In this document: in pieces, positions 1 to 64,000 of the stretch
Numbering within the stretch: the stretch's first letter is position 1
Layout: each line of letters starts with the position of its first letter
Assembly (NCBI GenBank): GCA_040223695.1
Contig: JAVKFU010000019.1
Location: 1-64,000 of the forward strand
Length of the DNA stretch: 64,000 nucleotides
Origin: Deltaproteobacteria bacterium
GTDB taxonomy: Bacteria; Desulfobacterota_D; UBA1144; Nemesobacterales; UBA2774
Reading direction: 5' to 3'
The notes under the pieces: model-generated
What the model was told of the DNA's origin: nothing
The model's input: the letters and a program-made list of their open reading frames with translations, nothing else
Database searches by the model: none
Made by a program: the position numbers and the translations under genes

Positions 1-1
1 A

Positions 2-358
2 TTGGGATATGACCTCGTGTCGTATCATACGGAAGGAAAACCGGTAAGGGGAGACGGTAATAACCTAGTGGTTTATGAAGGCGTAACCTATTTATTCGCG
101 AATGAGGAGAATAAGAACGCATTCGAGAAGAACCCCGAAAAGTATCTTCCCGCCTACGGGGGATGGTGCGCATTCGGAGTCTCCGTAAACAAGAAGTTTG
201 TTGGCGACCCCCAAGTCTGGAAGATCGTTGACGGAAAGCTCTACCTGAATCTGGATAAAAATATTCAGAAAGAATGGAACAAGGATATACCTGGAAACAT
301 AACCAAAGCAGATGCAAACTGGACTGAGATAAAAGACAAGTCCCCTGCCGATTTGTAA
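2..358 (+). CDS. YHS-domain protein, 5' end outside the window
   Basis: The visible 118 residues hold one YHS domain: a GYDLVSYH opening, then YLFANEENKNAFEKNPEKYLP and a YGGWCAFGVS block, the pattern of this roughly 45-residue fold. YHS domains are often linked to metal handling or sit in periplasmic proteins; the specific ligand here is unknown. The codon at position 2 is TTG, but YHS proteins usually carry a signal peptide ahead of the GYD motif, so this is probably an internal codon and the true start lies before the window. A strong hairpin follows the stop. No partner gene is visible upstream. Confidence 0.75.
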   Translation: MGYDLVSYHTEGKPVRGDGNNLVVYEGVTYLFANEENKNAFEKNPEKYLPAYGGWCAFGVSVNKKFVGDPQVWKIVDGKLYLNLDKNIQKEWNKDIPGNITKADANWTEIKDKSPADL

Positions 359-374
359 AATATCTAGAAACATC

Positions 375-410
375 AAACGGGCGCAAATGACAGTGGATCT
401 GCGCCCGTTT
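375..410 (+). terminator. Stem-loop after the YHS gene
   Basis: An 11-bp perfect inverted repeat (AAACGGGCGCA / TGCGCCCGTTT) around a 14-nt loop starts 17 nt after the stop codon. Only three T residues close the right arm and no longer U-run follows, so this may be a weak intrinsic terminator or an mRNA 3'-end stabiliser. Confidence 0.7.
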
Positions 411-514
411 GAAATCATAATCAGCATGCAGGAAGTATTATCCGAATCTATTGGTTTAATAAAATAAATGGTACGATGTATAAAATCGCATTATTGTAAA
501 GACTCAATCTTGGT

Positions 515-2980
515 ATGGTGAATAAAAGTAATAAAGCTAAAGACAAAAGAACATCTGACGACGCTCTAAGAGAAAGTGAGCTACGGCAGTCCTTAATTCT
601 TAAATCAATTCCCGTCGCTATGTATGCAACCAAGGCTTATGGAGACTTTGGCGCCCTCTATATAAGTGAGAACATCAAACATATAACCGGGTTTGAAGCC
701 GATAAATTCATTGCTGACAATAAGTTTTGGCACTCTAGAATACATCCCGAAGATAAGCAACAAGCATTAGACGAGATGCAAGAAGTTCTTTCAAAGGAGA
801 ACTTTGAACTTGAATACAGATGGAAATGCGCTGACGGTACATACCGTTGGTTCCTCGACAAAGCCGTCCTGATAACCGCGGAAAACACCGAGCCTAAGGA
901 AATAGTCGGCACTTGGCTTGACATTACAGATCGAAAAGTCGTCGAGCAATCGCTTAAAACACTGGTAGAAAAGACCGCTTCTGTAACAGGCGTTGATTTT
1001 TTCCGCGTACTTATAAGGAATATGGCATCCTCCCTGGATGTAAAATACGCGTTCGTTTCCAAATGTATTAATTCAAATAAGAAGAAGGTAAGAACGCTTG
1101 CTTTCTGGAGCAAATCCAAATATGGAGAAAATTTTGAATACGACTTAGAAGGAACCCCATGCGAGAAGGTAATTTCGGGTGAATTTTGCTGCTACAACGA
1201 AAAAGTTGCCGAACTCTTCCCCGCTGACGAGGACCTGAAGAAATTTGACGCTCAGGGCTACTTAGGGATCCCGCTTAGTAACAGTAAAGGAAGCGTCATA
1301 GGTCATCTAGCGGTATTTCATGATAAGCCGTTTAAGGAAATCTCGAAACACTTTTCCATATTACAATTATTCGCGATCCGTGCAGGCTCTGAACTGGAGC
1401 GTATGATTGCTGAGGAATCACTCAGGCTCAGTAACAAGCAACTTTCTAAAAAAAGTAAACATGAAGAGATTATAAACTCCGTCACTAAAAGCGTTCACCA
1501 ATCTATAGATATACAAGAAGTATATGAAAACGCGGTTGAGTCGCTGATAAACAACCTGGAAGACGTGGATAAAGTATCCATCTACAACGTTGAGGGGGAC
1601 GAGGCCGTAATCAAAGCATCGAGGGGTACACCTGACTGGTATATTCAAAGGGCGGGGAGAGTCCCCTACCCCAAAGGTTTTACCTGGAAAGTGATCATCG
1701 ACGGTACCCCACGGTATTGCCCTGATACGGAGAAGGACGAGTTCATCGGTCCGTCGGGGAGAGAATTAGGAATAAATAGTTACTTATCTATGCCCATAAA
1801 ATTCGAGAATAAAAACATAGGAGTTATAAACTTAACCTCACTCAAGAAGAATTCTTTTGATAAAGCAGAACTGGAGTTAATGGAAATAGTATCCAATCAA
1901 ATCGAAATAGCAGTCAGTAACGCAAAGCAGGCCGACGACCTTGAAAAAGCATTGAACGAGCTGAACAAGCTAAAGAAGAGACTCGAGTCGGAGAATATAT
2001 ACCTTAAAGAAGAGATAAAAACCGAGCATAACTTTGAAGAAATAATTGGTGAGAGTAAAGTTCTAAAAGAGGTTCTGCGTCAAGTCGAGATGGTTGCAAA
2101 TACTGATTCAACTGTACTAATTAGAGGAGATACAGGAACGGGGAAGGAGCGAATCGCAAGAGCCATCCATAATCTCAGTTCGAGAAAACAAATGACTTTA
2201 ATTAAAGTGAACTGTCCCGCGATTCCTTCCGGTTTAATTGAAAGTGAATTATTCGGGCATGAAAAGGGCGCGTTCACTGGAGCGCTCACTAGGAAAATAG
2301 GGAAATTCGAGCTCGCGGACGGAGGCACTATATTCCTTGATGAGTTGGGGGACCTGCCACTTGATGCGCAGGCCAAACTCCTTAGAGTACTTCAGGAAAG
2401 GGAGTTTGAGCGGGTCGGAAGTAATGAGACACGTAAAGTGGATGTCCGGGTAATAGCCGCGACTAACAGAAACCTGGAGACCGCGGTAAAGGAAGGGAAA
2501 TTTCGTGCGGACCTGTATTACCGTTTAAACGTGTTTCCAATAACTCTTCCGGCGCTCAGTGAACGCAGAGAAGATATTCCCGTTCTTACCATGTACTTCA
2601 CACAAAAATATGCAAATAAAATGGGTAAAGAAATAAAGTCAGTTAGTGAGGAAGATATCGAGAGTTTGAAGAATTATTCCTGGCCGGGAAACATCAGGGA
2701 ATTAGAAAATATAGTTGAAAGGGCAGTCATTGTTTCAACGAATGAAACACTCAATATAGATAAAACCCTTGTTGGATCATTACCTGAACCTACATCAAGG
2801 GAGGATGAATCTTTATCTTTGGAAAGCCTTGAACGTGAGCATATCATAATGGTATTGAATAAATGCAACTGGCAAATTCACGGAGAGAAGGGAGCCGCTC
2901 ACATACTGGGTATAAATCCTAGCACGCTCAGAAGCCGGATGGGTAAATTAGGCATAAAAAAGGAAGTAAAACTACTCTAG
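515..2980 (+). CDS. PAS-GAF-GAF sigma-54-dependent enhancer-binding regulator
   Basis: This is an 821-residue bacterial enhancer-binding protein that should activate sigma-54 RNA polymerase. In order it has a PAS domain (about 20-145, with HPEDK and the DITDRK end), two GAF-like sensor domains (about 150-300 and 320-475), a short coiled coil, an AAA+ domain and a Fis-type helix-turn-helix (about 780-815). Walker A GDTGTGKE is at 538-545, the sigma-54 contact loop GAFTGA is intact at 585-590, and Walker B reads GGTIFLDELGD. There is no receiver domain, so the signal is probably a small molecule or redox cue sensed by PAS/GAF. A near-perfect -24/-12 promoter lies about 145 bp after its stop, ahead of a STAS-ECF-ECF-anti-sigma operon, which is its likely target. 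No clear Shine-Dalgarno precedes the ATG. The ligand is unknown. Confidence 0.93.
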   Translation: MVNKSNKAKDKRTSDDALRESELRQSLILKSIPVAMYATKAYGDFGALYISENIKHITGFEADKFIADNKFWHSRIHPEDKQQALDEMQEVLSKENFELEYRWKCADGTYRWFLDKAVLITAENTEPKEIVGTWLDITDRKVVEQSLKTLVEKTASVTGVDFFRVLIRNMASSLDVKYAFVSKCINSNKKKVRTLAFWSKSKYGENFEYDLEGTPCEKVISGEFCCYNEKVAELFPADEDLKKFDAQGYLGIPLSNSKGSVIGHLAVFHDKPFKEISKHFSILQLFAIRAGSELERMIAEESLRLSNKQLSKKSKHEEIINSVTKSVHQSIDIQEVYENAVESLINNLEDVDKVSIYNVEGDEAVIKASRGTPDWYIQRAGRVPYPKGFTWKVIIDGTPRYCPDTEKDEFIGPSGRELGINSYLSMPIKFENKNIGVINLTSLKKNSFDKAELELMEIVSNQIEIAVSNAKQADDLEKALNELNKLKKRLESENIYLKEEIKTEHNFEEIIGESKVLKEVLRQVEMVANTDSTVLIRGDTGTGKERIARAIHNLSSRKQMTLIKVNCPAIPSGLIESELFGHEKGAFTGALTRKIGKFELADGGTIFLDELGDLPLDAQAKLLRVLQEREFERVGSNETRKVDVRVIAATNRNLETAVKEGKFRADLYYRLNVFPITLPALSERREDIPVLTMYFTQKYANKMGKEIKSVSEEDIESLKNYSWPGNIRELENIVERAVIVSTNETLNIDKTLVGSLPEPTSREDESLSLESLEREHIIMVLNKCNWQIHGEKGAAHILGINPSTLRSRMGKLGIKKEVKLL

Positions 2981-3124
2981 TAAAACCATATAATTATGAA
3001 ATAACGCAATTCCTCGATATGTCGTAAGTATCAGTACGCAGAACTTAATACTAACTTGTAAACCTCATCAACAAAATCCTATGATCCCAGCCACTTAAAG
3101 CAGGATTGCGCCGCTTTACGATAT

Positions 3125-3141
3125 CTGGCACAGCCCTTGCA
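3125..3141 (+). promoter_or_regulatory. Sigma-54 (-24/-12) promoter
   Basis: CTGGCACAGCCCTTGCA matches the sigma-54 consensus TGGCACG-N4-TTGCA at all but one of the strongly conserved positions, and the GG and GC dinucleotides are exactly 12 bp apart. The predicted transcription start is about 3152, some 35-40 nt before the STAS gene. It sits between a sigma-54 activator and two ECF sigma genes. I found no convincing paired enhancer site in the 140 bp upstream. Confidence 0.85.
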
Positions 3142-3188
3142 CATATTAAATTGTAAAAACATTTAAATCACGTGCGAGGTTGCCGAAA

Positions 3189-3479
3189 GTGCTAAGAATC
3201 ACATTAACATATCTGGATTTAGAAACTACAAGATTGAGACTGGACGGAAAATTGGTCGGTACATGTGTATCAACTTTAAAAGATGAATGTTTGATCCATA
3301 AGGATAAAAAAAACAAGACTGTAATATTGGATTTCGCGGGAGTTTCTTATATTGATCCCAATGGAGTAAAAATGCTGGAGAGTATAAATGACGAGAAGTT
3401 GCGGATCGTTAATTGTCCGATGTTTATCGAGAAGCTCCTGGAAAATCTGATATCAGTGAAAAAAGGAGATGTGATATGA
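3189..3479 (+). CDS. Small STAS-like (anti-anti-sigma type) protein
   Basis: This protein of about 96 residues has a STAS-like core: a beta-strand reading TVILDFAGVSYIDPNGVKMLESI, close to the segment of SpoIIAA/RsbV proteins that carries the regulatory serine or threonine, followed by a short C-terminal helix. Here the usual DSSG-type phospho-site reads DPNG, so regulation by Ser/Thr phosphorylation at that spot is doubtful. I place the start at GTG 3189, because the GAGG at 3176-3179 is 9 nt upstream; the in-frame TTG at 3180 would touch it. It is the first gene after the sigma-54 promoter, and its TGA overlaps the next ATG by 4 nt, implying coupled translation. The STAS assignment rests on one motif and is moderate. 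Confidence 0.65.
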   Translation: MLRITLTYLDLETTRLRLDGKLVGTCVSTLKDECLIHKDKKNKTVILDFAGVSYIDPNGVKMLESINDEKLRIVNCPMFIEKLLENLISVKKGDVI

Positions 3480-4207
3480 GTAATGATAGCTTGATCGATC
3501 CTATACAAAATAACCGGCAATTAGCTTACAACTATGACTCGATTAGTAGCGGTGAAGCCTCTATATTCGAATCGTCTGAGAAGGAGTACCCGGATGATAT
3601 TACATTTATAGATTATAAAGAGTTGTTTGATGAGGAACTTGTTACACGCTATCTCGAAAATGAAGATGAAGAGGCGTTTAATGAAATCGTTGATCGCTAT
3701 GGCTGGAAGATTCACAGGCTTGCGTTCAGAATTACGCATGATATGAGAAACGCTGACGACGTTCTTCAGGAGGTCTTTCTCACACTAGTGGAAAAGCTCC
3801 ATACCTTTCGTCAAGAGGCAAGATTCTCCACCTGGCTATATAGAGTTGCTACAACGGTGAGTTTTCTTTATCTCAGGAAAGAAAAAAAATACCAGCAGCA
3901 ATTAAGTCTGGAGAATTTAGAAACATATGATAAAACCGGATATGCGCATGGAGCAGAACTACAAGATTGGAGCTCTATACCGGATGATATCGTAATGAGA
4001 AGAGAGCAGAAGGGAAAAATAGAAAAAGCGATTAGCGAGATGCCTGAAATAAATAGAGTAGTATTTCATCTCAGTGATTTAGAAGGACTTACCAGTGTGG
4101 AAATCGGGGAAATATTAGGGATAAGCCTATCCGCAGTTAAATCCAGGATTCGTAGGGCGAGACTGTTTCTTAGAGATAAATTGTCAGACAATTTGTACAG
4201 GGTATGA
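3476..4207 (+). CDS. ECF sigma factor (first of two)
   Basis: A 243-residue sigma-70 family protein of ECF type. Region 2 (about 55-125) shows EEAFNEIVDRYG, ADDVLQEVFLTLVEKLHTFR and FSTWLYRVATTVSF; region 4 (about 180-235) shows MPEINRVVFHLSDLEGLTSVEIGEILG and SAVKSRIRRARLFL. An acidic N-terminal extension of roughly 50 residues is longer than usual for the class and could be regulatory. The start ATG at 3476 has AAAAGGAG 6 nt upstream and overlaps the STAS stop codon, so output is probably coupled to the STAS protein. It belongs to the sigma-54-driven operon. Which of the two sigmas reads the promoters found downstream cannot be told from sequence. Confidence 0.93.
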   Translation: MSNDSLIDPIQNNRQLAYNYDSISSGEASIFESSEKEYPDDITFIDYKELFDEELVTRYLENEDEEAFNEIVDRYGWKIHRLAFRITHDMRNADDVLQEVFLTLVEKLHTFRQEARFSTWLYRVATTVSFLYLRKEKKYQQQLSLENLETYDKTGYAHGAELQDWSSIPDDIVMRREQKGKIEKAISEMPEINRVVFHLSDLEGLTSVEIGEILGISLSAVKSRIRRARLFLRDKLSDNLYRV

Positions 4208-4277
4208 AATTGATTTGGTCAATTCGAAATTGGGAGGGAATAAAGACGAGATGAACTATGAGAAAGGAGTTGCCACT

Positions 4278-4895
4278 ATGAATCCCGACAGGGCCGAGTC
4301 GCGTTCAGAGCATTCAAGTGAAGAGCGGGACTTGAAATTATTGCTTGCGCAGATTTCTCTGGGCAACGAAGAAGCTATGAGGAAATTTTATAAAAAAACG
4401 GTCAGGCTTGTATATGGAATGTCACACAGGATAATCTTCAACGCCGAAGAAGCTGAAGAAGTAGCGCTTGAGGTATTCATGTATATATGGAAAAACGCGT
4501 CTCAATATGACCCTGAGCTGAGTCAACCGTTAAGCTGGCTTCTGATGATCACAAGGAGCCGCTCGATCGACAAAATTAGAAAAAACGCCAGGACGGTCAG
4601 TATAAACGAGCATATCGATGAAAATATGATAAAGGGTAAAGGCACCCCCGAGGACTCATGCATTGCCGGCGAGAAAAGAATGCTTGTCCGAGGCGCAATA
4701 TCTCAGCTTACCCCTAAACAGAAGGAAGTAATCGAGCTATCATATTATCACCAGTTCAGTCACAGCGAGATAGCGGAAAGAGTCGGAATACCCGTAGGAT
4801 CGGTAAAGAGCACTATCAGAGTTGCAATGGTTAAATTAAAGAATATAATTAAAAATGCGGGAGTGGAGTCGGAACATGTCACAAAAATACACTGA
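4278..4895 (+). CDS. ECF sigma factor (second; SigK/RpoE-like)
   Basis: A 205-residue ECF sigma factor. Region 2 includes AMRKFYKKTVRLVYGMSHRII, AEEVALEVFMYIWKNASQYDP and LSWLLMITRSRSIDKIRK; region 4 includes LTPKQKEVIELSYYHQFSHSEIAERVGIPVGSVKSTIR. The SWLLMITRSRSIDKIR segment is typical of the sigmas paired with RskA- or ChrR-type anti-sigma factors. The frame is open from TTG 4215 and has another ATG at 4251, but ATG 4278 has AAAGGAG 8 nt upstream and is the best start. The gene follows the first ECF gene by about 70 nt and overlaps the anti-sigma gene by 20 nt, so that protein is its natural partner. Confidence 0.92.
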   Translation: MNPDRAESRSEHSSEERDLKLLLAQISLGNEEAMRKFYKKTVRLVYGMSHRIIFNAEEAEEVALEVFMYIWKNASQYDPELSQPLSWLLMITRSRSIDKIRKNARTVSINEHIDENMIKGKGTPEDSCIAGEKRMLVRGAISQLTPKQKEVIELSYYHQFSHSEIAERVGIPVGSVKSTIRVAMVKLKNIIKNAGVESEHVTKIH

Positions 4896-5463
4896 CGAAG
4901 AAATTCAGAATTTAGCTGCTTCCTACGCTCTAGGCGTGTTGAGTGAAGAGGAAAAAGCAGAGTTCGAAGCCCTGCTAAAAGACGAAGTCGCGGCGAACGC
5001 CCATCTTCAATACTTCAAAGATATCGTGAACGACATTTCCTATAACACCGAGCCCTTGAAAGAGCCGGAGGGTTTAGAGAAACGCTTACTCGGTCAAATT
5101 GAAAAAAAAAAGAGAGTGAGTGAGGAACAAAGCGGATTTCTATACGTAAGGGCAGACGAAGGAGAGTGGGCCGAAGTCGTCAAAGGAGTTAAGGTAAAAC
5201 AGCTTTATGAGGACCCTGAACGTAAGTATGCTACAGTGCTTGTAAAAATGGACGCCGGAGCTACTTTTCCCGACCACGTACACACGGAAGCCGAAGAGTG
5301 CTATGTAATAGAAGGTGACTTACACACGGGGGGAAAGGCTTTCAGCAAGGGTGATTATATCAGAGCCGAAGCGCACAGCGTTCACGATAGTATATATTCA
5401 GAAAACGGTTGCCTTCTCCTTGTCCAGTCTTCCGAAGAAAATGAAATGTTGCCCGCCACATAA
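4876..5463 (+). CDS. Cupin anti-sigma factor: RskA-like head, ChrR-type cupin tail
   Basis: A 195-residue soluble protein. The N-terminal 50 residues (LAASYALGVLSEEEKAEFEALL) match the helical sigma-binding head of RskA/ZAS-type anti-sigma factors but lack the HxxxCxxC zinc motif of ChrR. The C-terminal half is a cupin whose H134, H136, E140 and H170 have the same spacing (2, 4 and 30) as the zinc ligands H141, H143, E147 and H177 of Rhodobacter ChrR. There is no membrane segment, so it should act in the cytoplasm. The start ATG 4876 has GGAG 7 nt upstream and lies inside the end of the sigma gene. The known ChrR family senses singlet oxygen and organic peroxides; the signal here is inferred only. 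Last gene of the operon. Confidence 0.88.
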   Translation: MSQKYTDEEIQNLAASYALGVLSEEEKAEFEALLKDEVAANAHLQYFKDIVNDISYNTEPLKEPEGLEKRLLGQIEKKKRVSEEQSGFLYVRADEGEWAEVVKGVKVKQLYEDPERKYATVLVKMDAGATFPDHVHTEAEECYVIEGDLHTGGKAFSKGDYIRAEAHSVHDSIYSENGCLLLVQSSEENEMLPAT

Positions 5464-5535
5464 GTTCCATTTTGTAAACTCGACATAAATAGATTTTGCA
5501 TAGTAATATTTTAACTCCCAGACAGTGGGGCTCCC

Positions 5536-5597
5536 TTTGGTGAAAGTCCTTAATAACCGCCAGGCTCACCTTATATAAATTTCTTTTTTCACCAAAA
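5536..5597. repeat. Widely spaced inverted repeat ahead of the ECF-type promoter
   Basis: TTTGGTGAAA and TTTCACCAAA form a 10-bp inverted repeat with arms about 42 nt apart. It ends just before the GATCCAA element at 5603. The stretch between contains GGTGAAAGTCC and GCCAGGCTCACC, and could fold as the 3' end of the anti-sigma transcript or serve as a protein site. I do not recognise a known riboswitch in it. Confidence 0.4.
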
Positions 5598-5602
5598 GAA
5601 GT

Positions 5603-5627
5603 GATCCAAGGCCGGTATATCCACGTA
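5603..5627 (+). promoter_or_regulatory. Putative ECF sigma promoter (GATCCAA-N14-CGTA)
   Basis: GATCCAA (5603-5609) and CGTA (5624-5627) are separated by 14 nt. The same two blocks with the same gap occur upstream of the fasciclin and DUF4331 genes. Predicted start of transcription is about 5635, giving a leader near 57 nt. Assigned to one of the two ECF sigmas encoded directly upstream. Confidence 0.7.
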
Positions 5628-5691
5628 ATCTAGGGAAAACATATTCATAACCCGGTCGGACATGAATAAAATTTATAAGGAGGCAAGAAAA

Positions 5692-5970
5692 ATGAGAAAG
5701 CTATTAGCAATCGCGGCTTTGAGTCTAGCGCTCGTATTACCGTCTGTATCATTCGCCGACATACATGCTTTTGGTGTAAAAACTCCGGTAGTTAAATCCG
5801 AAGTTAGTAGCCAGGCAAAAGGCGGCAAGGTAGAGAAGGATTTTATCAGTTTCTACATTAGCCCTAAAGGCGAGAGTGTTGAATCGAACTCGAAGGTTTC
5901 CGATAATTCGAGTGAAGACGACAGTTTTACAGTTTTTGGCGTCAGGCTGTCTTCTACCCAAAAATCATAA
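5692..5970 (+). CDS. Small exported protein of unknown function
   Basis: A 92-residue protein that begins with a clear signal peptide (MRKLLAIAALSLALVLPSVSFA, cleavage predicted after FA). The mature part of about 70 residues is polar and Ser/Lys/Glu rich and bracketed by two similar stretches, HAFGVKTP near the start and TVFGVRLSS near the end. ATG 5692 is chosen because AAGGAGG lies 8 nt upstream; an in-frame ATG at 5662 has no such site. I recognise no family. It is the first gene after the ECF operon, has its own putative ECF promoter and is followed by a terminator, so it is probably a highly regulated envelope stress product. Confidence 0.75.
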   Translation: MRKLLAIAALSLALVLPSVSFADIHAFGVKTPVVKSEVSSQAKGGKVEKDFISFYISPKGESVESNSKVSDNSSEDDSFTVFGVRLSSTQKS

Positions 5971-5985
5971 CCCATACCCCCCGGA

Positions 5986-6029
5986 GGGAAGCCGCGCCTC
6001 TTTTGAGAACCGGCTTCCCGCCCCTCTTT
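5986..6029 (+). terminator. Rho-independent terminator
   Basis: A 9-bp stem GGGAAGCCG / CGGCTTCCC (5986-5994 and 6011-6019) with a 16-nt loop is followed by CCCCTCTTT. It ends the single-gene transcript of the small exported protein. Confidence 0.75.
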
Positions 6030-6158
6030 ATAAATATCATAATTAAGAATCCGTTCCCATCTTTTATACGCAAGATATATCCGCCATCAAAAATGCCAAT
6101 GGCAACTTAGCCCTTATTACCCAAATTATTACTCCTTTGGACGATTATTATTTTTAAA

Positions 6159-6183
6159 GATCCAAATTGTAAAAATCAGCGTA
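6159..6183 (+). promoter_or_regulatory. Putative ECF sigma promoter (GATCCAA-N14-CGTA)
   Basis: GATCCAA (6159-6165), then 14 nt, then CGTA (6180-6183), identical in both blocks and spacing to the site at 5603. It would start transcription near 6191, about 27 nt before the fasciclin gene's ATG. Confidence 0.72.
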
Positions 6184-6217
6184 TACATATGTGAAAAAAA
6201 ACAGAGGAGGTGCTTAA

Positions 6218-6787
6218 ATGCACAAGATATTTAAAAAGTTTTTAATGCTGCCTGTAATGGCGGCAGTTTTTACAATAGCCGGATTAACCGCATATGCCGA
6301 CACTACCGTAATGGTAGGCGGCGAGGCGATGTATCCGACAAAGGACATCGTGGACAATGCCGTTAATTCAGCCGATCACACAACACTTGTAGCCGCGGTT
6401 CAGGCTGCGGGATTGGTAGAAACGCTTAAAGGTCCGGGACCGTTCACAGTGTTTGCTCCGACGAATGACGCGTTCGAGAACCTTCCGGACGGAACGGTCG
6501 AGACCCTTCTCAAGCCGGAGAATAAGGACACGCTGACCAAGGTGCTTACCTATCATGTCGTGCCCGGTCGTCTTACGTTCGATCAGCTTGCTGAAAAAAT
6601 TAACGCAAACGACGGAAAGGCCGAGCTGAAAACCGTAAGCGGCGATACGCTGACAGCCTGGATGAACGGTCCTCACAACATCCTTATCAAGGATGAGAAA
6701 GGAAACGTGGCGAGTATATCAACCTACGATGTAATTCAGTCAAACGGAGTTATTCAGGTTGTAGATGCTGTTCTTCTGCCAAACTAA
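6218..6787 (+). CDS. Exported fasciclin (FAS1) domain protein
   Basis: A 189-residue protein with an N-terminal signal peptide ending near TAYADT and one FAS1 domain filling residues about 40-189. Hallmarks are TLVAAVQAAGLVETLKGPGPFTVFAPTNDAFENLP, the YHVVPG motif and the closing NGVIQVVDAVLLPN. FAS1 domains mediate adhesion or ligand binding at the cell surface or in the periplasm. AGGAGG lies upstream of the ATG. It has its own putative ECF promoter and a strong terminator after it. In mycobacteria the fasciclin proteins MPT70/MPT83 are the main targets of SigK with its RskA anti-sigma, which parallels this context. Confidence 0.93.
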   Translation: MHKIFKKFLMLPVMAAVFTIAGLTAYADTTVMVGGEAMYPTKDIVDNAVNSADHTTLVAAVQAAGLVETLKGPGPFTVFAPTNDAFENLPDGTVETLLKPENKDTLTKVLTYHVVPGRLTFDQLAEKINANDGKAELKTVSGDTLTAWMNGPHNILIKDEKGNVASISTYDVIQSNGVIQVVDAVLLPN

Positions 6788-6808
6788 AAAATTGGTTCAT
6801 AAAAAAGG

Positions 6809-6841
6809 GGCGCTTTCGTTCACATCGAAAGCGCCTTCTTT
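6809..6841 (+). terminator. Rho-independent terminator
   Basis: Perfect 10-bp stem GGCGCTTTCG / CGAAAGCGCC with a 7-nt loop and TTCTTT tail, directly after the fasciclin gene. An A-run precedes the stem. Some read-through into msrB is likely because no other promoter is evident before that gene. Confidence 0.9.
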
Positions 6842-6870
6842 AAAAACAAAAAATTTCGAGGAGATAAGTT

Positions 6871-7407
6871 ATGAGCAAGAAAGTAATACAGGTAATAGTA
6901 GTATCGGTCATTTTTAGCGTTGGCTTAATCTATTTTCTTACACAAAATAAGACTTCGACAGGCTCCGTAAAAGTGGTTGAGGCTACTGCTGAAAATATTG
7001 CGGACGATAATCTGCCGGAGGGCGTGATAGGGCTAACGAAAGAAGAATGGAAGAAGAAGCTGACCCCGTCTCAATATAAAGTAATTTGGGAGAAAGGCAC
7101 GGAGAAGGCTTTCTCAGGCGATCTTATCTATAATGAGAAAAAGGGTGTCTATGTTACGGCCGGTTGTAAAGAGCCTGTATTTCATTCCGACAGTAAGTAC
7201 GATTCGGGGACCGGATGGCCAAGTTTTTGGAAGCCCGTTTCAGCAGACGCAGTTATACTAAAACCCGACTACGATCTGGGGTTCGAGCGCACGGAGGTTT
7301 TAAGCAAATGCGGCGAGCATTTAGGGCATGTGTTCAACGATGGGCCTGAGCCGACGGGCCTCAGATATTGCATAAACTCAGCGGCACTCGAGTTTGTAGA
7401 GGAATAA
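6871..7407 (+). CDS. msrB: Membrane-anchored peptide-methionine (R)-S-oxide reductase
   Basis: A 178-residue MsrB with an N-terminal membrane anchor or uncleaved signal (residues about 5-24), so it should repair oxidised methionines in the periplasm. The catalytic domain has [38 protein letters not shown] and catalytic Cys167. The usual two CxxC zinc pairs are half lost: Cys99 and Cys147 remain, but their partners are Thr96 and Leu144, so this is probably a zinc-free form. Cys99 or Cys147 might act as resolving cysteine. It follows the fasciclin terminator by about 30 nt with GAGGAG before the ATG, and probably shares that gene's ECF control. Confidence 0.93.
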
Positions 7408-7514
7408 TCATATCCAATCGCCACAATATTTAGACTGTTAAACTCAAGCCGAAGCACATAAGTGTATCGTTAACCATCCGCAAGATTCCCCTTCTCATCA
7501 TAAATTTAATTTGT

Positions 7515-7542
7515 AAACGGCTGTCCGTCCGGGCAGCCGTTT
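7515..7542 (+). terminator. Stem-loop after msrB
   Basis: AAACGGCTG / CAGCCGTTT, a 9-bp stem with a 10-nt loop, about 110 nt after the msrB stop. The right arm ends in TTT and continues TTAAT-like sequence, so termination may be modest. Confidence 0.65.
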
Positions 7543-7608
7543 AATATATTATCAATTAATACTTTCTAATATAGATAGCATATATTAATTAAATTCGTAC
7601 ATGAATGT

Positions 7609-7633
7609 GCTCCAAGCCTCTTTTGTCTCCGTA
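7609..7633 (+). promoter_or_regulatory. Putative ECF sigma promoter (GCTCCAA-N14-CGTA)
   Basis: GCTCCAA (7609-7615) and CGTA (7630-7633), again exactly 14 nt apart, one base different from the other two sites in the first block. Predicted start of transcription is near 7641, about 30 nt before the DUF4331 gene. Confidence 0.68.
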
Positions 7634-7670
7634 TATATATGCGAATTTAAAATCAAAGGAGGTAAGAATT

Positions 7671-9329
7671 ATGAGCATTTCACGAGTATTAACAGTGTTT
7701 ACATTATTAATAGCGGGTTTGTTTATTTCCGCTATATCCTTTCAGCCGATAGCGGAAGGCGCTAATCACAGAGAGGCGCCAATCACCGCAATAGACGACG
7801 AGGCTGATATTCCGGATGTGTTTGCATTTGTAAGTTACGATCCGGAAGATCCCAACGCTTCCGATAAAGTTACGATGATCGTAACCTACGACCCTTTTCT
7901 GGAGCCGGGAAACGGCCCTACTTATTTCCCGTTCGACCCGGAGATACTTTACGCGATCAGGGTTGATAACGACCATGACGCGGTCGAAGACATAGTCTTT
8001 GAGTTCCGGTTTCAGAACGAAATCAGGCTTCCGAACGTTTTTACAGCATACGTAGGCGCTCTTGGCGGTGTTAACGCGCCGGATAATGCTCCCGACGATC
8101 TGGACGGGAATCCAACAGCCGGGCAGCCTGTGGTGCCGCCTGCGATAACAGCCCTTGACGGTCCCGGCTCTGAGGGACTCGGCCTGAGACAGTCCTACAC
8201 CGTAACAATGGTAAGGGGCAAGGAACGCACGGTTCTTAAAAAAGTAACGGGCGGTCCTCTTTTTAAAGTTCCGACAAACGCCGGACCCAGGACAATGCCT
8301 GATTATCCTTCACTCTTTGAGCAGGGCGTATATGAAGTTGAGGACGGCATTAGCGTTTTTGCCGGAACGGTTGATGACCCTTTCTGGCTTGACCTCGGAG
8401 CCGCGTTTGACTCGTTTAACTTCAGAACACAGGGATTCGTTGTTCAGGGAGTGCTGACAGACGAGCAGGATGCAGACGACTTTAATAATTACGCATCTGA
8501 CGAATTCTCAGGCTATAACGTAAACGCGATAGCTATCGAAGTTCCTATAGAACTTTTGACGAGCGACGGGGAAAAGCACGCTGCATCCGAACCTGAATCC
8601 ACAATAGGCATGTGGGGAACAAGCTCCAGACCGACGAGGAAATTTTTCAGAGGTCCGGGAGAAGCACCCCAGCTCTCAAAGAAGTTCACTCAGATTCAGA
8701 GAATGGCCAACCCTTTAATCAATGAGCTTATTATAGGGATCGGTTTTAAAGATGAATTCAGCATGTCTCAGCCTGAAAATGATTCAATCTTCCAGGACTT
8801 CTTTCTCGATCCGGTGATTGCCCGTGTATTAAACTCCGTATATGAGGCGTTATTCGGCCCTAATATTCTGCCTATACCCGATGTTCCGAGGCTCGATCTT
8901 ATTCCATTGGTTCAATATGCTCCGCCAATAGCGCCCGAAGGAACGTCTGCGGGACCAATCGCTGACCTGTTGAGATTAAACACTGGCGTTCCCCCGACAC
9001 CGCCCGACCAGCAGAGCAGGCTGGGCTTTCTCACCGTACTCGACGAAGATGAGACCAACGACGACCCTGCAGGATTCCCTAACGGGCGTCGTGTGGTTGA
9101 CGATGTTATTGACATAGTATCTCGCGCTGCGGTAGGTGTGCTGAATCCCGACTTCAACACCTTCCCGCATAACAGAATTGGCGACGGGGTTAATGTTAAT
9201 GATATTCAACCGTACAGAACTTCATTTCCTTACCTGAATTATCCACACGACGGACGGAACAGCCGTCACGTCGATCCGGGTGAGTTCGGATGTACGGGCA
9301 CCGATGATGGTGTATGCCCTGTAGATTGA
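7671..9329 (+). CDS. Exported DUF4331 protein
   Basis: A 552-residue exported protein with a signal peptide (about residues 1-29, ending near AEGANHRE) and a DUF4331 domain over nearly all of the rest. The diagnostic opening ANHREAPITAIDDEADIPDVFAFVS is present, with NALxDPFW-like and RTxFPYL-type motifs later (DDPFWLDLG, RTSFPYLNYPHDG). The function of the family is unknown. AAAGGAGG precedes ATG 7671; the upstream in-frame codon at 7605 overlaps the putative promoter and is rejected as start. A hairpin terminator follows, then a TPR protein gene. DUF4331 genes often travel with a TPR partner, as here. Confidence 0.92.
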   Translation: MSISRVLTVFTLLIAGLFISAISFQPIAEGANHREAPITAIDDEADIPDVFAFVSYDPEDPNASDKVTMIVTYDPFLEPGNGPTYFPFDPEILYAIRVDNDHDAVEDIVFEFRFQNEIRLPNVFTAYVGALGGVNAPDNAPDDLDGNPTAGQPVVPPAITALDGPGSEGLGLRQSYTVTMVRGKERTVLKKVTGGPLFKVPTNAGPRTMPDYPSLFEQGVYEVEDGISVFAGTVDDPFWLDLGAAFDSFNFRTQGFVVQGVLTDEQDADDFNNYASDEFSGYNVNAIAIEVPIELLTSDGEKHAASEPESTIGMWGTSSRPTRKFFRGPGEAPQLSKKFTQIQRMANPLINELIIGIGFKDEFSMSQPENDSIFQDFFLDPVIARVLNSVYEALFGPNILPIPDVPRLDLIPLVQYAPPIAPEGTSAGPIADLLRLNTGVPPTPPDQQSRLGFLTVLDEDETNDDPAGFPNGRRVVDDVIDIVSRAAVGVLNPDFNTFPHNRIGDGVNVNDIQPYRTSFPYLNYPHDGRNSRHVDPGEFGCTGTDDGVCPVD

Positions 9330-9349
9330 CAATTCAAATCATGGCGAAG

Positions 9350-9370
9350 GGAGGGTACGAACCCTCCTTT
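9350..9370 (+). terminator. Short hairpin terminator after the DUF4331 gene
   Basis: GGAGGGT / ACCCTCC with a 4-nt ACGA loop followed by TTT. It lies between the DUF4331 and TPR genes and may reduce downstream expression rather than end it, since no separate promoter is obvious for the TPR gene. Confidence 0.75.
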
Positions 9371-9414
9371 GCCTGATTCTTTTAAGCGGCAGAATAATAA
9401 ACAGGAGGTTAGAA

Positions 9415-10719
9415 ATGGTAAGGGCGTTCACATTTTTGCTTTGGTTCTTTATAGCAGTCCCATTCACTACTAATTATTCCCACGCGCACGAAGGCGGACA
9501 TTCCCTTGAGGCCGTGAATCAGAAAGTCAGAACGAGTCCCGCGGACGCCAAGATTGAGTTCTACAAAGAAAAAATTAAACAAAACCCGGATGATTATTAC
9601 AACTATGTGAAGCTCGGAGAGGTATATATCCAAAAAGGCAGGGAGGTCGGCCGGATAGCTCCTTACAACGAGGCTGAAGAAGCGCTCAATAAAGCGCTAG
9701 AGCTCTATCCCGAGGCTTACGCCTCATACATATATTTGGGGCAGATAAGCTCCTACAAGCACGACTTCCATAGAACGATTGATCACGCGAAAAAAGCAAT
9801 AGAGTTAAGACCCGAAAAGAGCACGCCGTACGGTGTTCTGGGCGACGCCTATCTGGAGCTCGGAATGTATGAGGGTGCGGATAGGGCTTACGAAATAATG
9901 TCCAGACTGGACCCCGGCTTTTACTCATTAAGCCGTATCGCTCAGATAAAAGAACTGAACGGAGACAGAGAAGGGGCAATCAGGGCTATGAAAAAATCCA
10001 TCGAGCTCGCCCGGAGGCAAAACTTGCCCGAAGAAAATCTAGCCTGGTCCAAAGTCATGCTTGGCTCCATGTATTTAAACACTGGGGAGCTCACAACTGC
10101 CGAGGAATATTACAAGGAAGCCCTTCTGATTTACAAAGACTACTATCTCGCGCTCGAGCACCTTGCCGAGGTAAATGCCATAAGAGACAATTTCGATAGG
10201 GCCGCCGAACTCTATGAAGAAACACTCACGATGAACCCGAAACCTCAATTTTATATCGCCCTTGGAAATATCTATGAAAATCTGGGCGACCAAGAAAGAG
10301 CCGACAGCCTGTACACGAAGGCCGAGAAAAGATATGAGGAGATTATTCACGACGGCATAAAAGGGCATTCAAGAGAGCTCGCCCTCTTCTACGCAGATAA
10401 TAATAAAAATCTGGATCACGCATTGGAGCTTTCGTTGCACGACTCTGAAAATACTGAAGATATTTATGCCTATGACACTCTGGCCTGGGTCTATTACAAG
10501 CTCGGCGAGCTCAACAAGGCTGAAGAAGCTATAAACAAGTCGTTAAGGCTAGGTACCGAGGACGCCCTTCTCTACTACCACGCAGGAATGATTTACTACA
10601 AACTGGGGAATATGGAGGAGGCAAAGAAATACTTACAGCTTGTCCTGGTGACGAATCCGAATTTCGATAAGAATAAGACGGGCGAGGTAAAAGCGGTGCT
10701 CGCGGAAGTGAACGAATAG
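9415..10719 (+). CDS. Exported tetratricopeptide-repeat protein
   Basis: A 434-residue protein with a signal peptide (to about SHAHEGGH, leaving a His-rich mature N-terminus) and about eight or nine TPR-like helical repeats, for example EEALNKALELYPEAYASYIYLGQI, GAIRAMKKSIELARRQ, LALEHLAEVNAIRDNFDRAAELYEETLTM and LLYYHAGMIYYKLGNMEEAKKYLQLVL. Such proteins are periplasmic or outer-membrane scaffolds. AGGAGG lies 7 nt before the ATG. Placed 85 bp after the DUF4331 gene, it is probably co-expressed with it from the ECF-type promoter at 7609. The partner it binds is not known. Confidence 0.9.
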   Translation: MVRAFTFLLWFFIAVPFTTNYSHAHEGGHSLEAVNQKVRTSPADAKIEFYKEKIKQNPDDYYNYVKLGEVYIQKGREVGRIAPYNEAEEALNKALELYPEAYASYIYLGQISSYKHDFHRTIDHAKKAIELRPEKSTPYGVLGDAYLELGMYEGADRAYEIMSRLDPGFYSLSRIAQIKELNGDREGAIRAMKKSIELARRQNLPEENLAWSKVMLGSMYLNTGELTTAEEYYKEALLIYKDYYLALEHLAEVNAIRDNFDRAAELYEETLTMNPKPQFYIALGNIYENLGDQERADSLYTKAEKRYEEIIHDGIKGHSRELALFYADNNKNLDHALELSLHDSENTEDIYAYDTLAWVYYKLGELNKAEEAINKSLRLGTEDALLYYHAGMIYYKLGNMEEAKKYLQLVLVTNPNFDKNKTGEVKAVLAEVNE

Positions 10720-10924
10720 ATCTCTTAATTTTATTGCCGGAGATTCATCGACTGATAAAACCGGTATACGGAAAGGCTACGAAAGCGCCCGTGAAGCTAA
10801 TCGTGTTATTTTTTTGTCAGCCCATATAATGTTTCGGCATCCCGTCCTTTTGTAACTGGAGTATACGGGTGCTTCTGTATTATGTCACGCAAAAAACTCA
10901 CCGGTCAGGGTTTGACAGATCATA

Positions 10925-11398
10925 TCAGTTCATCTGTTCTGAAAAATCCGCAATAACGGGTTTAACAAGCCTCTCCAAATCCTGATAGCTCATCTTTATC
11001 GCGTCGGTATGGGTCCCGGCATTAAAAACGATTTCTTCATCTTCCGACAAGGCTTTTGCCACATAAATGGGCAGATCGTACAAATTCCCAAAAGGCGGCA
11101 TAGCTCCTACCTCACAGTCAGGGAACATTTTTCCAAACTCTTCTTCCTTGGCAAGCTCAACATGTTTTGCAGACATTACGTCTTTAAGGGCTTCTAAGTT
11201 TATTTTTCGGGAAGCCGGTAAGACCGCCATTGCATAGCCTTCATCGGCCTTCACAATCACCGTTTTAGCCAACTCCTTACCCGGTACGTGCACCAAAGCA
11301 GCTATTTCCTGCGCGGTATAAGCCGGAGAATGAGAAATTACCTTGTACTTTATTCCGTTATCATCCAGATAATCTTTCAAGCTTTTAAGTACGCTCAT
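10925..11398 (-). CDS. YbaK/EbsC-family aminoacyl-tRNA deacylase
   Basis: A 157-residue YbaK-fold protein, full length for the family. It keeps the conserved lysine context KELAKTVIVKADEGYAMAVLPASRKINLEALK and the GAMPPFGNLYDLPIYVAK loop. Family members hydrolyse mischarged Cys-, Ala- or Ser-tRNAs (ProXp/YbaK type); the exact substrate cannot be set from sequence. Single gene on the minus strand. A GGGGGGAATAAA stretch precedes the ATG, and a TATAAT-like element lies in the AT-rich region just upstream with the inverted repeat at 11448-11464. Confidence 0.9.
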   Translation of the reverse strand: MSVLKSLKDYLDDNGIKYKVISHSPAYTAQEIAALVHVPGKELAKTVIVKADEGYAMAVLPASRKINLEALKDVMSAKHVELAKEEEFGKMFPDCEVGAMPPFGNLYDLPIYVAKALSEDEEIVFNAGTHTDAIKMSYQDLERLVKPVIADFSEQMN

Positions 11399-11717
11399 TT
11401 TATTCCCCCCTTAATCCTCTTCCTTATATAAATATTATATCAAATACTGTTCCGGAGTGGAACACAAAATTATAGATGGAATTTAGCATCAATTTCCCGA
11501 TTGGATGTCAAATATCGTAAAATCCTACGGAATTCGGAATATATTAAAGCGTATGGATGAACCGCTGTTCATGAAAAACTGCGTGTCTGACCTGACTGTG
11601 ACCCTTAAGCCATTATTGCTCCGGGTTTGGTAGTTTCGATCTTTCTAGGTGCTTTCTTACCGGCGCCAGGAATAAATCCCTGTATGCAGGTTTGCATGAA
11701 TCTACAATCACAAAGTC
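11399..11717. other. Gene-free stretch between ybaK-like gene and nnrS
   Basis: Divergent intergenic DNA of more than 300 bp. The left part holds the minus-strand promoter region and a TGTTCC-GGAGT-GGAACA inverted repeat at 11448-11464, a possible regulator site for the deacylase gene. The middle contains only short unsupported frames. I see no RNA gene or repeat in the rest. Confidence 0.5.
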
Positions 11718-11765
11718 TTTACAAAACGAGATACAAGGGTAAAATATGAGTGAGCGCTCACTCAT
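11718..11765 (+). promoter_or_regulatory. nnrS promoter with a perfect 20-bp palindromic operator
   Basis: A sigma-70-like promoter (TTTACA at 11718, 16-nt gap, TAAAAT at 11740-11745) is followed at once by ATGAGTGAGC / GCTCACTCAT, a perfect palindrome at 11746-11765. The palindrome covers the expected transcription start, so bound protein should block the promoter. Its form TGAGTGA-N4-TCACTCA resembles operators of TetR-family fatty-acid regulators (TGAATGA-N4-TCATTCA for Bacillus FadR). The regulator is unknown. Confidence 0.75.
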
Positions 11766-11781
11766 ACATGCGGGTATTGCA

Positions 11782-12978
11782 ATGAAACGAATAACCGGTA
11801 AGAACGACCAAATTTTTTCGCTGTTTGAATCCGCCTATAGACCGTTTTTTATCCTGGCGACAATATCATCATTATTTTTTATGACAATCTGGACGGCTTT
11901 CTATACTTTTCGACTCAACCTGAATTTTGAAAATATATCCCCGGCTATGTGGCACGCCCACGAAATGTTATTCGGCTATACAATGACAGTAATAGCGGGC
12001 TTTATATTAACCGTTGAGAAGTACTGGTTAGGGGTGGTTATAAACAAAAAATCGGTACTCATTTCACTGGTGGTTCTCTGGATACTTGCGAGAGTATCGA
12101 TTTCGCTGACTTTTATTGCCGGTTTCCCCTGGAAAATCGGGGCGGTAGTGGACTGCCTGTTCCTTATTATTCTTACTATAAGAGTAGCGTATCCGATAAT
12201 AGGCGCTAAAGCCTGGAGCAAAACGGTCCCGTCCGCTCACCTGGCCATCATAACTGCAGGCAATATTATATTTTATCTGGGTCTGTTCGGGATATTATCA
12301 AACGGCCAATATTTGGGTGTGTACTCGGCCCTTTTCGCAATCATATCGTTCATTCTAATTATGGGGCGGAGGATGATACCAATATTTATCCGGAACGGAC
12401 TAAAGTTCAAATTCGACCCCAGGAACTGGCGTGCTATCGATATGCTGGGCATTGTGTTCTTTGTTCTGTTTTTCGTTACGGAGTTATTTTCCCCAAACGG
12501 CAAAATCGCTTCAGTAATTTCGGGAATACTGGTTGTAATTTTTTCGATCAGATTATACGGATGGTATTCGGGCAAGATATGGAGCAAGCCTATGCTCTGG
12601 GTCCTTTTTGTCGCTTACACCTGGATTGTGATCGGGTTCGGACTTAAATTCCTCTCCCTCTATTTTAATATCCCTGGCTTTCTATCCGTTCACAGTTTTA
12701 CCTACGGGGGTATAGGCGTTATGACTATCGGATTCATGGCCCGTGTAACGCTGGGACATACGGGAAGAGATGTATTTGACCCTCCGAAAATAGTGTTCTG
12801 GATTTTTGCCGCTTTACTTGCCGGAGCAATCGTAAGAGTATTCTTTCCGCTGATTGACAGAGGCCATTATCTGATTTGGATCGGCGTCTCGCAATTATTA
12901 TGGATATTATCGTTCCTTATTTTCGCGATTGTATTTTTCCCGATGCTCTTTACACCCGCATTAGAGAAAAAGGCATGA
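11782..12978 (+). CDS. nnrS: NnrS family heme/copper-type membrane protein
   Basis: A 398-residue multi-pass inner-membrane protein with about 11-12 hydrophobic segments. It shows family hallmarks FESAYRPFFILATISS, MWHAHEMLFGYTMTVIAGFILT, MGRRMIPIFIRNG and HSFTYGGIGVMTIGFMARVTLGHTGR, with many conserved histidines. NnrS proteins are linked to nitric oxide resistance and denitrification. The open frame reaches ATG 11746, but that codon is inside the palindromic operator at the predicted transcription start, so ATG 11782 is the more likely start and also fits the short N-terminus of relatives. No nitrite or nitric oxide reductase genes are visible nearby. Confidence 0.9.
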   Translation: MKRITGKNDQIFSLFESAYRPFFILATISSLFFMTIWTAFYTFRLNLNFENISPAMWHAHEMLFGYTMTVIAGFILTVEKYWLGVVINKKSVLISLVVLWILARVSISLTFIAGFPWKIGAVVDCLFLIILTIRVAYPIIGAKAWSKTVPSAHLAIITAGNIIFYLGLFGILSNGQYLGVYSALFAIISFILIMGRRMIPIFIRNGLKFKFDPRNWRAIDMLGIVFFVLFFVTELFSPNGKIASVISGILVVIFSIRLYGWYSGKIWSKPMLWVLFVAYTWIVIGFGLKFLSLYFNIPGFLSVHSFTYGGIGVMTIGFMARVTLGHTGRDVFDPPKIVFWIFAALLAGAIVRVFFPLIDRGHYLIWIGVSQLLWILSFLIFAIVFFPMLFTPALEKKA

Positions 12979-13205
12979 TTATTATAAAAAACGCAAGCAA
13001 TTACATTCAAAGTACACCTCTACGCAGCGATTTGTATTTCGGGATTCAGGCATTGAAAGATATTCTCCTAAGCCCTACGTAGTAGATTCTAATCCCGCCT
13101 CGCCCGCAATTAGCGTTTCATATTACAAGTGATTTATTTAGAGCTTCCCAGGATGTGCATTTGATTCAACATATGGGATTTATCCGAAGGATTCTGCCAT
13201 AAGGC

Positions 13206-13802
13206 TCATGCCCCTTTCCTCCACTCCAGCAGCCGGTTATTGACGGGCATCTCGTGGTCTTTGACGAGTTTTAATCCCTCTCTTTCAGCAAGGGAATTCA
13301 CCCACTCGAAATCACGGATAGCGCTTTCGGGGTTCTGACTCCGGAGCCAGGCGTCGAACTTTTTATTGCTCTCGCTCGTATATTTGCCGTCGTAGTTAAA
13401 CGGCCCGTATACGCAGAGCGTCCCGCCGCCCTCAAGTCTCAATCCTATGCCCTCAAGCATACACTTTATCCGGGGCTTCCCCATAATGTGGAGCGTGTTC
13501 GCCGAAAAAACCGCGTCCGCCTCCTCTACAGGCCAGAGGGCGTCGGCAACATTAAGGACAACGGGCTCTTTTATGTTGGGGAGATTCGCCTCATCGAACC
13601 AAAGCTTCATACCGGAAATATTCTCGGCCAAATCCGAGGGCTGCCATGTGAGGTGTGGGAGATTGGCGGCAAAGTGGACCGCGTGCTGTCCCGTGCCGCT
13701 TCCGATTTCAAGCACGAGAGAGGAGTCCCGAAAGGCTTCCTTTAAAACAGCGAGTATCGGGCCCTTATTATTTTCACATGATTGACTGAAAGGCTTTTCC
13801 AT
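13206..13802 (-). CDS. DUF938 SAM-dependent methyltransferase-like protein
   Basis: A 198-residue class I methyltransferase fold of the DUF938 type. It has the FSQSCENNKGPILAVLKEAF start, motif I LVLEIGSGTGQHAVHFA, the WQPSD acidic loop, ADAVFSANTLHIM and VYGPFNYDGKYTSESN. The substrate is unknown. It starts 16 nt after the bipA stop on the same strand and probably shares its transcript. Family members are usually about 200 residues, so the gene looks complete. Confidence 0.88.
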   Translation of the reverse strand: MEKPFSQSCENNKGPILAVLKEAFRDSSLVLEIGSGTGQHAVHFAANLPHLTWQPSDLAENISGMKLWFDEANLPNIKEPVVLNVADALWPVEEADAVFSANTLHIMGKPRIKCMLEGIGLRLEGGGTLCVYGPFNYDGKYTSESNKKFDAWLRSQNPESAIRDFEWVNSLAEREGLKLVKDHEMPVNNRLLEWRKGA

Positions 13803-13818
13803 TATTGTAACGAGGGCT

Positions 13819-15645
13819 TTACTGACCGAGCTTCTTTTCCCTTTTCGATTCGATTGCCCTCTTCACGGCATCAAGCTCGAATTTACGCAGTCTCGTGCTC
13901 GAAGGGGTAATCTCGACAAGCTCGTCCTCGGCTATAAACTCTATAGCCTGGTCGAGTGACAACGGTCTCGGAGGCCTCAATACGACAAGTGTCTCGGCCG
14001 TCGAGCTTCTCATGTTGGTGAGTTTCTTCTCTTTTGTGATATTGACGTTCAGGTCGCCGCTCCTGTTCCTCTCACCCACGACCATGCCTTCAAACACTTG
14101 AGTGCCGACATCGACAAACAGCTCTCCTCTATCGACCATCGAAAGACAGGCGTAGGTAGTCACCTTCCCGCTTCTGTCCGAGACAAGCGCCCCTGTCGAG
14201 CGCTGAGGAATCGGGCCGTACCAAGGCTCGTATCCCTCGAAGAGGGCGTTAATAACACCCGCGCCCTTCGTAATTATTTGAAACTGGCTTCTGAAGCCGA
14301 TGAGACCCCGTGACGGAATAAGAAACTCGATATCCACTCTTCCGTTTCCGCTGTTGTGAAGGTTGACCATCCGCCCCTTCCTCGAAGATATGGTTTCGGT
14401 CACGGCTCCTACATAGGCCTCGGGAACATCGACGAATATGCGCTCTACAGGCTCCGTAACTGTGCCGTTATCGAGCTTCGTCAGCACCCTGGGCTTTGAG
14501 ACCATAAACTCGTACCCCTCTCTTCTCATCATCTCGATCAGAACGACCATCTGAAGCTCTCCGCGCCCCGAGACCTCGAAGGCGTCGGCCCTTTCCGTAT
14601 CCTTTACCTGTATGGCGACGTTCCCGAGCATTTCTCTCAAGAGCCTGTCCCTCAGATGACGGGAGGTCAGAAATTTCCCCTCCTTACCGGCAACGGGACC
14701 GTTGTTAACATAGAAAATCATCGATATTGTGGGTTCATCCACGGTAATCCGCTTGAGGGGCTCGGGGTTTTCAACGCTCGAAACCGTATCGCCTATCTTC
14801 ACCTTGTCCTCACCCGCAATTGCGGCTATTTCGCCGGCTTCGACCCTTTCGACGGGTGTTTTCTGCAAACCGCTGAATGTGTAGAGAACCGAAATCCTGA
14901 TCGGCGTACTTGAGCCCTCTCCGCACAGTGTGTAGCCGCGGTTCGCCTCGAGCGCGCCGTTCGTGAGACGCCCGATCGCGATCCTGCCCACGTAATTATC
15001 ATACTCAAGGTTTGTAACCAGAAACTGCGTAGTGTTGCCGTCCCCTACCTCGGGACCGGGTATCGCGGATACTATCGTCTCAAAAAGATGAACAAGGTCG
15101 CCCGACTCCTCTCCCAGGCTCCGCCTGGCCACACCGGTTTTTGCATTCGTGTATATTATCGGAAATTCGATCTGGTCATCCTCGGCATCGAGCTCGATAA
15201 AGAGGTCGTAAACCTCGTTAATCACCTCCTCGGGACGCGCGTCGCTTCTGTCTATCTTATTGATTACGAGTATGATCGGGAGCTTCTGTTGAAGCGCTTT
15301 CTTCACGACAAACCGGGTCTGCGGAAGCGGCCCCTCGCTCGCGTCCACAAGCAGGAGCGCCCCGTCAACCATGTTGAGACTCCTTTCCACTTCGCCGCCG
15401 AAATCTGCGTGCCCCGGAGTATCCACTATGTTTATCTTGATGCCCTCATAGAGGACTGCCGTATTCTTGGCCATTATGGTTATCCCGCGTTCCTTTTCAA
15501 GGTCCATCGAGTCCATGATTCTCTCTTCCACAACCTGGTTCTCGCGGAACACGCCGCTTTGTTTGAGCATCGCATCCACAAGCGTGGTCTTGCCGTGATC
15601 GACGTGCGCGATAATAGCTATATTTCTTATATTCTCATTCCTCAT
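13819..15645 (-). CDS. typA: Ribosome-associated GTPase BipA/TypA
   Basis: A 608-residue translational GTPase. G1 [16 protein letters not shown]2 [14 protein letters not shown]3 [14 protein letters not shown] and G4 [10 protein letters not shown] are intact, and the C-terminal BipA-specific domain follows ([28 protein letters not shown]). BipA binds the 70S ribosome and aids 50S assembly and stress growth, notably at low temperature. The length is normal. AGGG precedes the ATG. First gene of a two-gene unit with the DUF938 protein. Confidence 0.97.
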
Positions 15646-15959
15646 AAAACCCTGTTTCTCCCGTGAAATAATTACAGCCTCTATAGCTGTAAGCGCTTAA
15701 ATATACACTACCTTAAATAATATGCATGAAGATTTGGAATTAAAGCGGATCAGAGCTGCTGCGGTTCCCCCTCCCTGAATCCGCATACAGTAGTTAAGCC
15801 TTCTATAGTAAGGAGGCGATATTTAAGTCTGCCCGATAGTTTGCTGTTTTAATTAATTACATTCCCACCCAGACTTACAAAAACAGGACGAAAGTTATAA
15901 GCAACATACAAACCAAAGTCCAATTGTATAGAGTCAAATAATAATTTAATTTAAAGATT
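15646..15959. other. Gene-free stretch between typA and the PilZ gene
   Basis: About 310 bp of divergent intergenic DNA. It holds a GCGGAT...ATCCGC pair around 15749-15783 that could form a loose stem, and AT-rich sequence before each gene. The longest frames are under 20 codons without ribosome binding sites. No RNA gene or repeat recognised. Confidence 0.5.
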
Positions 15960-16379
15960 GTGGATAACGGCAGCTCATTTGAAAAAGATCTGAAGCTGGG
16001 ACAGCTTACAGAACGTCGCGGCGAATGTATTAACGTTCTGAGGCGTTCTACAAGAATTCCCTATTACAAAAAACTGAAGTACGGGCTTCTGGATTATAAA
16101 TCCTCCGCCGATTCCCGTATTCTCAGATTCAGCGGTTTTATAGTTAATATTTCCGAGCACGGCGTCGGAATCGAGGGAAGCAGAGGATTTCCCCCGAACT
16201 TTCAATTAAGCGTCAGCCTGTACACAGGGGACAAAACTGTGAGATTAGAAGGAACAATTAAGTGGTTATATCACTCCAACCTGGAAAAATGGTACATGGG
16301 AATTGAAATTATCAGCCGCCAGGATGAAATAAAAAAGATATACAAAAACATAATGATGACAGAAGGCAGCGAATTATAA
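15960..16379 (+). CDS. PilZ-domain cyclic-di-GMP-binding protein
   Basis: A 139-residue stand-alone PilZ domain. The RxxxR switch appears as RRSTRIPYYKKL, and the second ligand motif (D/N)xSxxG as NISEHGVGIEG, followed by the beta-barrel end VRLEGTIKWLYHSNLEKWYMGIEI. It should bind cyclic di-GMP and change its contacts with an unknown partner in motility, adhesion or exopolysaccharide control. It starts at GTG; no strong ribosome binding site is visible. No cyclase or phosphodiesterase gene occurs in this window. It converges with the dynamin-like gene. Confidence 0.85.
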   Translation: MDNGSSFEKDLKLGQLTERRGECINVLRRSTRIPYYKKLKYGLLDYKSSADSRILRFSGFIVNISEHGVGIEGSRGFPPNFQLSVSLYTGDKTVRLEGTIKWLYHSNLEKWYMGIEIISRQDEIKKIYKNIMMTEGSEL

Positions 16380-16416
16380 ATCGTCGCCAGAGCCGCTTAT
16401 ACGCAATACAAGGCCA

Positions 16417-18129
16417 TCAAGAACCCGGCACGCCCTCGCCGATCTCCGCAAACTTGGCTTTTAATTCGGCTACCCGTACCTTGGATTCGGATAATTTCTC
16501 TTTTTCCATCTTATAGAAATTCCTGAGAGGGACAAGAGAGTCCATAACCTGTATCTTTATTCCGCTGAAATCCCTTTCGAGCTGTGAGCTCACTCCGGAA
16601 ATGAGCTCTTCAATCAACGCGTCCACCTTTTGGCTGAACTCTTTCATCGCATCTCCTCTCTTCTTAGGGAGAATGGCAAAAGCGGTGGCCATAAGGGCTA
16701 CCGTAGCCAGTATCCCGGTTATATCGACAATAAGGGATGAAAAAGCTGAAACCACAGCTGCGCCGACAGCCAGAGAGCCGACCTGAACGCCCAGAACAGA
16801 CGCAACTGCGCCTCTCGCGGAATCAACCAGATTACCTCCGAGACTTGCCGGGTCTACGGCTTTTCTTTTGCTCTCAAGCTCGGACCTGACAGTGTCCACG
16901 AGCCTCGTTCTGTCGTACATAAACCCCGCACTCACACCCGAGGAATCAGGCTTTATCGACTTATTATAAAACTCTATGCTGCTGTCAAGAAGGCTCCTTG
17001 CGGACTTTTCAGTCCAGATCACCATGGCGTCGAGGTCCTTTTCAAGCTCCGCCACTGTCTGGCGGGAAACCCGGTACTCGAACTCTTTGGCTATTTTCTT
17101 CTTGCTCGTGAGCTTGAGGATGTTGCTGAACCTTATAAGCTCATCTATGTACTCAATACCTCTCGTTTTAAATTCGAGAAGCCTGCTCCTTATCCTCTCT
17201 GTAAACTGCGCGGAATTATTCACTATCTCTTCCTTCATCGAATCAAGCTTCTTCTCGAATTCGGCCAGCTTCTGCGTATCTTCGGTTATTTTTTCAATAT
17301 GCCCGTCGAGAATATTTTCCGCCTCCGCGCATAAATTTATGGCAATATCCGAGGTGCTCCCGATTTTCATCCGTATGCGCTCTTCTTCGCCCAGTGTATT
17401 GAATATATACTCCTCAAGCTTCTCAAATCCGCTTCTCTCGTATAAGGCGGAATCGGAAGAGTGCATCGCCTGAGAGGCAAGTCGTGCCGAGACAGGTATA
17501 ACAAGCGGCTTTATGCCGAACTTTCGCTCCAGTTCCTTTTCGGTGTGTTGTATCAGCGTCTCAAGCTCGTCCCGGTCTCGTGCGATATCGATCTTGTTTA
17601 AGAGGAAAACTATATTTTTTAACCAGTCCTCCCTGATAAATTTTATAAGCTTCGCTTCGCTTCCGGTAACCGCACGTTCCGCCCCGATCGTGAAAAACAC
17701 GATGTCGGCCTTCGGGATAAACTCCTGAGTAAGCTGCTCGTGCTGCTCGATCGTAACGTTTGTGCCGGGGGTGTCAACTATAAAGAGCCCCTTTAACCTG
17801 TCCTGAGCGAGAGATATGACACGGTTTCCATTTTCAATGTGTTCTTCCTCATTGTCCCCGTATCTAATTATGATTATTGTATCGGTAGTGGGGGTTATGC
17901 CCTCGGGGAGCACCTGCTGTTTAAGAAGGGTATTGATTATGGAAGATTTTCCCGTGCTGAACTCGCCGATGAAAACAAGAGAGAAGAGGTTCTCCACGCT
18001 CTCCTGTACCGATTTTAACTTTCCCTCAAGCTCCGGATCGGATAATTCCTTTATTTCAATAAATAAGGACTTGAGCAGTAATTTTTGCTCCAGAATAATT
18101 TCTGAGTATTTCTCTTCCAATATTTGCAT
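16417..18129 (-). CDS. Bacterial dynamin-like GTPase
   Basis: A 570-residue large GTPase. Motifs are G1 GEFSTGKSSIINTLL, G2 threonines in GITPTTD, G3 FIVDTPGTN and G4 LLNKID, followed by long predicted helices (about 250-400) and a hydrophobic paddle-like segment about 425-490 (VLGVQVGSLAVGAAVV, ITGILATVALMATAFAIL) flanked by more helix. This is the plan of bacterial dynamin-like proteins that bind and remodel membranes. Usually such genes come in pairs; here it is alone, convergent with a PilZ gene, so it may act as a homo-oligomer. No clear ribosome binding site. Confidence 0.87.
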   Translation of the reverse strand: MQILEEKYSEIILEQKLLLKSLFIEIKELSDPELEGKLKSVQESVENLFSLVFIGEFSTGKSSIINTLLKQQVLPEGITPTTDTIIIIRYGDNEEEHIENGNRVISLAQDRLKGLFIVDTPGTNVTIEQHEQLTQEFIPKADIVFFTIGAERAVTGSEAKLIKFIREDWLKNIVFLLNKIDIARDRDELETLIQHTEKELERKFGIKPLVIPVSARLASQAMHSSDSALYERSGFEKLEEYIFNTLGEEERIRMKIGSTSDIAINLCAEAENILDGHIEKITEDTQKLAEFEKKLDSMKEEIVNNSAQFTERIRSRLLEFKTRGIEYIDELIRFSNILKLTSKKKIAKEFEYRVSRQTVAELEKDLDAMVIWTEKSARSLLDSSIEFYNKSIKPDSSGVSAGFMYDRTRLVDTVRSELESKRKAVDPASLGGNLVDSARGAVASVLGVQVGSLAVGAAVVSAFSSLIVDITGILATVALMATAFAILPKKRGDAMKEFSQKVDALIEELISGVSSQLERDFSGIKIQVMDSLVPLRNFYKMEKEKLSESKVRVAELKAKFAEIGEGVPGS

Positions 18130-18293
18130 AGCAATTCAGTACTCAATTATAACCAAGAAACCATATTATTGATATTTAAGGCCAACCGGGAGCGGAAACC
18201 CGCTACAACCTCTGGATAATCCATACTTGTAATACTCAAAGCAGGCAGTAAACTGAGTTATATAGGGTAATTGGAAGAACGCGTACCGAGAGC

Positions 18294-20534
18294 TTGAATA
18301 CTACAAATATAAAAAATTCAATTTTAATCCTGCTGGCCGGTATAGTTTATATAGCCGCTGTATTCCCTGCGCTCACTATCTTATACAGCTCAACAGCCTA
18401 TGCTTCCGGGGAAAAAAACATGAGCAATCAAAACCGATTGAAAGACGAGAAGAGCCCCTACCTGCTTCAGCATGCCGATAATCCGGTTGACTGGTATCCG
18501 TGGGGAGACGAGGCTTTTGAAAAGGCTCTGAGGGAAGATAAACCGATACTACTGTCAATAGGATATTCGACATGCCACTGGTGCCATGTAATGGAGCACG
18601 AGTCGTTCGAAGACCCCGAAGTGGCCAGGCTGATGAATGAAACCTTCGTGTCTATAAAAGTCGACCGGGAGGAAAGACCCGATATAGACAACATCTACAT
18701 GACGGTATGCCAGATGCTCTCAAAAGGAGGGTGCGGATGGCCGCTGAACATTGTGATGACCCCGGACAAAAAACCCTTTTTTGCGGCTACCTATATACCC
18801 AAGGAGGCCCGGTTCGGACGGGTGGGAATGATGGACCTGGTCCCCAGGATTAAAGAAGTCTGGGAGAAACAAAGGGGCGAGGTTCTAAAATCCGCAGACA
18901 ATATTACGGCTGCGGTAAAAAAAGCGACGGATGTGTCTCGGGACACTCAGGGCAGAGAACTCACCGGAGGAACGCTTACCGTAGGCTATAATCAGCTTTT
19001 AAGCAGATTCGATGAGACAAACGGCGGTTTCGGCACCGCTCCCAAGTTTCCCACGCCTCACAATCACCTGTTCCTGCTCCGGTACTGGAAACGCACCGGG
19101 GACGAACAGGCGCTTCAAATGGTTGAAAAATCTCTCAGGGAGATGCGTCTCGGCGGAGTATACGACCACATCGGCTTCGGTTTTCACCGATACTCCACCG
19201 ATCCCAAATGGTTTCTCCCCCATTTTGAAAAGATGCTCTACGACCAGGCGATGCTCGCTATGGCCTACACCGAAGCCTGGCAGGCAACCGGGAAAAAGGA
19301 ATATGAAAAAACAGCGAGGGAAATATTTGAATACGTGCTGAGGGATATGACTGCGCCGGGAGGAGGTTTTTATTCCGCCGAAGACGCGGACAGCGAGGGC
19401 GAAGAAGGCAAGTTCTATGTGTGGACAGCGGAGGAAATCAGGGAAGTTCTGGGGAAAGAAGAAGCGGATTTGATTATCAAAACATACAGTGTCGAGGAGT
19501 CCGGAAACTTCAGCGAGGAAGCCTCGGGCGAGAAAACGGGCGAGAACATACTTCACCTCAAAGAACCTCTATCCGAAGCGGCCTCGTCCTACAGCGTCAG
19601 TGAAGAGCGGTTCGAAGAAAGAATAGAAACCGCGCGTAAAAAACTGTTCGACGCGAGAGAGAAGAGGGTGCATCCCCACAAGGACGACAAGATTCTTACA
19701 GACTGGAACGGCTTGATGATAGCCGCCCTCTCCGGGGGAGCAAGCGCTTTCGACGACCCTCGGTACGCAGAGGCCGCCCGCGGGGCAGCAGACTTTATAT
19801 TGAAGGACATGCGGGACGAAAACGGCCGGCTTCTTCACCGTTACAGGGAAGGGGAAGCGGGCATTCAGGCAACCATCGATGACTATTCTTTCTTCATATG
19901 GGGACTCCTTGAGCTCTACGAGAGCACGTTTGAAATAAGGTATTTAGAAGCCGCCCTGGAGCTTCAAAAAATAATGACGGAACTCTTTTGGGACGATGAA
20001 AACGGGGGCTTCTATTTCACATCGGAAGACGCTGAGGAGCTGATTGCAAGACAAAAGGAGATCTATGACGGCGCTATTCCTTCGGGTAATTCAGTAGCCA
20101 TGCTCAACCTGCTTAAAATTTCGCGTATAACGGGCGACCCCTCTTTTGAAAGTATGGCATCGAAGCTCGGAATCGCTTTTTCGCAACCAATCGAGCAGGC
20201 CCCAAGCGCATATACGCAGCTGCTGGCGGGTCTCGACTTCGGAATCGGCCCCTCATACGAAGTAGTTATCGTAGGAGAACCGGGCACGGAAGATACGAAA
20301 AAAATGCTGCGAGCTCTGAGAAAGGAGTATGTCCCGAATAAAGTAGTCCTTTTCCGTGAAGCGAATGATAAAAGCGAGATCACTAAAATAGCGGAGTTCA
20401 CCAAAGGCCAGTCGGCGATGGACGGAAAGTCCACGGCGTACGTTTGTCTGAACCATATCTGCAAGCTCCCTACCGACGACATAAATAAAATGCTCGAGCT
20501 CCTGAATGAAACAAATGCCGAAGGGGAAAAATAA
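18294..20534 (+). CDS. Exported DUF255/YyaL-type thioredoxin-fold protein
   Basis: A 746-residue protein with an N-terminal thioredoxin-like DUF255 domain ([21 protein letters not shown], then the CxxC in [16 protein letters not shown]) followed by an (alpha/alpha)6-barrel-like region as in N-acylglucosamine epimerase folds ([47 protein letters not shown]). The frame starts at TTG 18294 and encodes a convincing signal peptide ending AYAS; most relatives start at the equivalent of ATG 18420 and are cytoplasmic. The extension suggests a periplasmic variant. Substrate unknown. Single gene, no operon partner. Confidence 0.88.
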
Positions 20535-20561
20535 CTGTCGAAACCCTTTTGATTAAATGTA

Positions 20562-20589
20562 TTGATTTCATGTAAAGCGGCCTTATAAT
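20562..20589 (+). promoter_or_regulatory. Sigma-70 promoter for the small acidic protein
   Basis: TTGATT (20562-20567), 16-nt gap, TATAAT (20584-20589). It would start a leader of about 95 nt ahead of the ATG at 20692. Confidence 0.6.
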
Positions 20590-20691
20590 TAGGGCTTCTT
20601 TATAGTTGAATTGGAAGCGTTATCGCAAAAAGTCTGTGTTATAGTATAAGTTTGGTAAAGTAAAGAGTAATAACAGATGGAGGATACGTTA

Positions 20692-20853
20692 ATGCCCAAA
20701 AGAGGGAAAAGGAAAATTAAGGATTTGGTGGATATGCTCGAAGATCCCGAGAACTCCGGTTACATAGGCGGAGATTATGAAGACATGATGGAGCTTCTGG
20801 AGCAGGAGTTGGCAGATTCTGAAGATGAGGACGATCAGGAAGTAATGGAATGA
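20692..20853 (+). CDS. Small acidic protein, 53 residues
   Basis: A short frame [20 protein letters not shown]... ending in a run of acidic residues ([14 protein letters not shown]). The first ten residues are strongly basic, the rest strongly acidic, with a predicted helix ([11 protein letters not shown]). GGAGG lies 8 nt before the ATG and a good sigma-70 promoter is upstream, which supports real expression. Its last 19 bp overlap the 3' end of mnmG on the other strand. No family recognised. Confidence 0.65.
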
Positions 20854-22748
20854 CCGACGGCATCCTTTTGAATCTCCCCCCGTTTTAAATAAACCATAAG
20901 TACAGAAATGGCCGCAGGAGTGATCCCGGATATTCTGCTTGCCTGCCCTAAAGAGCCCGGACGAACCTTTGAGAGCTTTTGAACTATCTCCTTCGACAAT
21001 CCGGGGATGTTGTCATAAGAAAAGCTTTCCGGGATGCCGAGGCTTTCGAGTTTCCTGAACTTGTCTATTTGCTCAATCTGCCTTTTAATATACCCCTCGT
21101 ATTTAACTTCCATTTCAATCTGCGTTACATAGTCTCCATCGGGAATTTCCTGCCCGTTGTTTGCCTGGAGGAATCCCAGCTCCCTATAAGAAATTTCGGG
21201 GCGTCTGAGAATTTCTTTCAGGGACTGTGGTTTCTTTAAAGGGGAGGAGCCGAGTTTTCCGAGAATATCGTTTACTTCTGAAGTCGGCATTACCTTTATG
21301 CTTTCCAGTCTGAGAAATTCTTTTTCAATAATATCCTTTTTGTTGGAGATCCTTCGGTAATTTCCCTCGTCCAAAAGCCCGAGCTCGTAACCCTTTCTGC
21401 CGAGCCTTATATCGGCGTTATCCTCTCTCAGAATCAGACGGTACTCCGCGCGGGAGGTGAACATCCTGTAGGGCTCGTCCACCCCTTTTGTTACAAGGTC
21501 GTCGATCATAATGCCTATGTAGGCTTCCGAGCGGTCGAGCACGAAAGGCCCCATTCCCTTTACGCGAAGAGCGGCGTTTATGCCTGCAATCAGCCCCTGG
21601 CTGGCGGCTTCTTCATATCCGGTCGTGCCGTTTATCTGTCCGGCGAAATATAGATTCTCCACAATCTTGGTCTCAAGAGTGGGCTTAAGCTGCGTAGGGT
21701 CAACGTAGTCGTATTCCACGGCGTAGCCGGGCCTCATGATTTCCACTTTCGACAGCCCCTCAATTGTCCTCACAAGCTCGTACTGGACCTCGAGAGGAAG
21801 ACTTGTCGAGATGCCGTTGGGATAAATCTCATAGGTGTTCGAGCCCTCGGGCTCGAGAAAGATTTGATGTCTCTCCTTGTCCCTGAATTTGACGACTTTA
21901 TCCTCAATCGACGGACAGTACCTGGGACCCACTCCCTTTATCTCCCCTGAGTAAAGCGGGGATTTATGGAGATTATCGGTTATCACCTTATGAGTTTTTT
22001 CATTGGTATATGTGATGTAGCAGGGTATCTGCTCCCTTTCCATCCGGGCGCTCGAAAATGAAAACGGCTTCGGGTTTTCGTCACCCGGCTGGATCTCCAG
22101 CATATCCCAGTCGATCGTTCTCCCGTCGAACCGGGGGGGCGTGCCTGTCTTTAATCTGCCGACCTCGAATCCGAGGCTTCCGAACGAATCCGATATGCCT
22201 GTCGCCGCAGCTTCTCCAGCGCGGCCGGAAGAGATCTTCGCCGCACCTATGTGAATCAATCCGTTAGGAAAGGTGCCCGGTGTAACGACGACGGCGTCCG
22301 AGAAGAAATGCTCGCCCAGCGTTGTTTTCACACCCGCGACCCTGCCGCCCTCAACCACAAACCCTTCGGCCATCCTCTGTTTAATATCCAAATTCTTCCG
22401 GGACTCGAGGGCGGTTTTCATGTAAGTCCTGTAGGCCTGCCTGTCCGCCTGAATTCTTGTCGCCTGCACGGCGGCTCCCTTCCTGGTGTTCAGTCTCCTG
22501 AACTGTATCGCGGCATGATCCGCGGCCTTTGCCGTCTCTCCGCCGAGCGCGTCTATCTCCTTTACAAGATGCCCCTTGCCGACGCCCCCGATCGAGGGAT
22601 TGCAGGACATAAGCCCGATGGTATCTATGTTCGCTGTCAGGACAAGCGTCCGGCATCCCATCCTTGAAGCGGCCAAAGCCGCTTCGCATCCGGCATGACC
22701 GGCGCCGATAACTATTACGTCATACTTTGTCGGGTAACTGATACTCAA
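20835..22748 (-). CDS. mnmG: tRNA uridine 5-carboxymethylaminomethyl modification enzyme MnmG
   Basis: A 637-residue FAD protein, normal length. N-terminal Rossmann motif [21 protein letters not shown], the [22 protein letters not shown] signature, [15 protein letters not shown] and the MnmG C-terminal helical domain are all present. With MnmE it installs cmnm5 on the wobble uridine of several tRNAs. The start is TTG 22748 with GGAG 9 nt upstream. mnmE is not next to it. The 3' end overlaps the small acidic gene convergently. Confidence 0.97.
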
Positions 22749-22884
22749 TCTATAAACTCCATTCGACTGGAAACATAGAATTGTAAATACTTAAACGGTG
22801 AGCGTCAATTAATTTAATCCTGCTTTGGATTAGACGCATTATAGATGGTAAACTGTTTTTTCTTTTTCACTAGGAGGTAAGGCG

Positions 22885-23214
22885 GTGGAGCTTTCAAAGA
22901 CAAGAGAGATATTTGAAAAAGTCGACAGGAAAATCAAGGAGAACCCCCGGGAATACACGGAGCTTGGAGCGGTTTACAAATTTATTTTAGACGGACCTGA
23001 CGGAGGAACCTGGGTCATAGATCTGAGAAAAGACACAGTAGGGGTGAGAGAAAGCGATGAAGAAGCAAATTGCACCTTTGAGGCTCAGGACATTCATTTT
23101 ATAGAGCTGTTCAACGGGTCCCTTCCGCCCGAAAACGCCTTCATAACGGGAAAGCTCAAGCTCAGCGGAGACGTCCTTCTTGCAGTGAAATTCGGAGAAT
23201 TATTAAAAAGGTAG
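22885..23214 (+). CDS. SCP2 sterol-carrier-type domain protein
   Basis: A 109-residue single SCP2 fold: YKFILDGPDGGTWVIDLRKDTVGV, then ANCTFEAQDIHFIELFNGSLPPENAFITGKLKLSGDVLLAVKFGELL, matching the usual order of strands and the terminal helix. Such proteins hold hydrophobic lipids or acyl chains. GTG start with AGGAGG 7 nt upstream. It lies divergent from mnmG and about 55 nt ahead of an SPL-like radical SAM gene, with which it may be co-transcribed. Ligand unknown. Confidence 0.87.
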   Translation: MELSKTREIFEKVDRKIKENPREYTELGAVYKFILDGPDGGTWVIDLRKDTVGVRESDEEANCTFEAQDIHFIELFNGSLPPENAFITGKLKLSGDVLLAVKFGELLKR

Positions 23215-23269
23215 CAGATTCCCCGCTCATAAACCGTTAATTAACCAGTAACGCTAACCAGGGTATTGG

Positions 23270-24337
23270 ATGAAATGGTTTCAGTCCCGAGGGGGCGGCG
23301 AGTTAACAACCATGATAGAAAAACCGGACCGAGTCTACATAGAAGAATGCGTAAGAGAGCACCCGGTAACAGAAAAAATACTATCCAGGCTTGAATCCGT
23401 ACCCGTAACTTTTATTGAAGATCACAGAAATATAGGGAAGGAGAAAACTTTTTCCGAAAGGGCCGGTGAAGATAAAAATTGCCTTGCGCTCGCCTATAAA
23501 AAGGGGGAGCTTGTAAAAAGCATCGGCAGAATGGAAGACGGCCAGTTCTACCTTTTTCACGAGACGGACTGCAGATACGACTGCGAATACTGTTACCTCC
23601 AGTATTACTTTCAGACGAAAATTCCGGTTATATACGTAAACAGGGACGAGGTGCTGAGCAGAATCGAGGATATACTTAAAACCTGCGAAAGCCCCTATTT
23701 TCACGCAGGAGAGGTCTCGGACGCCCTGGCCTTCGATGACCTCACCGGATTTTCGCTCGATGTGGCGGAGCTCTTTTCTAGATACGAAAACGGAACAATA
23801 GAATTCAGGACAAAGAGCACTAAAATAGAGAATTTGATATCTATCGACAATCCGCCCCGGAATATTATCCCCTCGTGGACATTCAGCCCCCGGAAAGTAG
23901 TGGAAACGATTGAACATAAAACCCCTTCCTTCGAGCAAAGACTCAACGCGGCAAAAAAGTGCCAGGAATCGGGTTATACGATCGGCGTGAGACTCGACCC
24001 CGTGGTAAGAGTGGAAGGATGGGAAAGGGATTACAAGCAAATGGTAGAGACACTGCTCACGACGCTCGATCCGGCAAAAATAAACTACATTTCTCTCGGG
24101 ACGCTCAAGCACAACAAGATGCTTTTCGAAGCAATAAAAAAGCGGTTTCCCGACAGTCCCGCGGTCCTGGGAGAGATATTCCCTTCAAGCGACGGCAAAT
24201 ACAGGTATCTGAAGTTCCTCAGGGTAGAGCTGTATAAGAAAATGATCTCGTGGATCAGGGAGATTGATTCGAATTTAAAAGTAGAGCTCTCTTTGGAGCC
24301 AAAGGAAATACATGAGCTTGTCTTTAACACGAAATAG
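23270..24337 (+). CDS. Spore photoproduct lyase-like radical SAM protein
   Basis: A 355-residue radical SAM enzyme. The cluster motif is CRYDCEYCYLQYYFQTKIPV, and the following YFHAGEVSDALAFDDLTGFS, TKSTKIENL and IIPSWTFSPRKVVETIEHKTPSFEQRL blocks are those of the SPL family. SPL repairs the spore thymine dimer 5S,6S-dihydro-thyminyl-thymine, but many SPL-like proteins occur in non-sporulating bacteria with unknown substrates. ATG 23270 is used; ATG 23312 is a possible later start. A symmetric terminator follows. Confidence 0.88.
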   Translation: MKWFQSRGGGELTTMIEKPDRVYIEECVREHPVTEKILSRLESVPVTFIEDHRNIGKEKTFSERAGEDKNCLALAYKKGELVKSIGRMEDGQFYLFHETDCRYDCEYCYLQYYFQTKIPVIYVNRDEVLSRIEDILKTCESPYFHAGEVSDALAFDDLTGFSLDVAELFSRYENGTIEFRTKSTKIENLISIDNPPRNIIPSWTFSPRKVVETIEHKTPSFEQRLNAAKKCQESGYTIGVRLDPVVRVEGWERDYKQMVETLLTTLDPAKINYISLGTLKHNKMLFEAIKKRFPDSPAVLGEIFPSSDGKYRYLKFLRVELYKKMISWIREIDSNLKVELSLEPKEIHELVFNTK

Positions 24338-24362
24338 TTGTGCCAACAATAATAAAATACTT

Positions 24363-24385
24363 AAAACGATATTAAATATCGTTTT
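24363..24385. terminator. Bidirectional terminator between convergent genes
   Basis: AAAACGATAT / ATATCGTTTT, a perfect 10-bp stem with a 3-nt TAA loop. It carries A and T runs on both sides, so it can end the radical SAM gene transcript and the sulfotransferase transcript. It overlaps the sulfotransferase stop codon. Confidence 0.85.
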
Positions 24386-25253
24386 AGTATCCGTAACTCT
24401 TTAATCTTTCGGCAACCCGAGCCGAGAACGACTTTAGCTCGGGGTTTTTAAGGTATGCAAAGCCCCTTGTCTTGTTAACCTTGCCTGCGGACTTTTGAAT
24501 TTCCGGTGCGCCTGCGTCAAGTCCGCAAAAATCAACCAAATGGTTGAGTATCGCTACCGGGTTCTCGAGAAAATCCTCATATCTGATCTCAACGGCGCCC
24601 TCTTTCAGGCTGGAAACGTGCCTGCGCGCTTCCTCAACATATTCTTCCCACATCAAAAGCCCCTCCTCAAGAGAAGCTCCCCTCAAATCGGTAAACACCC
24701 TCTCCGCGCCTATAAATTTGCGTACGAGATAGTACCTGTAGAGAGATTTGAACTTTCTGTGTCTGTCCTTCAGTCTAGAAAGCCCCTTTCTCCTCCGCGT
24801 CTTTAGACTGTTCACTATATCGAGCGGGTGGCGAATTATGTGTATTACCTTTGCGTCGGGGAAAATATCGAGCCACAAAGGCAGGATAAAGGTATTCCGG
24901 GGGTCCTTCCACCCCCATGGAATATCGAGCTTCAAAGGATTACGGTATTTTATATATTTCCGCAGTCCTAAAAAAGAAATAGCGTCAGGCGTACCCATAG
25001 TGAATCTTATAAATTCGCCGTAGAGAGCCCTGGCCTCTTCATCGGCGAGCAGGTACCTGATTGTGCCCGGATTTTCCAGCCCCCCGCTGCATTGTGTTAA
25101 TAGCCAGTCATTTATATTCCTGAAGAATAAGGCTTCGTGGTTATGTGTAAGGTTGCTGCCTACAAAAAGACCTAGGTCGGCGAGCATCCGGGTCAGCATG
25201 CTCGTCCCCGAGCGGCTCATTCCGATTATTATCACTGGCGGGATCGCGTTCAT
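24384..25253 (-). CDS. Sulfotransferase family protein
   Basis: A 289-residue P-loop sulfotransferase. The 5'-phosphosulfate loop is IIGMSRSGTSMLTRMLADLG, the 3'-phosphate motif VIHIIRHPLDIVNSLKTRR, and IRYEDFLENPVAILNHLVDFCGL is also typical. It should transfer sulfate from PAPS to a carbohydrate, lipid or peptide; the acceptor is unknown. There is no PAPS synthesis gene or glycan cluster around it. The ribosome binding site (AGGAA) is close to the ATG and weak. Confidence 0.87.
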   Translation of the reverse strand: MNAIPPVIIIGMSRSGTSMLTRMLADLGLFVGSNLTHNHEALFFRNINDWLLTQCSGGLENPGTIRYLLADEEARALYGEFIRFTMGTPDAISFLGLRKYIKYRNPLKLDIPWGWKDPRNTFILPLWLDIFPDAKVIHIIRHPLDIVNSLKTRRRKGLSRLKDRHRKFKSLYRYYLVRKFIGAERVFTDLRGASLEEGLLMWEEYVEEARRHVSSLKEGAVEIRYEDFLENPVAILNHLVDFCGLDAGAPEIQKSAGKVNKTRGFAYLKNPELKSFSARVAERLKSYGY

Positions 25254-25381
25254 TTCCTAACTGAAATTACACCATATAGCCGGCAATAACAATGCCTGTG
25301 AATGGGGAATTTACAAAGTGTGAAGCGAGTGTTTGGGACACGGAGTGCGGCGGTTGGTCCTTTATGAGTAAGATTATAAAT

Positions 25382-26572
25382 TTATCGCGCCAGAAAGCTT
25401 CTCAGGATATCTCCCATTTCGGAAGTCGCGAGTTTTTCCAGGGCCCTTTTCTCAATTTGCCTTATACGTTCCCTGGTCAAATCGAATCTCCTGCCTATCT
25501 CATCCAGTGTGTAAGTGGAGTCCTGATCTATTCCGAATCTTAGTCTGATAATTTCTTCTTCTCTGGGGGTAAGAACATTGAGCGCGTCCCTTATTTCATG
25601 CGTGAGCGCAGTGCTCGCCATTACCGAGTCCGGAGCGGGAGAGCTATCATCGGATATGAAATCAAGCAGTGTCGTTTTTTCTCCGTCAAGAATCGGAGTA
25701 TCCAGACGAGCCGCGTCATTCGTGGACTCGAGAATTCTTTTTACGCCCTCTACGGATATTCCCGCTTTCGCGGCAACCTCGCTCGGCAGCGGTTTTCTGC
25801 CCATCTCCTTATGAAGCATCGAGCTTATTCTATATACCTTGCTCGCCTGCTCAAGGACATATACCGGAACCCTGATGGTTCTTGTCTGATCAAGGAGCGC
25901 CCTTGATATGGCCTGATGTATCCACCAGGAGGCGTATGTAGAGAATTTAAACCCCTTGGTGTGATCGAATCTTTCGACCGCTCTCATTAGTCCGACGTTT
26001 CCTTCCTGAATAAGGTCTGTAAGCGGAAGCCCTCGTCCCATATACCTTTTTGAAATGCTGACAACGAGCCTTAAATTGGCCTTTACGAACCTCTCCTTTA
26101 AATCCATAGCGCGATCCGAGTAAGCCTTGACGAACGCCATCAGGCTTTCGATTCTTCTTCTAAGCCCTTCCTCGGTAAGCTTGGCGGCGCCTTTACTCTT
26201 TTTAGCAGTAAACTTATGTTTATTCTTGACTAATTTTTCAATGTTTGAGGTTAATTCCCTCGACCGTGTTTCACATTTTTTGATCTGAGCGGAAACTTCA
26301 ATTTCCTCTTTCGCCGTGAGGAGCGATTCTACAGCCATGTCCTTGAAATATACGTAGAGAAGCCTGAACTGTTCGTCGGGAGTCCATTCTTGCTCCTGAT
26401 CCTCAACAGCGGAATTATCTTCTATATCATAGCTGAATCCGGAATGATCGCTTATGTCGTCGTCCGTGATTCCTATGGAGTTAAACGAATCCTCGTCGTG
26501 CTGATGAAAGCCGTCAATGTTGTTCATTTCCGAAACGTCATGCTCCACTTCTCTAAATTTTGCCGATTTCAT
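25382..26572 (-). CDS. RNA polymerase sigma-70 factor of primary (RpoD/RpoS) type
   Basis: A 396-residue sigma factor with region 1.2 (FRLLYVYFKDMAVESLLTAKEE), region 2 (LVVSISKRYMGRGLPLTDLIQEGNVGLMRAVERFDHTKGFKFSTYASWWIHQAI), region 3 and region 4 (LTPREEEIIRLRFGI, YTLDEIGRRFDLTRERIRQIEKRALEKL). It lacks the long 1.1 region and large non-conserved insert of classic RpoD, so it could be the primary sigma of a lineage with a short form or an RpoS-like alternative. ATG 26572 has AAGGTG upstream; a GTG six codons earlier lacks a spaced site. A perfect consensus promoter lies about 100 nt upstream. Confidence 0.92.
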   Translation of the reverse strand: MKSAKFREVEHDVSEMNNIDGFHQHDEDSFNSIGITDDDISDHSGFSYDIEDNSAVEDQEQEWTPDEQFRLLYVYFKDMAVESLLTAKEEIEVSAQIKKCETRSRELTSNIEKLVKNKHKFTAKKSKGAAKLTEEGLRRRIESLMAFVKAYSDRAMDLKERFVKANLRLVVSISKRYMGRGLPLTDLIQEGNVGLMRAVERFDHTKGFKFSTYASWWIHQAISRALLDQTRTIRVPVYVLEQASKVYRISSMLHKEMGRKPLPSEVAAKAGISVEGVKRILESTNDAARLDTPILDGEKTTLLDFISDDSSPAPDSVMASTALTHEIRDALNVLTPREEEIIRLRFGIDQDSTYTLDEIGRRFDLTRERIRQIEKRALEKLATSEMGDILRSFLAR

Positions 26573-26674
26573 GCTCACACCTTTTTCCACACCCTAAATA
26601 GCGCATCCTATGTCTATGTTGTGTGTGGTATATTTTATAAAATGTCCCTCGAAAAAAGAGGTCCTAACCCTATA

Positions 26675-26703
26675 ATTATAAGGATACCATCTCAGCTTGT
26701 CAA
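26675..26703 (-). promoter_or_regulatory. Perfect consensus sigma-70 promoter for the sigma factor gene
   Basis: Reading the minus strand: TTGACA (26703-26698), 17-nt gap, TATAAT (26680-26675). The expected start is near 26668, leaving a leader of about 95 nt. Such an unmodified consensus is rare and implies strong constitutive transcription. Confidence 0.85.
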
Positions 26704-26809
26704 GTATTTTCTTCGCACATGCAAAAAAACCCCCGCAGGCTAAATTTTACAATGATTTAAGAATATAACAACCGGGTGTTAAGACTTATATACGCATAAG
26801 CTAACAAAT

Positions 26810-27628
26810 TTAGGGTGTATCGGGGGTTGTAGCGGGCTGGCCCTGATTTTTGGCTTTCTCCCAGGACTCGTTAACGGCCGTAGACTGGCTTAAAGTTTCG
26901 ACATACGCCTCTTTTCCCTCTCTCCGCTTAAAAACCGCCGATTGACTCCAGGCCTGCTCTATACTGCTGAATTTACCGATTTTGACAAGGTTCCATTTTT
27001 CCCCTTTAGAGTTCTCTACCTGCACAGTGTACGCATTATAACCTTTGTCCTTGTAATGCTTAACAGCCTCCCGGGCGTCTTCGGATCTCGCGAAAGCGGC
27101 TATCTGCAGTGTATAGCTGCCGCCGGACCCTTGGGTTTGTGTTTTTTTGTCTGTGTCCGTTTCGGCAGGATCGCTCCCCGGATCTGAAAAGGTTTCCTCC
27201 GCGCCCTCTTCCCCGTCACCGATTCTGCCGGTAATCCCCTCCGGATCGAGGGAAGTCAAACCGCTGTCCCCGCCATCGTCCGGATCATCTATATTGCTGG
27301 AATTGTTGGACAAACCCGACTCCAGTTTCTCGCTTATAATAACGGCGGGTTCTTTTGTTGCAATACCATCCTGAGCAGGATAGACCTTAACATTTCCCTT
27401 CAAAGCTTCTTCTTTTTTTTCACTGTAATCCTTTGGTTTCTCCCCGGTGACTGCCTGTTTAGCCTGATCCCCTCCGCCATTTATAATACCGAAATCGTCT
27501 AGCTTCGTTCCGATATAAACCCCTACCCCAAATATGATCAGAAACGAGAGAAAAGACCAGAACCCGCCCGAGCCGCGGCTTCTCCTTCCGGAATCGGTAA
27601 TTATAAGTTTGGGTTTTAACTTGCTCAT
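26810..27628 (-). CDS. SPOR-domain membrane protein
   Basis: A 272-residue protein with a short cytoplasmic basic N-terminus (SGRRSRGSGG), one membrane span (about 21-42, FWSFLSFLIIFGVGVYIGTKL), a long Ser/Asp/Glu/Pro-rich linker and a C-terminal SPOR domain (about 185-255, YTLQIAAFARSEDAREAVKHY). SPOR domains bind denuded septal peptidoglycan, so it may act in division or wall remodelling. The longer open frame would run into the tRNA gene upstream, so ATG 27628 is taken as start. It lies 20 nt after tRNA-Leu and is probably transcribed with it. Confidence 0.88.
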   Translation of the reverse strand: MSKLKPKLIITDSGRRSRGSGGFWSFLSFLIIFGVGVYIGTKLDDFGIINGGGDQAKQAVTGEKPKDYSEKKEEALKGNVKVYPAQDGIATKEPAVIISEKLESGLSNNSSNIDDPDDGGDSGLTSLDPEGITGRIGDGEEGAEETFSDPGSDPAETDTDKKTQTQGSGGSYTLQIAAFARSEDAREAVKHYKDKGYNAYTVQVENSKGEKWNLVKIGKFSSIEQAWSQSAVFKRREGKEAYVETLSQSTAVNESWEKAKNQGQPATTPDTP

Positions 27629-27647
27629 ATGAGTCTTTGTATCTTCG

Positions 27648-27732
27648 TGCCGAAGGGGGGATTTGAACCCCCACGAGCTCGCGCCCACTGGATCCTGAAT
27701 CCAGCGCGTCTACCAAGTTCCGCCACTTCGGC
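27648..27732 (-). tRNA. tRNA-Leu (anticodon CAG)
   Basis: On the minus strand an 85-nt tRNA starts GCCGAAG and ends CTTCGGC plus the discriminator A. The seven-pair acceptor stem is perfect. The anticodon arm CTGGA-TTCAGGA-TCCAG gives anticodon CAG, and a long class II variable arm (TGGGCGCGAGCTCG) precedes the T arm GGGGGTTCAAATCCCCC. The 3' CCA is not encoded. Confidence 0.97.
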
Positions 27733-27968
27733 GATTTTAAACGATAATCGCCCCTTAACCCCTTTCAGCCATTATATTATCACACATCCCCAAAACCCGC
27801 CAGAGTTTTCACTCGCCGGGGAATGTCAATTCTAAAAACTGTATCGCTCAGGCTGTTCCTCCAATATCGATTGGCTTGAATTTTTTGCTGCTAACCTTAA
27901 TTTCTCGGTTAAAAGGGCAGATGTTTTCAAGACTCGGGGAGAATACCGGCCAACCAGCTTAGAACTTT

Positions 27969-28409
27969 TCAGTCATTTATATTGCCCCAGGATAAGATAC
28001 GCGCCGGAACGATTTTTATGACGGGAAGACCCGCCTGATCAAGCCTCATTTTTCTGTACTGATAGTATTTACCGCAGAGAGCTCTTAGGGAATTCTCGTA
28101 TTCCTCGCCACTTTCCAATATCGAAGCCCTGCCTTTAATAATAATGTAGAAGAGCCTTTTCCAATCTTCAAAATACCGATCGATAACAACTGACACATTT
28201 GGGTTAACGGATATGTTTTTTATTCTCCCGAGCTCCGCAATCCGGGGTGTTTTCGGCTTTTTATCTATCGGCGTGTAAAGACAAAGGCGGTCATAGGCAA
28301 AACAAACAGGTATAACGGCCGGCGTTCCCGAATCATCCGCGGTTGCCATTCTGGCAATCCTGCTTGATTGAATAATTTCCTTCTCCCTGTCCGTAGGCTC
28401 CGCAATCAA
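27969..28409 (-). CDS. PPOX-class flavin/F420-type oxidoreductase
   Basis: A 146-residue split-barrel protein of the pyridoxamine 5'-phosphate oxidase superfamily: SSRIARMATADDSGTPAVIPVCFAYD, then NPNVSVVIDRYFEDWKRLFYIIIKGRA and KIVPARILSWGN at the end. This is close to the group annotated as PPOX class F420-dependent enzymes (TIGR03668), though FMN or heme use cannot be ruled out. TTG start with no strong ribosome binding site. No F420 biosynthesis genes are in the window. Confidence 0.82.
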   Translation of the reverse strand: MIAEPTDREKEIIQSSRIARMATADDSGTPAVIPVCFAYDRLCLYTPIDKKPKTPRIAELGRIKNISVNPNVSVVIDRYFEDWKRLFYIIIKGRASILESGEEYENSLRALCGKYYQYRKMRLDQAGLPVIKIVPARILSWGNIND

Positions 28410-28518
28410 GGTTCTTTTTCTCTACTCGACTTTAAATCTTGAATTATGATTTATCTATTTTATAATACCTTGTTTTTTATATCGAAAGTTACGCTGTTTT
28501 TGATTCATGTGAGATCCG

Positions 28519-29460
28519 ATGGACAATGCGAAAATTTTTAGCGGTACTTCGAACGTATTGCTGGCCAATGCGGTATGTGAATACCTTAACGTTCCCATGG
28601 GCGAATCCGAATTAAGAAGATTCAGCGACGGGGAGATTGTGACCGAGATATCGGAGAGCGTCAGGGGATCACACGTTTTCATCGTACAGTCAACATGTCC
28701 CCCCGCTAATGAAAATATTATGGAGCTTCTTATAATAACCGATGCCCTTAAGAGAGCGTCGGCAAGGGCTATCACAGCTGTAATACCTTATTACGGTTAC
28801 GCAAGGCAGGATAGAAAAGTCCGGCCGAGAGCCCCCATTTCAGCCAAGCTCGTAGCCGATCTGGTAACTATAGCCGGTATAAGCCGCGTCGTAACGGTTG
28901 ACCTTCACGCGGGGCAGATTCAGGGGTTTTTTAACATACCCGTTGACCACATTTACGCGACTCCGATATTTATCAAATACATAAAGGAAAAATTCGACAA
29001 AGATGATATAGTAATAGTTTCTCCGGACGCAGGTGGAATGGAAAGGGCCAGATCGTATGCAAAAATACTCGATTCAGGACTTGCTATGACGGATAAAAGA
29101 CGTCCTAACCCCAATGAGGCGGAAATAATGAACGTAATCGGGGATGTTCAGGGCAAATCCGTGATCCTGGTCGATGACCTCGTGGACACCGCCGGAACTG
29201 CAATCCAGGCGGGGAAAGCCCTTCTCAGGGAAGGGGCAAAAGGTGTTACGCTGTGCTGTACGCACGGAGTTCTCTCGGGGCAGGCCATAGACAAGATAGA
29301 CAAATCCGATATCGAGGAAGTAATAATAACAGATACTATTCCACTGACAGAAAAAGCTGCCGGTTGTGAAAAAATTAAAGTAATCAGTATTGCTGACCTT
29401 CTCGGTGAGGCAATTAAGAGAATCGCAACAGGGGAATCGATTAGCAGCTTGTTTAATTAA
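28519..29460 (+). CDS. prs: Ribose-phosphate pyrophosphokinase
   Basis: A 313-residue class I PRPP synthase making phosphoribosyl pyrophosphate from ribose 5-phosphate and ATP. Motifs are the N-terminal KIFSGTSNVLLANAV, the PYYGYARQDRKVRPRAPISAKLVADL ATP loop, VVTVDLHAGQIQGFF, VSPDAGGMERAR and the PRPP loop VILVDDLVDTAGT. It heads the prs-rplY-pth-hppA series, a common order in many bacteria, with 21 nt to the next gene. Confidence 0.97.
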   Translation: MDNAKIFSGTSNVLLANAVCEYLNVPMGESELRRFSDGEIVTEISESVRGSHVFIVQSTCPPANENIMELLIITDALKRASARAITAVIPYYGYARQDRKVRPRAPISAKLVADLVTIAGISRVVTVDLHAGQIQGFFNIPVDHIYATPIFIKYIKEKFDKDDIVIVSPDAGGMERARSYAKILDSGLAMTDKRRPNPNEAEIMNVIGDVQGKSVILVDDLVDTAGTAIQAGKALLREGAKGVTLCCTHGVLSGQAIDKIDKSDIEEVIITDTIPLTEKAAGCEKIKVISIADLLGEAIKRIATGESISSLFN

Positions 29461-29481
29461 AAATCGAAGGAGCTTGATAAT

Positions 29482-30174
29482 ATGGCGCAAAGCAATTTGG
29501 AAGTAAAAACAAGAAAAAGAATGGGTAAAAGCGGGGCCAGGGAAATAAGAAAAGAGGGCAATATTCCCGGAATACTTTACGGAAAAAGCACGGAGCCCAT
29601 TCCGATAGTGGTGAATCCGGCCGCCCTGAAAGAGGCTCTGTCAACGGAAGCCGGGGAAAACACCCTGCTGGAAATTGACATCAAGGACGGCTCTGAGAAA
29701 ACCAAAAGACTATCGCTTCTTCGCGAGATACAATATGATTTTCTCACAAGCAAGCCGATTCATTTCGATTTCCAGGCGCTCGACATGAACAAAACTATCA
29801 CCGTGGACGTTCCCGTTCATATCGTCGGAAGGGCAAAGGGAGTCAAGGAAGGAGGCGTTCTAGAAGAAGTAATGAGGGAAATACCGGTGGAGTGTCTGCC
29901 GAAAGATATTCCCAACGCATATGAAATAGATGTTACTGATCTGGATATCGGTGATTCGATACATGTGAGCTCGCTCAAGGTCTCCGATGATATCAGTATT
30001 TTAAGTGAAGATGAAGAGACAATTGTTACAGTGCTGGCGCCTAAGATGGAAATAGAGATTGAGGCAGAAGAGGCTGCGGCTGAGGCAGAAGAGGCTGCGG
30101 CTGCGGCTGAGGCAGAAGAAGGAGAAGAGGGAGAGGCTGAGGAAGAGGCTGAAGAGGCAGGCAGTGAAGAATAA
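29482..30174 (+). CDS. rplY: 50S ribosomal protein L25/Ctc family, acidic tail
   Basis: A 230-residue long-form L25 (TL5/Ctc) with the 5S rRNA-binding N-terminal domain (MGKSGAREIRKEGNIPGILYGK) and the Ctc C-terminal beta domain (IVGRAKGVKEGGVLEEVMREIPVECLPKDIP). The last 45 residues are a Glu/Ala low-complexity tail of EEAAAEAE-like units, longer than in many relatives. It sits between prs and pth as usual. Confidence 0.95.
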   Translation: MAQSNLEVKTRKRMGKSGAREIRKEGNIPGILYGKSTEPIPIVVNPAALKEALSTEAGENTLLEIDIKDGSEKTKRLSLLREIQYDFLTSKPIHFDFQALDMNKTITVDVPVHIVGRAKGVKEGGVLEEVMREIPVECLPKDIPNAYEIDVTDLDIGDSIHVSSLKVSDDISILSEDEETIVTVLAPKMEIEIEAEEAAAEAEEAAAAAEAEEGEEGEAEEEAEEAGSEE

Positions 30175-30183
30175 TTAGCGGAA

Positions 30184-30777
30184 ATGATATTAGTAGCGGG
30201 TCTGGGAAATCCGGGAAGCGAATACGCTTCCACAAAACATAATATCGGTTTTCTGGCTGTGGACGAAATAGGAAGTAGGGTAGGGATAGAATTAAACAAG
30301 AAAAAGTTCTACGGCAGTTACGGGAAGGGTTTTTTCAACAAAGAAAAATTGATTCTTCTTAAACCGGAGACATATATGAACCGGAGCGGAGAATCAGTTT
30401 CCAGCGCTGCTAACTTCTACCACATTCCGAGTGAAAAGATCATTGTCGTACACGATGAGATGGACCTGCCGACCGGCTCTGTCAGAATAAAGGCCGGCGG
30501 AGGGAGCGCAGGACACAAGGGGATTAACTCTATAATTCAAAGGATCGGAGACAGGGAATTTATCCGTGTCAGAATCGGCATCGGCAAGCCGGAGGAGAAA
30601 TCCGGGGGAGCCAGTCATGTGCTTGCGCGGTTCGAAAAAAACAAAAGGGATATTGTTCAGGACTCAATATTAAGAGCAGCCGACGCAGTGCTTGACATTA
30701 TTGAGAACGGCGTAGAAAGAGCGATGAACAAATTCAATACAAAAGCGGATAAACCGGAAAACGAAAATAATGAATAA
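30184..30777 (+). CDS. pth: Peptidyl-tRNA hydrolase
   Basis: A 197-residue Pth. LVAGLGNPGSEYASTKHNIGFLAVDEI includes the catalytic His of the HNIG motif; KPETYMNRSG, VHDEMDLPTGSVRIKAGGGSAGHKGINSI and RVRIGIGKP complete the family set. It releases tRNA from prematurely ended peptidyl-tRNA. Nine nt from the rplY stop, so translated from the same mRNA. Confidence 0.97.
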   Translation: MILVAGLGNPGSEYASTKHNIGFLAVDEIGSRVGIELNKKKFYGSYGKGFFNKEKLILLKPETYMNRSGESVSSAANFYHIPSEKIIVVHDEMDLPTGSVRIKAGGGSAGHKGINSIIQRIGDREFIRVRIGIGKPEEKSGGASHVLARFEKNKRDIVQDSILRAADAVLDIIENGVERAMNKFNTKADKPENENNE

Positions 30778-30812
30778 AAATATTCTCATTAAATTAAAGG
30801 AGGTATGACCAA

Positions 30813-32855
30813 ATGGGAGAAGTAATCGCAGCCCTCTTGGGGATTGTGCTTGGCGTCATAGTTTTAGGTTACGCCTTTATCGTATACAGGGAGATTAAAA
30901 CCCTTCCGGAGGGCAATGAAAAAATGAAGGAGATCTCCTCTGCAATACACGAGGGGGCAATGGTTTTTCTAAACAGGGAATACAGGATAATAGGGATATT
31001 TGTACTCGTCGTTTTTATTCTATTAGGATTCTTTATAGGCTGGAAAGCGGGTATCGCTTATCTCGGCGGTGCTGTCTGCTCGGTTCTTGCAGGATTTTTC
31101 GGCATGAAATCAGCAACTAAAGCAAACGTCAGAACAGCGCAGGCCGCGGCTACTGAAGGGCAGGGAAAAGCCCTTGCTGTAGCGTTCAAGGGTGGAAACG
31201 TAATGGGCCTTTCCGTTGCGGGCCTCGGTTTGCTCGGTCTTTCGATTGCCTTTACCTTTGGTATCGGATTCCCGGACAACCCGGATGACGCTCTGGGACT
31301 CGCGGCTTTCGCCCAGAGATTCGCGGGAGTAATCGGAGGCTTTGCCATGGGCGCGAGCTCAGTGGCTCTCTTTGCCAGAATAGGCGGCGGTATTTTCACG
31401 AAGGGCGCCGACGTAGGCGCCGACCTTGTCGGGAAAGTCGAAGCCGGAATACCGGAAGACGATCCCAGAAACCCCGCCACCATAGCGGATAATGTCGGTG
31501 ATAACGTGGGAGACGTCGCGGGAATGGGAGCAGACCTGTTCGAATCCTATGTGGGTGCTGTTATCGCGACTATTGTTATCGCCGCGGGTTACGGCAGAAA
31601 CGAAATAGCGCTTATGTCGATCCCGATAATTCTTATAGCGGTCGGAAGTTTAGCCTCGATAATCGGCTCCAAGAGCGTTGAGTGGATGAAAGACCTGGAG
31701 CCACAGCTCGTCCTCAGACGCGCCACCTTCTACGCAGGGGGTATCTATCTGGCCCTTTCGCTGATCGTACTGCTCATAGTCGGTCTCGTTGACGGTATAG
31801 GCGGTTACATCATCTGGATCTGGCTGGCTTCGGTTCTCGGACTGCTTGCGGGTATCGCTATAGGATTATTGACTGAATACTACACGTCGGGCTCGCCGGT
31901 AAGAAAAATCGCCGAGGCGTCCCAGACAGGTGTCGCAACAAACATTATTGAAGGGCTTTCAGTCGGAATGGTAAGCACGACGCTCCCCGTAATCACAATC
32001 GCCATAGCAATCGGTCTTTCATACGCGTTCGCAGGCCTCTACGGCATAGGTATCGCGGCTGTCAGCATGCTTGCCACGATCGGAATAACGATGTCGGTTG
32101 ACGCTTACGGGCCTGTTGCGGACAACGCGGGCGGAATTACGGAAATGGCAGAGCTTGGCACGGACGTAAGAAAAATCACCGACAAGCTCGACTCTCTCGG
32201 AAACACGACAGCGGCTATAGGAAAAGGTTTTGCAATCGGCTCCGCGGCTCTCGCGGCGCTTGCTCTTTTCGCCGCCTTCACTAAAGCGGTCGGACTCCAG
32301 TCCATAGACCTTACCAACAGTCATGTTGTTACAGGCTTACTCCTGGGCGGAACGGTTCCGTTCCTACTCGGCGCGCTCACGATGGGAGCCGTGGGTAGAA
32401 CCGCGCAAAAGATGGTTGAAGAAGTAAGAAGGCAGTTCAGAGAGATCACCGGACTCCTCGAAGGGGAAGCAAAGGCAGACTACGCGTCATGTGTTGCAAT
32501 CAGCACTGACGCCGCGCTCAAGGAGATGATTATTCCGGGAATTATAGCGGTTGTGGCGCCTCTTGTCATAGGCCTGATTTTAGGGGCTGAAGGACTGGGA
32601 GGATTCCTCGCGGGGGCAATCGTAACCGGCGTAATGCTCGCGCTTATGATGGCGAACTCAGGCGGTGCCTGGGACAACGCCAAGAAATATATAGAGGAAG
32701 GCAATCTGGGTGGAAAGGGATCGGACGCTCACAAGGCGGCGGTCGTGGGCGATACGGTAGGCGATCCGTTCAAAGACACATCCGGACCTGCAATGAATAT
32801 TTTAATCAAGCTCATGTCTATTGTATCGCTTGTCATTGCACCGCTATTAATTTGA
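30813..32855 (+). CDS. hppA: Membrane-bound pyrophosphatase ion pump, K+-dependent type
   Basis: A 680-residue integral membrane pyrophosphatase with about 16 membrane segments. The catalytic loop [47 protein letters not shown] and the C-terminal [12 protein letters not shown] and [19 protein letters not shown] motifs are intact. The motif [12 protein letters not shown] has Ala467 where potassium-independent forms have Lys (GNTTKA), so potassium stimulation is predicted. Whether it pumps protons, sodium or both is not certain. AAAGGAGG precedes the ATG; terminator after the gene ends the prs operon. Confidence 0.96.
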
Positions 32856-32866
32856 GTAGAACAGCA

Positions 32867-32904
32867 AAGGGCACGGCTGCGCATACGGCAATATCCGTGC
32901 CCTT
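32867..32904 (+). terminator. Hairpin terminator after hppA
   Basis: AAGGGCACGG / CCGTGCCCTT, a 10-bp perfect stem with an 18-nt loop, just after the hppA stop, followed by GAATTT. The U-tract is short. Confidence 0.75.
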
Positions 32905-33028
32905 GAATTTAAATTAACAATTGGAATATTGCAGGTAAAATATTGCGGGTTACAAAATCTGTCGCTTTGAGTTTAAAAGACGTTAATAAGCTCAGGGCCG
33001 CAAAAGACCAGGACAGGAGGTAAGAAAC

Positions 33029-33445
33029 ATGGCGGTCAAGCCAAAGTTTTACGAAACTCTTTATGTAGTAAGACCCGATATCAAAGAAGAAGAGCTCTCC
33101 AAGATACAGCCAAAAATTGAGGATTTAATCTCATCGAACGAGGGTGAAATTTACAAATCCGATAAATGGGCTCAAAGAGAGCTTGCATACGAGATTAAGG
33201 ATCACACGAGGGGCACTTATTATATAGTGGTTTATAAAGCGCTTCCCGGCGTGGTAGCAGATGTAGAAAAACATCTGAGGTTCTATAATAATGATGTTCT
33301 AAGATTTATGACTGTGAGCATAACCGAGGATGCGGCGAACAAGGGGAAACCATCCCCGGAGGAGAAAAGTCAGGAAGAAGAGGAAGAAGCAGCTTCCGAG
33401 GAAAAAGCCTCCGAAACTGAAGCCGAGGAAGGAGGAGCCAGCTAA
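33029..33445 (+). CDS. rpsF: 30S ribosomal protein S6, acidic tail
   Basis: A 138-residue S6: [52 protein letters not shown], then a C-terminal tail of about 35 residues rich in Glu, Ser and Ala. In some bacteria S6 tails receive extra glutamates from RimK. GACAGGAGG precedes the ATG. First of rpsF-rpsR-rplI; its TAA overlaps the rpsR ATG by one base. Confidence 0.97.
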
Positions 33446-33681
33446 TGGAATCACCGAGAGACAGAAGATATTTTGCGAGAAAGAAAATATGCAGATTCTG
33501 CACGGAACCGATTGAGATGGACTATAAAAATACCGACTTAATGTCGAGGTTTATAACTGATAGAAAAAAGATAGTGCCCAGAAGAAACTCCGGCCTCTGC
33601 GCGCGTCATCAAAGACAGCTGGCAACAGCGATTAAAAGGGCTCGTTTTATGGCGCTTTTGCCTTATACCGTGCTTCATTAA
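33445..33681 (+). CDS. rpsR: 30S ribosomal protein S18
   Basis: A 78-residue S18 with the [13 protein letters not shown] start, [49 protein letters not shown] core. CRFC, a later Cys and His (LCARH) look like a zinc-retaining version. Its start overlaps the stop of rpsF. The single-strand binding protein gene that often separates these two is absent. Confidence 0.97.
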
Positions 33682-33750
33682 TCATCTTGGCTCGATAGTT
33701 ACAGAACGGATTAGCGGTTTTTATCAGAATGATCTGGAGGTTTAACAACT

Positions 33751-34200
33751 ATGAAAGTCATACTAACTTCCGATGTGCAGGCAGTGGGAAAAGAGGGGGA
33801 AATTAAGGAAGTCAAGGACGGACTGGCGAGAAATTTCCTCCTGCCCAAAAAGCTCGCAGTAAAAGCCACGCCGGGAAATATCAAAACCTGGGAACAAAAA
33901 AGCATAAAGCTCAGGAAAAAGGAAGATCAGGTCAAATCCGAGGCAGAAGCCTTCGCGTCCAAACTCGAGGGAAACAAAGTTACAATCCCGGTTAAAGTGG
34001 GAGAGGAAGAGAAAATATTCGGTTCCGTCACGACGCAAAGCATTTCCGATGCCCTGGGGGAGCTTGGTTACGAAGTCCCTAAGAAGCACGTAGACCTTGA
34101 GAGTCCTATAAAAGCTCTCGGATCACATGAAGTAGTTATTAAGCTCTATCAGGACGTGAGCGCAAAGATAACGGTAGAAGTTGTGGAAGAGAGCCCGTAG
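33751..34200 (+). CDS. rplI: 50S ribosomal protein L9
   Basis: A 149-residue L9 of normal length: MKVILTSDVQAVGKEGEIKEVKDGLARNFLLPKKLA, the long connecting helix, and the C-terminal rRNA-binding domain ending IKLYQDVSAKITVEVVEE. A CTGGAGG site precedes the ATG. Third gene of the rpsF operon. Confidence 0.97.
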   Translation: MKVILTSDVQAVGKEGEIKEVKDGLARNFLLPKKLAVKATPGNIKTWEQKSIKLRKKEDQVKSEAEAFASKLEGNKVTIPVKVGEEEKIFGSVTTQSISDALGELGYEVPKKHVDLESPIKALGSHEVVIKLYQDVSAKITVEVVEESP

Positions 34201-34277
34201 CTCGAACCCGCACAGCACGATTTTTCAGAAAACAATTACGCTTCACGGCTGCCGCTTATTCCCTGATATAAAGCAAC

Positions 34278-35033
34278 TTACTGCTGACTCAGTATATCCT
34301 GATAGGTTATTTTTTCATATCCTGCCGGCGGCTGAAACTCGCCCGACGGTATATCCTGCTTTTTAACGCTGACAATTTCCTCGATGACAACGGTATCGCT
34401 ATCGGCTGAGCGGTATACGGTCTTCATCGGATAACCGTCCTCATAGATTTCCTGAATGATCTTATATTCATTATCCGAAATAGTAGCGGAGCCGCCTATA
34501 TTCTGGCTGATTGCTTTCACGTCGTTCATGAGCTTCGACATTTTTTCCATATCGACCTCATCCCCGAATCCCGGCTCCTTGCTCACCCAGTACTCGGTTT
34601 GAATCTTGCCGTTATCGTATATTTCATATTTGTTGGAATCGTACCCTGCAATTTTTTGGGTATCGCTTGTTTTCTTAAGTTTTATATTTCGAGCCGATTT
34701 CGTATCGTCTTTTGTTTCCGTCATAAAAGACTCAATGTACCTTAGATACTCATCCCTGCTCAGAATTATATATAGTTTTTTCTCATCATTTACGAAAATG
34801 ATATGCCCGGTATTCAGATCAAAAATTACGGCGGGAGAATAAGGCTGGCCGTTTTCAACCTGTTTCAACTTATTATCCTGAACGTACAACGTCATTTTCT
34901 GCTTATCCGGAGCCCCCTCCTCGTATATGATTTGCTCCATTACAAGACCTGAATACGCTTTTTCCACCAACCCTCCAAGAGTAAAAAAAGCCGCCAACAC
35001 AAATAATTTGAGAAATTTCATATGCCCACGCAT
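34278..35033 (-). CDS. Exported DUF4412-like protein
   Basis: A 251-residue protein with a signal peptide (to about AYSGL) and a mature part resembling DUF4412 proteins: EGAPDKQKMTLYVQDNKLKQV, AVIFDLNTGHIIFVNDEKKLYIILS, KYEIYDNGKIQTEYWVSKEPGFGDEVDMEKM and an ending GEFQPPAGYEKI. The pattern of a LolA-like half-barrel that reports on lipid-modified or bound material is a guess; function is unknown. GGAGG lies 8 nt before ATG 35033. Single gene convergent with rplI. Confidence 0.75.
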   Translation of the reverse strand: MRGHMKFLKLFVLAAFFTLGGLVEKAYSGLVMEQIIYEEGAPDKQKMTLYVQDNKLKQVENGQPYSPAVIFDLNTGHIIFVNDEKKLYIILSRDEYLRYIESFMTETKDDTKSARNIKLKKTSDTQKIAGYDSNKYEIYDNGKIQTEYWVSKEPGFGDEVDMEKMSKLMNDVKAISQNIGGSATISDNEYKIIQEIYEDGYPMKTVYRSADSDTVVIEEIVSVKKQDIPSGEFQPPAGYEKITYQDILSQQ

Positions 35034-35243
35034 TCAAATTACCTCCACTGAAATTGTAAATAAATCCCCTCGCCAGCTCAAAATAAGATAACCTATAAAT
35101 CTTTACATAGCTACAGAAACCTCGGCCCTACTGCGCGTTTACTCCGATATTGTATATAATAATTTCTATTGACGCTCAATGAATCTGTGATAGAGTAAAC
35201 GGGTCAAGCGAGCGATCGCAATTTTTACGGAGGTAAACCATTT

Positions 35244-36059
35244 ATGGCTGAAATTAAAAGCAAATTTGCGCCGATCGGGGAAAAAGAAGTCACAAAAGCG
35301 ATCGTAGAAGGCTTTGCAAAGGAATTCAACGAGTATATCGAGAGCGACGTCATAGTCGTTGGCGCGGGTCCGAGCGGTCTTGTCGCTGCGAAGGACATTG
35401 CCAAGCACAAATACAAAGTTCTTCTGGTCGAAAGGATGAATTACCTGGGCGGCGGATTCTGGATCGGCGGGTATCTTATGAATAAGGTTACGGTCAGAGA
35501 GCCCGGCAATGAAGTTCTGGATGAAATCGAGGTCCCGTACGAAGAAGTAGAAAAGGGTCTTTACGTAGCCGACGGGCCTTATGCGTGCTCCAAACTCATA
35601 GCGATGACATGCGAGGCAGGGGCCAGAATACGCAATATGACCATGTTCGACGACCTCGTGTACAGAGAAAACGGCAGGGTTGCGGGCATCGTAATGAACT
35701 GGACGCCTATTGCCAACATGCCCAAGGAGATCACGTGTCTCGACCCCATTGCTATAGAGTCGAAACTCGTCATCGACGCGACAGGTCATGACGCATATCT
35801 CGTTTCAAGACTTTCTCAGCAGGGACTATACAAGAAACTGCCCGGACACGGCTCGATGTGGGTCGAGAAATCGGAAGAAGCGCTGGTGGAGTACACGGGG
35901 GAGGTCCATCCCGGCCTTATCGCATGCGGAATGGCGGTTAACAGCGTTTACGGACTGCCGAGGATGGGGCCCACCTTCGGTGGAATGCTCCTCTCGGGCA
36001 AAAAAGCGGCGCAGGTAGCAGTCGATATTCTCGAGAAACAGCAGCAGGCAAGAGCTTAA
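35244..36059 (+). CDS. thi4: Thi4-family thiazole synthase with an active-site cysteine
   Basis: A 271-residue FAD/NAD-fold thiazole synthase (ADP-thiazole from NAD and glycine for thiamin). Hallmarks are SDVIVVGAGPSGLVAAKDIAKH, the LGGGFWIGGYLM loop, DATGHDAYLV and NSVYGLPRMGPTFGGMLLSGKKAA. At the sulfur-donor site it has Cys165 in EITCLDPIAIE, where archaeal sulfide-using enzymes carry His and yeast Thi4 carries its sacrificial Cys205. ACGGAGG lies upstream of the ATG. No thiamin riboswitch motifs are visible in the 200-bp leader. Confidence 0.93.
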   Translation: MAEIKSKFAPIGEKEVTKAIVEGFAKEFNEYIESDVIVVGAGPSGLVAAKDIAKHKYKVLLVERMNYLGGGFWIGGYLMNKVTVREPGNEVLDEIEVPYEEVEKGLYVADGPYACSKLIAMTCEAGARIRNMTMFDDLVYRENGRVAGIVMNWTPIANMPKEITCLDPIAIESKLVIDATGHDAYLVSRLSQQGLYKKLPGHGSMWVEKSEEALVEYTGEVHPGLIACGMAVNSVYGLPRMGPTFGGMLLSGKKAAQVAVDILEKQQQARA

Positions 36060-36106
36060 GCTAAATCATAAAAGGGGGGAGTAATTACCGCTTCCCCTCC
36101 GATACT

Positions 36107-36898
36107 TCATCCGGTCAATTTCTGAAACTCGTTAAGACATTTACCACATAACCTGCCCTTGAGCTGAACCTTCAAGACCTCTTCCTGCCAGTGTGAATTG
36201 TACAGACAGCACGAGGGGTTATCACAGAATTCAGCCCCGGTAGCTTCGTAGAAAACCGCCTGAAGAGCGTAAGAGCAAATGATGGGTGTTATTTTGGGGT
36301 CTCCGTACTCGACAAACCTCCCCTCATACATGCGGTCGAGCTCATCCGTATCTTTACCGCTTTGTATTAAAGCGCCTTTAATAAAATAATACTCCCTCGG
36401 CTTTGCCGGAGCCTCCACCACGCCGGAGGTTGAAATAAGGGCCGGATTGCCTCCGAGCAGAACCCTTGCATGATATCTCCTGCTCTCGAATGTACCGAAT
36501 AGACGGCCTGTGAATATAACATGCAAGAATCCTTTCCCCCATTCATCGGGGACTTTATCGGCCAGGGCTTTATGGAAAATTCTCTGAAGCCAGAGGCCGT
36601 CGTAGAACTCACCGAGATTACTTTTCTTACCCGTAATTTTGTCTATTTCAGATAATGCCTGCTCCCTGGCCGCACGTCCGATCTCATCTTGCGGTGCGGA
36701 GATATCATGAATCCTGGAAGCGGCAAGCAATTCAGCCACGCGGTAGGAACTCTCCTCAGAAAGAAGAAGGAAATCGAAAAAATTCCCGCGGCTAAAAGCG
36801 GGAACCCCGAACCTTTCCAGATGATCCAGAGTGTTTTGTATATTAAGCGGCGCTGAGGGGAAATCGGTATAGATATATACTTTCGGTACTCGATTCAT
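36107..36898 (-). CDS. Degenerate archaemetzincin-like (DUF6775-type) protein
   Basis: A 263-residue protein that I place tentatively near DUF6775/archaemetzincin proteins. Its C-terminal FYEATGAEFCDNPSCCLYNSHWQEE aligns with the metzincin HExxHxxGxxHC...CxMN signature: the Gly and Cys stay but all three zinc-binding His are replaced. A CxxxxC...CxxC set (CDNPSC, CGKC) could still hold a structural zinc. A conserved VPKVYIYTDFPSAPLN opening suits ATG 36898; an in-frame TTG at 36955 overlaps ridA and is the alternative. It is the last gene of the Do protease-RidA unit. Probably not an active protease. Confidence 0.6.
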   Translation of the reverse strand: MNRVPKVYIYTDFPSAPLNIQNTLDHLERFGVPAFSRGNFFDFLLLSEESSYRVAELLAASRIHDISAPQDEIGRAAREQALSEIDKITGKKSNLGEFYDGLWLQRIFHKALADKVPDEWGKGFLHVIFTGRLFGTFESRRYHARVLLGGNPALISTSGVVEAPAKPREYYFIKGALIQSGKDTDELDRMYEGRFVEYGDPKITPIICSYALQAVFYEATGAEFCDNPSCCLYNSHWQEEVLKVQLKGRLCGKCLNEFQKLTG

Positions 36899-36929
36899 CG
36901 GGGAAACATCACTCTTGGTTGCGAAATAA

Positions 36930-37400
36930 TTAATCGCCCTGAGATATTTCTGCAATGAGCTCTATTTCCACAGGGGAGTTCATGGGCAGCTCGGAAACAC
37001 CGACGGCAGCCCGGGCATGGCGCCCGTCGTCACCGAATACCTGAAAGAAAAAATCCGATGCTCCGTTAAGCACATTTGCCTGGTTATGAAATCCGGGAGC
37101 GCTGGCTACATAACCTGTAATCTTGACTATCCTTTTTATACTTTCCAAACCGCCCAACTCCATGCTCATTACCGAGAGGGCATTTATCGAGCAAACCCTC
37201 GCGGCCCTCATGCCATCCTCAATCGATACTTCCGCCCCTACTTTTCCCTCTAATATAAGCTCTCCGTCCGCAAGCGGGAGCTGACCGGACACAAATATCA
37301 GGTTGCCGGTAACCGAGGCGGTTTTGTACGAGCCGAGCGGGGTCGGCACATCGGGTATTTGAACGCCCAGCTCGCGCAGTCGATCCTCAACCTTCGCCAT
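36930..37400 (-). CDS. RidA family (YjgF/UK114) protein
   Basis: A 156-residue RidA-superfamily protein in the longer subgroup that starts EDRLRELGVQIPDVPTPLGSYKTASVTGNLIFVSGQLP. Later VCSINALSVMSMELGG and HARAAVGVSELPMNSPVEIELIAEI match, including the Arg thought to bind the substrate carboxylate in deaminase members. Canonical RidA hydrolyses reactive enamines and imines; this subgroup is less known. ATG 37400 has GAGGAG 5-6 nt upstream. Its start lies 14 nt inside the end of the Do protease gene. Confidence 0.9.
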   Translation of the reverse strand: MAKVEDRLRELGVQIPDVPTPLGSYKTASVTGNLIFVSGQLPLADGELILEGKVGAEVSIEDGMRAARVCSINALSVMSMELGGLESIKRIVKITGYVASAPGFHNQANVLNGASDFFFQVFGDDGRHARAAVGVSELPMNSPVEIELIAEISQGD

Positions 37401-38817
37401 CTTGCTCCTCAAACTTAAGAGCAACGTAAATTGTACTGGATCCTCGCTTTACCAGGAACAGAACATTCTGCCCCGCGCTTACGGAATCCATGACTTTTCT
37501 GTAATTATCGAGGTTTGCTATCCTCTTTTTATTTATTTCTAGAATAATGTCACCCTGTTGAAGCCCCGCCTCCGCGGCAACGCTTCCCCTTTGGACATTC
37601 GTAATGATAACGCCTTCAGAAAGCTCTGTCCTGAACATACGCTGGACCTCAGGCGTTATTTCCTGGACTATGAGTCCGAGGTTCTGTTCAACGGCTCTTT
37701 CCTTCAGCCGGCTTGAGCTCTGGGCGACTTCGTCAGGCAGCTCGCCGAGCTCGATTTTCAGGGTCTTTTCTCTCCCGTTTCTAAGCACTTTCAGTTTGGT
37801 CTTCGTGCCGGGAGCATATGACGCTACAGACTTTGGAAGCTCGGGCATATTCTGAATTTGACTTCCGTTAAACTCGACAATTACGTCCCCTCTTTTAAGC
37901 CCCGCCTTTTCAGCCGGCCCCCCAGGAGTAACATCAGCCACCAGGGCGCCTCTTGGCTCATCCAGGTCTATGCTTTCCGCAATCTCAGGCGTAACCTGCT
38001 GTACATACACGCCGATCCAGCCGCGAACCACCTTACCGCTCGACCTGAGCTGAGCAACGACGTCTTTTGCCATATTGATAGGAATCGCAAAACCGATACC
38101 CTGCCCGCCCGCTATAATCGCGGTGTTTACACCTATGACCTCGCCGTTAAAGTTGAACAGAGGCCCGCCGCTGTTTCCGGGGTTGATGGCCGCGTCTGTC
38201 TGCAGGAAATCGTCATAGGAACCCAGCCCGAGCGATCTTCCCTTTGCGCTGATAATTCCCGCCGTTACAGTGTGCCCGAGTCCGAAGGGATTACCAATGG
38301 CGAGCACCCAGTCTCCGATTTCGAGTCCGTCCGAGTCGCCGAAGCTAACAGCCGGCAGCTTGGCTTTTGGTTCTATTTTGAGAAGAGCCAGGTCCGTTTT
38401 AGGATCAGTTCCTATTACTTCCGCTTCATAGCTGTCTCCGTTCTCAAATATAACCTTGATATCCGTCGCCCTCTCTACCACATGGTTATTAGTAATAACG
38501 TAACCGTCTTCGCTGAATATAAATCCCGAGCCGAGCCCCCTGCCCTTGAATTCCCTCTCGGGTATATCTCCGAAGAATTTCTCGAAGAATTCATTGAAAG
38601 GATCGTTCTCTCTGCCCGGAAAGGGGGATTCGGAAGAAAAGCTTCTTCCTTTAGAAACGCTTGTTGTGCTTATATTTACTACTGAAGGACTCAGCTTCTT
38701 AACCAGCGGCGATAGAGAATTAAAACCGTTCTGCTGACCGTCCGCCGATTGCTGAAACCCCAGAAAAGATAATGTCACAAGAATCGAGACTATTAATATT
38801 CTTGCCGATCTTATCAT
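37387..38817 (-). CDS. degQ: Do-family periplasmic serine endoprotease (DegP/DegQ)
   Basis: A 476-residue HtrA protease with a signal peptide, a trypsin-like domain with triad His (ITNNHVVERA), Asp (KTDLALLKI) and Ser (NPGNSGGPLF), and two PDZ domains (VRGWIGVYVQQVTPEIAESIDL onward and LGLIVQEITPEVQRMF onward). It degrades and chaperones misfolded envelope proteins. Start at ATG 38817 with GGAGG 10 nt upstream; a GTG or ATG seven codons earlier lacks a spaced site. Upstream DNA holds TTGTTC/GAACAA and GAACA/TGTTC repeats near 38851-38872. The downstream ridA gene overlaps its end. Confidence 0.95.
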   Translation of the reverse strand: MIRSARILIVSILVTLSFLGFQQSADGQQNGFNSLSPLVKKLSPSVVNISTTSVSKGRSFSSESPFPGRENDPFNEFFEKFFGDIPEREFKGRGLGSGFIFSEDGYVITNNHVVERATDIKVIFENGDSYEAEVIGTDPKTDLALLKIEPKAKLPAVSFGDSDGLEIGDWVLAIGNPFGLGHTVTAGIISAKGRSLGLGSYDDFLQTDAAINPGNSGGPLFNFNGEVIGVNTAIIAGGQGIGFAIPINMAKDVVAQLRSSGKVVRGWIGVYVQQVTPEIAESIDLDEPRGALVADVTPGGPAEKAGLKRGDVIVEFNGSQIQNMPELPKSVASYAPGTKTKLKVLRNGREKTLKIELGELPDEVAQSSSRLKERAVEQNLGLIVQEITPEVQRMFRTELSEGVIITNVQRGSVAAEAGLQQGDIILEINKKRIANLDNYRKVMDSVSAGQNVLFLVKRGSSTIYVALKFEEQDGEG

Positions 38818-38850
38818 GGCTTGAATACCTCCGACCATAAAAATTGATAG

Positions 38851-38873
38851 TTTGTTCGGGGGAACAATGTTCT
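38851..38873 (-). promoter_or_regulatory. Nested inverted repeats ahead of the Do protease gene
   Basis: TTGTTC-GGGG-GAACAA and the overlapping GAACA-A-TGTTC form two short perfect inverted repeats sharing the GAACA block, about 35 nt before the start. They could be an operator. GAAC-N3-GTTC is one base short of a Gram-positive LexA spacing, so that reading is not supported. Confidence 0.4.
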
Positions 38874-39034
38874 CCTTTATTCCCTCGATTTTTGTATGAA
38901 CCCCGGGGTGGATAAAATTCGAATTCCCCGAATTATTTTTAAAATTATAACTGAAGATTCATTTTCATGTGGAATTAACTTAAGTAGCTGCAGGTGTGTA
39001 ATGACAATAATAATCCGGCGGCAAAGCTACGGTT

Positions 39035-40225
39035 CTATATCGGTTCCTTGAGCATGCTGTCCCAGTACTTTAAATGCAGCTTATTCGAGTAAAAACGCAT
39101 CACAAAATTTCTCAACGAAGAAATTACCCTGCTGTCGGCGAAAGCTACTTTGCCCATCATGCGTGATTGATCCTGGATTTTTTTAACACGCGGCTTCCTC
39201 CTCGAAACATAACTTTCAAGCGCGTGAGCGACATACCTGGAATCGGTCCTTGCCAGCTCTTCAGCCAATACGGCGGCGGATTCAATCGCCATAGAAACAC
39301 CGCCTCCCGCTGTGGGCAATACCGCATGCGCCGAATCCCCCACTAGAACGACCCTGCCCCTGTACCACTCCTCCATTCTCAAATCATTGTACTCCGTGTG
39401 ATAAATAGCGTCAGGATCATCTATCTCTGCGAGCAAATCGGGGACTATTCCCCCGAAGTCCTTAAAATTCTCCTCGATGCGTCCTACACGGTTTTCAACA
39501 GGATCAGGCACGCCCCTAGGGCTGCGGATACTCGTAAAAACGGACAGGCGACCCCTGGTGGGCCAGATGCCTAAAAATTTACCCGTCCCCCAGTACTCCG
39601 CTATCTGCGCGGATTTAAGAAGGCCGGATTTTACCCAGAAACTCCATCCCGTCATGCCGCTGTATGAAAGCGGTACCTCTCCAAATATCATATTTCTTGT
39701 TTCGGACCGCACACCGTCGCATCCGACTACAAGGTCGTAAATCTCTTCAGTCCCGTCGCTGAAGACTGCAAAAACTTCCTCGCCCATTTGCTCGATTTTC
39801 TCAACTGTCGTGTTCATGCGTATGGCCGAGGGATCGACAGCTTCCCTCAAAACGTTAATCAGCTCAGGCCTGTATATGCTTATCATCGGCCCGTATTTCT
39901 CAGTGACCTTCTGAACGGAATAAGAGTGAAGCATTTCGCCCTTCTCGTTCCTGACGTTATAAGTCGAAAACGGGAGGCCCGCGTCGATAAGGTTTCTGTA
40001 GACCCCGAGCCCCTTCAGCACTCGGCTGCCCGAAGGCCAAAGGACTATAATATATCCGACATTCCCGTATTCCGGGATACGTTCCACTACGGTGGGCTTG
40101 AATCCCCTCTGCTGCAGCAAGCCCGCCAGGGTTAGACCGGCTATACCGCCGCCGATTATTAGAATGCGCATTTCGGGCCCGTACCGTACAGCAGGGCCAC
40201 TTCCTTTGAGCTCGTTTAATTTCAT
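39035..40225 (-). CDS. FAD-dependent aromatic-type monooxygenase
   Basis: A 396-residue class A flavoprotein hydroxylase: dinucleotide motif RILIIGGGIAGLTLAGLLQQRG, the DG motif DLVVGCDGVRSETR and the GD motif VVLVGDSAHAVLPTAGGGVSMAIESA. Relatives act on salicylate-like aromatics, polyketides or tetracycline-type molecules; the substrate is unknown. It starts at ATG 40225 (GGAAG six nt upstream), which leaves an 18-residue extension before the FAD motif; ATG 40171 is the alternative. Stands alone. Confidence 0.88.
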   Translation of the reverse strand: MKLNELKGSGPAVRYGPEMRILIIGGGIAGLTLAGLLQQRGFKPTVVERIPEYGNVGYIIVLWPSGSRVLKGLGVYRNLIDAGLPFSTYNVRNEKGEMLHSYSVQKVTEKYGPMISIYRPELINVLREAVDPSAIRMNTTVEKIEQMGEEVFAVFSDGTEEIYDLVVGCDGVRSETRNMIFGEVPLSYSGMTGWSFWVKSGLLKSAQIAEYWGTGKFLGIWPTRGRLSVFTSIRSPRGVPDPVENRVGRIEENFKDFGGIVPDLLAEIDDPDAIYHTEYNDLRMEEWYRGRVVLVGDSAHAVLPTAGGGVSMAIESAAVLAEELARTDSRYVAHALESYVSRRKPRVKKIQDQSRMMGKVAFADSRVISSLRNFVMRFYSNKLHLKYWDSMLKEPI

Positions 40226-40334
40226 TTATAACTTCCGTTAGACGGGCGTAATCGCCATCTCCATTGTATTCGTAAAATTCAAATTTTGAATTAAGACTGA
40301 GACTTAATTATACCAGCAAATTATTTTTTTAGTA

Positions 40335-40772
40335 TCAATACTGCGGCACCTCGCCTCGTGTATCGCCGCAGATTTCAAGCTCCAGCCCGTCCGGATCAAG
40401 AAAGTGGTATGCCTGCACCTTCCCGTCTTCACCTATCTTTTCTTCTATGAAATTAACGCCCCTTTCCTTCAAAATATTGCCGGCCTTCTCAACATCGTCA
40501 ACGCCGAAAGCGATATGATTCACGCCTCCTGCGGATCCGCCATCCGAGGCTTTTCTGTTTTTATCCTCGGTCATCGCCAGAATAACTTTCGACTTTGTCC
40601 CTATAAAGGTTTTTTTCTCGCCCCCTTCCGTGCGCCCGTCCCTGATTAGCCTCAAACCGAGGACTCCGGTATAAAACTCAACCGCAACGTCCATATCACT
40701 GACTACAATCGCTATGTGATCTATATCCTTGACGATATCATTTCCGCCTATTATGTTACGAAGCCATTTCAT
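40335..40772 (-). CDS. VOC (glyoxalase-like) metalloenzyme-fold protein
   Basis: A 145-residue vicinal oxygen chelate protein with two beta-alpha-beta-beta-beta units: VKDIDHIAIVVSDMDVAVEFYTGVLGLRLI and GGVNHIAFGVDDVEKAGNILKERGV...YHFLDPDGLELEI. Metal ligands are probably His18 and His84-like residues plus the ELEI Glu. It could be an epimerase, glyoxalase or dioxygenase; the close match to methylmalonyl-CoA epimerase-like openings is suggestive only. Lies 28 nt downstream of the OmpA fusion gene on the same strand, so probably co-transcribed. Confidence 0.83.
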   Translation of the reverse strand: MKWLRNIIGGNDIVKDIDHIAIVVSDMDVAVEFYTGVLGLRLIRDGRTEGGEKKTFIGTKSKVILAMTEDKNRKASDGGSAGGVNHIAFGVDDVEKAGNILKERGVNFIEEKIGEDGKVQAYHFLDPDGLELEICGDTRGEVPQY

Positions 40773-40800
40773 TTTTACACCCGGATGCGGCCGGAATATA

Positions 40801-42027
40801 TTATCTTACACCGAATTTTTTTACCAGAATCAGGCCGATCCCAATCACTACAATGACAATGAAAACACCCATAACCAGATAACTTCTCGTTACCGAGTAA
40901 ATAAAACTGGAATTGACTTCCACTACTTTTTCAAAAATCTCGTGTTCGTTTACCACTTCATTGTGCTCGGCATCCTCTAATACAATCTGAACGGAGAGGA
41001 GAAGAGACTGAAACCCGCTCTCAAGCGGCGTAACCGTCCATGCCCATTTCGTACTCAATTCTTCCCCTGAAACCTCTTTAATCTCCAGACCTTCGAACAT
41101 AGCTTGCCCACCACCGTCGACGGCGGAAGAGGAATCCGAAAGGGACCTGACGTCGAACTCCTTGCCTCTTAACCGCACCCCGACGTCCCGCCCCAATTTA
41201 AAATGATTAAATCCTTCGGTGCCGTTCTCCTTGATGCTTTCCGACAAATCACTTATGAACGAGTAAGGAAAGTCCGCCTCTATGATATAAGTCTTGCCGA
41301 CGCCCATTTTCCCGGGCACTTCAAAAATAATGCGTCCCGGAGCCAGTTTTCTCATGACGCTTCTAATATTTTTGGCCAGACCCGGAGGGGGCGTCGCAAG
41401 GTCCCTTACCGCCGGGGGCAGTGGTTCGGAAACGGTTTCAACGGTTTCAACCGCTTCAATTGTCTCTTCCACTCTCTCTTCTTTTTCCTCCGCCGCGGTT
41501 TCCCGCCCCTCAGGCGAAGCATCTTCAATACCGGTAACCGGCGTTGGCAAAACGGGCTGATCGGTTTGAATTATAATGCGTACCCTTCTGTTCTCTCTCA
41601 GGGACTGCTCGTCGAGACCACCTGCGAATTTATCAGTTTTCCCCCTTCCACTTGCTGTGATCCTTCCGGATTCTATCCCCCGATCAATCAAAACCCTCTT
41701 TACCGACTGCGCCCTTCTCTCTGAAAGGCCGAGATTGTATTCAGCTTCCCCCGTAATGTCCGAATAACCTTCCACGACTATGTCGAGCCCGGGATTGTTC
41801 TTTAATTCATCGATTTTTAATTTGAGAGCCTCTTCGTCCGCAGGGGGAAAATCATCTTCATTAGAGTCAAAATATATATCGATAGCCCCCCGGGCGCTCT
41901 CCGCCGAAGCATACGGCACAGCGGTTATGAGCCCTGTCTTCACTAGATATATGCATAAAAGCACAACCAATAAGAAGACAATTTTGAAACCCTGTGATTT
42001 AAAAAATTGTATTGATGGACTGTCCAT
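40801..42027 (-). CDS. OmpA domain plus beta-sandwich, two-span envelope protein
   Basis: A 408-residue protein with an unusual layout. An N-terminal hydrophobic segment (about 15-37) is followed by an OmpA peptidoglycan-binding domain (about 45-152: DIVVEGYSDITGEAEYNLGLSERRAQSVK, GRGKTDKFAGGLDEQSLRENRRVRI), a Pro/Glu-rich linker, a beta-rich domain (about 225-365, with WAWTVTPLESGFQSLLLSVQIVLE) and a C-terminal membrane span (about 382-404). The beta-rich domain resembles one at the ends of several uncharacterised, partly effector-associated bacterial proteins. It could link wall to inner membrane. Function unknown. Confidence 0.78.
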   Translation of the reverse strand: MDSPSIQFFKSQGFKIVFLLVVLLCIYLVKTGLITAVPYASAESARGAIDIYFDSNEDDFPPADEEALKLKIDELKNNPGLDIVVEGYSDITGEAEYNLGLSERRAQSVKRVLIDRGIESGRITASGRGKTDKFAGGLDEQSLRENRRVRIIIQTDQPVLPTPVTGIEDASPEGRETAAEEKEERVEETIEAVETVETVSEPLPPAVRDLATPPPGLAKNIRSVMRKLAPGRIIFEVPGKMGVGKTYIIEADFPYSFISDLSESIKENGTEGFNHFKLGRDVGVRLRGKEFDVRSLSDSSSAVDGGGQAMFEGLEIKEVSGEELSTKWAWTVTPLESGFQSLLLSVQIVLEDAEHNEVVNEHEIFEKVVEVNSSFIYSVTRSYLVMGVFIVIVVIGIGLILVKKFGVR

Positions 42028-42365
42028 CCCCCGCCTCGATCGAACCGGATATTTTTCATATCGGGCAAAAAAATAATCCTTACCATTATCTCACTTTAAG
42101 TCGTCTATTGTCAATAAAGCCGCCCTGTTCTCTCGATCAGTTTACACTCGTCCTGTGAATTATCCCGACGAGCATGGAGCGATTCCCTTGACAGGCAAAT
42201 CCAAATACGCACCCCGCGGAGTCAAGCCGGTATTAAGAAAAGCGCATGACGAATCTAAATAATATGTATGAGCTGAATTAAAATCCAGCTACAATTACAG
42301 GTGTTATACTACTATTAATTACATATTATCATGCTTAGGCATATATAAAGATTGGTTGAAACATT
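42028..42365. other. Gene-free stretch before the FemAB-like gene
   Basis: About 340 bp of divergent intergenic DNA. One frame runs 42155-42247 (GTG start; YPDEHGAIPLTGKSKYAPRG) but lacks a ribosome binding site and I do not recognise it. The right third is AT-rich and should hold the FemAB-like gene's promoter. No RNA gene, repeat or terminator seen. Confidence 0.45.
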
Positions 42366-43520
42366 ATGGGAACCGAGTACCACCTGACCGTACATGATTC
42401 CATCTCCGGGATAGACAAAGATCAGTATAACGCTATAGCCGACGCCCGGAATCCTTTTCTCGAATACGAATTTTTGGAAGCGCTGGAAATATCGGGCTCT
42501 GTCGGGCCGCACACTACCTGGGACCCGCGCCACATCATTCTGAGGGATAAAGACAGGATAATAGGAGCCATTTCAGCATACATCAAGCTTGACTCCTACG
42601 GCGAGTATATTTTCGACTGGGAATGGGCCAGGGCATTCGAGAACGCGGGGATCAGCTATTACCCCAAAATAGTCGTGGCCATCCCGTTCACACCGGCTAC
42701 GGGTGCGCGGATACTCGTCCATCCCGAATACCCCTTTAACCAATGCGCCGAAACCATGGTCAAGAGCCTGATCAGCCTCTGCGCTCAGGAGAACTGCTCA
42801 TCGATTCATGTGCTTTTTCTAACCGAGGACGAGCGTGTGTTTCTGGAAAAAAGGGGATTTCTTACAAGAAAGACGCATCAGTACCACTGGAAAAACCGTA
42901 ACTATAAATTATTCGAGGATTTTCTCTCCGATATCCGTTCCGGGAGAAAAAAACAGATAAGAAAAGAGAGAAAATCCCTGGCTGAAGAGGGTCTGGATAT
43001 CCGCATCATTGAAAAGGACGACATCACAGAGGAGCACATGAATGCGATCTGGGATTTCTATAGCGATACGCATTCGAGAAAATGGGGAAGCGCGTATCTC
43101 AACAGAGAATTCTTCGACCTCATGTACGAAAACTACCGGCACCGCATAGTTCTGCTTATGGCGAAATCCGGCAATAAATGGGTGGGCGGCACCTTTAACA
43201 TAGTTAAGAACGACAGACTATTCGGACGCTACTGGGGGACGCTTTATAACTACAGGAATCTCCATTTCGAGTGTTGTTTCTATGGATTAATAGATTATTC
43301 TATAAAGAAGGGGATAAATGTTTTTGAGGCCGGGGCTCAGGGGGAGCATAAATTTTTAAGGGGTTTTGCGGCGGTGCCGACTTACAGCTCACATTTAATC
43401 ATGGATGAGACGGCAAACAAGGCTATCGGAGATTATCTGCTGCGGGAAAGGGAATACACGGACAACCTGATAAGGAAATACAACATGCAGTCGCCCCTTA
43501 AGTACTTGTACGGCAAGTAG
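42366..43520 (+). CDS. FemAB-like (DUF482) GNAT-fold acyltransferase
   Basis: A 384-residue protein of the DUF482 / FemAB-like group: NPFLEYEFLEALEISGSVGPHTTWDPRHIILRD, DWEWARAFENAGISYYPKIVVAIPFTPATGARIL, LTEDERVFLEKRGF, then RSGRKKQIRKERKSL and FEAGAQGEHKFLRGFAAVPTYSSH. Related Fem proteins add amino acids to peptidoglycan precursors from tRNA; for this group the reaction is unknown. It ends 78 nt before clpS on the same strand. Confidence 0.88.
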   Translation: MGTEYHLTVHDSISGIDKDQYNAIADARNPFLEYEFLEALEISGSVGPHTTWDPRHIILRDKDRIIGAISAYIKLDSYGEYIFDWEWARAFENAGISYYPKIVVAIPFTPATGARILVHPEYPFNQCAETMVKSLISLCAQENCSSIHVLFLTEDERVFLEKRGFLTRKTHQYHWKNRNYKLFEDFLSDIRSGRKKQIRKERKSLAEEGLDIRIIEKDDITEEHMNAIWDFYSDTHSRKWGSAYLNREFFDLMYENYRHRIVLLMAKSGNKWVGGTFNIVKNDRLFGRYWGTLYNYRNLHFECCFYGLIDYSIKKGINVFEAGAQGEHKFLRGFAAVPTYSSHLIMDETANKAIGDYLLREREYTDNLIRKYNMQSPLKYLYGK

Positions 43521-43598
43521 AAAAATTAAAATGCGTGCATAGATTACATATTGTGAATTTAAAAGCACGTTAAGGCGATAATATCAGGATAGTAAGGA

Positions 43599-43936
43599 AT
43601 GGGAGACAAAAAAATAACGCCGGAGGATCTCGAGGGAGAACTTCTTACTGAAGAGCGGGTCAGATTAAAGCGACCCGACATGTATAGAATTTTGCTGTTA
43701 AACGACGATTATACGCCCAGAGAGTTTGTAGTCTGGGTTTTGATGAGGGTATTTTACAAGGGCCAGGAGGAATCGACGAGAATAATGCTTGAAGCACATA
43801 CTTCCGGTAAAAGCGTAATTGGAGTTTATACATACGACGTCGCGACCACAAAAATAGTGCAGGTTGACAAGCTGGCCAAACAATACGAGCATCCGCTCCA
43901 GTGCATACTGGAAGTAGAGAGCGGCGGTGAGGAAGA

Positions 43937-43940
<4 letters not shown>
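43599..43940 (+). CDS. clpS: ATP-dependent Clp protease adaptor ClpS
   Basis: A 113-residue adaptor that delivers N-end rule substrates to ClpA. The N-degron pocket motifs YRILLLNDDYTPREFVVWVLMRVF and VGIVGVYTYDVA-like stretch are present (SVIGVYTYDVATTKI), with a disordered N-terminus of about 25 residues. Its TGA overlaps the clpA ATG by four bases, so the two are translationally coupled. Confidence 0.95.
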
Positions 43941-46180
<2,240 letters not shown>

Positions 46181-46189
46181 ATATTAAAA

Positions 46190-46930
46190 ATGAATAAAAT
46201 CAGAGTAATACCGAAAGAGACTATGGAAGCTAAAGAGTGTATATCTATACTCAGAAAAGAAAATGGAAAAATAATAGGATTTTCAGAATCCGAACGCCAA
46301 GGTACAGAATCATCTGCAATGCTTGAAAAAGATGGCACTATCTCTTCATCATTGAAAGGAAAAAGCCCACAAGGCGAGCAGGATACCCTACTTGCAGGTC
46401 AGATATTAATTAATGTGTTAAACCGTTCTGGCGACAATTGGTCACAACCAGAGCGCGTTGGCGATGATGATGTTGCAGATTGTGTGGCATACGATCTAGA
46501 TAATCCCAAAAAAATAATTGAGATACAGGTTGTTAGAGTTGTAATAGAGCAAAAATTCTGGAAAAAATTATCAACTAAAGGGGAAGTAAACAAAAAAGGA
46601 AAACCATTACTATTCGAGTCGGATATAAAAACTTCGATTGAAATGAAAGCATCTGAAGCCAAAATTCCAAGCAGCTACCGTAAAAATATCGTGCTAGCAC
46701 TGGATGCTACCCGATTAGCAGGCCACACATTCCGCCCGGTTGTCAACCAATTCTGTGATAACTTTTCGGAATATGCAAAATCACTAGGCTTTCACTCCAT
46801 TTGGATTGTCGGGCTTTGGGAGGTTTTAACTTTCCGATTAGACCTAAACCCATCCAATAACTCAACAGAGAATCTTGAACAAATCAACAAAGGAAAATCA
46901 GCCAATGAACCTAGCAAATTCAAGGTTTAA
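46190..46930 (+). CDS. Unknown AT-rich protein, possible nuclease-like core
   Basis: A 246-residue frame directly after clpA. It is clearly richer in A and T and in Lys, Asn, Ile and Ser than its neighbours, which suggests recent acquisition. The segment ADCVAYDLDNPKKIIEIQVVRV has the D...ExQ spacing seen in some PD-(D/E)xK nuclease folds, but a matching Lys and the rest of the fold are not evident. No signal peptide or membrane span. The ribosome binding site is weak. It overlaps the next gene by 26 nt. Function not known. Confidence 0.6.
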   Translation: MNKIRVIPKETMEAKECISILRKENGKIIGFSESERQGTESSAMLEKDGTISSSLKGKSPQGEQDTLLAGQILINVLNRSGDNWSQPERVGDDDVADCVAYDLDNPKKIIEIQVVRVVIEQKFWKKLSTKGEVNKKGKPLLFESDIKTSIEMKASEAKIPSSYRKNIVLALDATRLAGHTFRPVVNQFCDNFSEYAKSLGFHSIWIVGLWEVLTFRLDLNPSNNSTENLEQINKGKSANEPSKFKV

Positions 46931-47267
46931 AACTAGCCCTGTCATTTTTCTTTTTTCATTGATCTTATTCTTAATAATTTTCAATCACACTTTCGCCCTC
47001 GAAAGCCCGATTGAAATAGCCCAAGGCTCCAAATCGAGCGGCAATGCGGTTATGAAAGAGATCGAGAACGGCCGCGACTTTAAAGGCATGAGCAAAGAGG
47101 AAGTAATTGAGGCGATAGGGGAGCCGTGGCAAAAAGACACTACGCCCGAGAAGGCCAGATATGACGAAAAATGGATTTACAGCTGCGAGACGCAAATGGG
47201 GCTGAACTATGACTGCGTTTACCTCTATTTCATGGGCGGCCGGGTGGTTAAAGCCGACGTTCTCTAG
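46905..47267 (+). CDS. Exported BamE/SmpA-like small protein
   Basis: A 120-residue protein with an N-terminal hydrophobic export signal (SPVIFLFSLILFLIIFNHTFA) and a BamE-like domain: EIENGRDFKGMSKEEVIEAIGEPWQKDTTPEKARYDEKWIYSC...YDCVYLYFMGGRVVKADVL. The GMSKEEVxxAIGEP motif is typical of the SmpA/OmlA fold. There is no lipobox Cys, unlike true BamE, and two Cys (SCET, YDCV) may form a disulfide. Start ATG 46905 within the end of the preceding gene; the first in-frame ATG at 46875 is less suited. Confidence 0.75.
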   Translation: MNLANSRFKTSPVIFLFSLILFLIIFNHTFALESPIEIAQGSKSSGNAVMKEIENGRDFKGMSKEEVIEAIGEPWQKDTTPEKARYDEKWIYSCETQMGLNYDCVYLYFMGGRVVKADVL

Positions 47268-47292
47268 CTAAAAGAATTACTTTCCGCATGAG

Positions 47293-47334
47293 CCGGTTGC
47301 CAAACCGGACTTCATTCCGTATTGCATACGGAAT
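47293..47334. terminator. Two adjacent perfect hairpins
   Basis: CCGGTT-GCCA-AACCGG (47293-47308) is followed after five bases by ATTCCGTAT-TGC-ATACGGAAT (47314-47334). They lie after the BamE-like gene and lack a U-tract, so they may slow polymerase, mark a 3' end or act as protein sites. Confidence 0.55.
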
Positions 47335-47442
47335 ATAGCAGCCTGAGCCTCAGCCGGGCAATTGCAATAATTACCAGAAATGGCATTCTAATCTATATAT
47401 TATGTTCGTATTTTCAAGATTTAACTTGTACCGGGAGAAATC

Positions 47443-47991
47443 ATGAAAAAATGTCCGAAGTGCGGTATTGAATTAAAAGAGAAGGTCATAGGGCCGGTAA
47501 ATGTGGATGAATGCGAGTCGTGCAAGGGAATCTGGTTCGAGAAAGGCGAGCTGCACGAAGCCGAAGAGGCCGTAGATGAAAACCTGAACTGGTTCGACTT
47601 CGACATATGGAAGCACCCTGAAAATTTCAAGTCCAAAGAGACCGACCTCAAATGCCCGGTTTGCGACCTTAATACCCTCAACATCGAATACGGGCACACA
47701 GGAGTCGAGGTAAATTACTGCCGGAGCTGCCACGGCATCTGGCTCGAAAAGGGCGAATTCCCCAAAATCATAGAGTCTTTCGAGGACGAGATCGCGAATA
47801 AGACCTTTTCCGATTATCTCCACGCGAGCATAGACGAAGCCAAGGAAATCGTGACGGGTCATGAATCATTTATGTCGGAATGGAAAGACCTGTCCTCGAT
47901 ACTAAAGTTAATGCAATACCGACTCTTCGTAGAGAAGCCGAAATTAATCGAAACATTGACCGAGCTCAACACCTTGAATCCATTCAAATGA
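47443..47991 (+). CDS. Double TFIIB-type zinc-ribbon protein
   Basis: A 182-residue protein with two zinc ribbons of the zf-TFIIB type. The first is MKKCPKCGIELKE...VDECESCKGIWFEKGEL, the second LKCPVCDLNTLNIEYGHTGVEVNYCRSCHGIWLEKGEF; each has four Cys and the GIW(F/L)EKGE signature. A charged helical C-terminus follows. These small proteins are widespread and uncharacterised; nucleic acid or protein binding is expected. It has its own intergenic region on both sides. Confidence 0.88.
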   Translation: MKKCPKCGIELKEKVIGPVNVDECESCKGIWFEKGELHEAEEAVDENLNWFDFDIWKHPENFKSKETDLKCPVCDLNTLNIEYGHTGVEVNYCRSCHGIWLEKGEFPKIIESFEDEIANKTFSDYLHASIDEAKEIVTGHESFMSEWKDLSSILKLMQYRLFVEKPKLIETLTELNTLNPFK

Positions 47992-48215
47992 CCGAATCGG
48001 CTAAACGGAAAACTGCTATATCGTTCCGGACCGGTTAATTTTCGAAAATGGAAGGTACAGCCTTGGGACAACGAAGCGGAGTTTCGCGCCAACAATAAAA
48101 ATAAGACCCTGCTGAATACAAAGTAATCTCCTTAAATCTACCGGTATATGTACCTGAACAAATTAGACAGAAATCGGTGTATAGTTTTTTAAGACTAAAA
48201 TCAGGGAGGAAAGCT

Positions 48216-48452
48216 ATGAAAATCGACCTTTACACGAAAGTAATGCTCACGCTCATCGCGATAGGGCTCTGGGGAGTCCTCCTAAAGCCGCTTTTTATAA
48301 CCGAGCCTGTAATTGCGTCAAACGGCATAACGGATGTGAACATACAGAGAATTGGCGGGAAGAGCGTCGATAAAAGAACCCTCAACGTCAATATCAGGAA
48401 AGTGGGAGGATTCGACGTAACAACGCCGAATCTGCCCGTGAAAACGAAATAA
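48216..48452 (+). CDS. Small membrane-anchored protein with repeated VNI motif
   Basis: A 78-residue protein with one membrane span (about 8-30, VMLTLIAIGLWGVLLKPLFI) and a periplasmic tail holding two similar strands, TDVNIQRIGGKSV and LNVNIRKVGGFDV. GGGAGG lies upstream of ATG 48216; the longer open frame from 48177 lacks a binding site. Small proteins of this plan are common in deltaproteobacterial-type genomes. Function unknown. Confidence 0.65.
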   Translation: MKIDLYTKVMLTLIAIGLWGVLLKPLFITEPVIASNGITDVNIQRIGGKSVDKRTLNVNIRKVGGFDVTTPNLPVKTK

Positions 48453-48457
48453 GCAGT

Positions 48458-48928
48458 CTAGAGCAGCGGATCTAATACACCGGACATTTTATCGTTGCTT
48501 ACTTCCCCGCTCCCGTCGTAAACGACTTTGCCTTCTTTATCATATAGCGTTACGTGGGGTATGTAATTTTTATAATGACGGTCGCGCAGGTCTTTCTGCT
48601 CTTTGGAAAGCGGGGAGTTCAGATCGACAACAATAAAATCCACCTCGCCGTTGTATTTTTGATACAGCTCGACTGTCCTTCTGGCCTGACGCTTGGAGTT
48701 ATAACACTCGCGGTGATAAAAAATCACATAGGCCGGTTTGCCATTTTTAATCTCGCCGTCAGACATATTGTCCCCGGTTATAAGCGGGCCGTCGTCGGAA
48801 TCGCTTGAGTAATTCAGGTCGGGGTTCAGTTTGAGGCCGGTAGCCGGGAATCCGTTCGGTACGAATGCAAATAACGCAACGACCACCAATACTGCCGGGA
48901 AGACCTCCGCGAGTTTCATGATATTCAT
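48458..48928 (-). CDS. Exported thioredoxin-fold protein without a CxxC pair
   Basis: A 156-residue protein with a signal-like N-terminus (EVFPAVLVVVALFAFVPNGFPA) and a thioredoxin fold: KPAYVIFYHRECYNSKRQARRTVELYQKYNGEVDFIVVDLNSP, NYIPHVTLYDKEGKVVYDGSGEVS. At the active site only the first Cys remains (ECYNSKRQ where CxxC is expected), and the cis-Pro strand IPHVTLYD is intact. It cannot do normal dithiol exchange but could form mixed disulfides. Converges with the small VNI-motif gene. Confidence 0.78.
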   Translation of the reverse strand: MNIMKLAEVFPAVLVVVALFAFVPNGFPATGLKLNPDLNYSSDSDDGPLITGDNMSDGEIKNGKPAYVIFYHRECYNSKRQARRTVELYQKYNGEVDFIVVDLNSPLSKEQKDLRDRHYKNYIPHVTLYDKEGKVVYDGSGEVSNDKMSGVLDPLL

Positions 48929-48972
48929 CTGTTTTCCCCCCGTCAGTTAAAGTTTGTTTACAAATAATATAC

Positions 48973-48987
48973 GCCAGGAATCCTGGC
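48973..48987. promoter_or_regulatory. Perfect GCCAGGA-A-TCCTGGC palindrome
   Basis: Seven-base arms around a single A, 45 nt before the thioredoxin-fold gene (minus strand) and about 140 nt before tetR (plus strand). A symmetric site in a divergent intergenic region is a plausible operator; the protein that binds it is unknown. Confidence 0.5.
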
Positions 48988-49125
48988 ACGGTTTCATTCG
49001 GTTATCTATTACTTACTTAGAATTCTTTATGTTTACGATAAATTCATGAGAGTAGAGCAGTATTCCAACTTTATGTTATTCTATTGATTCCTTTAAATTC
49101 CTGCGTATTATCAATCAATCTGACT

Positions 49126-49767
49126 ATGAAAAACAAGAGCGGAGCAACAGACTCAAAGACCCGGATAGCCTCCAATATAAAGGATAAGGACCTTATAAGC
49201 GTCAGAAGGCAGGAGCTGGTGAACGCCGCTGTCGAATTATTCGTGAAGAAGGGGTTTCACAAAACCACCGTGCGCGAGATAGCGAAAGAATTCGGCATGA
49301 GCATGGGCGCTCTCTACGACTATATCAGGACCAAAGAGGATATATTATTTCTCGTCTGCGATTATATATTTAAAAGCGTAAGCGAAAAACTGGAAAGCTC
49401 TCTTGTAGGCAAAAAGGACCCCAGAGAAAATCTTAAAAACGCCATACGAGATTATTTTACGATTATCGATGAAATCCAGGATTACTCGCTGCTTTTATAT
49501 CAGGAAACGAAATCTCTGAACCGCAAGGAAAGAAACTATATACTCTCCGCTGAAAACGATTTAACCGGGATATTCGAGAACATCATCGTGCAGGGAATCG
49601 AGGAAAAAGTATTCAATATCGACAGAAGCACCGCAAAGATAGTTGCTCATGACATAATGGTACAGGGGCAGATGTGGGCATTCAGGCGCTGGGCGATCCA
49701 GAAGGACTACACACTCAAACGCTACATCAAGATTCAGACCGAGCTTATACTGAGAGCGATTCAATAA
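49126..49767 (+). CDS. TetR-family transcriptional regulator
   Basis: A 213-residue TetR protein. The helix-turn-helix domain is RRQELVNAAVELFVKKGFHKTTVREIAKEFGMSMGALYDYIRTKEDILFLV; the C-terminal ligand domain resembles those of acyl-CoA-related TetR regulators. It is read just ahead of an acyl-CoA dehydrogenase gene whose promoter bears a symmetric site at its start point, so repression of that gene is likely. ATG 49126 is chosen; a TTG at 49084 would add 14 residues before a normal TetR N-terminus. Confidence 0.9.
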   Translation: MKNKSGATDSKTRIASNIKDKDLISVRRQELVNAAVELFVKKGFHKTTVREIAKEFGMSMGALYDYIRTKEDILFLVCDYIFKSVSEKLESSLVGKKDPRENLKNAIRDYFTIIDEIQDYSLLLYQETKSLNRKERNYILSAENDLTGIFENIIVQGIEEKVFNIDRSTAKIVAHDIMVQGQMWAFRRWAIQKDYTLKRYIKIQTELILRAIQ

Positions 49768-49774
49768 AAATTTG

Positions 49775-49824
49775 TTGACTTTTTTCATGTATGTTTTTAT
49801 AATGTATAAGCGAGCAAGCGCTCG
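49775..49824 (+). promoter_or_regulatory. Acyl-CoA dehydrogenase promoter with TetR-type operator
   Basis: TTGACT (49775-49780), 17-nt gap, TATAAT (49798-49803), then CGAGC-AAGC-GCTCG at 49811-49824, over the predicted transcription start. The GCGCTC core is shared with the palindrome at nnrS. Probable site of the TetR protein encoded just upstream. Confidence 0.75.
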
Positions 49825-49857
49825 GTCGGCCAACTTAACCCGGGGAGGTGTCTTAAG

Positions 49858-51009
49858 ATGTCCATAATAAATCTTTCTGAAGAACAGGAGCTGATTCAAA
49901 AAACCGCACGGGATTTCTCAATCAATAAAATTAAGCCCGTCGCCGCAAAAAATGACCGCGAAGGCAAATTCCCCAAAGACATAGTCGCTGAAATGGGGGA
50001 GCTCGGCTTCATGGGAATGATAGTGCCTGAAAAATACGGGGGGAGTGAGTTCGACTGCCTATCCTACGTTATAGCGCTTGAGGAAATATGCGGGGCGTGC
50101 GCCTCTACAGGGATTATCATGTCCGTTAATAATTCCCTCGTATGCGATCCCGTTATCACCTACGGCACAGGAGAGCAAAAGAACTCTTATCTGCCCGATT
50201 TATCGAGCGGGGCGAAGCTCGGATGTTTCGCGCTGAGCGAGCCCGAGGCGGGCTCGGACCCGGCGGGCATGAGAACACTCGTTGTGAAAAAAGGAAAAAG
50301 CTACATAATAAACGGCACGAAATCCTGGATAACCAACGGCGCCGAGGCCGACGTCATGATACTGATAGCCGCAACCGATCCTTCCAAGAAACACCATGGA
50401 ATTTCAGCATTCATAATAGACATGGACACACCGGGGGTAAAAGTCGGAAAACTTGAGCACAAACTGGGAATCAAAGCCTCAAGCACGGCGCAAATATTCT
50501 TTGAGGATTGCGAGGTACCGGAAAGCGCAATGCTCGGAACGGAAGGGCAAGGATTCAAAATCGCCATGAATACCCTTAACGGCGGCAGGATCGGGGTTGC
50601 AGCGCAAGCAGTGGGTATCGCCCGGGCGGCGTTTGAGGAATCCGTCAGATATTCAAAGGAACGTAAGGCATTCGGCAAGAGTATCTCCGACTTTCAGGGG
50701 CTTCAGTTCATGATTGCCGATATGGCGACGAGAATCGAGGCATCGAGGCTTCTCACGTGGCAGGCTGCTGTAATGAAGGATAAAGAGGTTAATTACTCGA
50801 AACAGTCCGCAATGGCGAAACTCTTCGCTTCGGAAACCGCAATGTGGGTCACGACGAAGGCGATACAAATCCACGGAGGCTACGGTTACACGGTCGACTA
50901 CCCTGTCGAAAGGTACTTCCGCGACGCCAAGATAACCGAGATATACGAAGGCACTTCCGAGATACAAAGGAATATAATAGCCAGAGAAGCACTCGGAGAG
51001 ACAAAATAG
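49858..51009 (+). CDS. Acyl-CoA dehydrogenase
   Basis: A 383-residue flavin acyl-CoA dehydrogenase of the short-chain/butyryl type. Present are [108 protein letters not shown]; the Glu of IYEGTSE is the expected catalytic base. GGGAGG precedes the ATG. Single gene behind a TetR-controlled promoter; no electron-transfer flavoprotein genes are near. Confidence 0.95.
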
Positions 51010-51032
51010 ACAAGGGTCATCCCGCCTACTCA

Positions 51033-51125
51033 CGCGCAATCGTTTTGGGACATAAAAACCTGAGCACAACTCCAATATACTCACACCCGGGCGAAACGGC
51101 ATGGGACGGAGCCCTTCTTAGATGA
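51033..51125 (+). pseudogene. Remnant of a tyrosine recombinase/integrase C-terminus
   Basis: Read in one frame to a TGA at 51123-51125, this stretch encodes RAIVLGHKNLSTTPIYSH followed by a few unrelated residues. LGHKNLSTTxIYSH is the hallmark end of phage and Xer-type tyrosine recombinases, with the conserved His and the nucleophilic Tyr. No start or catalytic Arg region remains upstream, where the acyl-CoA dehydrogenase gene occupies the DNA. It looks like a relic of a past integration. Confidence 0.5.
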
Positions 51126-51197
51126 GGCAATGTAGCAATAAACATTATGAACAACTAAGCTTGAAATATATTTAATAATTACAACAGCTTAAATAAA

Positions 51198-51230
51198 AAG
51201 AGGCCCTCGATAATCTGAGGGCCTCTTTTC
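51198..51230 (+). terminator. Strong rho-independent terminator
   Basis: AAGAGGCCCTC / GAGGGCCTCTT, an 11-bp perfect stem with an 8-nt loop, preceded by an A-run and followed by TTTTC. It ends the acyl-CoA dehydrogenase transcript and the integrase relic with it. Confidence 0.92.
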
Positions 51231-51426
51231 CTCAAGGAGGATGGTATAGGATGTGCTTTTGTTTATCGATGTGCTTCTTATTCTATTTATTAGGATACCA
51301 AACGGGATAAAAAGGATTCAGACTTTTTTCATCCGGTTGCACTTCACCCTGATTATGCTAGAAAAGCCGGGCCTGATTGTTCTGCTCTCGGCCTGGCGGA
51401 GATTAATTTTAATGACCCGCTTTAAT

Positions 51427-51948
51427 TCAGCTGCCCTCTTTTTTACTGACTTTTTGGGCCCAGCCCTTTACAATCTTAACGGTAATGTAATTACCCACGC
51501 TGACGCCTTTTAATTTCTCATTGGACACCGCAACGTTAAACACCTTGTCGTTAGACATCTTAATTCCTATCAGGCTGTCGGTCGCGCCTTCCTCTATGGT
51601 TACGACTTCACCCGCCACCCACTGAGCGCCGCTGTCCTTCTTTTCAGGCCTGGGCGTTTGCGGCGTATTATCTTCTGCGATTTCCACCAATTCCGCCCAT
51701 CCCTTGATTATTTGTACAGTGACCACATCACCCACGTTTACTCCCTCCAGGAGGTCGTTAGTTACGGCGACATTAAAAGCCTCACCATCAGCCATCCTTA
51801 AACTCATTAGGCTCTCGTTCCGACCTTCTTCCATCGACACCACTTCCCCGGTTATCCACTGCGGCCCTCCCTCTTCCTGGGCCTGAGCCAAGCCCACAGA
51901 AGCAATAACTGCAAGAATAAAAGCACAGCTTAAAATTTTTCTTATCAT
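51427..51948 (-). CDS. Exported protein with two tandem beta repeats
   Basis: A 173-residue protein: signal peptide (cleaved near LAQAQE), then two copies of a repeat of about 58 residues, QWITGEVVSMEEGRNESLMSL...VNVGDVVTVQIIKGWAELV and QWVAGEVVTIEEGATDSLIGI...VSVGNYITVKIVKGWAQKV, joined by a Pro/Lys linker. Each repeat looks like a small beta-barrel of SH3 or OB type. The two copies differ at many sites, so the duplication is old. Function unknown. Transcribed alone on the minus strand. Confidence 0.75.
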   Translation of the reverse strand: MIRKILSCAFILAVIASVGLAQAQEEGGPQWITGEVVSMEEGRNESLMSLRMADGEAFNVAVTNDLLEGVNVGDVVTVQIIKGWAELVEIAEDNTPQTPRPEKKDSGAQWVAGEVVTIEEGATDSLIGIKMSNDKVFNVAVSNEKLKGVSVGNYITVKIVKGWAQKVSKKEGS

Positions 51949-52171
51949 TGCAATGCCCTCCTGATATTGTTTTTTATTGCTGAAACCGGAATACGACCAG
52001 CACGTTTTACCTAAGTGTAAATTTTATAAAACTTCGATGCAACCAAAACTTTATCAGGACTGATATCCGCTCTTGCCATCCCGAATCATCTGATTTATAG
52101 TGAGTGTTGAAGATCCGGGTTTGAATTTAACACCTGGGGAAACCCGCGAGGGGGGGTCGCATGTTATGTTA

Positions 52172-52597
52172 ATGTACAACAAATTAAGCTGGTGGTACTG
52201 ACTCCTAACGGTTGTCTTTTTAACACTGGGAGTAGCAGGCTGGTTCGCGGGTTTCTATTTCGCAATCGCCCTGTCAGCCGTTCAGGTCGTACATTTTAGT
52301 ATAAGGGAAGGCGAAATCACGGCATTCCCCGTGCAGATTCGCATCGCCTTTTTAATATGGATGATAGTCGCTCTATGGGAGCCTCTCCGTTTTTTATACT
52401 GGATTCCCGTTGTCGGCACATGGGCGATGGTGCTTACCGGATACTGCTTTCTCGCCAGATGCATGTCGATAATGCCGTGGAACCTGAGAGAACCAATATC
52501 GGCCTCACTTCTCAAACGTACATTTTTTTCGCCGCCCGTTAAAGGAAACATTAAGCAGGGACTACCGGAAGAATCTGTTTCAGAAGGTCAGGCTTGA
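52172..52597 (+). pseudogene. Small membrane protein gene interrupted by TGA at a Trp position
   Basis: The frame starts at ATG 52172 with MYNKLSWWY, meets TGA at 52199-52201 and continues open as LLTVVFLTLGVAGWFAGFYFAIALSAVQVVHFSIREGEITAFPVQ through to 52597. Relatives as I recall them read WWYW or WWFW there, so TGA replaces a Trp TGG codon. The rest has three or four hydrophobic spans and is well preserved. It is a recent nonsense mutation, a base error or a read-through site. A GTG at 52331 could restart an 88-residue fragment. Stop overlaps the cupin start. Confidence 0.7.
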
Positions 52598-52962
52598 TGC
52601 CCATACTGATCGAAAAGCCCACAATTATAGAAGCGGCGGGGAATAAACCGAAAAAGATCGAAGAATATGCGGGCAGGGTCAATTCCAATCATACGGATGT
52701 CAGCGTCGCTCGGATGACGTCACCCGAGGGATGGCTTGAGCCGGGGCAGAGTCCGGAATTCCGGGAAATAACCGTGGTGCTTGAGGGCACGCTCATAGTC
52801 GAGCACGAAGGCGGGGCTCTGGAAGTAGGCGCGGGGCAGGCAGTGGTCACAAACCCCGGCGAGTGGGTGCGGTACAGCACGCCTGAACCAGGGGGCGCTA
52901 AGTATATAGCCGTTTGCCTTCCGGCATTTTCCCCCGAAACCGTAAACCGCGATCCGGATTAA
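52597..52962 (+). CDS. Small cupin protein
   Basis: A 121-residue single cupin: SPEFREITVVLEGTLIVEHEGGALEVGAGQAVVTNPGEWVRYSTPEPGGAKYIAVCLPAF. The usual HxH metal pair of motif 1 is missing (PEFRE), so it may bind a small molecule without a metal. The ATG overlaps the previous stop by one base (TGATG), which implies it was co-translated with the now broken gene. Next gene, tag, is 15 nt on. Confidence 0.82.
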   Translation: MPILIEKPTIIEAAGNKPKKIEEYAGRVNSNHTDVSVARMTSPEGWLEPGQSPEFREITVVLEGTLIVEHEGGALEVGAGQAVVTNPGEWVRYSTPEPGGAKYIAVCLPAFSPETVNRDPD

Positions 52963-52977
52963 AGAACAGGAGAGAGC

Positions 52978-53559
52978 ATGAAAAACCGGTGCGAATGGCC
53001 GGGTACGGATCCTCTGTATCTGGATTATCACGATAACGAATGGGGCGTGCCGGTGCACGATGACCGCCAGCTTTTCGAAATGATAGTGCTCGACGGCGCC
53101 CAGGCCGGGCTTAGCTGGATAACCATTTTAAGGCGGAGAGACTCGTACAGGAAGGCTTTTGACAATTTCGATGCCGGTAAAGTCGCGCTGTATGACGACA
53201 AAAAAATCGAGTGGCTCCTGAAAGACCCGGGGATTATAAGAAACCGTCTTAAGGTAAACTCCGCTGTTAGTAACGCGAAGGCGTTTCTCCGTGTGGTCGA
53301 GGAGTTCGGTACGTTCGACGAATATATATGGCAATTCGTAGGTCACCGTACTATACACAATAAATGGAAATCTTTAAATGAACTGCCCGCGAAAACACCT
53401 GAGTCGGACGCCATGAGCAAGGACCTTAAGAAAAGGGGGTTCAGCTTCGTAGGCTCCACGATATGTTACGCATTCATGCAGGCAGCGGGAATGGTGAACG
53501 ACCACGTCACCGACTGTTTCAGATATAGTGAAATAAAGAAGATGCCCTCTGCTAAATAA
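52978..53559 (+). CDS. tag: DNA-3-methyladenine glycosylase I
   Basis: A 193-residue Tag glycosylase that removes N3-methyladenine from alkylated DNA. The zinc-site residues are kept: CEWPGTDPLYLDYHDNEWGVP at the start and NDHVTDCFRY at the end. The core FEMIVLDGAQAGLSWITILRRRDSYRKAFDNF also matches. ACAGGAGAG precedes the ATG. It lies in a small operon with the cupin and a GNAT protein. Confidence 0.96.
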   Translation: MKNRCEWPGTDPLYLDYHDNEWGVPVHDDRQLFEMIVLDGAQAGLSWITILRRRDSYRKAFDNFDAGKVALYDDKKIEWLLKDPGIIRNRLKVNSAVSNAKAFLRVVEEFGTFDEYIWQFVGHRTIHNKWKSLNELPAKTPESDAMSKDLKKRGFSFVGSTICYAFMQAAGMVNDHVTDCFRYSEIKKMPSAK

Positions 53560-53562
53560 ATA

Positions 53563-54159
53563 ATGACCGAAGATAGCCGAGACGCAGTCATGTACCGCCC
53601 TGCTGAAAAGGCCGACTGCAGAACAATCGCAAAGCTCTTCAGTATCGCTTCTGACGGCGTGGCGGACTATGTCTGGACAAAGCTTGCCGAGCCGGGGGAA
53701 GATATTCTGGAAGTCGCGGAGAGGCGTTATTCCAGAGATGATCTACTCTTCGGTTATAAAAACTGTGTCGTTGCGGAGTTGGGCGGGGAGGTAATCGGAA
53801 TGATGGTTTCATTTCCAATGTACTCTACTGAAAATGCCGAGCCGGAAGCGGAGGCGGACCCGGTTCTGGCGCCCTACAGCAAACTCGAGCAGCACGACAG
53901 CTACTACATTAGCGGAATTGCCGTTTTTCCCGACTATCGAGGAATGGGGATAGGTACTAAATTCCTGGAGATTGCAGAGCGGAAAGCAAGAGAAAACAAG
54001 CTTTCCCGGATAAGCCTGATTGTCTTCGAGCAGAACGAGGGAGCAAAGAGACTCTACGAGCGTCACGCCTTTTATGAAACCGCACGTGAAAAGGTCGTAC
54101 CGCATGAGCTGATACATTACACAGGATATGCTTTACTTATGGTCAAAGATATCAATTAG
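53563..54159 (+). CDS. GNAT family acetyltransferase
   Basis: A 198-residue GNAT protein. The acetyl-CoA loop is GIAVFPDYRGMGIGTKFLEIAERKA, followed by VFEQNEGAKRLYERHAFYETAR, and the N-terminus is MYRPAEKADCRTIAKLFSIASDGVADYVW. The acceptor cannot be told. It starts three bases after the tag stop, so it is co-transcribed and may form part of the same stress unit. Convergent with the DEAD-box gene. Confidence 0.88.
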   Translation: MTEDSRDAVMYRPAEKADCRTIAKLFSIASDGVADYVWTKLAEPGEDILEVAERRYSRDDLLFGYKNCVVAELGGEVIGMMVSFPMYSTENAEPEAEADPVLAPYSKLEQHDSYYISGIAVFPDYRGMGIGTKFLEIAERKARENKLSRISLIVFEQNEGAKRLYERHAFYETAREKVVPHELIHYTGYALLMVKDIN

Positions 54160-54232
54160 ACGATCTCGAACCCGTCCGGCAGTAAACTGTTAAAAATATT
54201 CAAGAAACCATTTTAAATGGGGCAACGCGGAC

Positions 54233-55813
54233 TTAGGCGTATTTCCGGGTTTTTTTGGCCTTTGTGATATAAGGCTCGGAACCTTTTTTCTTTCCCCTGA
54301 AGTATGACAATAATACTTCCGCTTCGTGAAAAGGAAGGGTTACAAAAGAGAATTTTTCGAGTATTTGGATGTCTTTAATTTCACTGCTTTTTATGTGGCA
54401 TTTTTTCTTTATGAAATTCACGAGCTTCTTTCGTGTGAAATCGTCCCTTTTTCCCTGAGCCACAAAGAGCCTCGTTTTACCCTTGAGGTCGGGGGCGGTA
54501 TCGCCGATCTCGTTATAATCATTCTCGGCGAGCTTATCCCTGAAGGAGTTCTGAATAAGAGCCGCTACAATATGCTCCGGCTTTTCATCTTTTAAGAGCT
54601 CTTTGGACATCTCGACGTACTCACTATCGGGATGGATTTTCACTATATTTTCCAATTCGGTTTTAATCTTGTTTTTTCTCGTTTTAATGACGTCGGCAAC
54701 CTTCGGCAGAGAGGCTTTTCTAATATCGGTTTTTGTTTCTTTGACTATGTACTGAAGTTTTCTGTACTCCTCAGGCGTAATAAACGTTATGGCGTTTCCT
54801 TCCCTCCCGGCGCGTCCGGTGCGCCCGATCCTGTGGACGTAGGACTTTGAGTCCTGAGGAAGCGCGTAATTGATGACGTGCGTCAGATTTTCCACATCTA
54901 TTCCCCTCGCTGCAACGTCGGTCGCCACAAGAACGTTCAGCATACGCTTTTTAAATTTGTTCAGTATCTTTTCTCTCTGGTTTTGGGACAGGTCGCCATG
55001 CAGGGCGTCCGCGTCATAGCCCCTCTTGCTCAGACGGCTGGCGACCTTATCGGCATCCACCTTCGTCCTGCAAAATATGAGGCCGAAGAAATCTTCTTCA
55101 ACGTCTATTATTCTGCAAAGGGCTTCAAACTTGTCGGACGCCGAAACTTCAAAATAAATCTGATCGGTCTGGCTTACTGTAAGCGGCTCATTTTGTACCT
55201 TTAGCGTCTCGTATTCACGCATGTATTTCTTTGCGATCTGCAAAACCTCTCTGGGCATGGTAGCCGAAAAAAGCATTGTCCGCTTTTCGCTTGCGGTGTG
55301 GTCCATTATTTTTCTCACATCATCGATAAAACCCATGTTCAACATCTCGTCGGCTTCATCCAGAACCAGATAAGAGATGTTATCTAGCTTCAGCGCGCGG
55401 CTTCCCAGGTGATCGAGTATCCTTCCGGGTGTCCCCACAACAACGTCAACGCCTTTCCTCAAGCTTCTCAGCTGAAGGTTTATAGACTGTCCGCCGTAAA
55501 CGGGAACAATACTCAAGTTCTTATTTCCTTTTAAAGAATTAATCTCCTCCGCCACCTGAATAGCCAGCTCCCTCGTCGGAGTAAGGACAAGCGCCTGTAC
55601 CGTGCCCGAGTTTTCCCGAAGCAGCTCAATCAAGGGAATCCCGAACGCGGCGGTTTTACCCGTACCGGTCTGAGCCTGTGCGACAATATCGCTCTCACTT
55701 TCGAGAACCGCGGGTATGGTTAACTCCTGAATGCTGGTGGGCACTTCATAGCCCTTTTGCTCAAGGACTTTTAACGTATCACCCGACAAACTTAAATCTT
55801 CAAACGATTTCAT
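54233..55813 (-). CDS. deaD: DEAD-box RNA helicase of DeaD/CsdA type
   Basis: A 526-residue helicase with Q motif (MKSFEDLSLSGDTLKVLEQKG), I AQTGTGKT, Ia PTRELAIQ, II VLDEADEML, III FSATMP and VI HRIGRTGRAG, plus a C-terminal DbpA/CsdA RNA-binding domain (KTRLFVAQGKRDDFTRKKLVNFIKKKCHIKSSEIKDIQI). Such helicases remodel rRNA and mRNA, especially in the cold. The 280-bp upstream region carries an inverted repeat around the likely promoter, and a leader of about 120 nt is predicted, as in cold-shock mRNAs. Confidence 0.95.
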   Translation of the reverse strand: MKSFEDLSLSGDTLKVLEQKGYEVPTSIQELTIPAVLESESDIVAQAQTGTGKTAAFGIPLIELLRENSGTVQALVLTPTRELAIQVAEEINSLKGNKNLSIVPVYGGQSINLQLRSLRKGVDVVVGTPGRILDHLGSRALKLDNISYLVLDEADEMLNMGFIDDVRKIMDHTASEKRTMLFSATMPREVLQIAKKYMREYETLKVQNEPLTVSQTDQIYFEVSASDKFEALCRIIDVEEDFFGLIFCRTKVDADKVASRLSKRGYDADALHGDLSQNQREKILNKFKKRMLNVLVATDVAARGIDVENLTHVINYALPQDSKSYVHRIGRTGRAGREGNAITFITPEEYRKLQYIVKETKTDIRKASLPKVADVIKTRKNKIKTELENIVKIHPDSEYVEMSKELLKDEKPEHIVAALIQNSFRDKLAENDYNEIGDTAPDLKGKTRLFVAQGKRDDFTRKKLVNFIKKKCHIKSSEIKDIQILEKFSFVTLPFHEAEVLLSYFRGKKKGSEPYITKAKKTRKYA

Positions 55814-55922
55814 AAAATAATACGCTCCTTTATATTTCTTCCCATTTGGAACCTGACAGAATCAAATATCAAAATTTTACGTGGAATGGTTGAATTATTG
55901 ACTAAGTGTTTTCTCAAATTGG

Positions 55923-55963
55923 TAGTGAAAAGTATTATACTCTAAAATACGCAACTTTCACTA
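55923..55963 (-). promoter_or_regulatory. Inverted repeat spanning the likely deaD promoter
   Basis: TAGTGAAA / TTTCACTA arms (55923-55930, 55956-55963) flank a TATAAT-like -10 on the minus strand (AGTATAATAC). The right arm would serve as a weak -35 (GTGAAA). Binding of a dimer across both arms could control deaD. Confidence 0.5.
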
Positions 55964-56017
55964 GTACCAGATTTATTATAGGCACGTAGAAATGATTGAG
56001 GAATTATATGTGCAAAA

Positions 56018-56065
56018 TTGACAGCCTAAGTATAAATGCTTATAATTGAGAATCTTTCTCAATTA
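56018..56065 (+). promoter_or_regulatory. Perfect sigma-70 promoter with a Fur/Zur-type operator
   Basis: TTGACA (56018-56023), 17-nt gap, TATAAT (56041-56046): a full consensus match. Overlapping the -10 and start is TAATTGAGAA-TCT-TTCTCAATTA (56043-56065), a perfect palindrome. Its TGAGAAT-C-TTTCTCA centre fits the 7-1-7 Fur-box pattern at 11 of 14 positions. The gene just downstream encodes a Fur-family protein, so autoregulation is predicted. Confidence 0.85.
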
Positions 56066-56096
56066 GAGATCGCCTAACGCATAATAAACTGGAAAA

Positions 56097-56540
56097 ATGA
56101 AAAAGACATCGTTCAATATAGAAAATGCGGACAGTTTGAGAGCTATTTTTCACAAGAAGAGCTTAAAGTGCACTCCTCAGAGGCTCGCCGTACTTAAAGT
56201 CCTTCAGGATAACGCGGCTTATCTGTCCATAAATAATATACATTTGAAAGTGAAGGACCTTCTTCCGGAGACAGGACTCGCCACTGTTTACCGCTCGCTT
56301 GAGACCCTGGTCGAGCTCGATCTGGCCGTGAAGGTGCATCTGGAGGACGGGTGTCACAGCTATGCCATAGCGCCCGAGGGGCACCGCCACCCGGTAGTCT
56401 GCACGGAATGCAATAAGGTCATCGAATTCGCCGACTGCCCGCTCGACAAATTATCCGAAAAGCTGTCCCGGGATACGGGCGTGCTTATACAGAATCATTT
56501 CCTTCAGTTATTCGGCAAGTGCAGGGAATGTCAGGCTTGA
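56097..56540 (+). CDS. Fur-family metalloregulator, probably Zur-like
   Basis: A 147-residue Fur protein with the DNA-binding domain KKSLKCTPQRLAVLKVLQD...TGLATVYRSLETLVELDLAVKV and metal sites GCHSYAIAPEGHRHPVVCTECNKV and KCREC. The two CxxC pairs form the structural zinc site. Subfamily (Fur, Zur, Nur, PerR) is not fixed by the sequence, but the genes after it (CbiMQO, ZnuABC) point to zinc or cobalt/nickel. It heads the locus and has an operator over its own promoter; cbiM follows after 17 nt. Confidence 0.92.
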   Translation: MKKTSFNIENADSLRAIFHKKSLKCTPQRLAVLKVLQDNAAYLSINNIHLKVKDLLPETGLATVYRSLETLVELDLAVKVHLEDGCHSYAIAPEGHRHPVVCTECNKVIEFADCPLDKLSEKLSRDTGVLIQNHFLQLFGKCRECQA

Positions 56541-56557
56541 GAAGAGGGAAATAATAA

Positions 56558-57268
56558 ATGTCTCACATGCATATACCCGACGGCGTGCTTCCTATTTGGA
56601 TCGTTTTGATCGGATGGGTAGCCACGGCGCTGATTCTGTCTTTCTGCATAAGACGGGTCAGCAGAATCGACATCAGGCGCAAGGTCCCCCTTATCGGCAT
56701 CGTCTCCGCCCTTATGATCGTAGGGATGACGCTTGAGATCGTCCCCATCGCTTACCATATAAATTTAGGCGTCGTAGCGGGAATCATACTGGGGCCGGCT
56801 CTCGCGTTTATCTCCGTATTTATAGTCGATTTGATAATCGCGATGTTCGGCCACGGCGGAATAACGGTCGTCGGACTCAACACTATTGTAACGGGCGCTG
56901 AAGCCGTATTCGGTTATTACCTCTTTCAATTATTCCTGGCGCTATTGGGCAAACAATCTCCCGGCTGGGCCTCCTCTCTTGCGGTAATAGTAGGCCTTTT
57001 TTTAAGCACGAACGTTATGCTGGGAATAGTTTACGCCTCTCATATAGACCCGGTAAAGACCTTTGAGGCAGAGCATGACATTAAAGATGCCGATCATGAG
57101 GACGGTGTAAATCGGATTACGAATAAAGGGATTAACTTCGTCAGGTTCGCCAAAACCGTCTTTATTCTCGCGCCTCTCGGGTGGCTGCTTGAAGCGGTGA
57201 TAACGGGACTCGTCATAAAATATATATCGCGGGTCAGGCCTGACCTGATCGCGGTGGAGAGGACTTAG
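56558..57268 (+). CDS. cbiM: ECF-type metal transporter substrate-specific component CbiM
   Basis: A 236-residue membrane protein with about six or seven spans and the conserved N-terminus MSHMHIPDGVLP, the metal-binding start of CbiM/NikM proteins. GHGGITVVGLNTIVTGAEA matches the family core. It binds cobalt or nickel in known systems. Here the first His is in MSHMH rather than the plain MHI order, seen in some relatives. Followed after 10 nt by cbiQ and then the ATPase, forming a full transporter. Confidence 0.92.
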   Translation: MSHMHIPDGVLPIWIVLIGWVATALILSFCIRRVSRIDIRRKVPLIGIVSALMIVGMTLEIVPIAYHINLGVVAGIILGPALAFISVFIVDLIIAMFGHGGITVVGLNTIVTGAEAVFGYYLFQLFLALLGKQSPGWASSLAVIVGLFLSTNVMLGIVYASHIDPVKTFEAEHDIKDADHEDGVNRITNKGINFVRFAKTVFILAPLGWLLEAVITGLVIKYISRVRPDLIAVERT

Positions 57269-57278
57269 AGGCTCAACC

Positions 57279-58103
57279 ATGGACGTTGCAATAATAGATT
57301 ATTACGCGAACAGCGGGTCGAGTTTTCTCCACAGAGCGAAGGCTCTGTCCAAGCTCATCTTCGCGGCCCTCGTTATCACATCCGTTGTAATCTCAAGCGA
57401 TATGTACCTCCTGCTCGGAATCTACCTCTCCCTCGCCTCGCTTGTCATATGGAGCAGGCTCCCTTTGATAAAGGTCATTAGCATTGCCGCATACCCGGCG
57501 ATATTTGCCCTGATTTTCGCCGTGGCAAGCTGGAACGGAAGCTGGATAAGGGCGGGCGTTATAATCCTTAAAGCGCTTACGGCGGCGCTGACAATGGTAA
57601 TTCTGATAGTTACCACGCCCTACCCGGATATCTTTTCATCAATCAGGCCTGTGCTCCCCAAAATTATCGCCGAAGGCATGGTACTTACGTACAGATCGGT
57701 TTTCATCCTTCTCGAGCTCACAGACAATCTCGTTAAAGCGCTCAGGGTCAGGGGCGGGCTCACGCGGAGAAGATACCTGAAAAATATCGTGAATTTTTCA
57801 TCCGGAATCGGTCTGCTTCTGGTAAGGGGGCTCGACATGTCGGAAAAATTTTACGGCGTAATGAATGTAAGGGGCTACGGAGGAAAAATGCTGGAAGGCC
57901 AGAGGGAAGAAAAAGCCGGCAGGAACGACTTCGCTGCGGTTATATTAGGCGGCTTGATTCTCACCGTCTCACTCATGATACGTTTTGAAGCCGGGCCTGT
58001 TCAATACGGCGCGTATCTGACTGCCTTCTCCGTTCTGGCGTTTATAGCTTCGGCTTTATATATCCTGCTGGAAAAACACAGGGTGATATTTTGGAAGAGT
58101 TAG
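57279..58103 (+). CDS. cbiQ: ECF transporter transmembrane protein CbiQ/EcfT
   Basis: A 274-residue integral membrane protein of the EcfT family with about six spans. The two cytoplasmic coupling motifs that dock onto the ATPase are present as ALRVRGG (near residue 160) and NVRGYGG (near residue 195). It links CbiM to the ATPase. Its 3' end overlaps the start of the ATPase gene by 13 nt, consistent with translational coupling. Confidence 0.9.
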   Translation: MDVAIIDYYANSGSSFLHRAKALSKLIFAALVITSVVISSDMYLLLGIYLSLASLVIWSRLPLIKVISIAAYPAIFALIFAVASWNGSWIRAGVIILKALTAALTMVILIVTTPYPDIFSSIRPVLPKIIAEGMVLTYRSVFILLELTDNLVKALRVRGGLTRRRYLKNIVNFSSGIGLLLVRGLDMSEKFYGVMNVRGYGGKMLEGQREEKAGRNDFAAVILGGLILTVSLMIRFEAGPVQYGAYLTAFSVLAFIASALYILLEKHRVIFWKS

Positions 58104-58948
58104 TAAAGGTCAGAAATCTTAATTTTAAATATCCCGACGGGACGGCGCTTCTTTTCGACGGCGAGGAGTTTACCGTAAGGAAGGGTGAGCGCGTAGTCAT
58201 GCTCGGGCCCAACGGGAGCGGTAAATCAACACTGCTGTCGCTTCTTCTGGGGCTTCTCAAGGCTTCCGGCGGTGAAATAGAGGTCCTGGGTATAGACCCC
58301 TCAAAAGACTACGAAAAGATAAGGGAGAGGGTCGGAGCGCTGCTTCAGAATGTGGACCTTCAGATTATAGCTCCCCGGGTTTGGGACGACGTATCGTTCT
58401 CCCCGAGGAATTACGGCTACAGGAAAGAAGAGACCGAAATGCTGGTCGGTGATATTCTGAAAAAACTCGACATAGAGCATCTCAAGGATAAAGTCCCGCA
58501 TTACCTGAGCGGGGGTGAGAAAACGAAGGTGGGAATCGCGGGGGCGCTCGTTACCAAACCCGAGCTTCTGATACTGGATGAGCCGTTCGAGCACATAGAC
58601 CCTACTTGCAGAAGCGAGCTCATCAAGCTTCTGAACACCGTAAACAGCGAAAACGGGACCGCCATTATACTATCGACTCATAATATGAATACAGTCCCGC
58701 TTATAGCGGACACGGTTTATTTAATCGCCGAAGGGGGCAGGATTGTTGGCAAGGGAACGCCGAAGGAGATATTTTCGCAGATGAAAACACTTTCACAGTG
58801 TCATATCGAGCCCCCGGTCCTGGGAGAGCTTTTTTCCGAGCTGAAGAAACGCGGCATCGAGCTTGACGTTTCGCTAACCGTCGAGGAAGCGGCTTGTACA
58901 ATAGCCAACGAAATGGTAATATCGAAAAATAAGTCAGGTGTCGGATGA
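58091..58948 (+). CDS. cbiO: ECF transporter ATP-binding protein CbiO
   Basis: A 285-residue ABC ATPase. Walker A GPNGSGKST, signature LSGGEKTKVGIAG, Walker B LLILDEPFEHIDP and the switch His in LSTHNM are intact. The start codon is TTG 58091, with AGGGTGAT about 6 nt upstream, inside the end of cbiQ. It powers the CbiMQ importer. Its stop overlaps the next ATG by four bases. Confidence 0.93.
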   Translation: MEELVKVRNLNFKYPDGTALLFDGEEFTVRKGERVVMLGPNGSGKSTLLSLLLGLLKASGGEIEVLGIDPSKDYEKIRERVGALLQNVDLQIIAPRVWDDVSFSPRNYGYRKEETEMLVGDILKKLDIEHLKDKVPHYLSGGEKTKVGIAGALVTKPELLILDEPFEHIDPTCRSELIKLLNTVNSENGTAIILSTHNMNTVPLIADTVYLIAEGGRIVGKGTPKEIFSQMKTLSQCHIEPPVLGELFSELKKRGIELDVSLTVEEAACTIANEMVISKNKSGVG

Positions 58949-59283
58949 AACCGGTAAGAGAAATTAACAAAAGAGCGGCATCAAAGCTCTTCATCCCTTT
59001 TCTAGCCTTCCTATTCGTATTTTCGGTAAGCATTCATACCCATAGAATCAGCGTAAGCCCGGACTCTTCCATACTTATCGCGGGTTCAATACCTGCCGGC
59101 AATCACTCGGCTGCAGATTGCTCAGCCTGTTTACTACATGGGAATATTAAGCTTTCAGGCACAAGTTCTGTAATTGAGCTTATTGATTCAGGACAATCAG
59201 TTACTTTTATAGGTTCAGGCTATTTAATTCCCGATCCATTTTTAAAACTAAACAAACCGTCCCGGTCACCTCCGACCATCTAA
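58945..59283 (+). CDS. Small membrane or exported protein with a Cys/His motif
   Basis: A 112-residue protein with an N-terminal hydrophobic segment (FIPFLAFLFVFSVSIHTH) and a short mature part holding IHTHRI and HSAADCSACLLHGNIKL. The His and Cys cluster recalls DUF2946-type proteins found with metal transporters and could bind a metal. ATG overlaps the cbiO stop (ATGA). Not recognised as a named family. It ends the first half of the metal-uptake operon. Confidence 0.7.
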   Translation: MKPVREINKRAASKLFIPFLAFLFVFSVSIHTHRISVSPDSSILIAGSIPAGNHSAADCSACLLHGNIKLSGTSSVIELIDSGQSVTFIGSGYLIPDPFLKLNKPSRSPPTI

Positions 59284-59488
59284 CTTAATATCCTTAATTG
59301 CGGGCTTTCTACCCTCAATCTCCTAATACGGATTTATATATCCGCTAACCGATTAGTCCCGATCTAAATGGGCTATATCGCGGATTATCCCGTCTGCCCG
59401 GCTAATCCTCCGGAATAAAATATTAAGCCCCGCGAATGAGGATATATGCCCTCGTTTATAAATTCGAGAACATTTCTGGAGGTGAATA

Positions 59489-60871
59489 ATGAATTTGAGA
59501 AGAACTACTATTGTCCTCTTTGCCTTATCAATAGTCTCCTCCCCATTAATTAATCATAAGGCTCACGGTCAGGAGAGAGATGAAATAAAGCAGGAGCTAA
59601 AAGAGCTTAAACAGATGATGGAAAAGATGCAGGAAAGAATAGACGACCTGGAGGAAAGGAATCACGTTCTGGAGCAGCAGGCTAAAGATGAAGCTGAAAC
59701 AATTGAAGTTGAAGAGGAAACGGATTTAACCGTAATAGAGCCGCCCTCAGAGGAGGGACAGACATTTCTGGGTAAAGCATTAAACACACTCAACCCCGAG
59801 ATCAGCGTTACAGGAATTTTCGCGGGGGCATGGTATTCACAGGACGATCCATTTGTTTTTGCCGAGATCGATCCGCAAAACACAGGGGTAAATGTTCAGG
59901 AAATCGAGCTGGGGTTCCAGGCAAATGTCGACCCTTACTTCAGATTCGACAGCTTTTTTCCAATTACGGAAGAAGGAATAGAGATAGAAGAGGCATATGG
60001 AACCACACTTTTTAGTCTCCCTCTGAACTCACAATTCAGAGTGGGAAAGATGAGAGCCAAGTTCGGAAGGATCAACCAGATACACAGGCATAGCCAGAAT
60101 TTTGTAACCCTGCCGCTCCCTGCGGCGCAGTTCCTGGGAGAGCACCTGAACCCGACCAGTATAGAGGCAAACTTTCTTGTCCCCGTGCCCTGGTATATGG
60201 AGTTAAGCGCCTCAGGCGGGAGCCCCGAGGTTGAGACCCCCACTTTTGCGAGGGACGAGGACGCTAACGATCTGGGAAGGCTGCTTTACATTTTCCATAT
60301 AGCCAACTTCTTCGAGCTCTCTGAATCTCTCGGCGTAAGTCTGGGCGGCTCATTCGCAACCGGCTCCAACGGAACCGCTCCGGGTGCAAGGTCGAACCTC
60401 TACGGAATCGACCTGTTCGCCAAATACCGCCCGCTCAGAAACAATCCGTATCAGGAAATAATGCTCCAATCCGAGTTTATGTATCTGGATGCCGAAACCC
60501 CGGAAGAAAACCTGGAGAACTGGGGATGGTACGGTCAGCTTGTCTACAGATTCGCCAAGAGATGGAACTCAGGATTCAGATTCGGCATAATCGACACCAA
60601 CACCCCTGTCGAAGAGGAAAAAGAAGGTCTCCTGGTAGAGCCCGCCGGTACTTTCAGTCTGCTGCGGGACGAAGAAGGAGAGGAGGAAGGCATGCTGGGC
60701 CTTTTGGGAAGAACTTACCGAATTTCACCCATGCTGACATTCAATCCGAGCGAATTTTCACGAATGCGGCTCGAATACGATTATCTGAACCAGAGCTTCG
60801 GCCCCAATCAGCACGCGATCTTTCTCCAGTTCCAGTACGCGATCGGCGCGCACGGGGCACACCGGTATTAA
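59489..60871 (+). CDS. Outer-membrane porin-like protein with N-terminal coiled coil
   Basis: A 460-residue protein with signal peptide (cleaved near KAHGQE), a coiled coil (about 28-70, EIKQELKELKQMMEKMQERIDDLEERNHVLEQQ) and a beta-barrel-like remainder that alternates hydrophobic residues and ends in Tyr (FQYAIGAHGAHRY). The HGAH end resembles zinc-associated outer-membrane proteins. It probably makes a metal-ion pore for the locus. The 205-nt leader (59284-59488) contains a CGGAT-TTATAT-ATCCG hairpin and no clear Fur box. AGGTG precedes the ATG. Confidence 0.83.
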   Translation: MNLRRTTIVLFALSIVSSPLINHKAHGQERDEIKQELKELKQMMEKMQERIDDLEERNHVLEQQAKDEAETIEVEEETDLTVIEPPSEEGQTFLGKALNTLNPEISVTGIFAGAWYSQDDPFVFAEIDPQNTGVNVQEIELGFQANVDPYFRFDSFFPITEEGIEIEEAYGTTLFSLPLNSQFRVGKMRAKFGRINQIHRHSQNFVTLPLPAAQFLGEHLNPTSIEANFLVPVPWYMELSASGGSPEVETPTFARDEDANDLGRLLYIFHIANFFELSESLGVSLGGSFATGSNGTAPGARSNLYGIDLFAKYRPLRNNPYQEIMLQSEFMYLDAETPEENLENWGWYGQLVYRFAKRWNSGFRFGIIDTNTPVEEEKEGLLVEPAGTFSLLRDEEGEEEGMLGLLGRTYRISPMLTFNPSEFSRMRLEYDYLNQSFGPNQHAIFLQFQYAIGAHGAHRY

Positions 60872-60896
60872 CACGCAAATATAGGAGGTAATTTTT

Positions 60897-61880
60897 ATGA
60901 AAATATATACGAATATTCGATTCCTGACACTGGTTTTTGCCTTTGCGTCGATTTCCATCTTTTCAGAAGGAAGAGACGCATCCGCGGAGGTGAAGATAGT
61001 TACATCGATTCCCGATTTCGCAGCCATCGCGAAAGAGATAGGGGGCGATAAAGTCGTAGTGGAAAGCCTTGCGAAGGGTTATCAGGACCCTCATTTTGTA
61101 GACGCAAAGCCGATTTTTATTACCAGATTAAACCAGGCGGATCTTCTGGTCTATAACGGTCTGGATCTTGAAATAGGCTGGCTCCCGATACTCATCACGG
61201 GAGCTCGAAATTCGGACATCGCCGCGCCTGCGGCTCTCGGCCATTACAACGCATCGACATCGATTAAAAACGTTCTCGAAATCCCGACCGCTCCTGTTGA
61301 CAGATCCATAGGAGACGTGCACCCGGGTGGTAATCCTCACTATATGCTCGACCCCCGGAACGGCATTCCGGTCGCCCGAGGAATCGCGGCCAGGTTAATA
61401 CGTATGGACCCTGAAAACGCCTCTTATTACGAGGAGAATTTCAAAAATTTCGCCAGTACCCTGAGGCTCAAAATAAGTGAGTGGGAGACGGAGCTGAAGC
61501 CGTTTAAAGGCACTAAAGTAGTAACTTACCACAAGATGTGGATCTATTTCACCAAGTGGGCAGGCCTTACGGAAGCGGGATACATAGAACCCAAGCCCGG
61601 CATACCCCCTTCGCCCTCCCACGTTGCAAATCTCATAAAAAGTATGGAGAAACTGCAGGTAAAGCTGATTATTGCCGCCAACTTCTATCCCGAAAAAACC
61701 GCCTCACTCGTTGCCGAAAAAACAGGGGCTGCTTTTCTTTCCCTGCCTGTACTGGTTGAGGGCAGGGACGGAATAAACACTTACACCGAGCTATTCGACG
61801 CGATCGTGGGTGAGGTTACTTCAGCGCTCAAAGATAAAACCGGGTCAGTAAAAGATTCGGTATACCGGCATAAGGAATAG
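60897..61880 (+). CDS. znuA: Periplasmic metal-binding protein (ZnuA-type)
   Basis: A 327-residue cluster A-I substrate-binding protein with a signal peptide ending near ASAEVKIV. Probable ligands are His in DPHFVDAKP, His in GGNPHYMLDP, His in VVTYHKMWIYF and a late acidic residue in LVEGRDGINTY. The His-rich loop typical of many ZnuA proteins is replaced by a short HPGGNPH loop. It captures zinc or manganese for the ABC importer encoded next. GGAGG precedes the ATG. Confidence 0.9.
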   Translation: MKIYTNIRFLTLVFAFASISIFSEGRDASAEVKIVTSIPDFAAIAKEIGGDKVVVESLAKGYQDPHFVDAKPIFITRLNQADLLVYNGLDLEIGWLPILITGARNSDIAAPAALGHYNASTSIKNVLEIPTAPVDRSIGDVHPGGNPHYMLDPRNGIPVARGIAARLIRMDPENASYYEENFKNFASTLRLKISEWETELKPFKGTKVVTYHKMWIYFTKWAGLTEAGYIEPKPGIPPSPSHVANLIKSMEKLQVKLIIAANFYPEKTASLVAEKTGAAFLSLPVLVEGRDGINTYTELFDAIVGEVTSALKDKTGSVKDSVYRHKE

Positions 61881-61950
61881 GCGGGCGCTGGAAGAAGGGA
61901 AATTGCCCCCGGACAGATAATGCCAGGGGTTATCAGAAGGCCGAGAACGA

Positions 61951-62673
61951 ATGTCAGACTTGATAAAACTCGAAGACTTAGTAATCGGATACGAGAAAAA
62001 CGGTATTACGGGACCGCTTAACCTCTCGATTAAAAAAGACCAGTTCTGGGGGATTATAGGTCCGAACGGGGGAGGTAAATCCACACTGCTGAAAACCCTT
62101 ACGGGTTTAATCCCTCCTGTTTCGGGAAATGTCCGGGCGGAAAAGGAATTAATTTTCGGATATGTGCCTCAGAAAGAAGGTTTCGACCCTATATATCCCA
62201 TCTCTGTCAACGAGGTCGTGTCCATGGGGAGATACAGCCGGGTCTCCGCCGGAAAGAAATTAAATAAAGCAGATAAGGAAAGTGTAAGTAAAGCCATGAA
62301 TAAAGTCGGCATATTTCATCTTAAGGACCGTCCTTACAGATCACTTTCAGGAGGGGAAAGGCAGCGCACGCTACTCGCCCGTGCAGTGGCGGGAGAGCCA
62401 GACATCCTTGTGCTCGACGAACCGACGGCTTTTGTAGATATAAAGGGAGAAGCCCAGATGATGGACCTAGTACGCAACATTAAAACTGAAAACAGACTGG
62501 CGATATTAATGGTAAGCCATTTCTTAAATACCGTGATGAAATATTCAGACCACATGATTTTAATAGACAAGGACAGAGGTCTTTTTCAGGCCGGAATTAA
62601 AACCGACATGCTTGAAAGCGTAAGTGTACTCAGGTTCTTCGGTAAAAACCCAGGTATGGAACAAATAGACTAG
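61951..62673 (+). CDS. znuC: Zinc/manganese ABC transporter ATP-binding protein
   Basis: A 240-residue ATPase. Walker A GPNGGGKST, signature LSGGERQRTLLARA, Walker B ILVLDEPTAFVD and His switch in MVSHF. It is the expected motor of ZnuABC and follows znuA by 70 nt and precedes the permease gene by 15 nt. Confidence 0.93.
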   Translation: MSDLIKLEDLVIGYEKNGITGPLNLSIKKDQFWGIIGPNGGGKSTLLKTLTGLIPPVSGNVRAEKELIFGYVPQKEGFDPIYPISVNEVVSMGRYSRVSAGKKLNKADKESVSKAMNKVGIFHLKDRPYRSLSGGERQRTLLARAVAGEPDILVLDEPTAFVDIKGEAQMMDLVRNIKTENRLAILMVSHFLNTVMKYSDHMILIDKDRGLFQAGIKTDMLESVSVLRFFGKNPGMEQID

Positions 62674-62688
62674 ATATGCGGGAGCTTA

Positions 62689-63543
62689 ATGGAAGTCTTC
62701 AATGAATTCTTAAACAGCTATTTCCTCTGGCGCGACCCTATGATTGCAGGGGCGTTTGCGGGAGCTGTATGCGGATTTCTCGGTGTGTATGTGGTGCTGA
62801 GAAGAATAATCTTCGTAAGCGCGGCGCTCACTCAAATCTCGAGCTTCGGCGTAGCGCTTGCGTTTTATCTGGAAGCCTACGGCACAGGCCTAGCCGTGTC
62901 GCTATTTCATCCGTTTGCGCTCTCGATAATTCTCACAGCGCTTGCGGCGCTATTCTTCGCGCTAAAAAGGGATTTCTTACGTATAAGCCGGGAAGGAGTA
63001 ATAGGCTTCGGTTTTTTGATCGCCTCGGGAGGGGTAATAATACTCGGCGACAGGATTACCAAAGGCGCCCATGATATAGCGAATATTCTTTTCGGCAGCG
63101 CTGTCGTCGTCGACCCGAAAGACGTGTACATAGTGCCCGCAGCGGCGGCAATTGTTTTCATCCTGCACCGTATCTTTTTTAAAGACTTTATATTCGTTTC
63201 ATTCGATGAAGAATCAGCAAGATTGTTTAAATATCCGGTCAGACTGCTCAACACCGCCTTACTCATTTCTATAGCGGTAATTGTAGCAGTCGGCACACGG
63301 GCTATGGGCGCCCTCCCCGTTTTTGCGTTCTTGGCTCTTCCGCCGCTGACATCACTTTTATTAACAGAAAAGCTCAGACTAGTTTTTCTGCTCTCGGTGA
63401 TATTCGGAATATTATCCGCCGCGCTCGGATACTTTTTTTCGTTTATATTATCCATCCCAACAGGGGCCTCGATGACGGTGTGTGCCTCTGTCTTTTTTCT
63501 CATAGGTCTGGGGTGGCGGCAAGCTAAACAGCTGCTTAGATAG
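62689..63543 (+). CDS. znuB: Zinc/manganese ABC transporter permease
   Basis: A 284-residue ABC-3 permease with about eight membrane spans: GAFAGAVCGFLGVYVVLRRIIFVSAALTQISSFGVAL, GDRITKGAHDIANILFGSAVVVDPKDV and a late VGTRAMGALPVFAFLALPPLTSLLL block, all typical of ZnuB/MntB. It forms the membrane channel for ZnuA-bound metal. Next gene starts 14 nt on. Confidence 0.93.
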   Translation: MEVFNEFLNSYFLWRDPMIAGAFAGAVCGFLGVYVVLRRIIFVSAALTQISSFGVALAFYLEAYGTGLAVSLFHPFALSIILTALAALFFALKRDFLRISREGVIGFGFLIASGGVIILGDRITKGAHDIANILFGSAVVVDPKDVYIVPAAAAIVFILHRIFFKDFIFVSFDEESARLFKYPVRLLNTALLISIAVIVAVGTRAMGALPVFAFLALPPLTSLLLTEKLRLVFLLSVIFGILSAALGYFFSFILSIPTGASMTVCASVFFLIGLGWRQAKQLLR

Positions 63544-63557
63544 ATAACGGGGAACAA

Positions 63558-64000
63558 ATGATGAAAAAGTTGAGACTCGCAAACATAAAATATCTAACAA
63601 CGCTATTAATAAATGCGATTATGCTGTTTAGCGGGTGTGGCAATTATGAGAATCTGACCGGGAACCTCGATTTTTTGAGATTCGAAAGCTTCAACTGTGA
63701 TGTAGTCAGGGTTGAGGGCGGCGACAGCTTTTTGTGCCAGCTCCCCGACAGGGAGATTGAAAAGATAAGGCTTACAGGAATAGCTATTCTCCCGGATAAG
63801 GAAAAGGAGGCTAAAAAATATTCGGAGTCGATTCTCAGAAGGGGTACGCTCGTAAAAGTAGAACCGGCTGGAGAAGGAATAGATGAAGACGGGAGCATCG
63901 CGGCCTATGTATTCGTACCCGGTGGGGAAATGCTCAATTTGCTAATTATAGAGCGGGGGGATGCGAATCCGGTAAAAGAGGAATTGAGTGAGAAGTACAT
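63558..64000 (+). CDS. Lipoprotein with a degenerate staphylococcal-nuclease fold, cut by the window end
   Basis: The frame runs open to the window end from ATG 63558 (63561 also possible). It has a lipobox LFSGC near residue 27 and then a nuclease-like core: CDVVRVEGGDSFLCQL, IRLTGIAILPD and DGSIAAYVFVPGGEMLNLLIIERGDANP. The nuclease DGDT and GxDxPE motifs read GGDS and GIAILPD, so the key acidic residues are partly lost and activity is doubtful. It is the last visible gene of the metal-uptake operon; its function there is not known. Confidence 0.72.
   Translation, partial: MMKKLRLANIKYLTTLLINAIMLFSGCGNYENLTGNLDFLRFESFNCDVVRVEGGDSFLCQLPDREIEKIRLTGIAILPDKEKEAKKYSESILRRGTLVKVEPAGEGIDEDGSIAAYVFVPGGEMLNLLIIERGDANPVKEELSEKY

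Follow-up and report, generated by a model that had tools for sequence, protein, structure and literature searches.

A predicted soluble anti-sigma factor with a zinc-free head and a ChrR-type cupin, encoded beside a SigK-like ECF sigma factor

Two described designs and a protein that shares features of both

The anti-sigma factors that come closest to the protein considered here are ChrR and RskA. In ChrR of R. sphaeroides, a soluble zinc anti-sigma factor of the ECF11 type (2q1z/2z2s), a head is joined to one cupin, whose ligands are given as H141, H143, E147 and H177 (PMC6852236) and to which the sensing of singlet oxygen has already been assigned (PMC2877774), the part of the head zinc in sensing being called ‘under debate’ in one account (PMC6432622). 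RskA of M. tuberculosis (4nqw) has a zinc-free class I head, a membrane helix and an RskA_C domain; its group, AS19-1, has the published consensus HTLAGAYALDAL / LDDERAAFERHL, and the same source puts the zinc-free share of soluble anti-sigma factors at about 28%, against an older quoted figure of 8% (PMC7406223), so that such proteins are no rarity. Mycobacterial SigK is reported to control MPB70, the fold of which resembles FAS1 domains (PMC10540498). A pair from R. capsulatus, RpoE/ChrR (RCAP_rcc00699/00698), is described as induced by singlet oxygen and as nearer to SigK/RskA (34%/25%) than to RpoE/ChrR of R. sphaeroides (24%/13%) (PMC7074977).

The protein that we describe takes features from each. 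It is encoded on the forward strand at 4876..5463 of the 64-kb stretch of DNA that was analysed (the window), in a reading frame running from an ATG at 4876 to a stop that ends at 5463, and its start overlaps by 20 bases the end of the gene for its cognate SigK-like ECF sigma factor (4278..4895, +), the likely start of which is the ATG at 4278 after AAAGGAG. Its 195 residues comprise a zinc-free class I head, with predicted helices within residues 7-84, and a single ChrR-type cupin (89-184). As in R. sphaeroides ChrR, a head and one cupin with four ligands at the same spacing are united in a soluble, ECF-paired protein, and the published promoters of ChrR-type pairs are of the same type as the promoter-like sites at this locus; unlike in ChrR, the head is zinc-free, the sigma is nearer to SigK, and the score falls under the cut-off of the ChrR family. 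As in M. tuberculosis RskA, a zinc-free class I head goes with a SigK-like partner, and a fasciclin gene is among the linked genes; unlike RskA, the protein lacks a membrane helix and RskA_C and has a cupin instead. Several of these features had been read from the letters in a preliminary description, and on checking, its coordinates and cupin residues (H134, H136, E140 and H170) proved exact, with a 2-4-30 spacing identical to that of H141/H143/E147/H177 in ChrR (PMC6852236); the HxxxCxxC motif is absent as it had said, the head having no cysteine and a single histidine, H43, and the only cysteines of the protein lying at 142 and 179, and so is a membrane span, the top 19-residue Kyte-Doolittle mean being 0.27. 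That description did not cover the promoter-like sites, the conservation of neighbouring genes or the co-located RskA genes, which are discussed below.

The Pfam family Cupin_7, ‘ChrR Cupin-like domain’, matches residues 89-184 with an E-value of 5.2e-23. The pattern HxHx3Ex29H occurs once in the 46,568 residues of the open frames of the window and recurs at 17 of 20 other cupin-bearing loci, namely in all seven other orthologs and in 10 of 13 more distant proteins, whose carriers of the pattern include two-cupin proteins without an anti-sigma head. Judged by this distribution, the 2-4-30 spacing is a mark of the Cupin_7 family and not of ChrR in particular; as proof of ChrR descent it was rejected because of the 10 distant loci that share it, and it is good evidence for a putatively working Cupin_7 site in the anti-sigma factor. 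Two-cupin proteins with no anti-sigma head were seen in the same phylum at L022, L023, L024, L025, L065 and L066.

Orthologs of the anti-sigma factor are present in eight of 57 genomes of the phylum, the window's own included (E 1e-8 or better). The seven others are 47-66% identical to the window protein; H134, H136, E140, H170, C142 and C179 are invariant in all eight, and the HxxxCxxC head motif occurs in none of the eight. On the ChrR family TIGR02451 the window protein scores 35.7 bits, below the cut-off of 124.5, and no protein in the 57 genomes scores above it. Of the NCBI families, NF051881 matches with the best E-value; named for a cadmium/peroxide/UV response, it covers residues 16-183 at 41 bits, far under its cut-off of 300. 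RskA_C gives no match to the window protein at E up to 1. With the whole model as query, Foldseek returns SigE-ChrR (2q1z) first (E 3.4e-11, TM 0.45), and the structural neighbours, in a list that mostly covers the cupin, include KdgF, acetylacetone dioxygenases and DMSP lyases; at a pLDDT of 65.5 the full-length model is too weak for claims about the metal geometry of the cupin. Among 66 stretches of viral contigs, no relative was confirmed.

Lacking the head zinc of ChrR on the one hand and the membrane part and RskA_C of RskA on the other, the protein is filed here under neither, as a class I anti-sigma factor with a cupin as its putative sensor, and its mode of action is probably that of ChrR. 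Occurrence in other phyla was sampled through plasmid records and one profile scan of genome contigs (1 locus). Among the plasmid records, 27 matched the window protein, one of them over 80% or more of the query; a protein from Nostoc used as query drew 51 matches, none but itself reaching that coverage. A two-cupin protein of Gemmatirosa, encoded beside an ECF sigma gene, was rejected as an instance of the same design, there being no anti-sigma family match in front of its cupins. In the literature searched we found no paper joining ChrR or an ECF sigma factor with a cupin and RskA, nor one joining DUF4331 with a sigma factor; either may have been described elsewhere.

The head domain and the partner sigma factor

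Is the head that of an RskA, or that of a ChrR-line protein that has lost its zinc site? By prediction it consists of four helices (mean pLDDT 80), and it is modelled as a class I anti-sigma domain, its gene being paired with that of an ECF sigma factor. The likeness to RskA that the preliminary description had seen stands in one part and falls short in another. Foldseek ranks RskA 4nqw_B first (E 0.063), followed by ChrR, RslA, RsiW, DdvA and MucA, with ECF-sigma anti-sigma domains throughout ranks 1-17 and no match at 0.001, and the heads of RskA_C proteins of the phylum are homologous to it; but RskA_N reaches only 17.3 bits on the window head against a Pfam cut-off of 27, and VIA-align puts the zinc anti-sigma factor RslA (Z 7.6, 55 residues, 2.7 A) above RskA (Z 6.1, 70 residues, 4.4 A), MucA (6.0), RsiW (6.0) and ChrR (Z 4.9, 73 residues, 4.8 A), scores that fall where helical bundles may match by arrangement alone. 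The zinc-finger family zf-HC2, at 14.9 bits, is also under its Pfam cut-off.

Comparisons at the level of sequence connect the head with RskA proteins of the same phylum. The four-helix model was built from 15 aligned heads, eight of cupin proteins and seven of RskA; the A1 profile matches RskA 4nqw_B weakly at 4-74 (E 0.27), and the window head, with LAASYALGVL / LSEEEKAEFEALL, resembles the consensus of the RskA group AS19-1, HTLAGAYALDAL / LDDERAAFERHL. Within single loci, blastp between head and RskA gives 2e-8 (G007), 2e-7 (G029) and 7e-4 (window genome); in the whole-genome search an RskA of G007 (C46) is related to the head at E 6.6e-7, and the RskA proteins of the window genome at only 0.018 and 0.031. 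The RskA_C domain is present in seven RskA proteins with homologous heads, and a hydrophobic span in all three that were tested. A tree of 21 heads splits those of the cupin and RskA proteins from three zinc heads at 90/92, on an unstarred branch, in a tree that carries long-branch warnings and leaves out ChrR itself. Three RskA heads (L020 5130-5993, L021 5545-6402 and L105 3937-4794) bear an H-x4-C-x2-C variant of the zinc motif, so that zinc-like and zinc-free heads are mixed in the phylum; the same mixing within groups has been published for class I heads in general (PMC7406223).

Among solved structures, the best match of the partner sigma is SigK 4nqw (E 2.7e-23, 85.8 bits), with SigL at 60.9 bits and R. 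sphaeroides SigE (2q1z) at 60.4 bits, and a 29-residue stretch of its region 4 has 12 identities to SigE versus 7 to SigK. A related sigma gene lies upstream of the anti-sigma gene at all seven relative loci. When 18 sigmas are placed in a tree, one clade (98/97) unites all eight cupin-paired sigmas of the phylum with four of its five RskA-paired ones, the fifth falling outside; inside this clade, the second, RskA-adjacent sigma of G007 groups with the six f1 cupin-paired sigmas (96/91). Whether or not they are paired with RskA, the 14 sigmas compared all lack the SigK cysteines Cys133/183, and a switch at these residues was accordingly rejected as the explanation of a difference. Also rejected was the upstream ECF sigma at 3413-4207 as the partner, in view of an identity of only 22-28% to the sigmas found at the relative loci. 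Immediately upstream of the pair, a STAS-domain gene and this other ECF sigma gene occupy 3180-4207 of the window.

That the protein belongs to the ChrR line and lost its head zinc site, the head having no origin of its own in RskA, we regard as rather unlikely. Such a loss would agree with the mixing of zinc and zinc-free class I heads within groups (PMC7406223), with ChrR as the best whole-protein fold and with the coverage of residues 16-183 by NF051881, and it was given more weight on account of a plasmid-encoded protein of Nostoc linckia (BAY80379.1, annotated ‘anti-ECFsigma factor, ChrR’; 28% identical to the window protein), whose head is zf-HC2-like yet without the motif. What speaks against it is a partner sigma nearer to SigK than to SigE, the rank of RskA above ChrR in the Foldseek list of the head, the separation from the three zinc heads at 90/92 (unstarred, with long branches and without ChrR in the tree), the RskA genes at three of the loci and the 57 genomes without a protein above the ChrR cut-off.

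Like the window protein, the Nostoc protein has a head lacking HxxxCxxC and a single 2-4-30 cupin, and its gene follows that of an ECF sigma; a zinc-less head joined to a cupin is thus not confined to this phylum. Its head scores 22.5 bits on zf-HC2 (cut-off 22.2) versus 13.4 on RskA_N, which, as far as profile scores go, fits a loss of the zinc site there, and blastp aligns it with an RskA head at 32% over 65 residues. Two strict promoter-like sites (GATCCA-N15-CGTAW) flank the pair on the plasmid, against a mean of 0.01 in 500 shuffles, and lie before P450 and ferritin-like genes (L042 4072-4097 and 5685-5710). Unlike at the window locus, the neighbours thus include a ferritin-like gene and a P450, and a fasciclin gene is absent among the five neighbours scanned.

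Promoter-like sites, downstream genes and a possible signal

Five genes follow the pair on the forward strand. The first encodes a small protein (5662..5970) with no Pfam family above cut-off and with a homolog at two of the seven relative loci (G007 and G004); it is followed by a fasciclin-domain protein (6218..6787; Pfam Fasciclin, E 7.9e-32), present at the same locus in five relatives at 73-88% identity, an MsrB (SelR; 6871..7407), present at three of the seven loci, a DUF4331 protein (7671..9329; Pfam E 1.2e-97), also at three, and a TPR protein (9415..10719), which is found at two and also follows DUF4331 in G029 and G017. Since each has an N-terminal hydrophobic stretch, all five proteins are taken as exported. 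The cluster is incomplete at the seven relative loci, some of whose contigs end early, and neither cluster genes nor sites were found in the 10.4 and 14.0 kb fetched from G017 and G019. A hairpin at 6804-6842 between fasciclin and msrB (-21 kcal/mol, z -7.53) is perhaps a terminator or attenuator.

Three promoter-like sites stand on the forward strand ahead of these genes: TGATCC-N16-CGTAA at 5602..5628, upstream of the small exported gene; AGATCC-N16-CGTAT at 6158..6184, upstream of the fasciclin gene; and TGCTCC-N16-CGTAT at 7608..7634, upstream of the DUF4331 gene, whose start, given this last site, is probably the ATG at 7671. TGATCCn16CGTA is the reported consensus of the ChrR-type pair of P. 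syringae (PMC5507510), and the sites described for RpoE2-ChrR of Shewanella fit the same consensus and spacing (PMC4336711); measured against it, one window site is exact and two have a single -35 mismatch, all three being sequence motifs only. The motif was first noticed by reading intergenic regions and then searched, so that the pattern is post hoc. In the 146,295 bp of the window and the seven relative loci, GMTCCR-N15-CGTAW has 17 matches, against a mean of 0.47 over 30 shuffles, with -35 forms TGATCC (8), AGATCC (7) and TGCTCC (2) and a constant 16 bases to CGTA. Fourteen of the 17 lie immediately upstream of sigma, small, fasciclin or DUF4331 genes, and the other three just 3′ of the anti-sigma gene (G001, G002 and G003), where no homolog of the small gene was found. 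Within the 64 kb of the window only the three matches occur, even with a spacer of 13 to 16. The GATCCR form has five matches in the window genome (G000) versus one for a reversed control, two of them before the small gene and fasciclin and three within open frames, and it is present in 32 of the 57 genomes of the phylum.

Away from the cupin loci, a relaxed site (AATCC or CATCC, N16-17) precedes DUF4331 in G017, G019, G028 and G029, the four usable genes of this comparison, in which the DUF4331 gene of G002 (L130) lacked a usable upstream stretch; second matches to the relaxed pattern in two of the stretches make single matches weigh less. The relaxed site also precedes a close fasciclin homolog of G029 and none of seven distant fasciclin paralogs. 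DUF4331 itself is present in nine of the 57 genomes, seven of them among the eight with the anti-sigma factor (Fisher p 1e-6, uncorrected for kinship). In G028 and G029 the DUF4331 site is kept without the cupin protein, and the output alone therefore implies no cupin sensing. Directly before the site at 5602 lies a 15-nt inverted repeat (5531-5601, 87% complementary); it was rejected as an RNA element because its fold is no better than that of shuffles (z -0.23), and no RNA family reached the gathering threshold in positions 1-14000 of the window.

From the arrangement of sites and genes, the small protein, the fasciclin protein and DUF4331 are likely targets of the sigma. MsrB is a possible target, its share in the regulon being made uncertain by the strong hairpin ahead of it.

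We consider it reasonably probable that the protein is a soluble anti-sigma factor whose zinc-free RskA-type head holds the SigK-like sigma while its metal-bearing cupin senses an oxidant, freeing the sigma to act on envelope genes. As homology and gene pairing suggest, the four-helix head would hold, in the cytoplasm, the sigma from the overlapping upstream gene, and the cupin would bind a metal through H134, H136, E140 and H170 and act as the sensor. An oxidant may then damage or rearrange the cupin site, upon which the anti-sigma factor would release the sigma or be degraded, and the freed sigma would transcribe from promoters of the TGATCC-N16-CGTA type. The output would comprise the small exported protein, the exported fasciclin, perhaps with MsrB, and DUF4331 with the TPR protein, and would serve envelope protection and repair.

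As the signal, our best guess by analogy is singlet oxygen or an organic hydroperoxide. The guess draws on the R. sphaeroides fasciclin RSP_1409, a reported member of the RpoE regulon that is induced by singlet oxygen, as Msr enzymes are (PMC7074977), on an Azospirillum fasciclin said to be under RpoE-ChrR control (PMC10949492), and on SigK and MPB70. Sensing by the cupin alone, as the preliminary description had proposed, is plausible from the sequence, and because sensing in ChrR has already been placed in the cupin, it would be a smaller departure than that description implied. A natural ChrR-like protein without head zinc separates the part of the head zinc from sensing by the cupin; for ChrR it is debated whether singlet oxygen is sensed by the one, the other or both (PMC6432622). 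As a sign of a light-linked source of oxidant, rhodopsin was rejected, for it occurs in six of the 57 genomes and in none of the eight that carry the anti-sigma factor. Those six, with bacterial rhodopsin genes (L139 and L140), all belong to the small-genome family f8.

Could the same anti-sigma factor, with the same regulon, answer to something other than an oxidant? We find it doubtful that metal status, or a small ligand such as a metal-bound metabolite, is what the cupin responds to, a possibility that its structural neighbours KdgF, the acetylacetone dioxygenases and the DMSP lyases bring to mind, as does the name of NF051881 (cadmium/peroxide/UV response), though at 41 of 300 bits; the clustered MsrB and a promoter of the RpoE-ChrR type point to oxidative damage instead.

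RskA genes at the same loci

Returning to the reading of an oxidant-sensing cupin on an RskA-type head, the related loci offer a view of how such a protein may have arisen. In G007, G017 and G019 a full rskA gene lies, divergently, beside the sigma of the sigma/cupin pair. G007 further has a second SigK-like sigma (L015 8127-8717), 47% identical to that of the window, between rskA and the cupin-paired sigma. In G029, which has no cupin ortholog, rskA is divergent from a SigK-like sigma that is followed by DUF4331 and then TPR. The stretches retrieved from G001-G004 yielded no rskA gene. The presence of both controllers at three loci, and of DUF4331-TPR behind an RskA-paired sigma in G029, suggests an exchange of sensors, and the simplest reading of these gene orders is that RskA was at first joined by a cupin anti-sigma factor whose head is of RskA type and which may later have taken over. 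The cupin would thereby have replaced RskA's membrane part, with the sigma lineage and much of the output kept; this direction is one that we infer, the trees being unrooted. Only tentatively do we add that the exchange may have been recent, passing a SigK-like sigma and its envelope output from membrane RskA to a soluble zinc-free cupin anti-sigma factor in which the cupin metal alone would detect singlet oxygen or peroxides. The comparison of loci would offer a concrete case of one sigma lineage, with part of its output, exchanging an envelope sensor for a cytoplasmic one.

It is unlikely that the main user of the promoter-like sites is a SigK-like paralog of the sigma, itself controlled by membrane RskA, with the cupin pair serving only for fine-tuning or as a decoy: other sigma/RskA pairs in G000 and G007, the DUF4331 gene adjoining a sigma/RskA pair in G029 and a relaxed site between sigma and RskA in L106 would allow it, but of the five strict sites in G000 three fall inside open frames and the remaining two precede the small gene and the fasciclin gene, and in G007 a strict site precedes the cupin-paired sigma itself. 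The RskA proteins of the window genome are encoded on another contig, where they adjoin other SigK-like sigmas.
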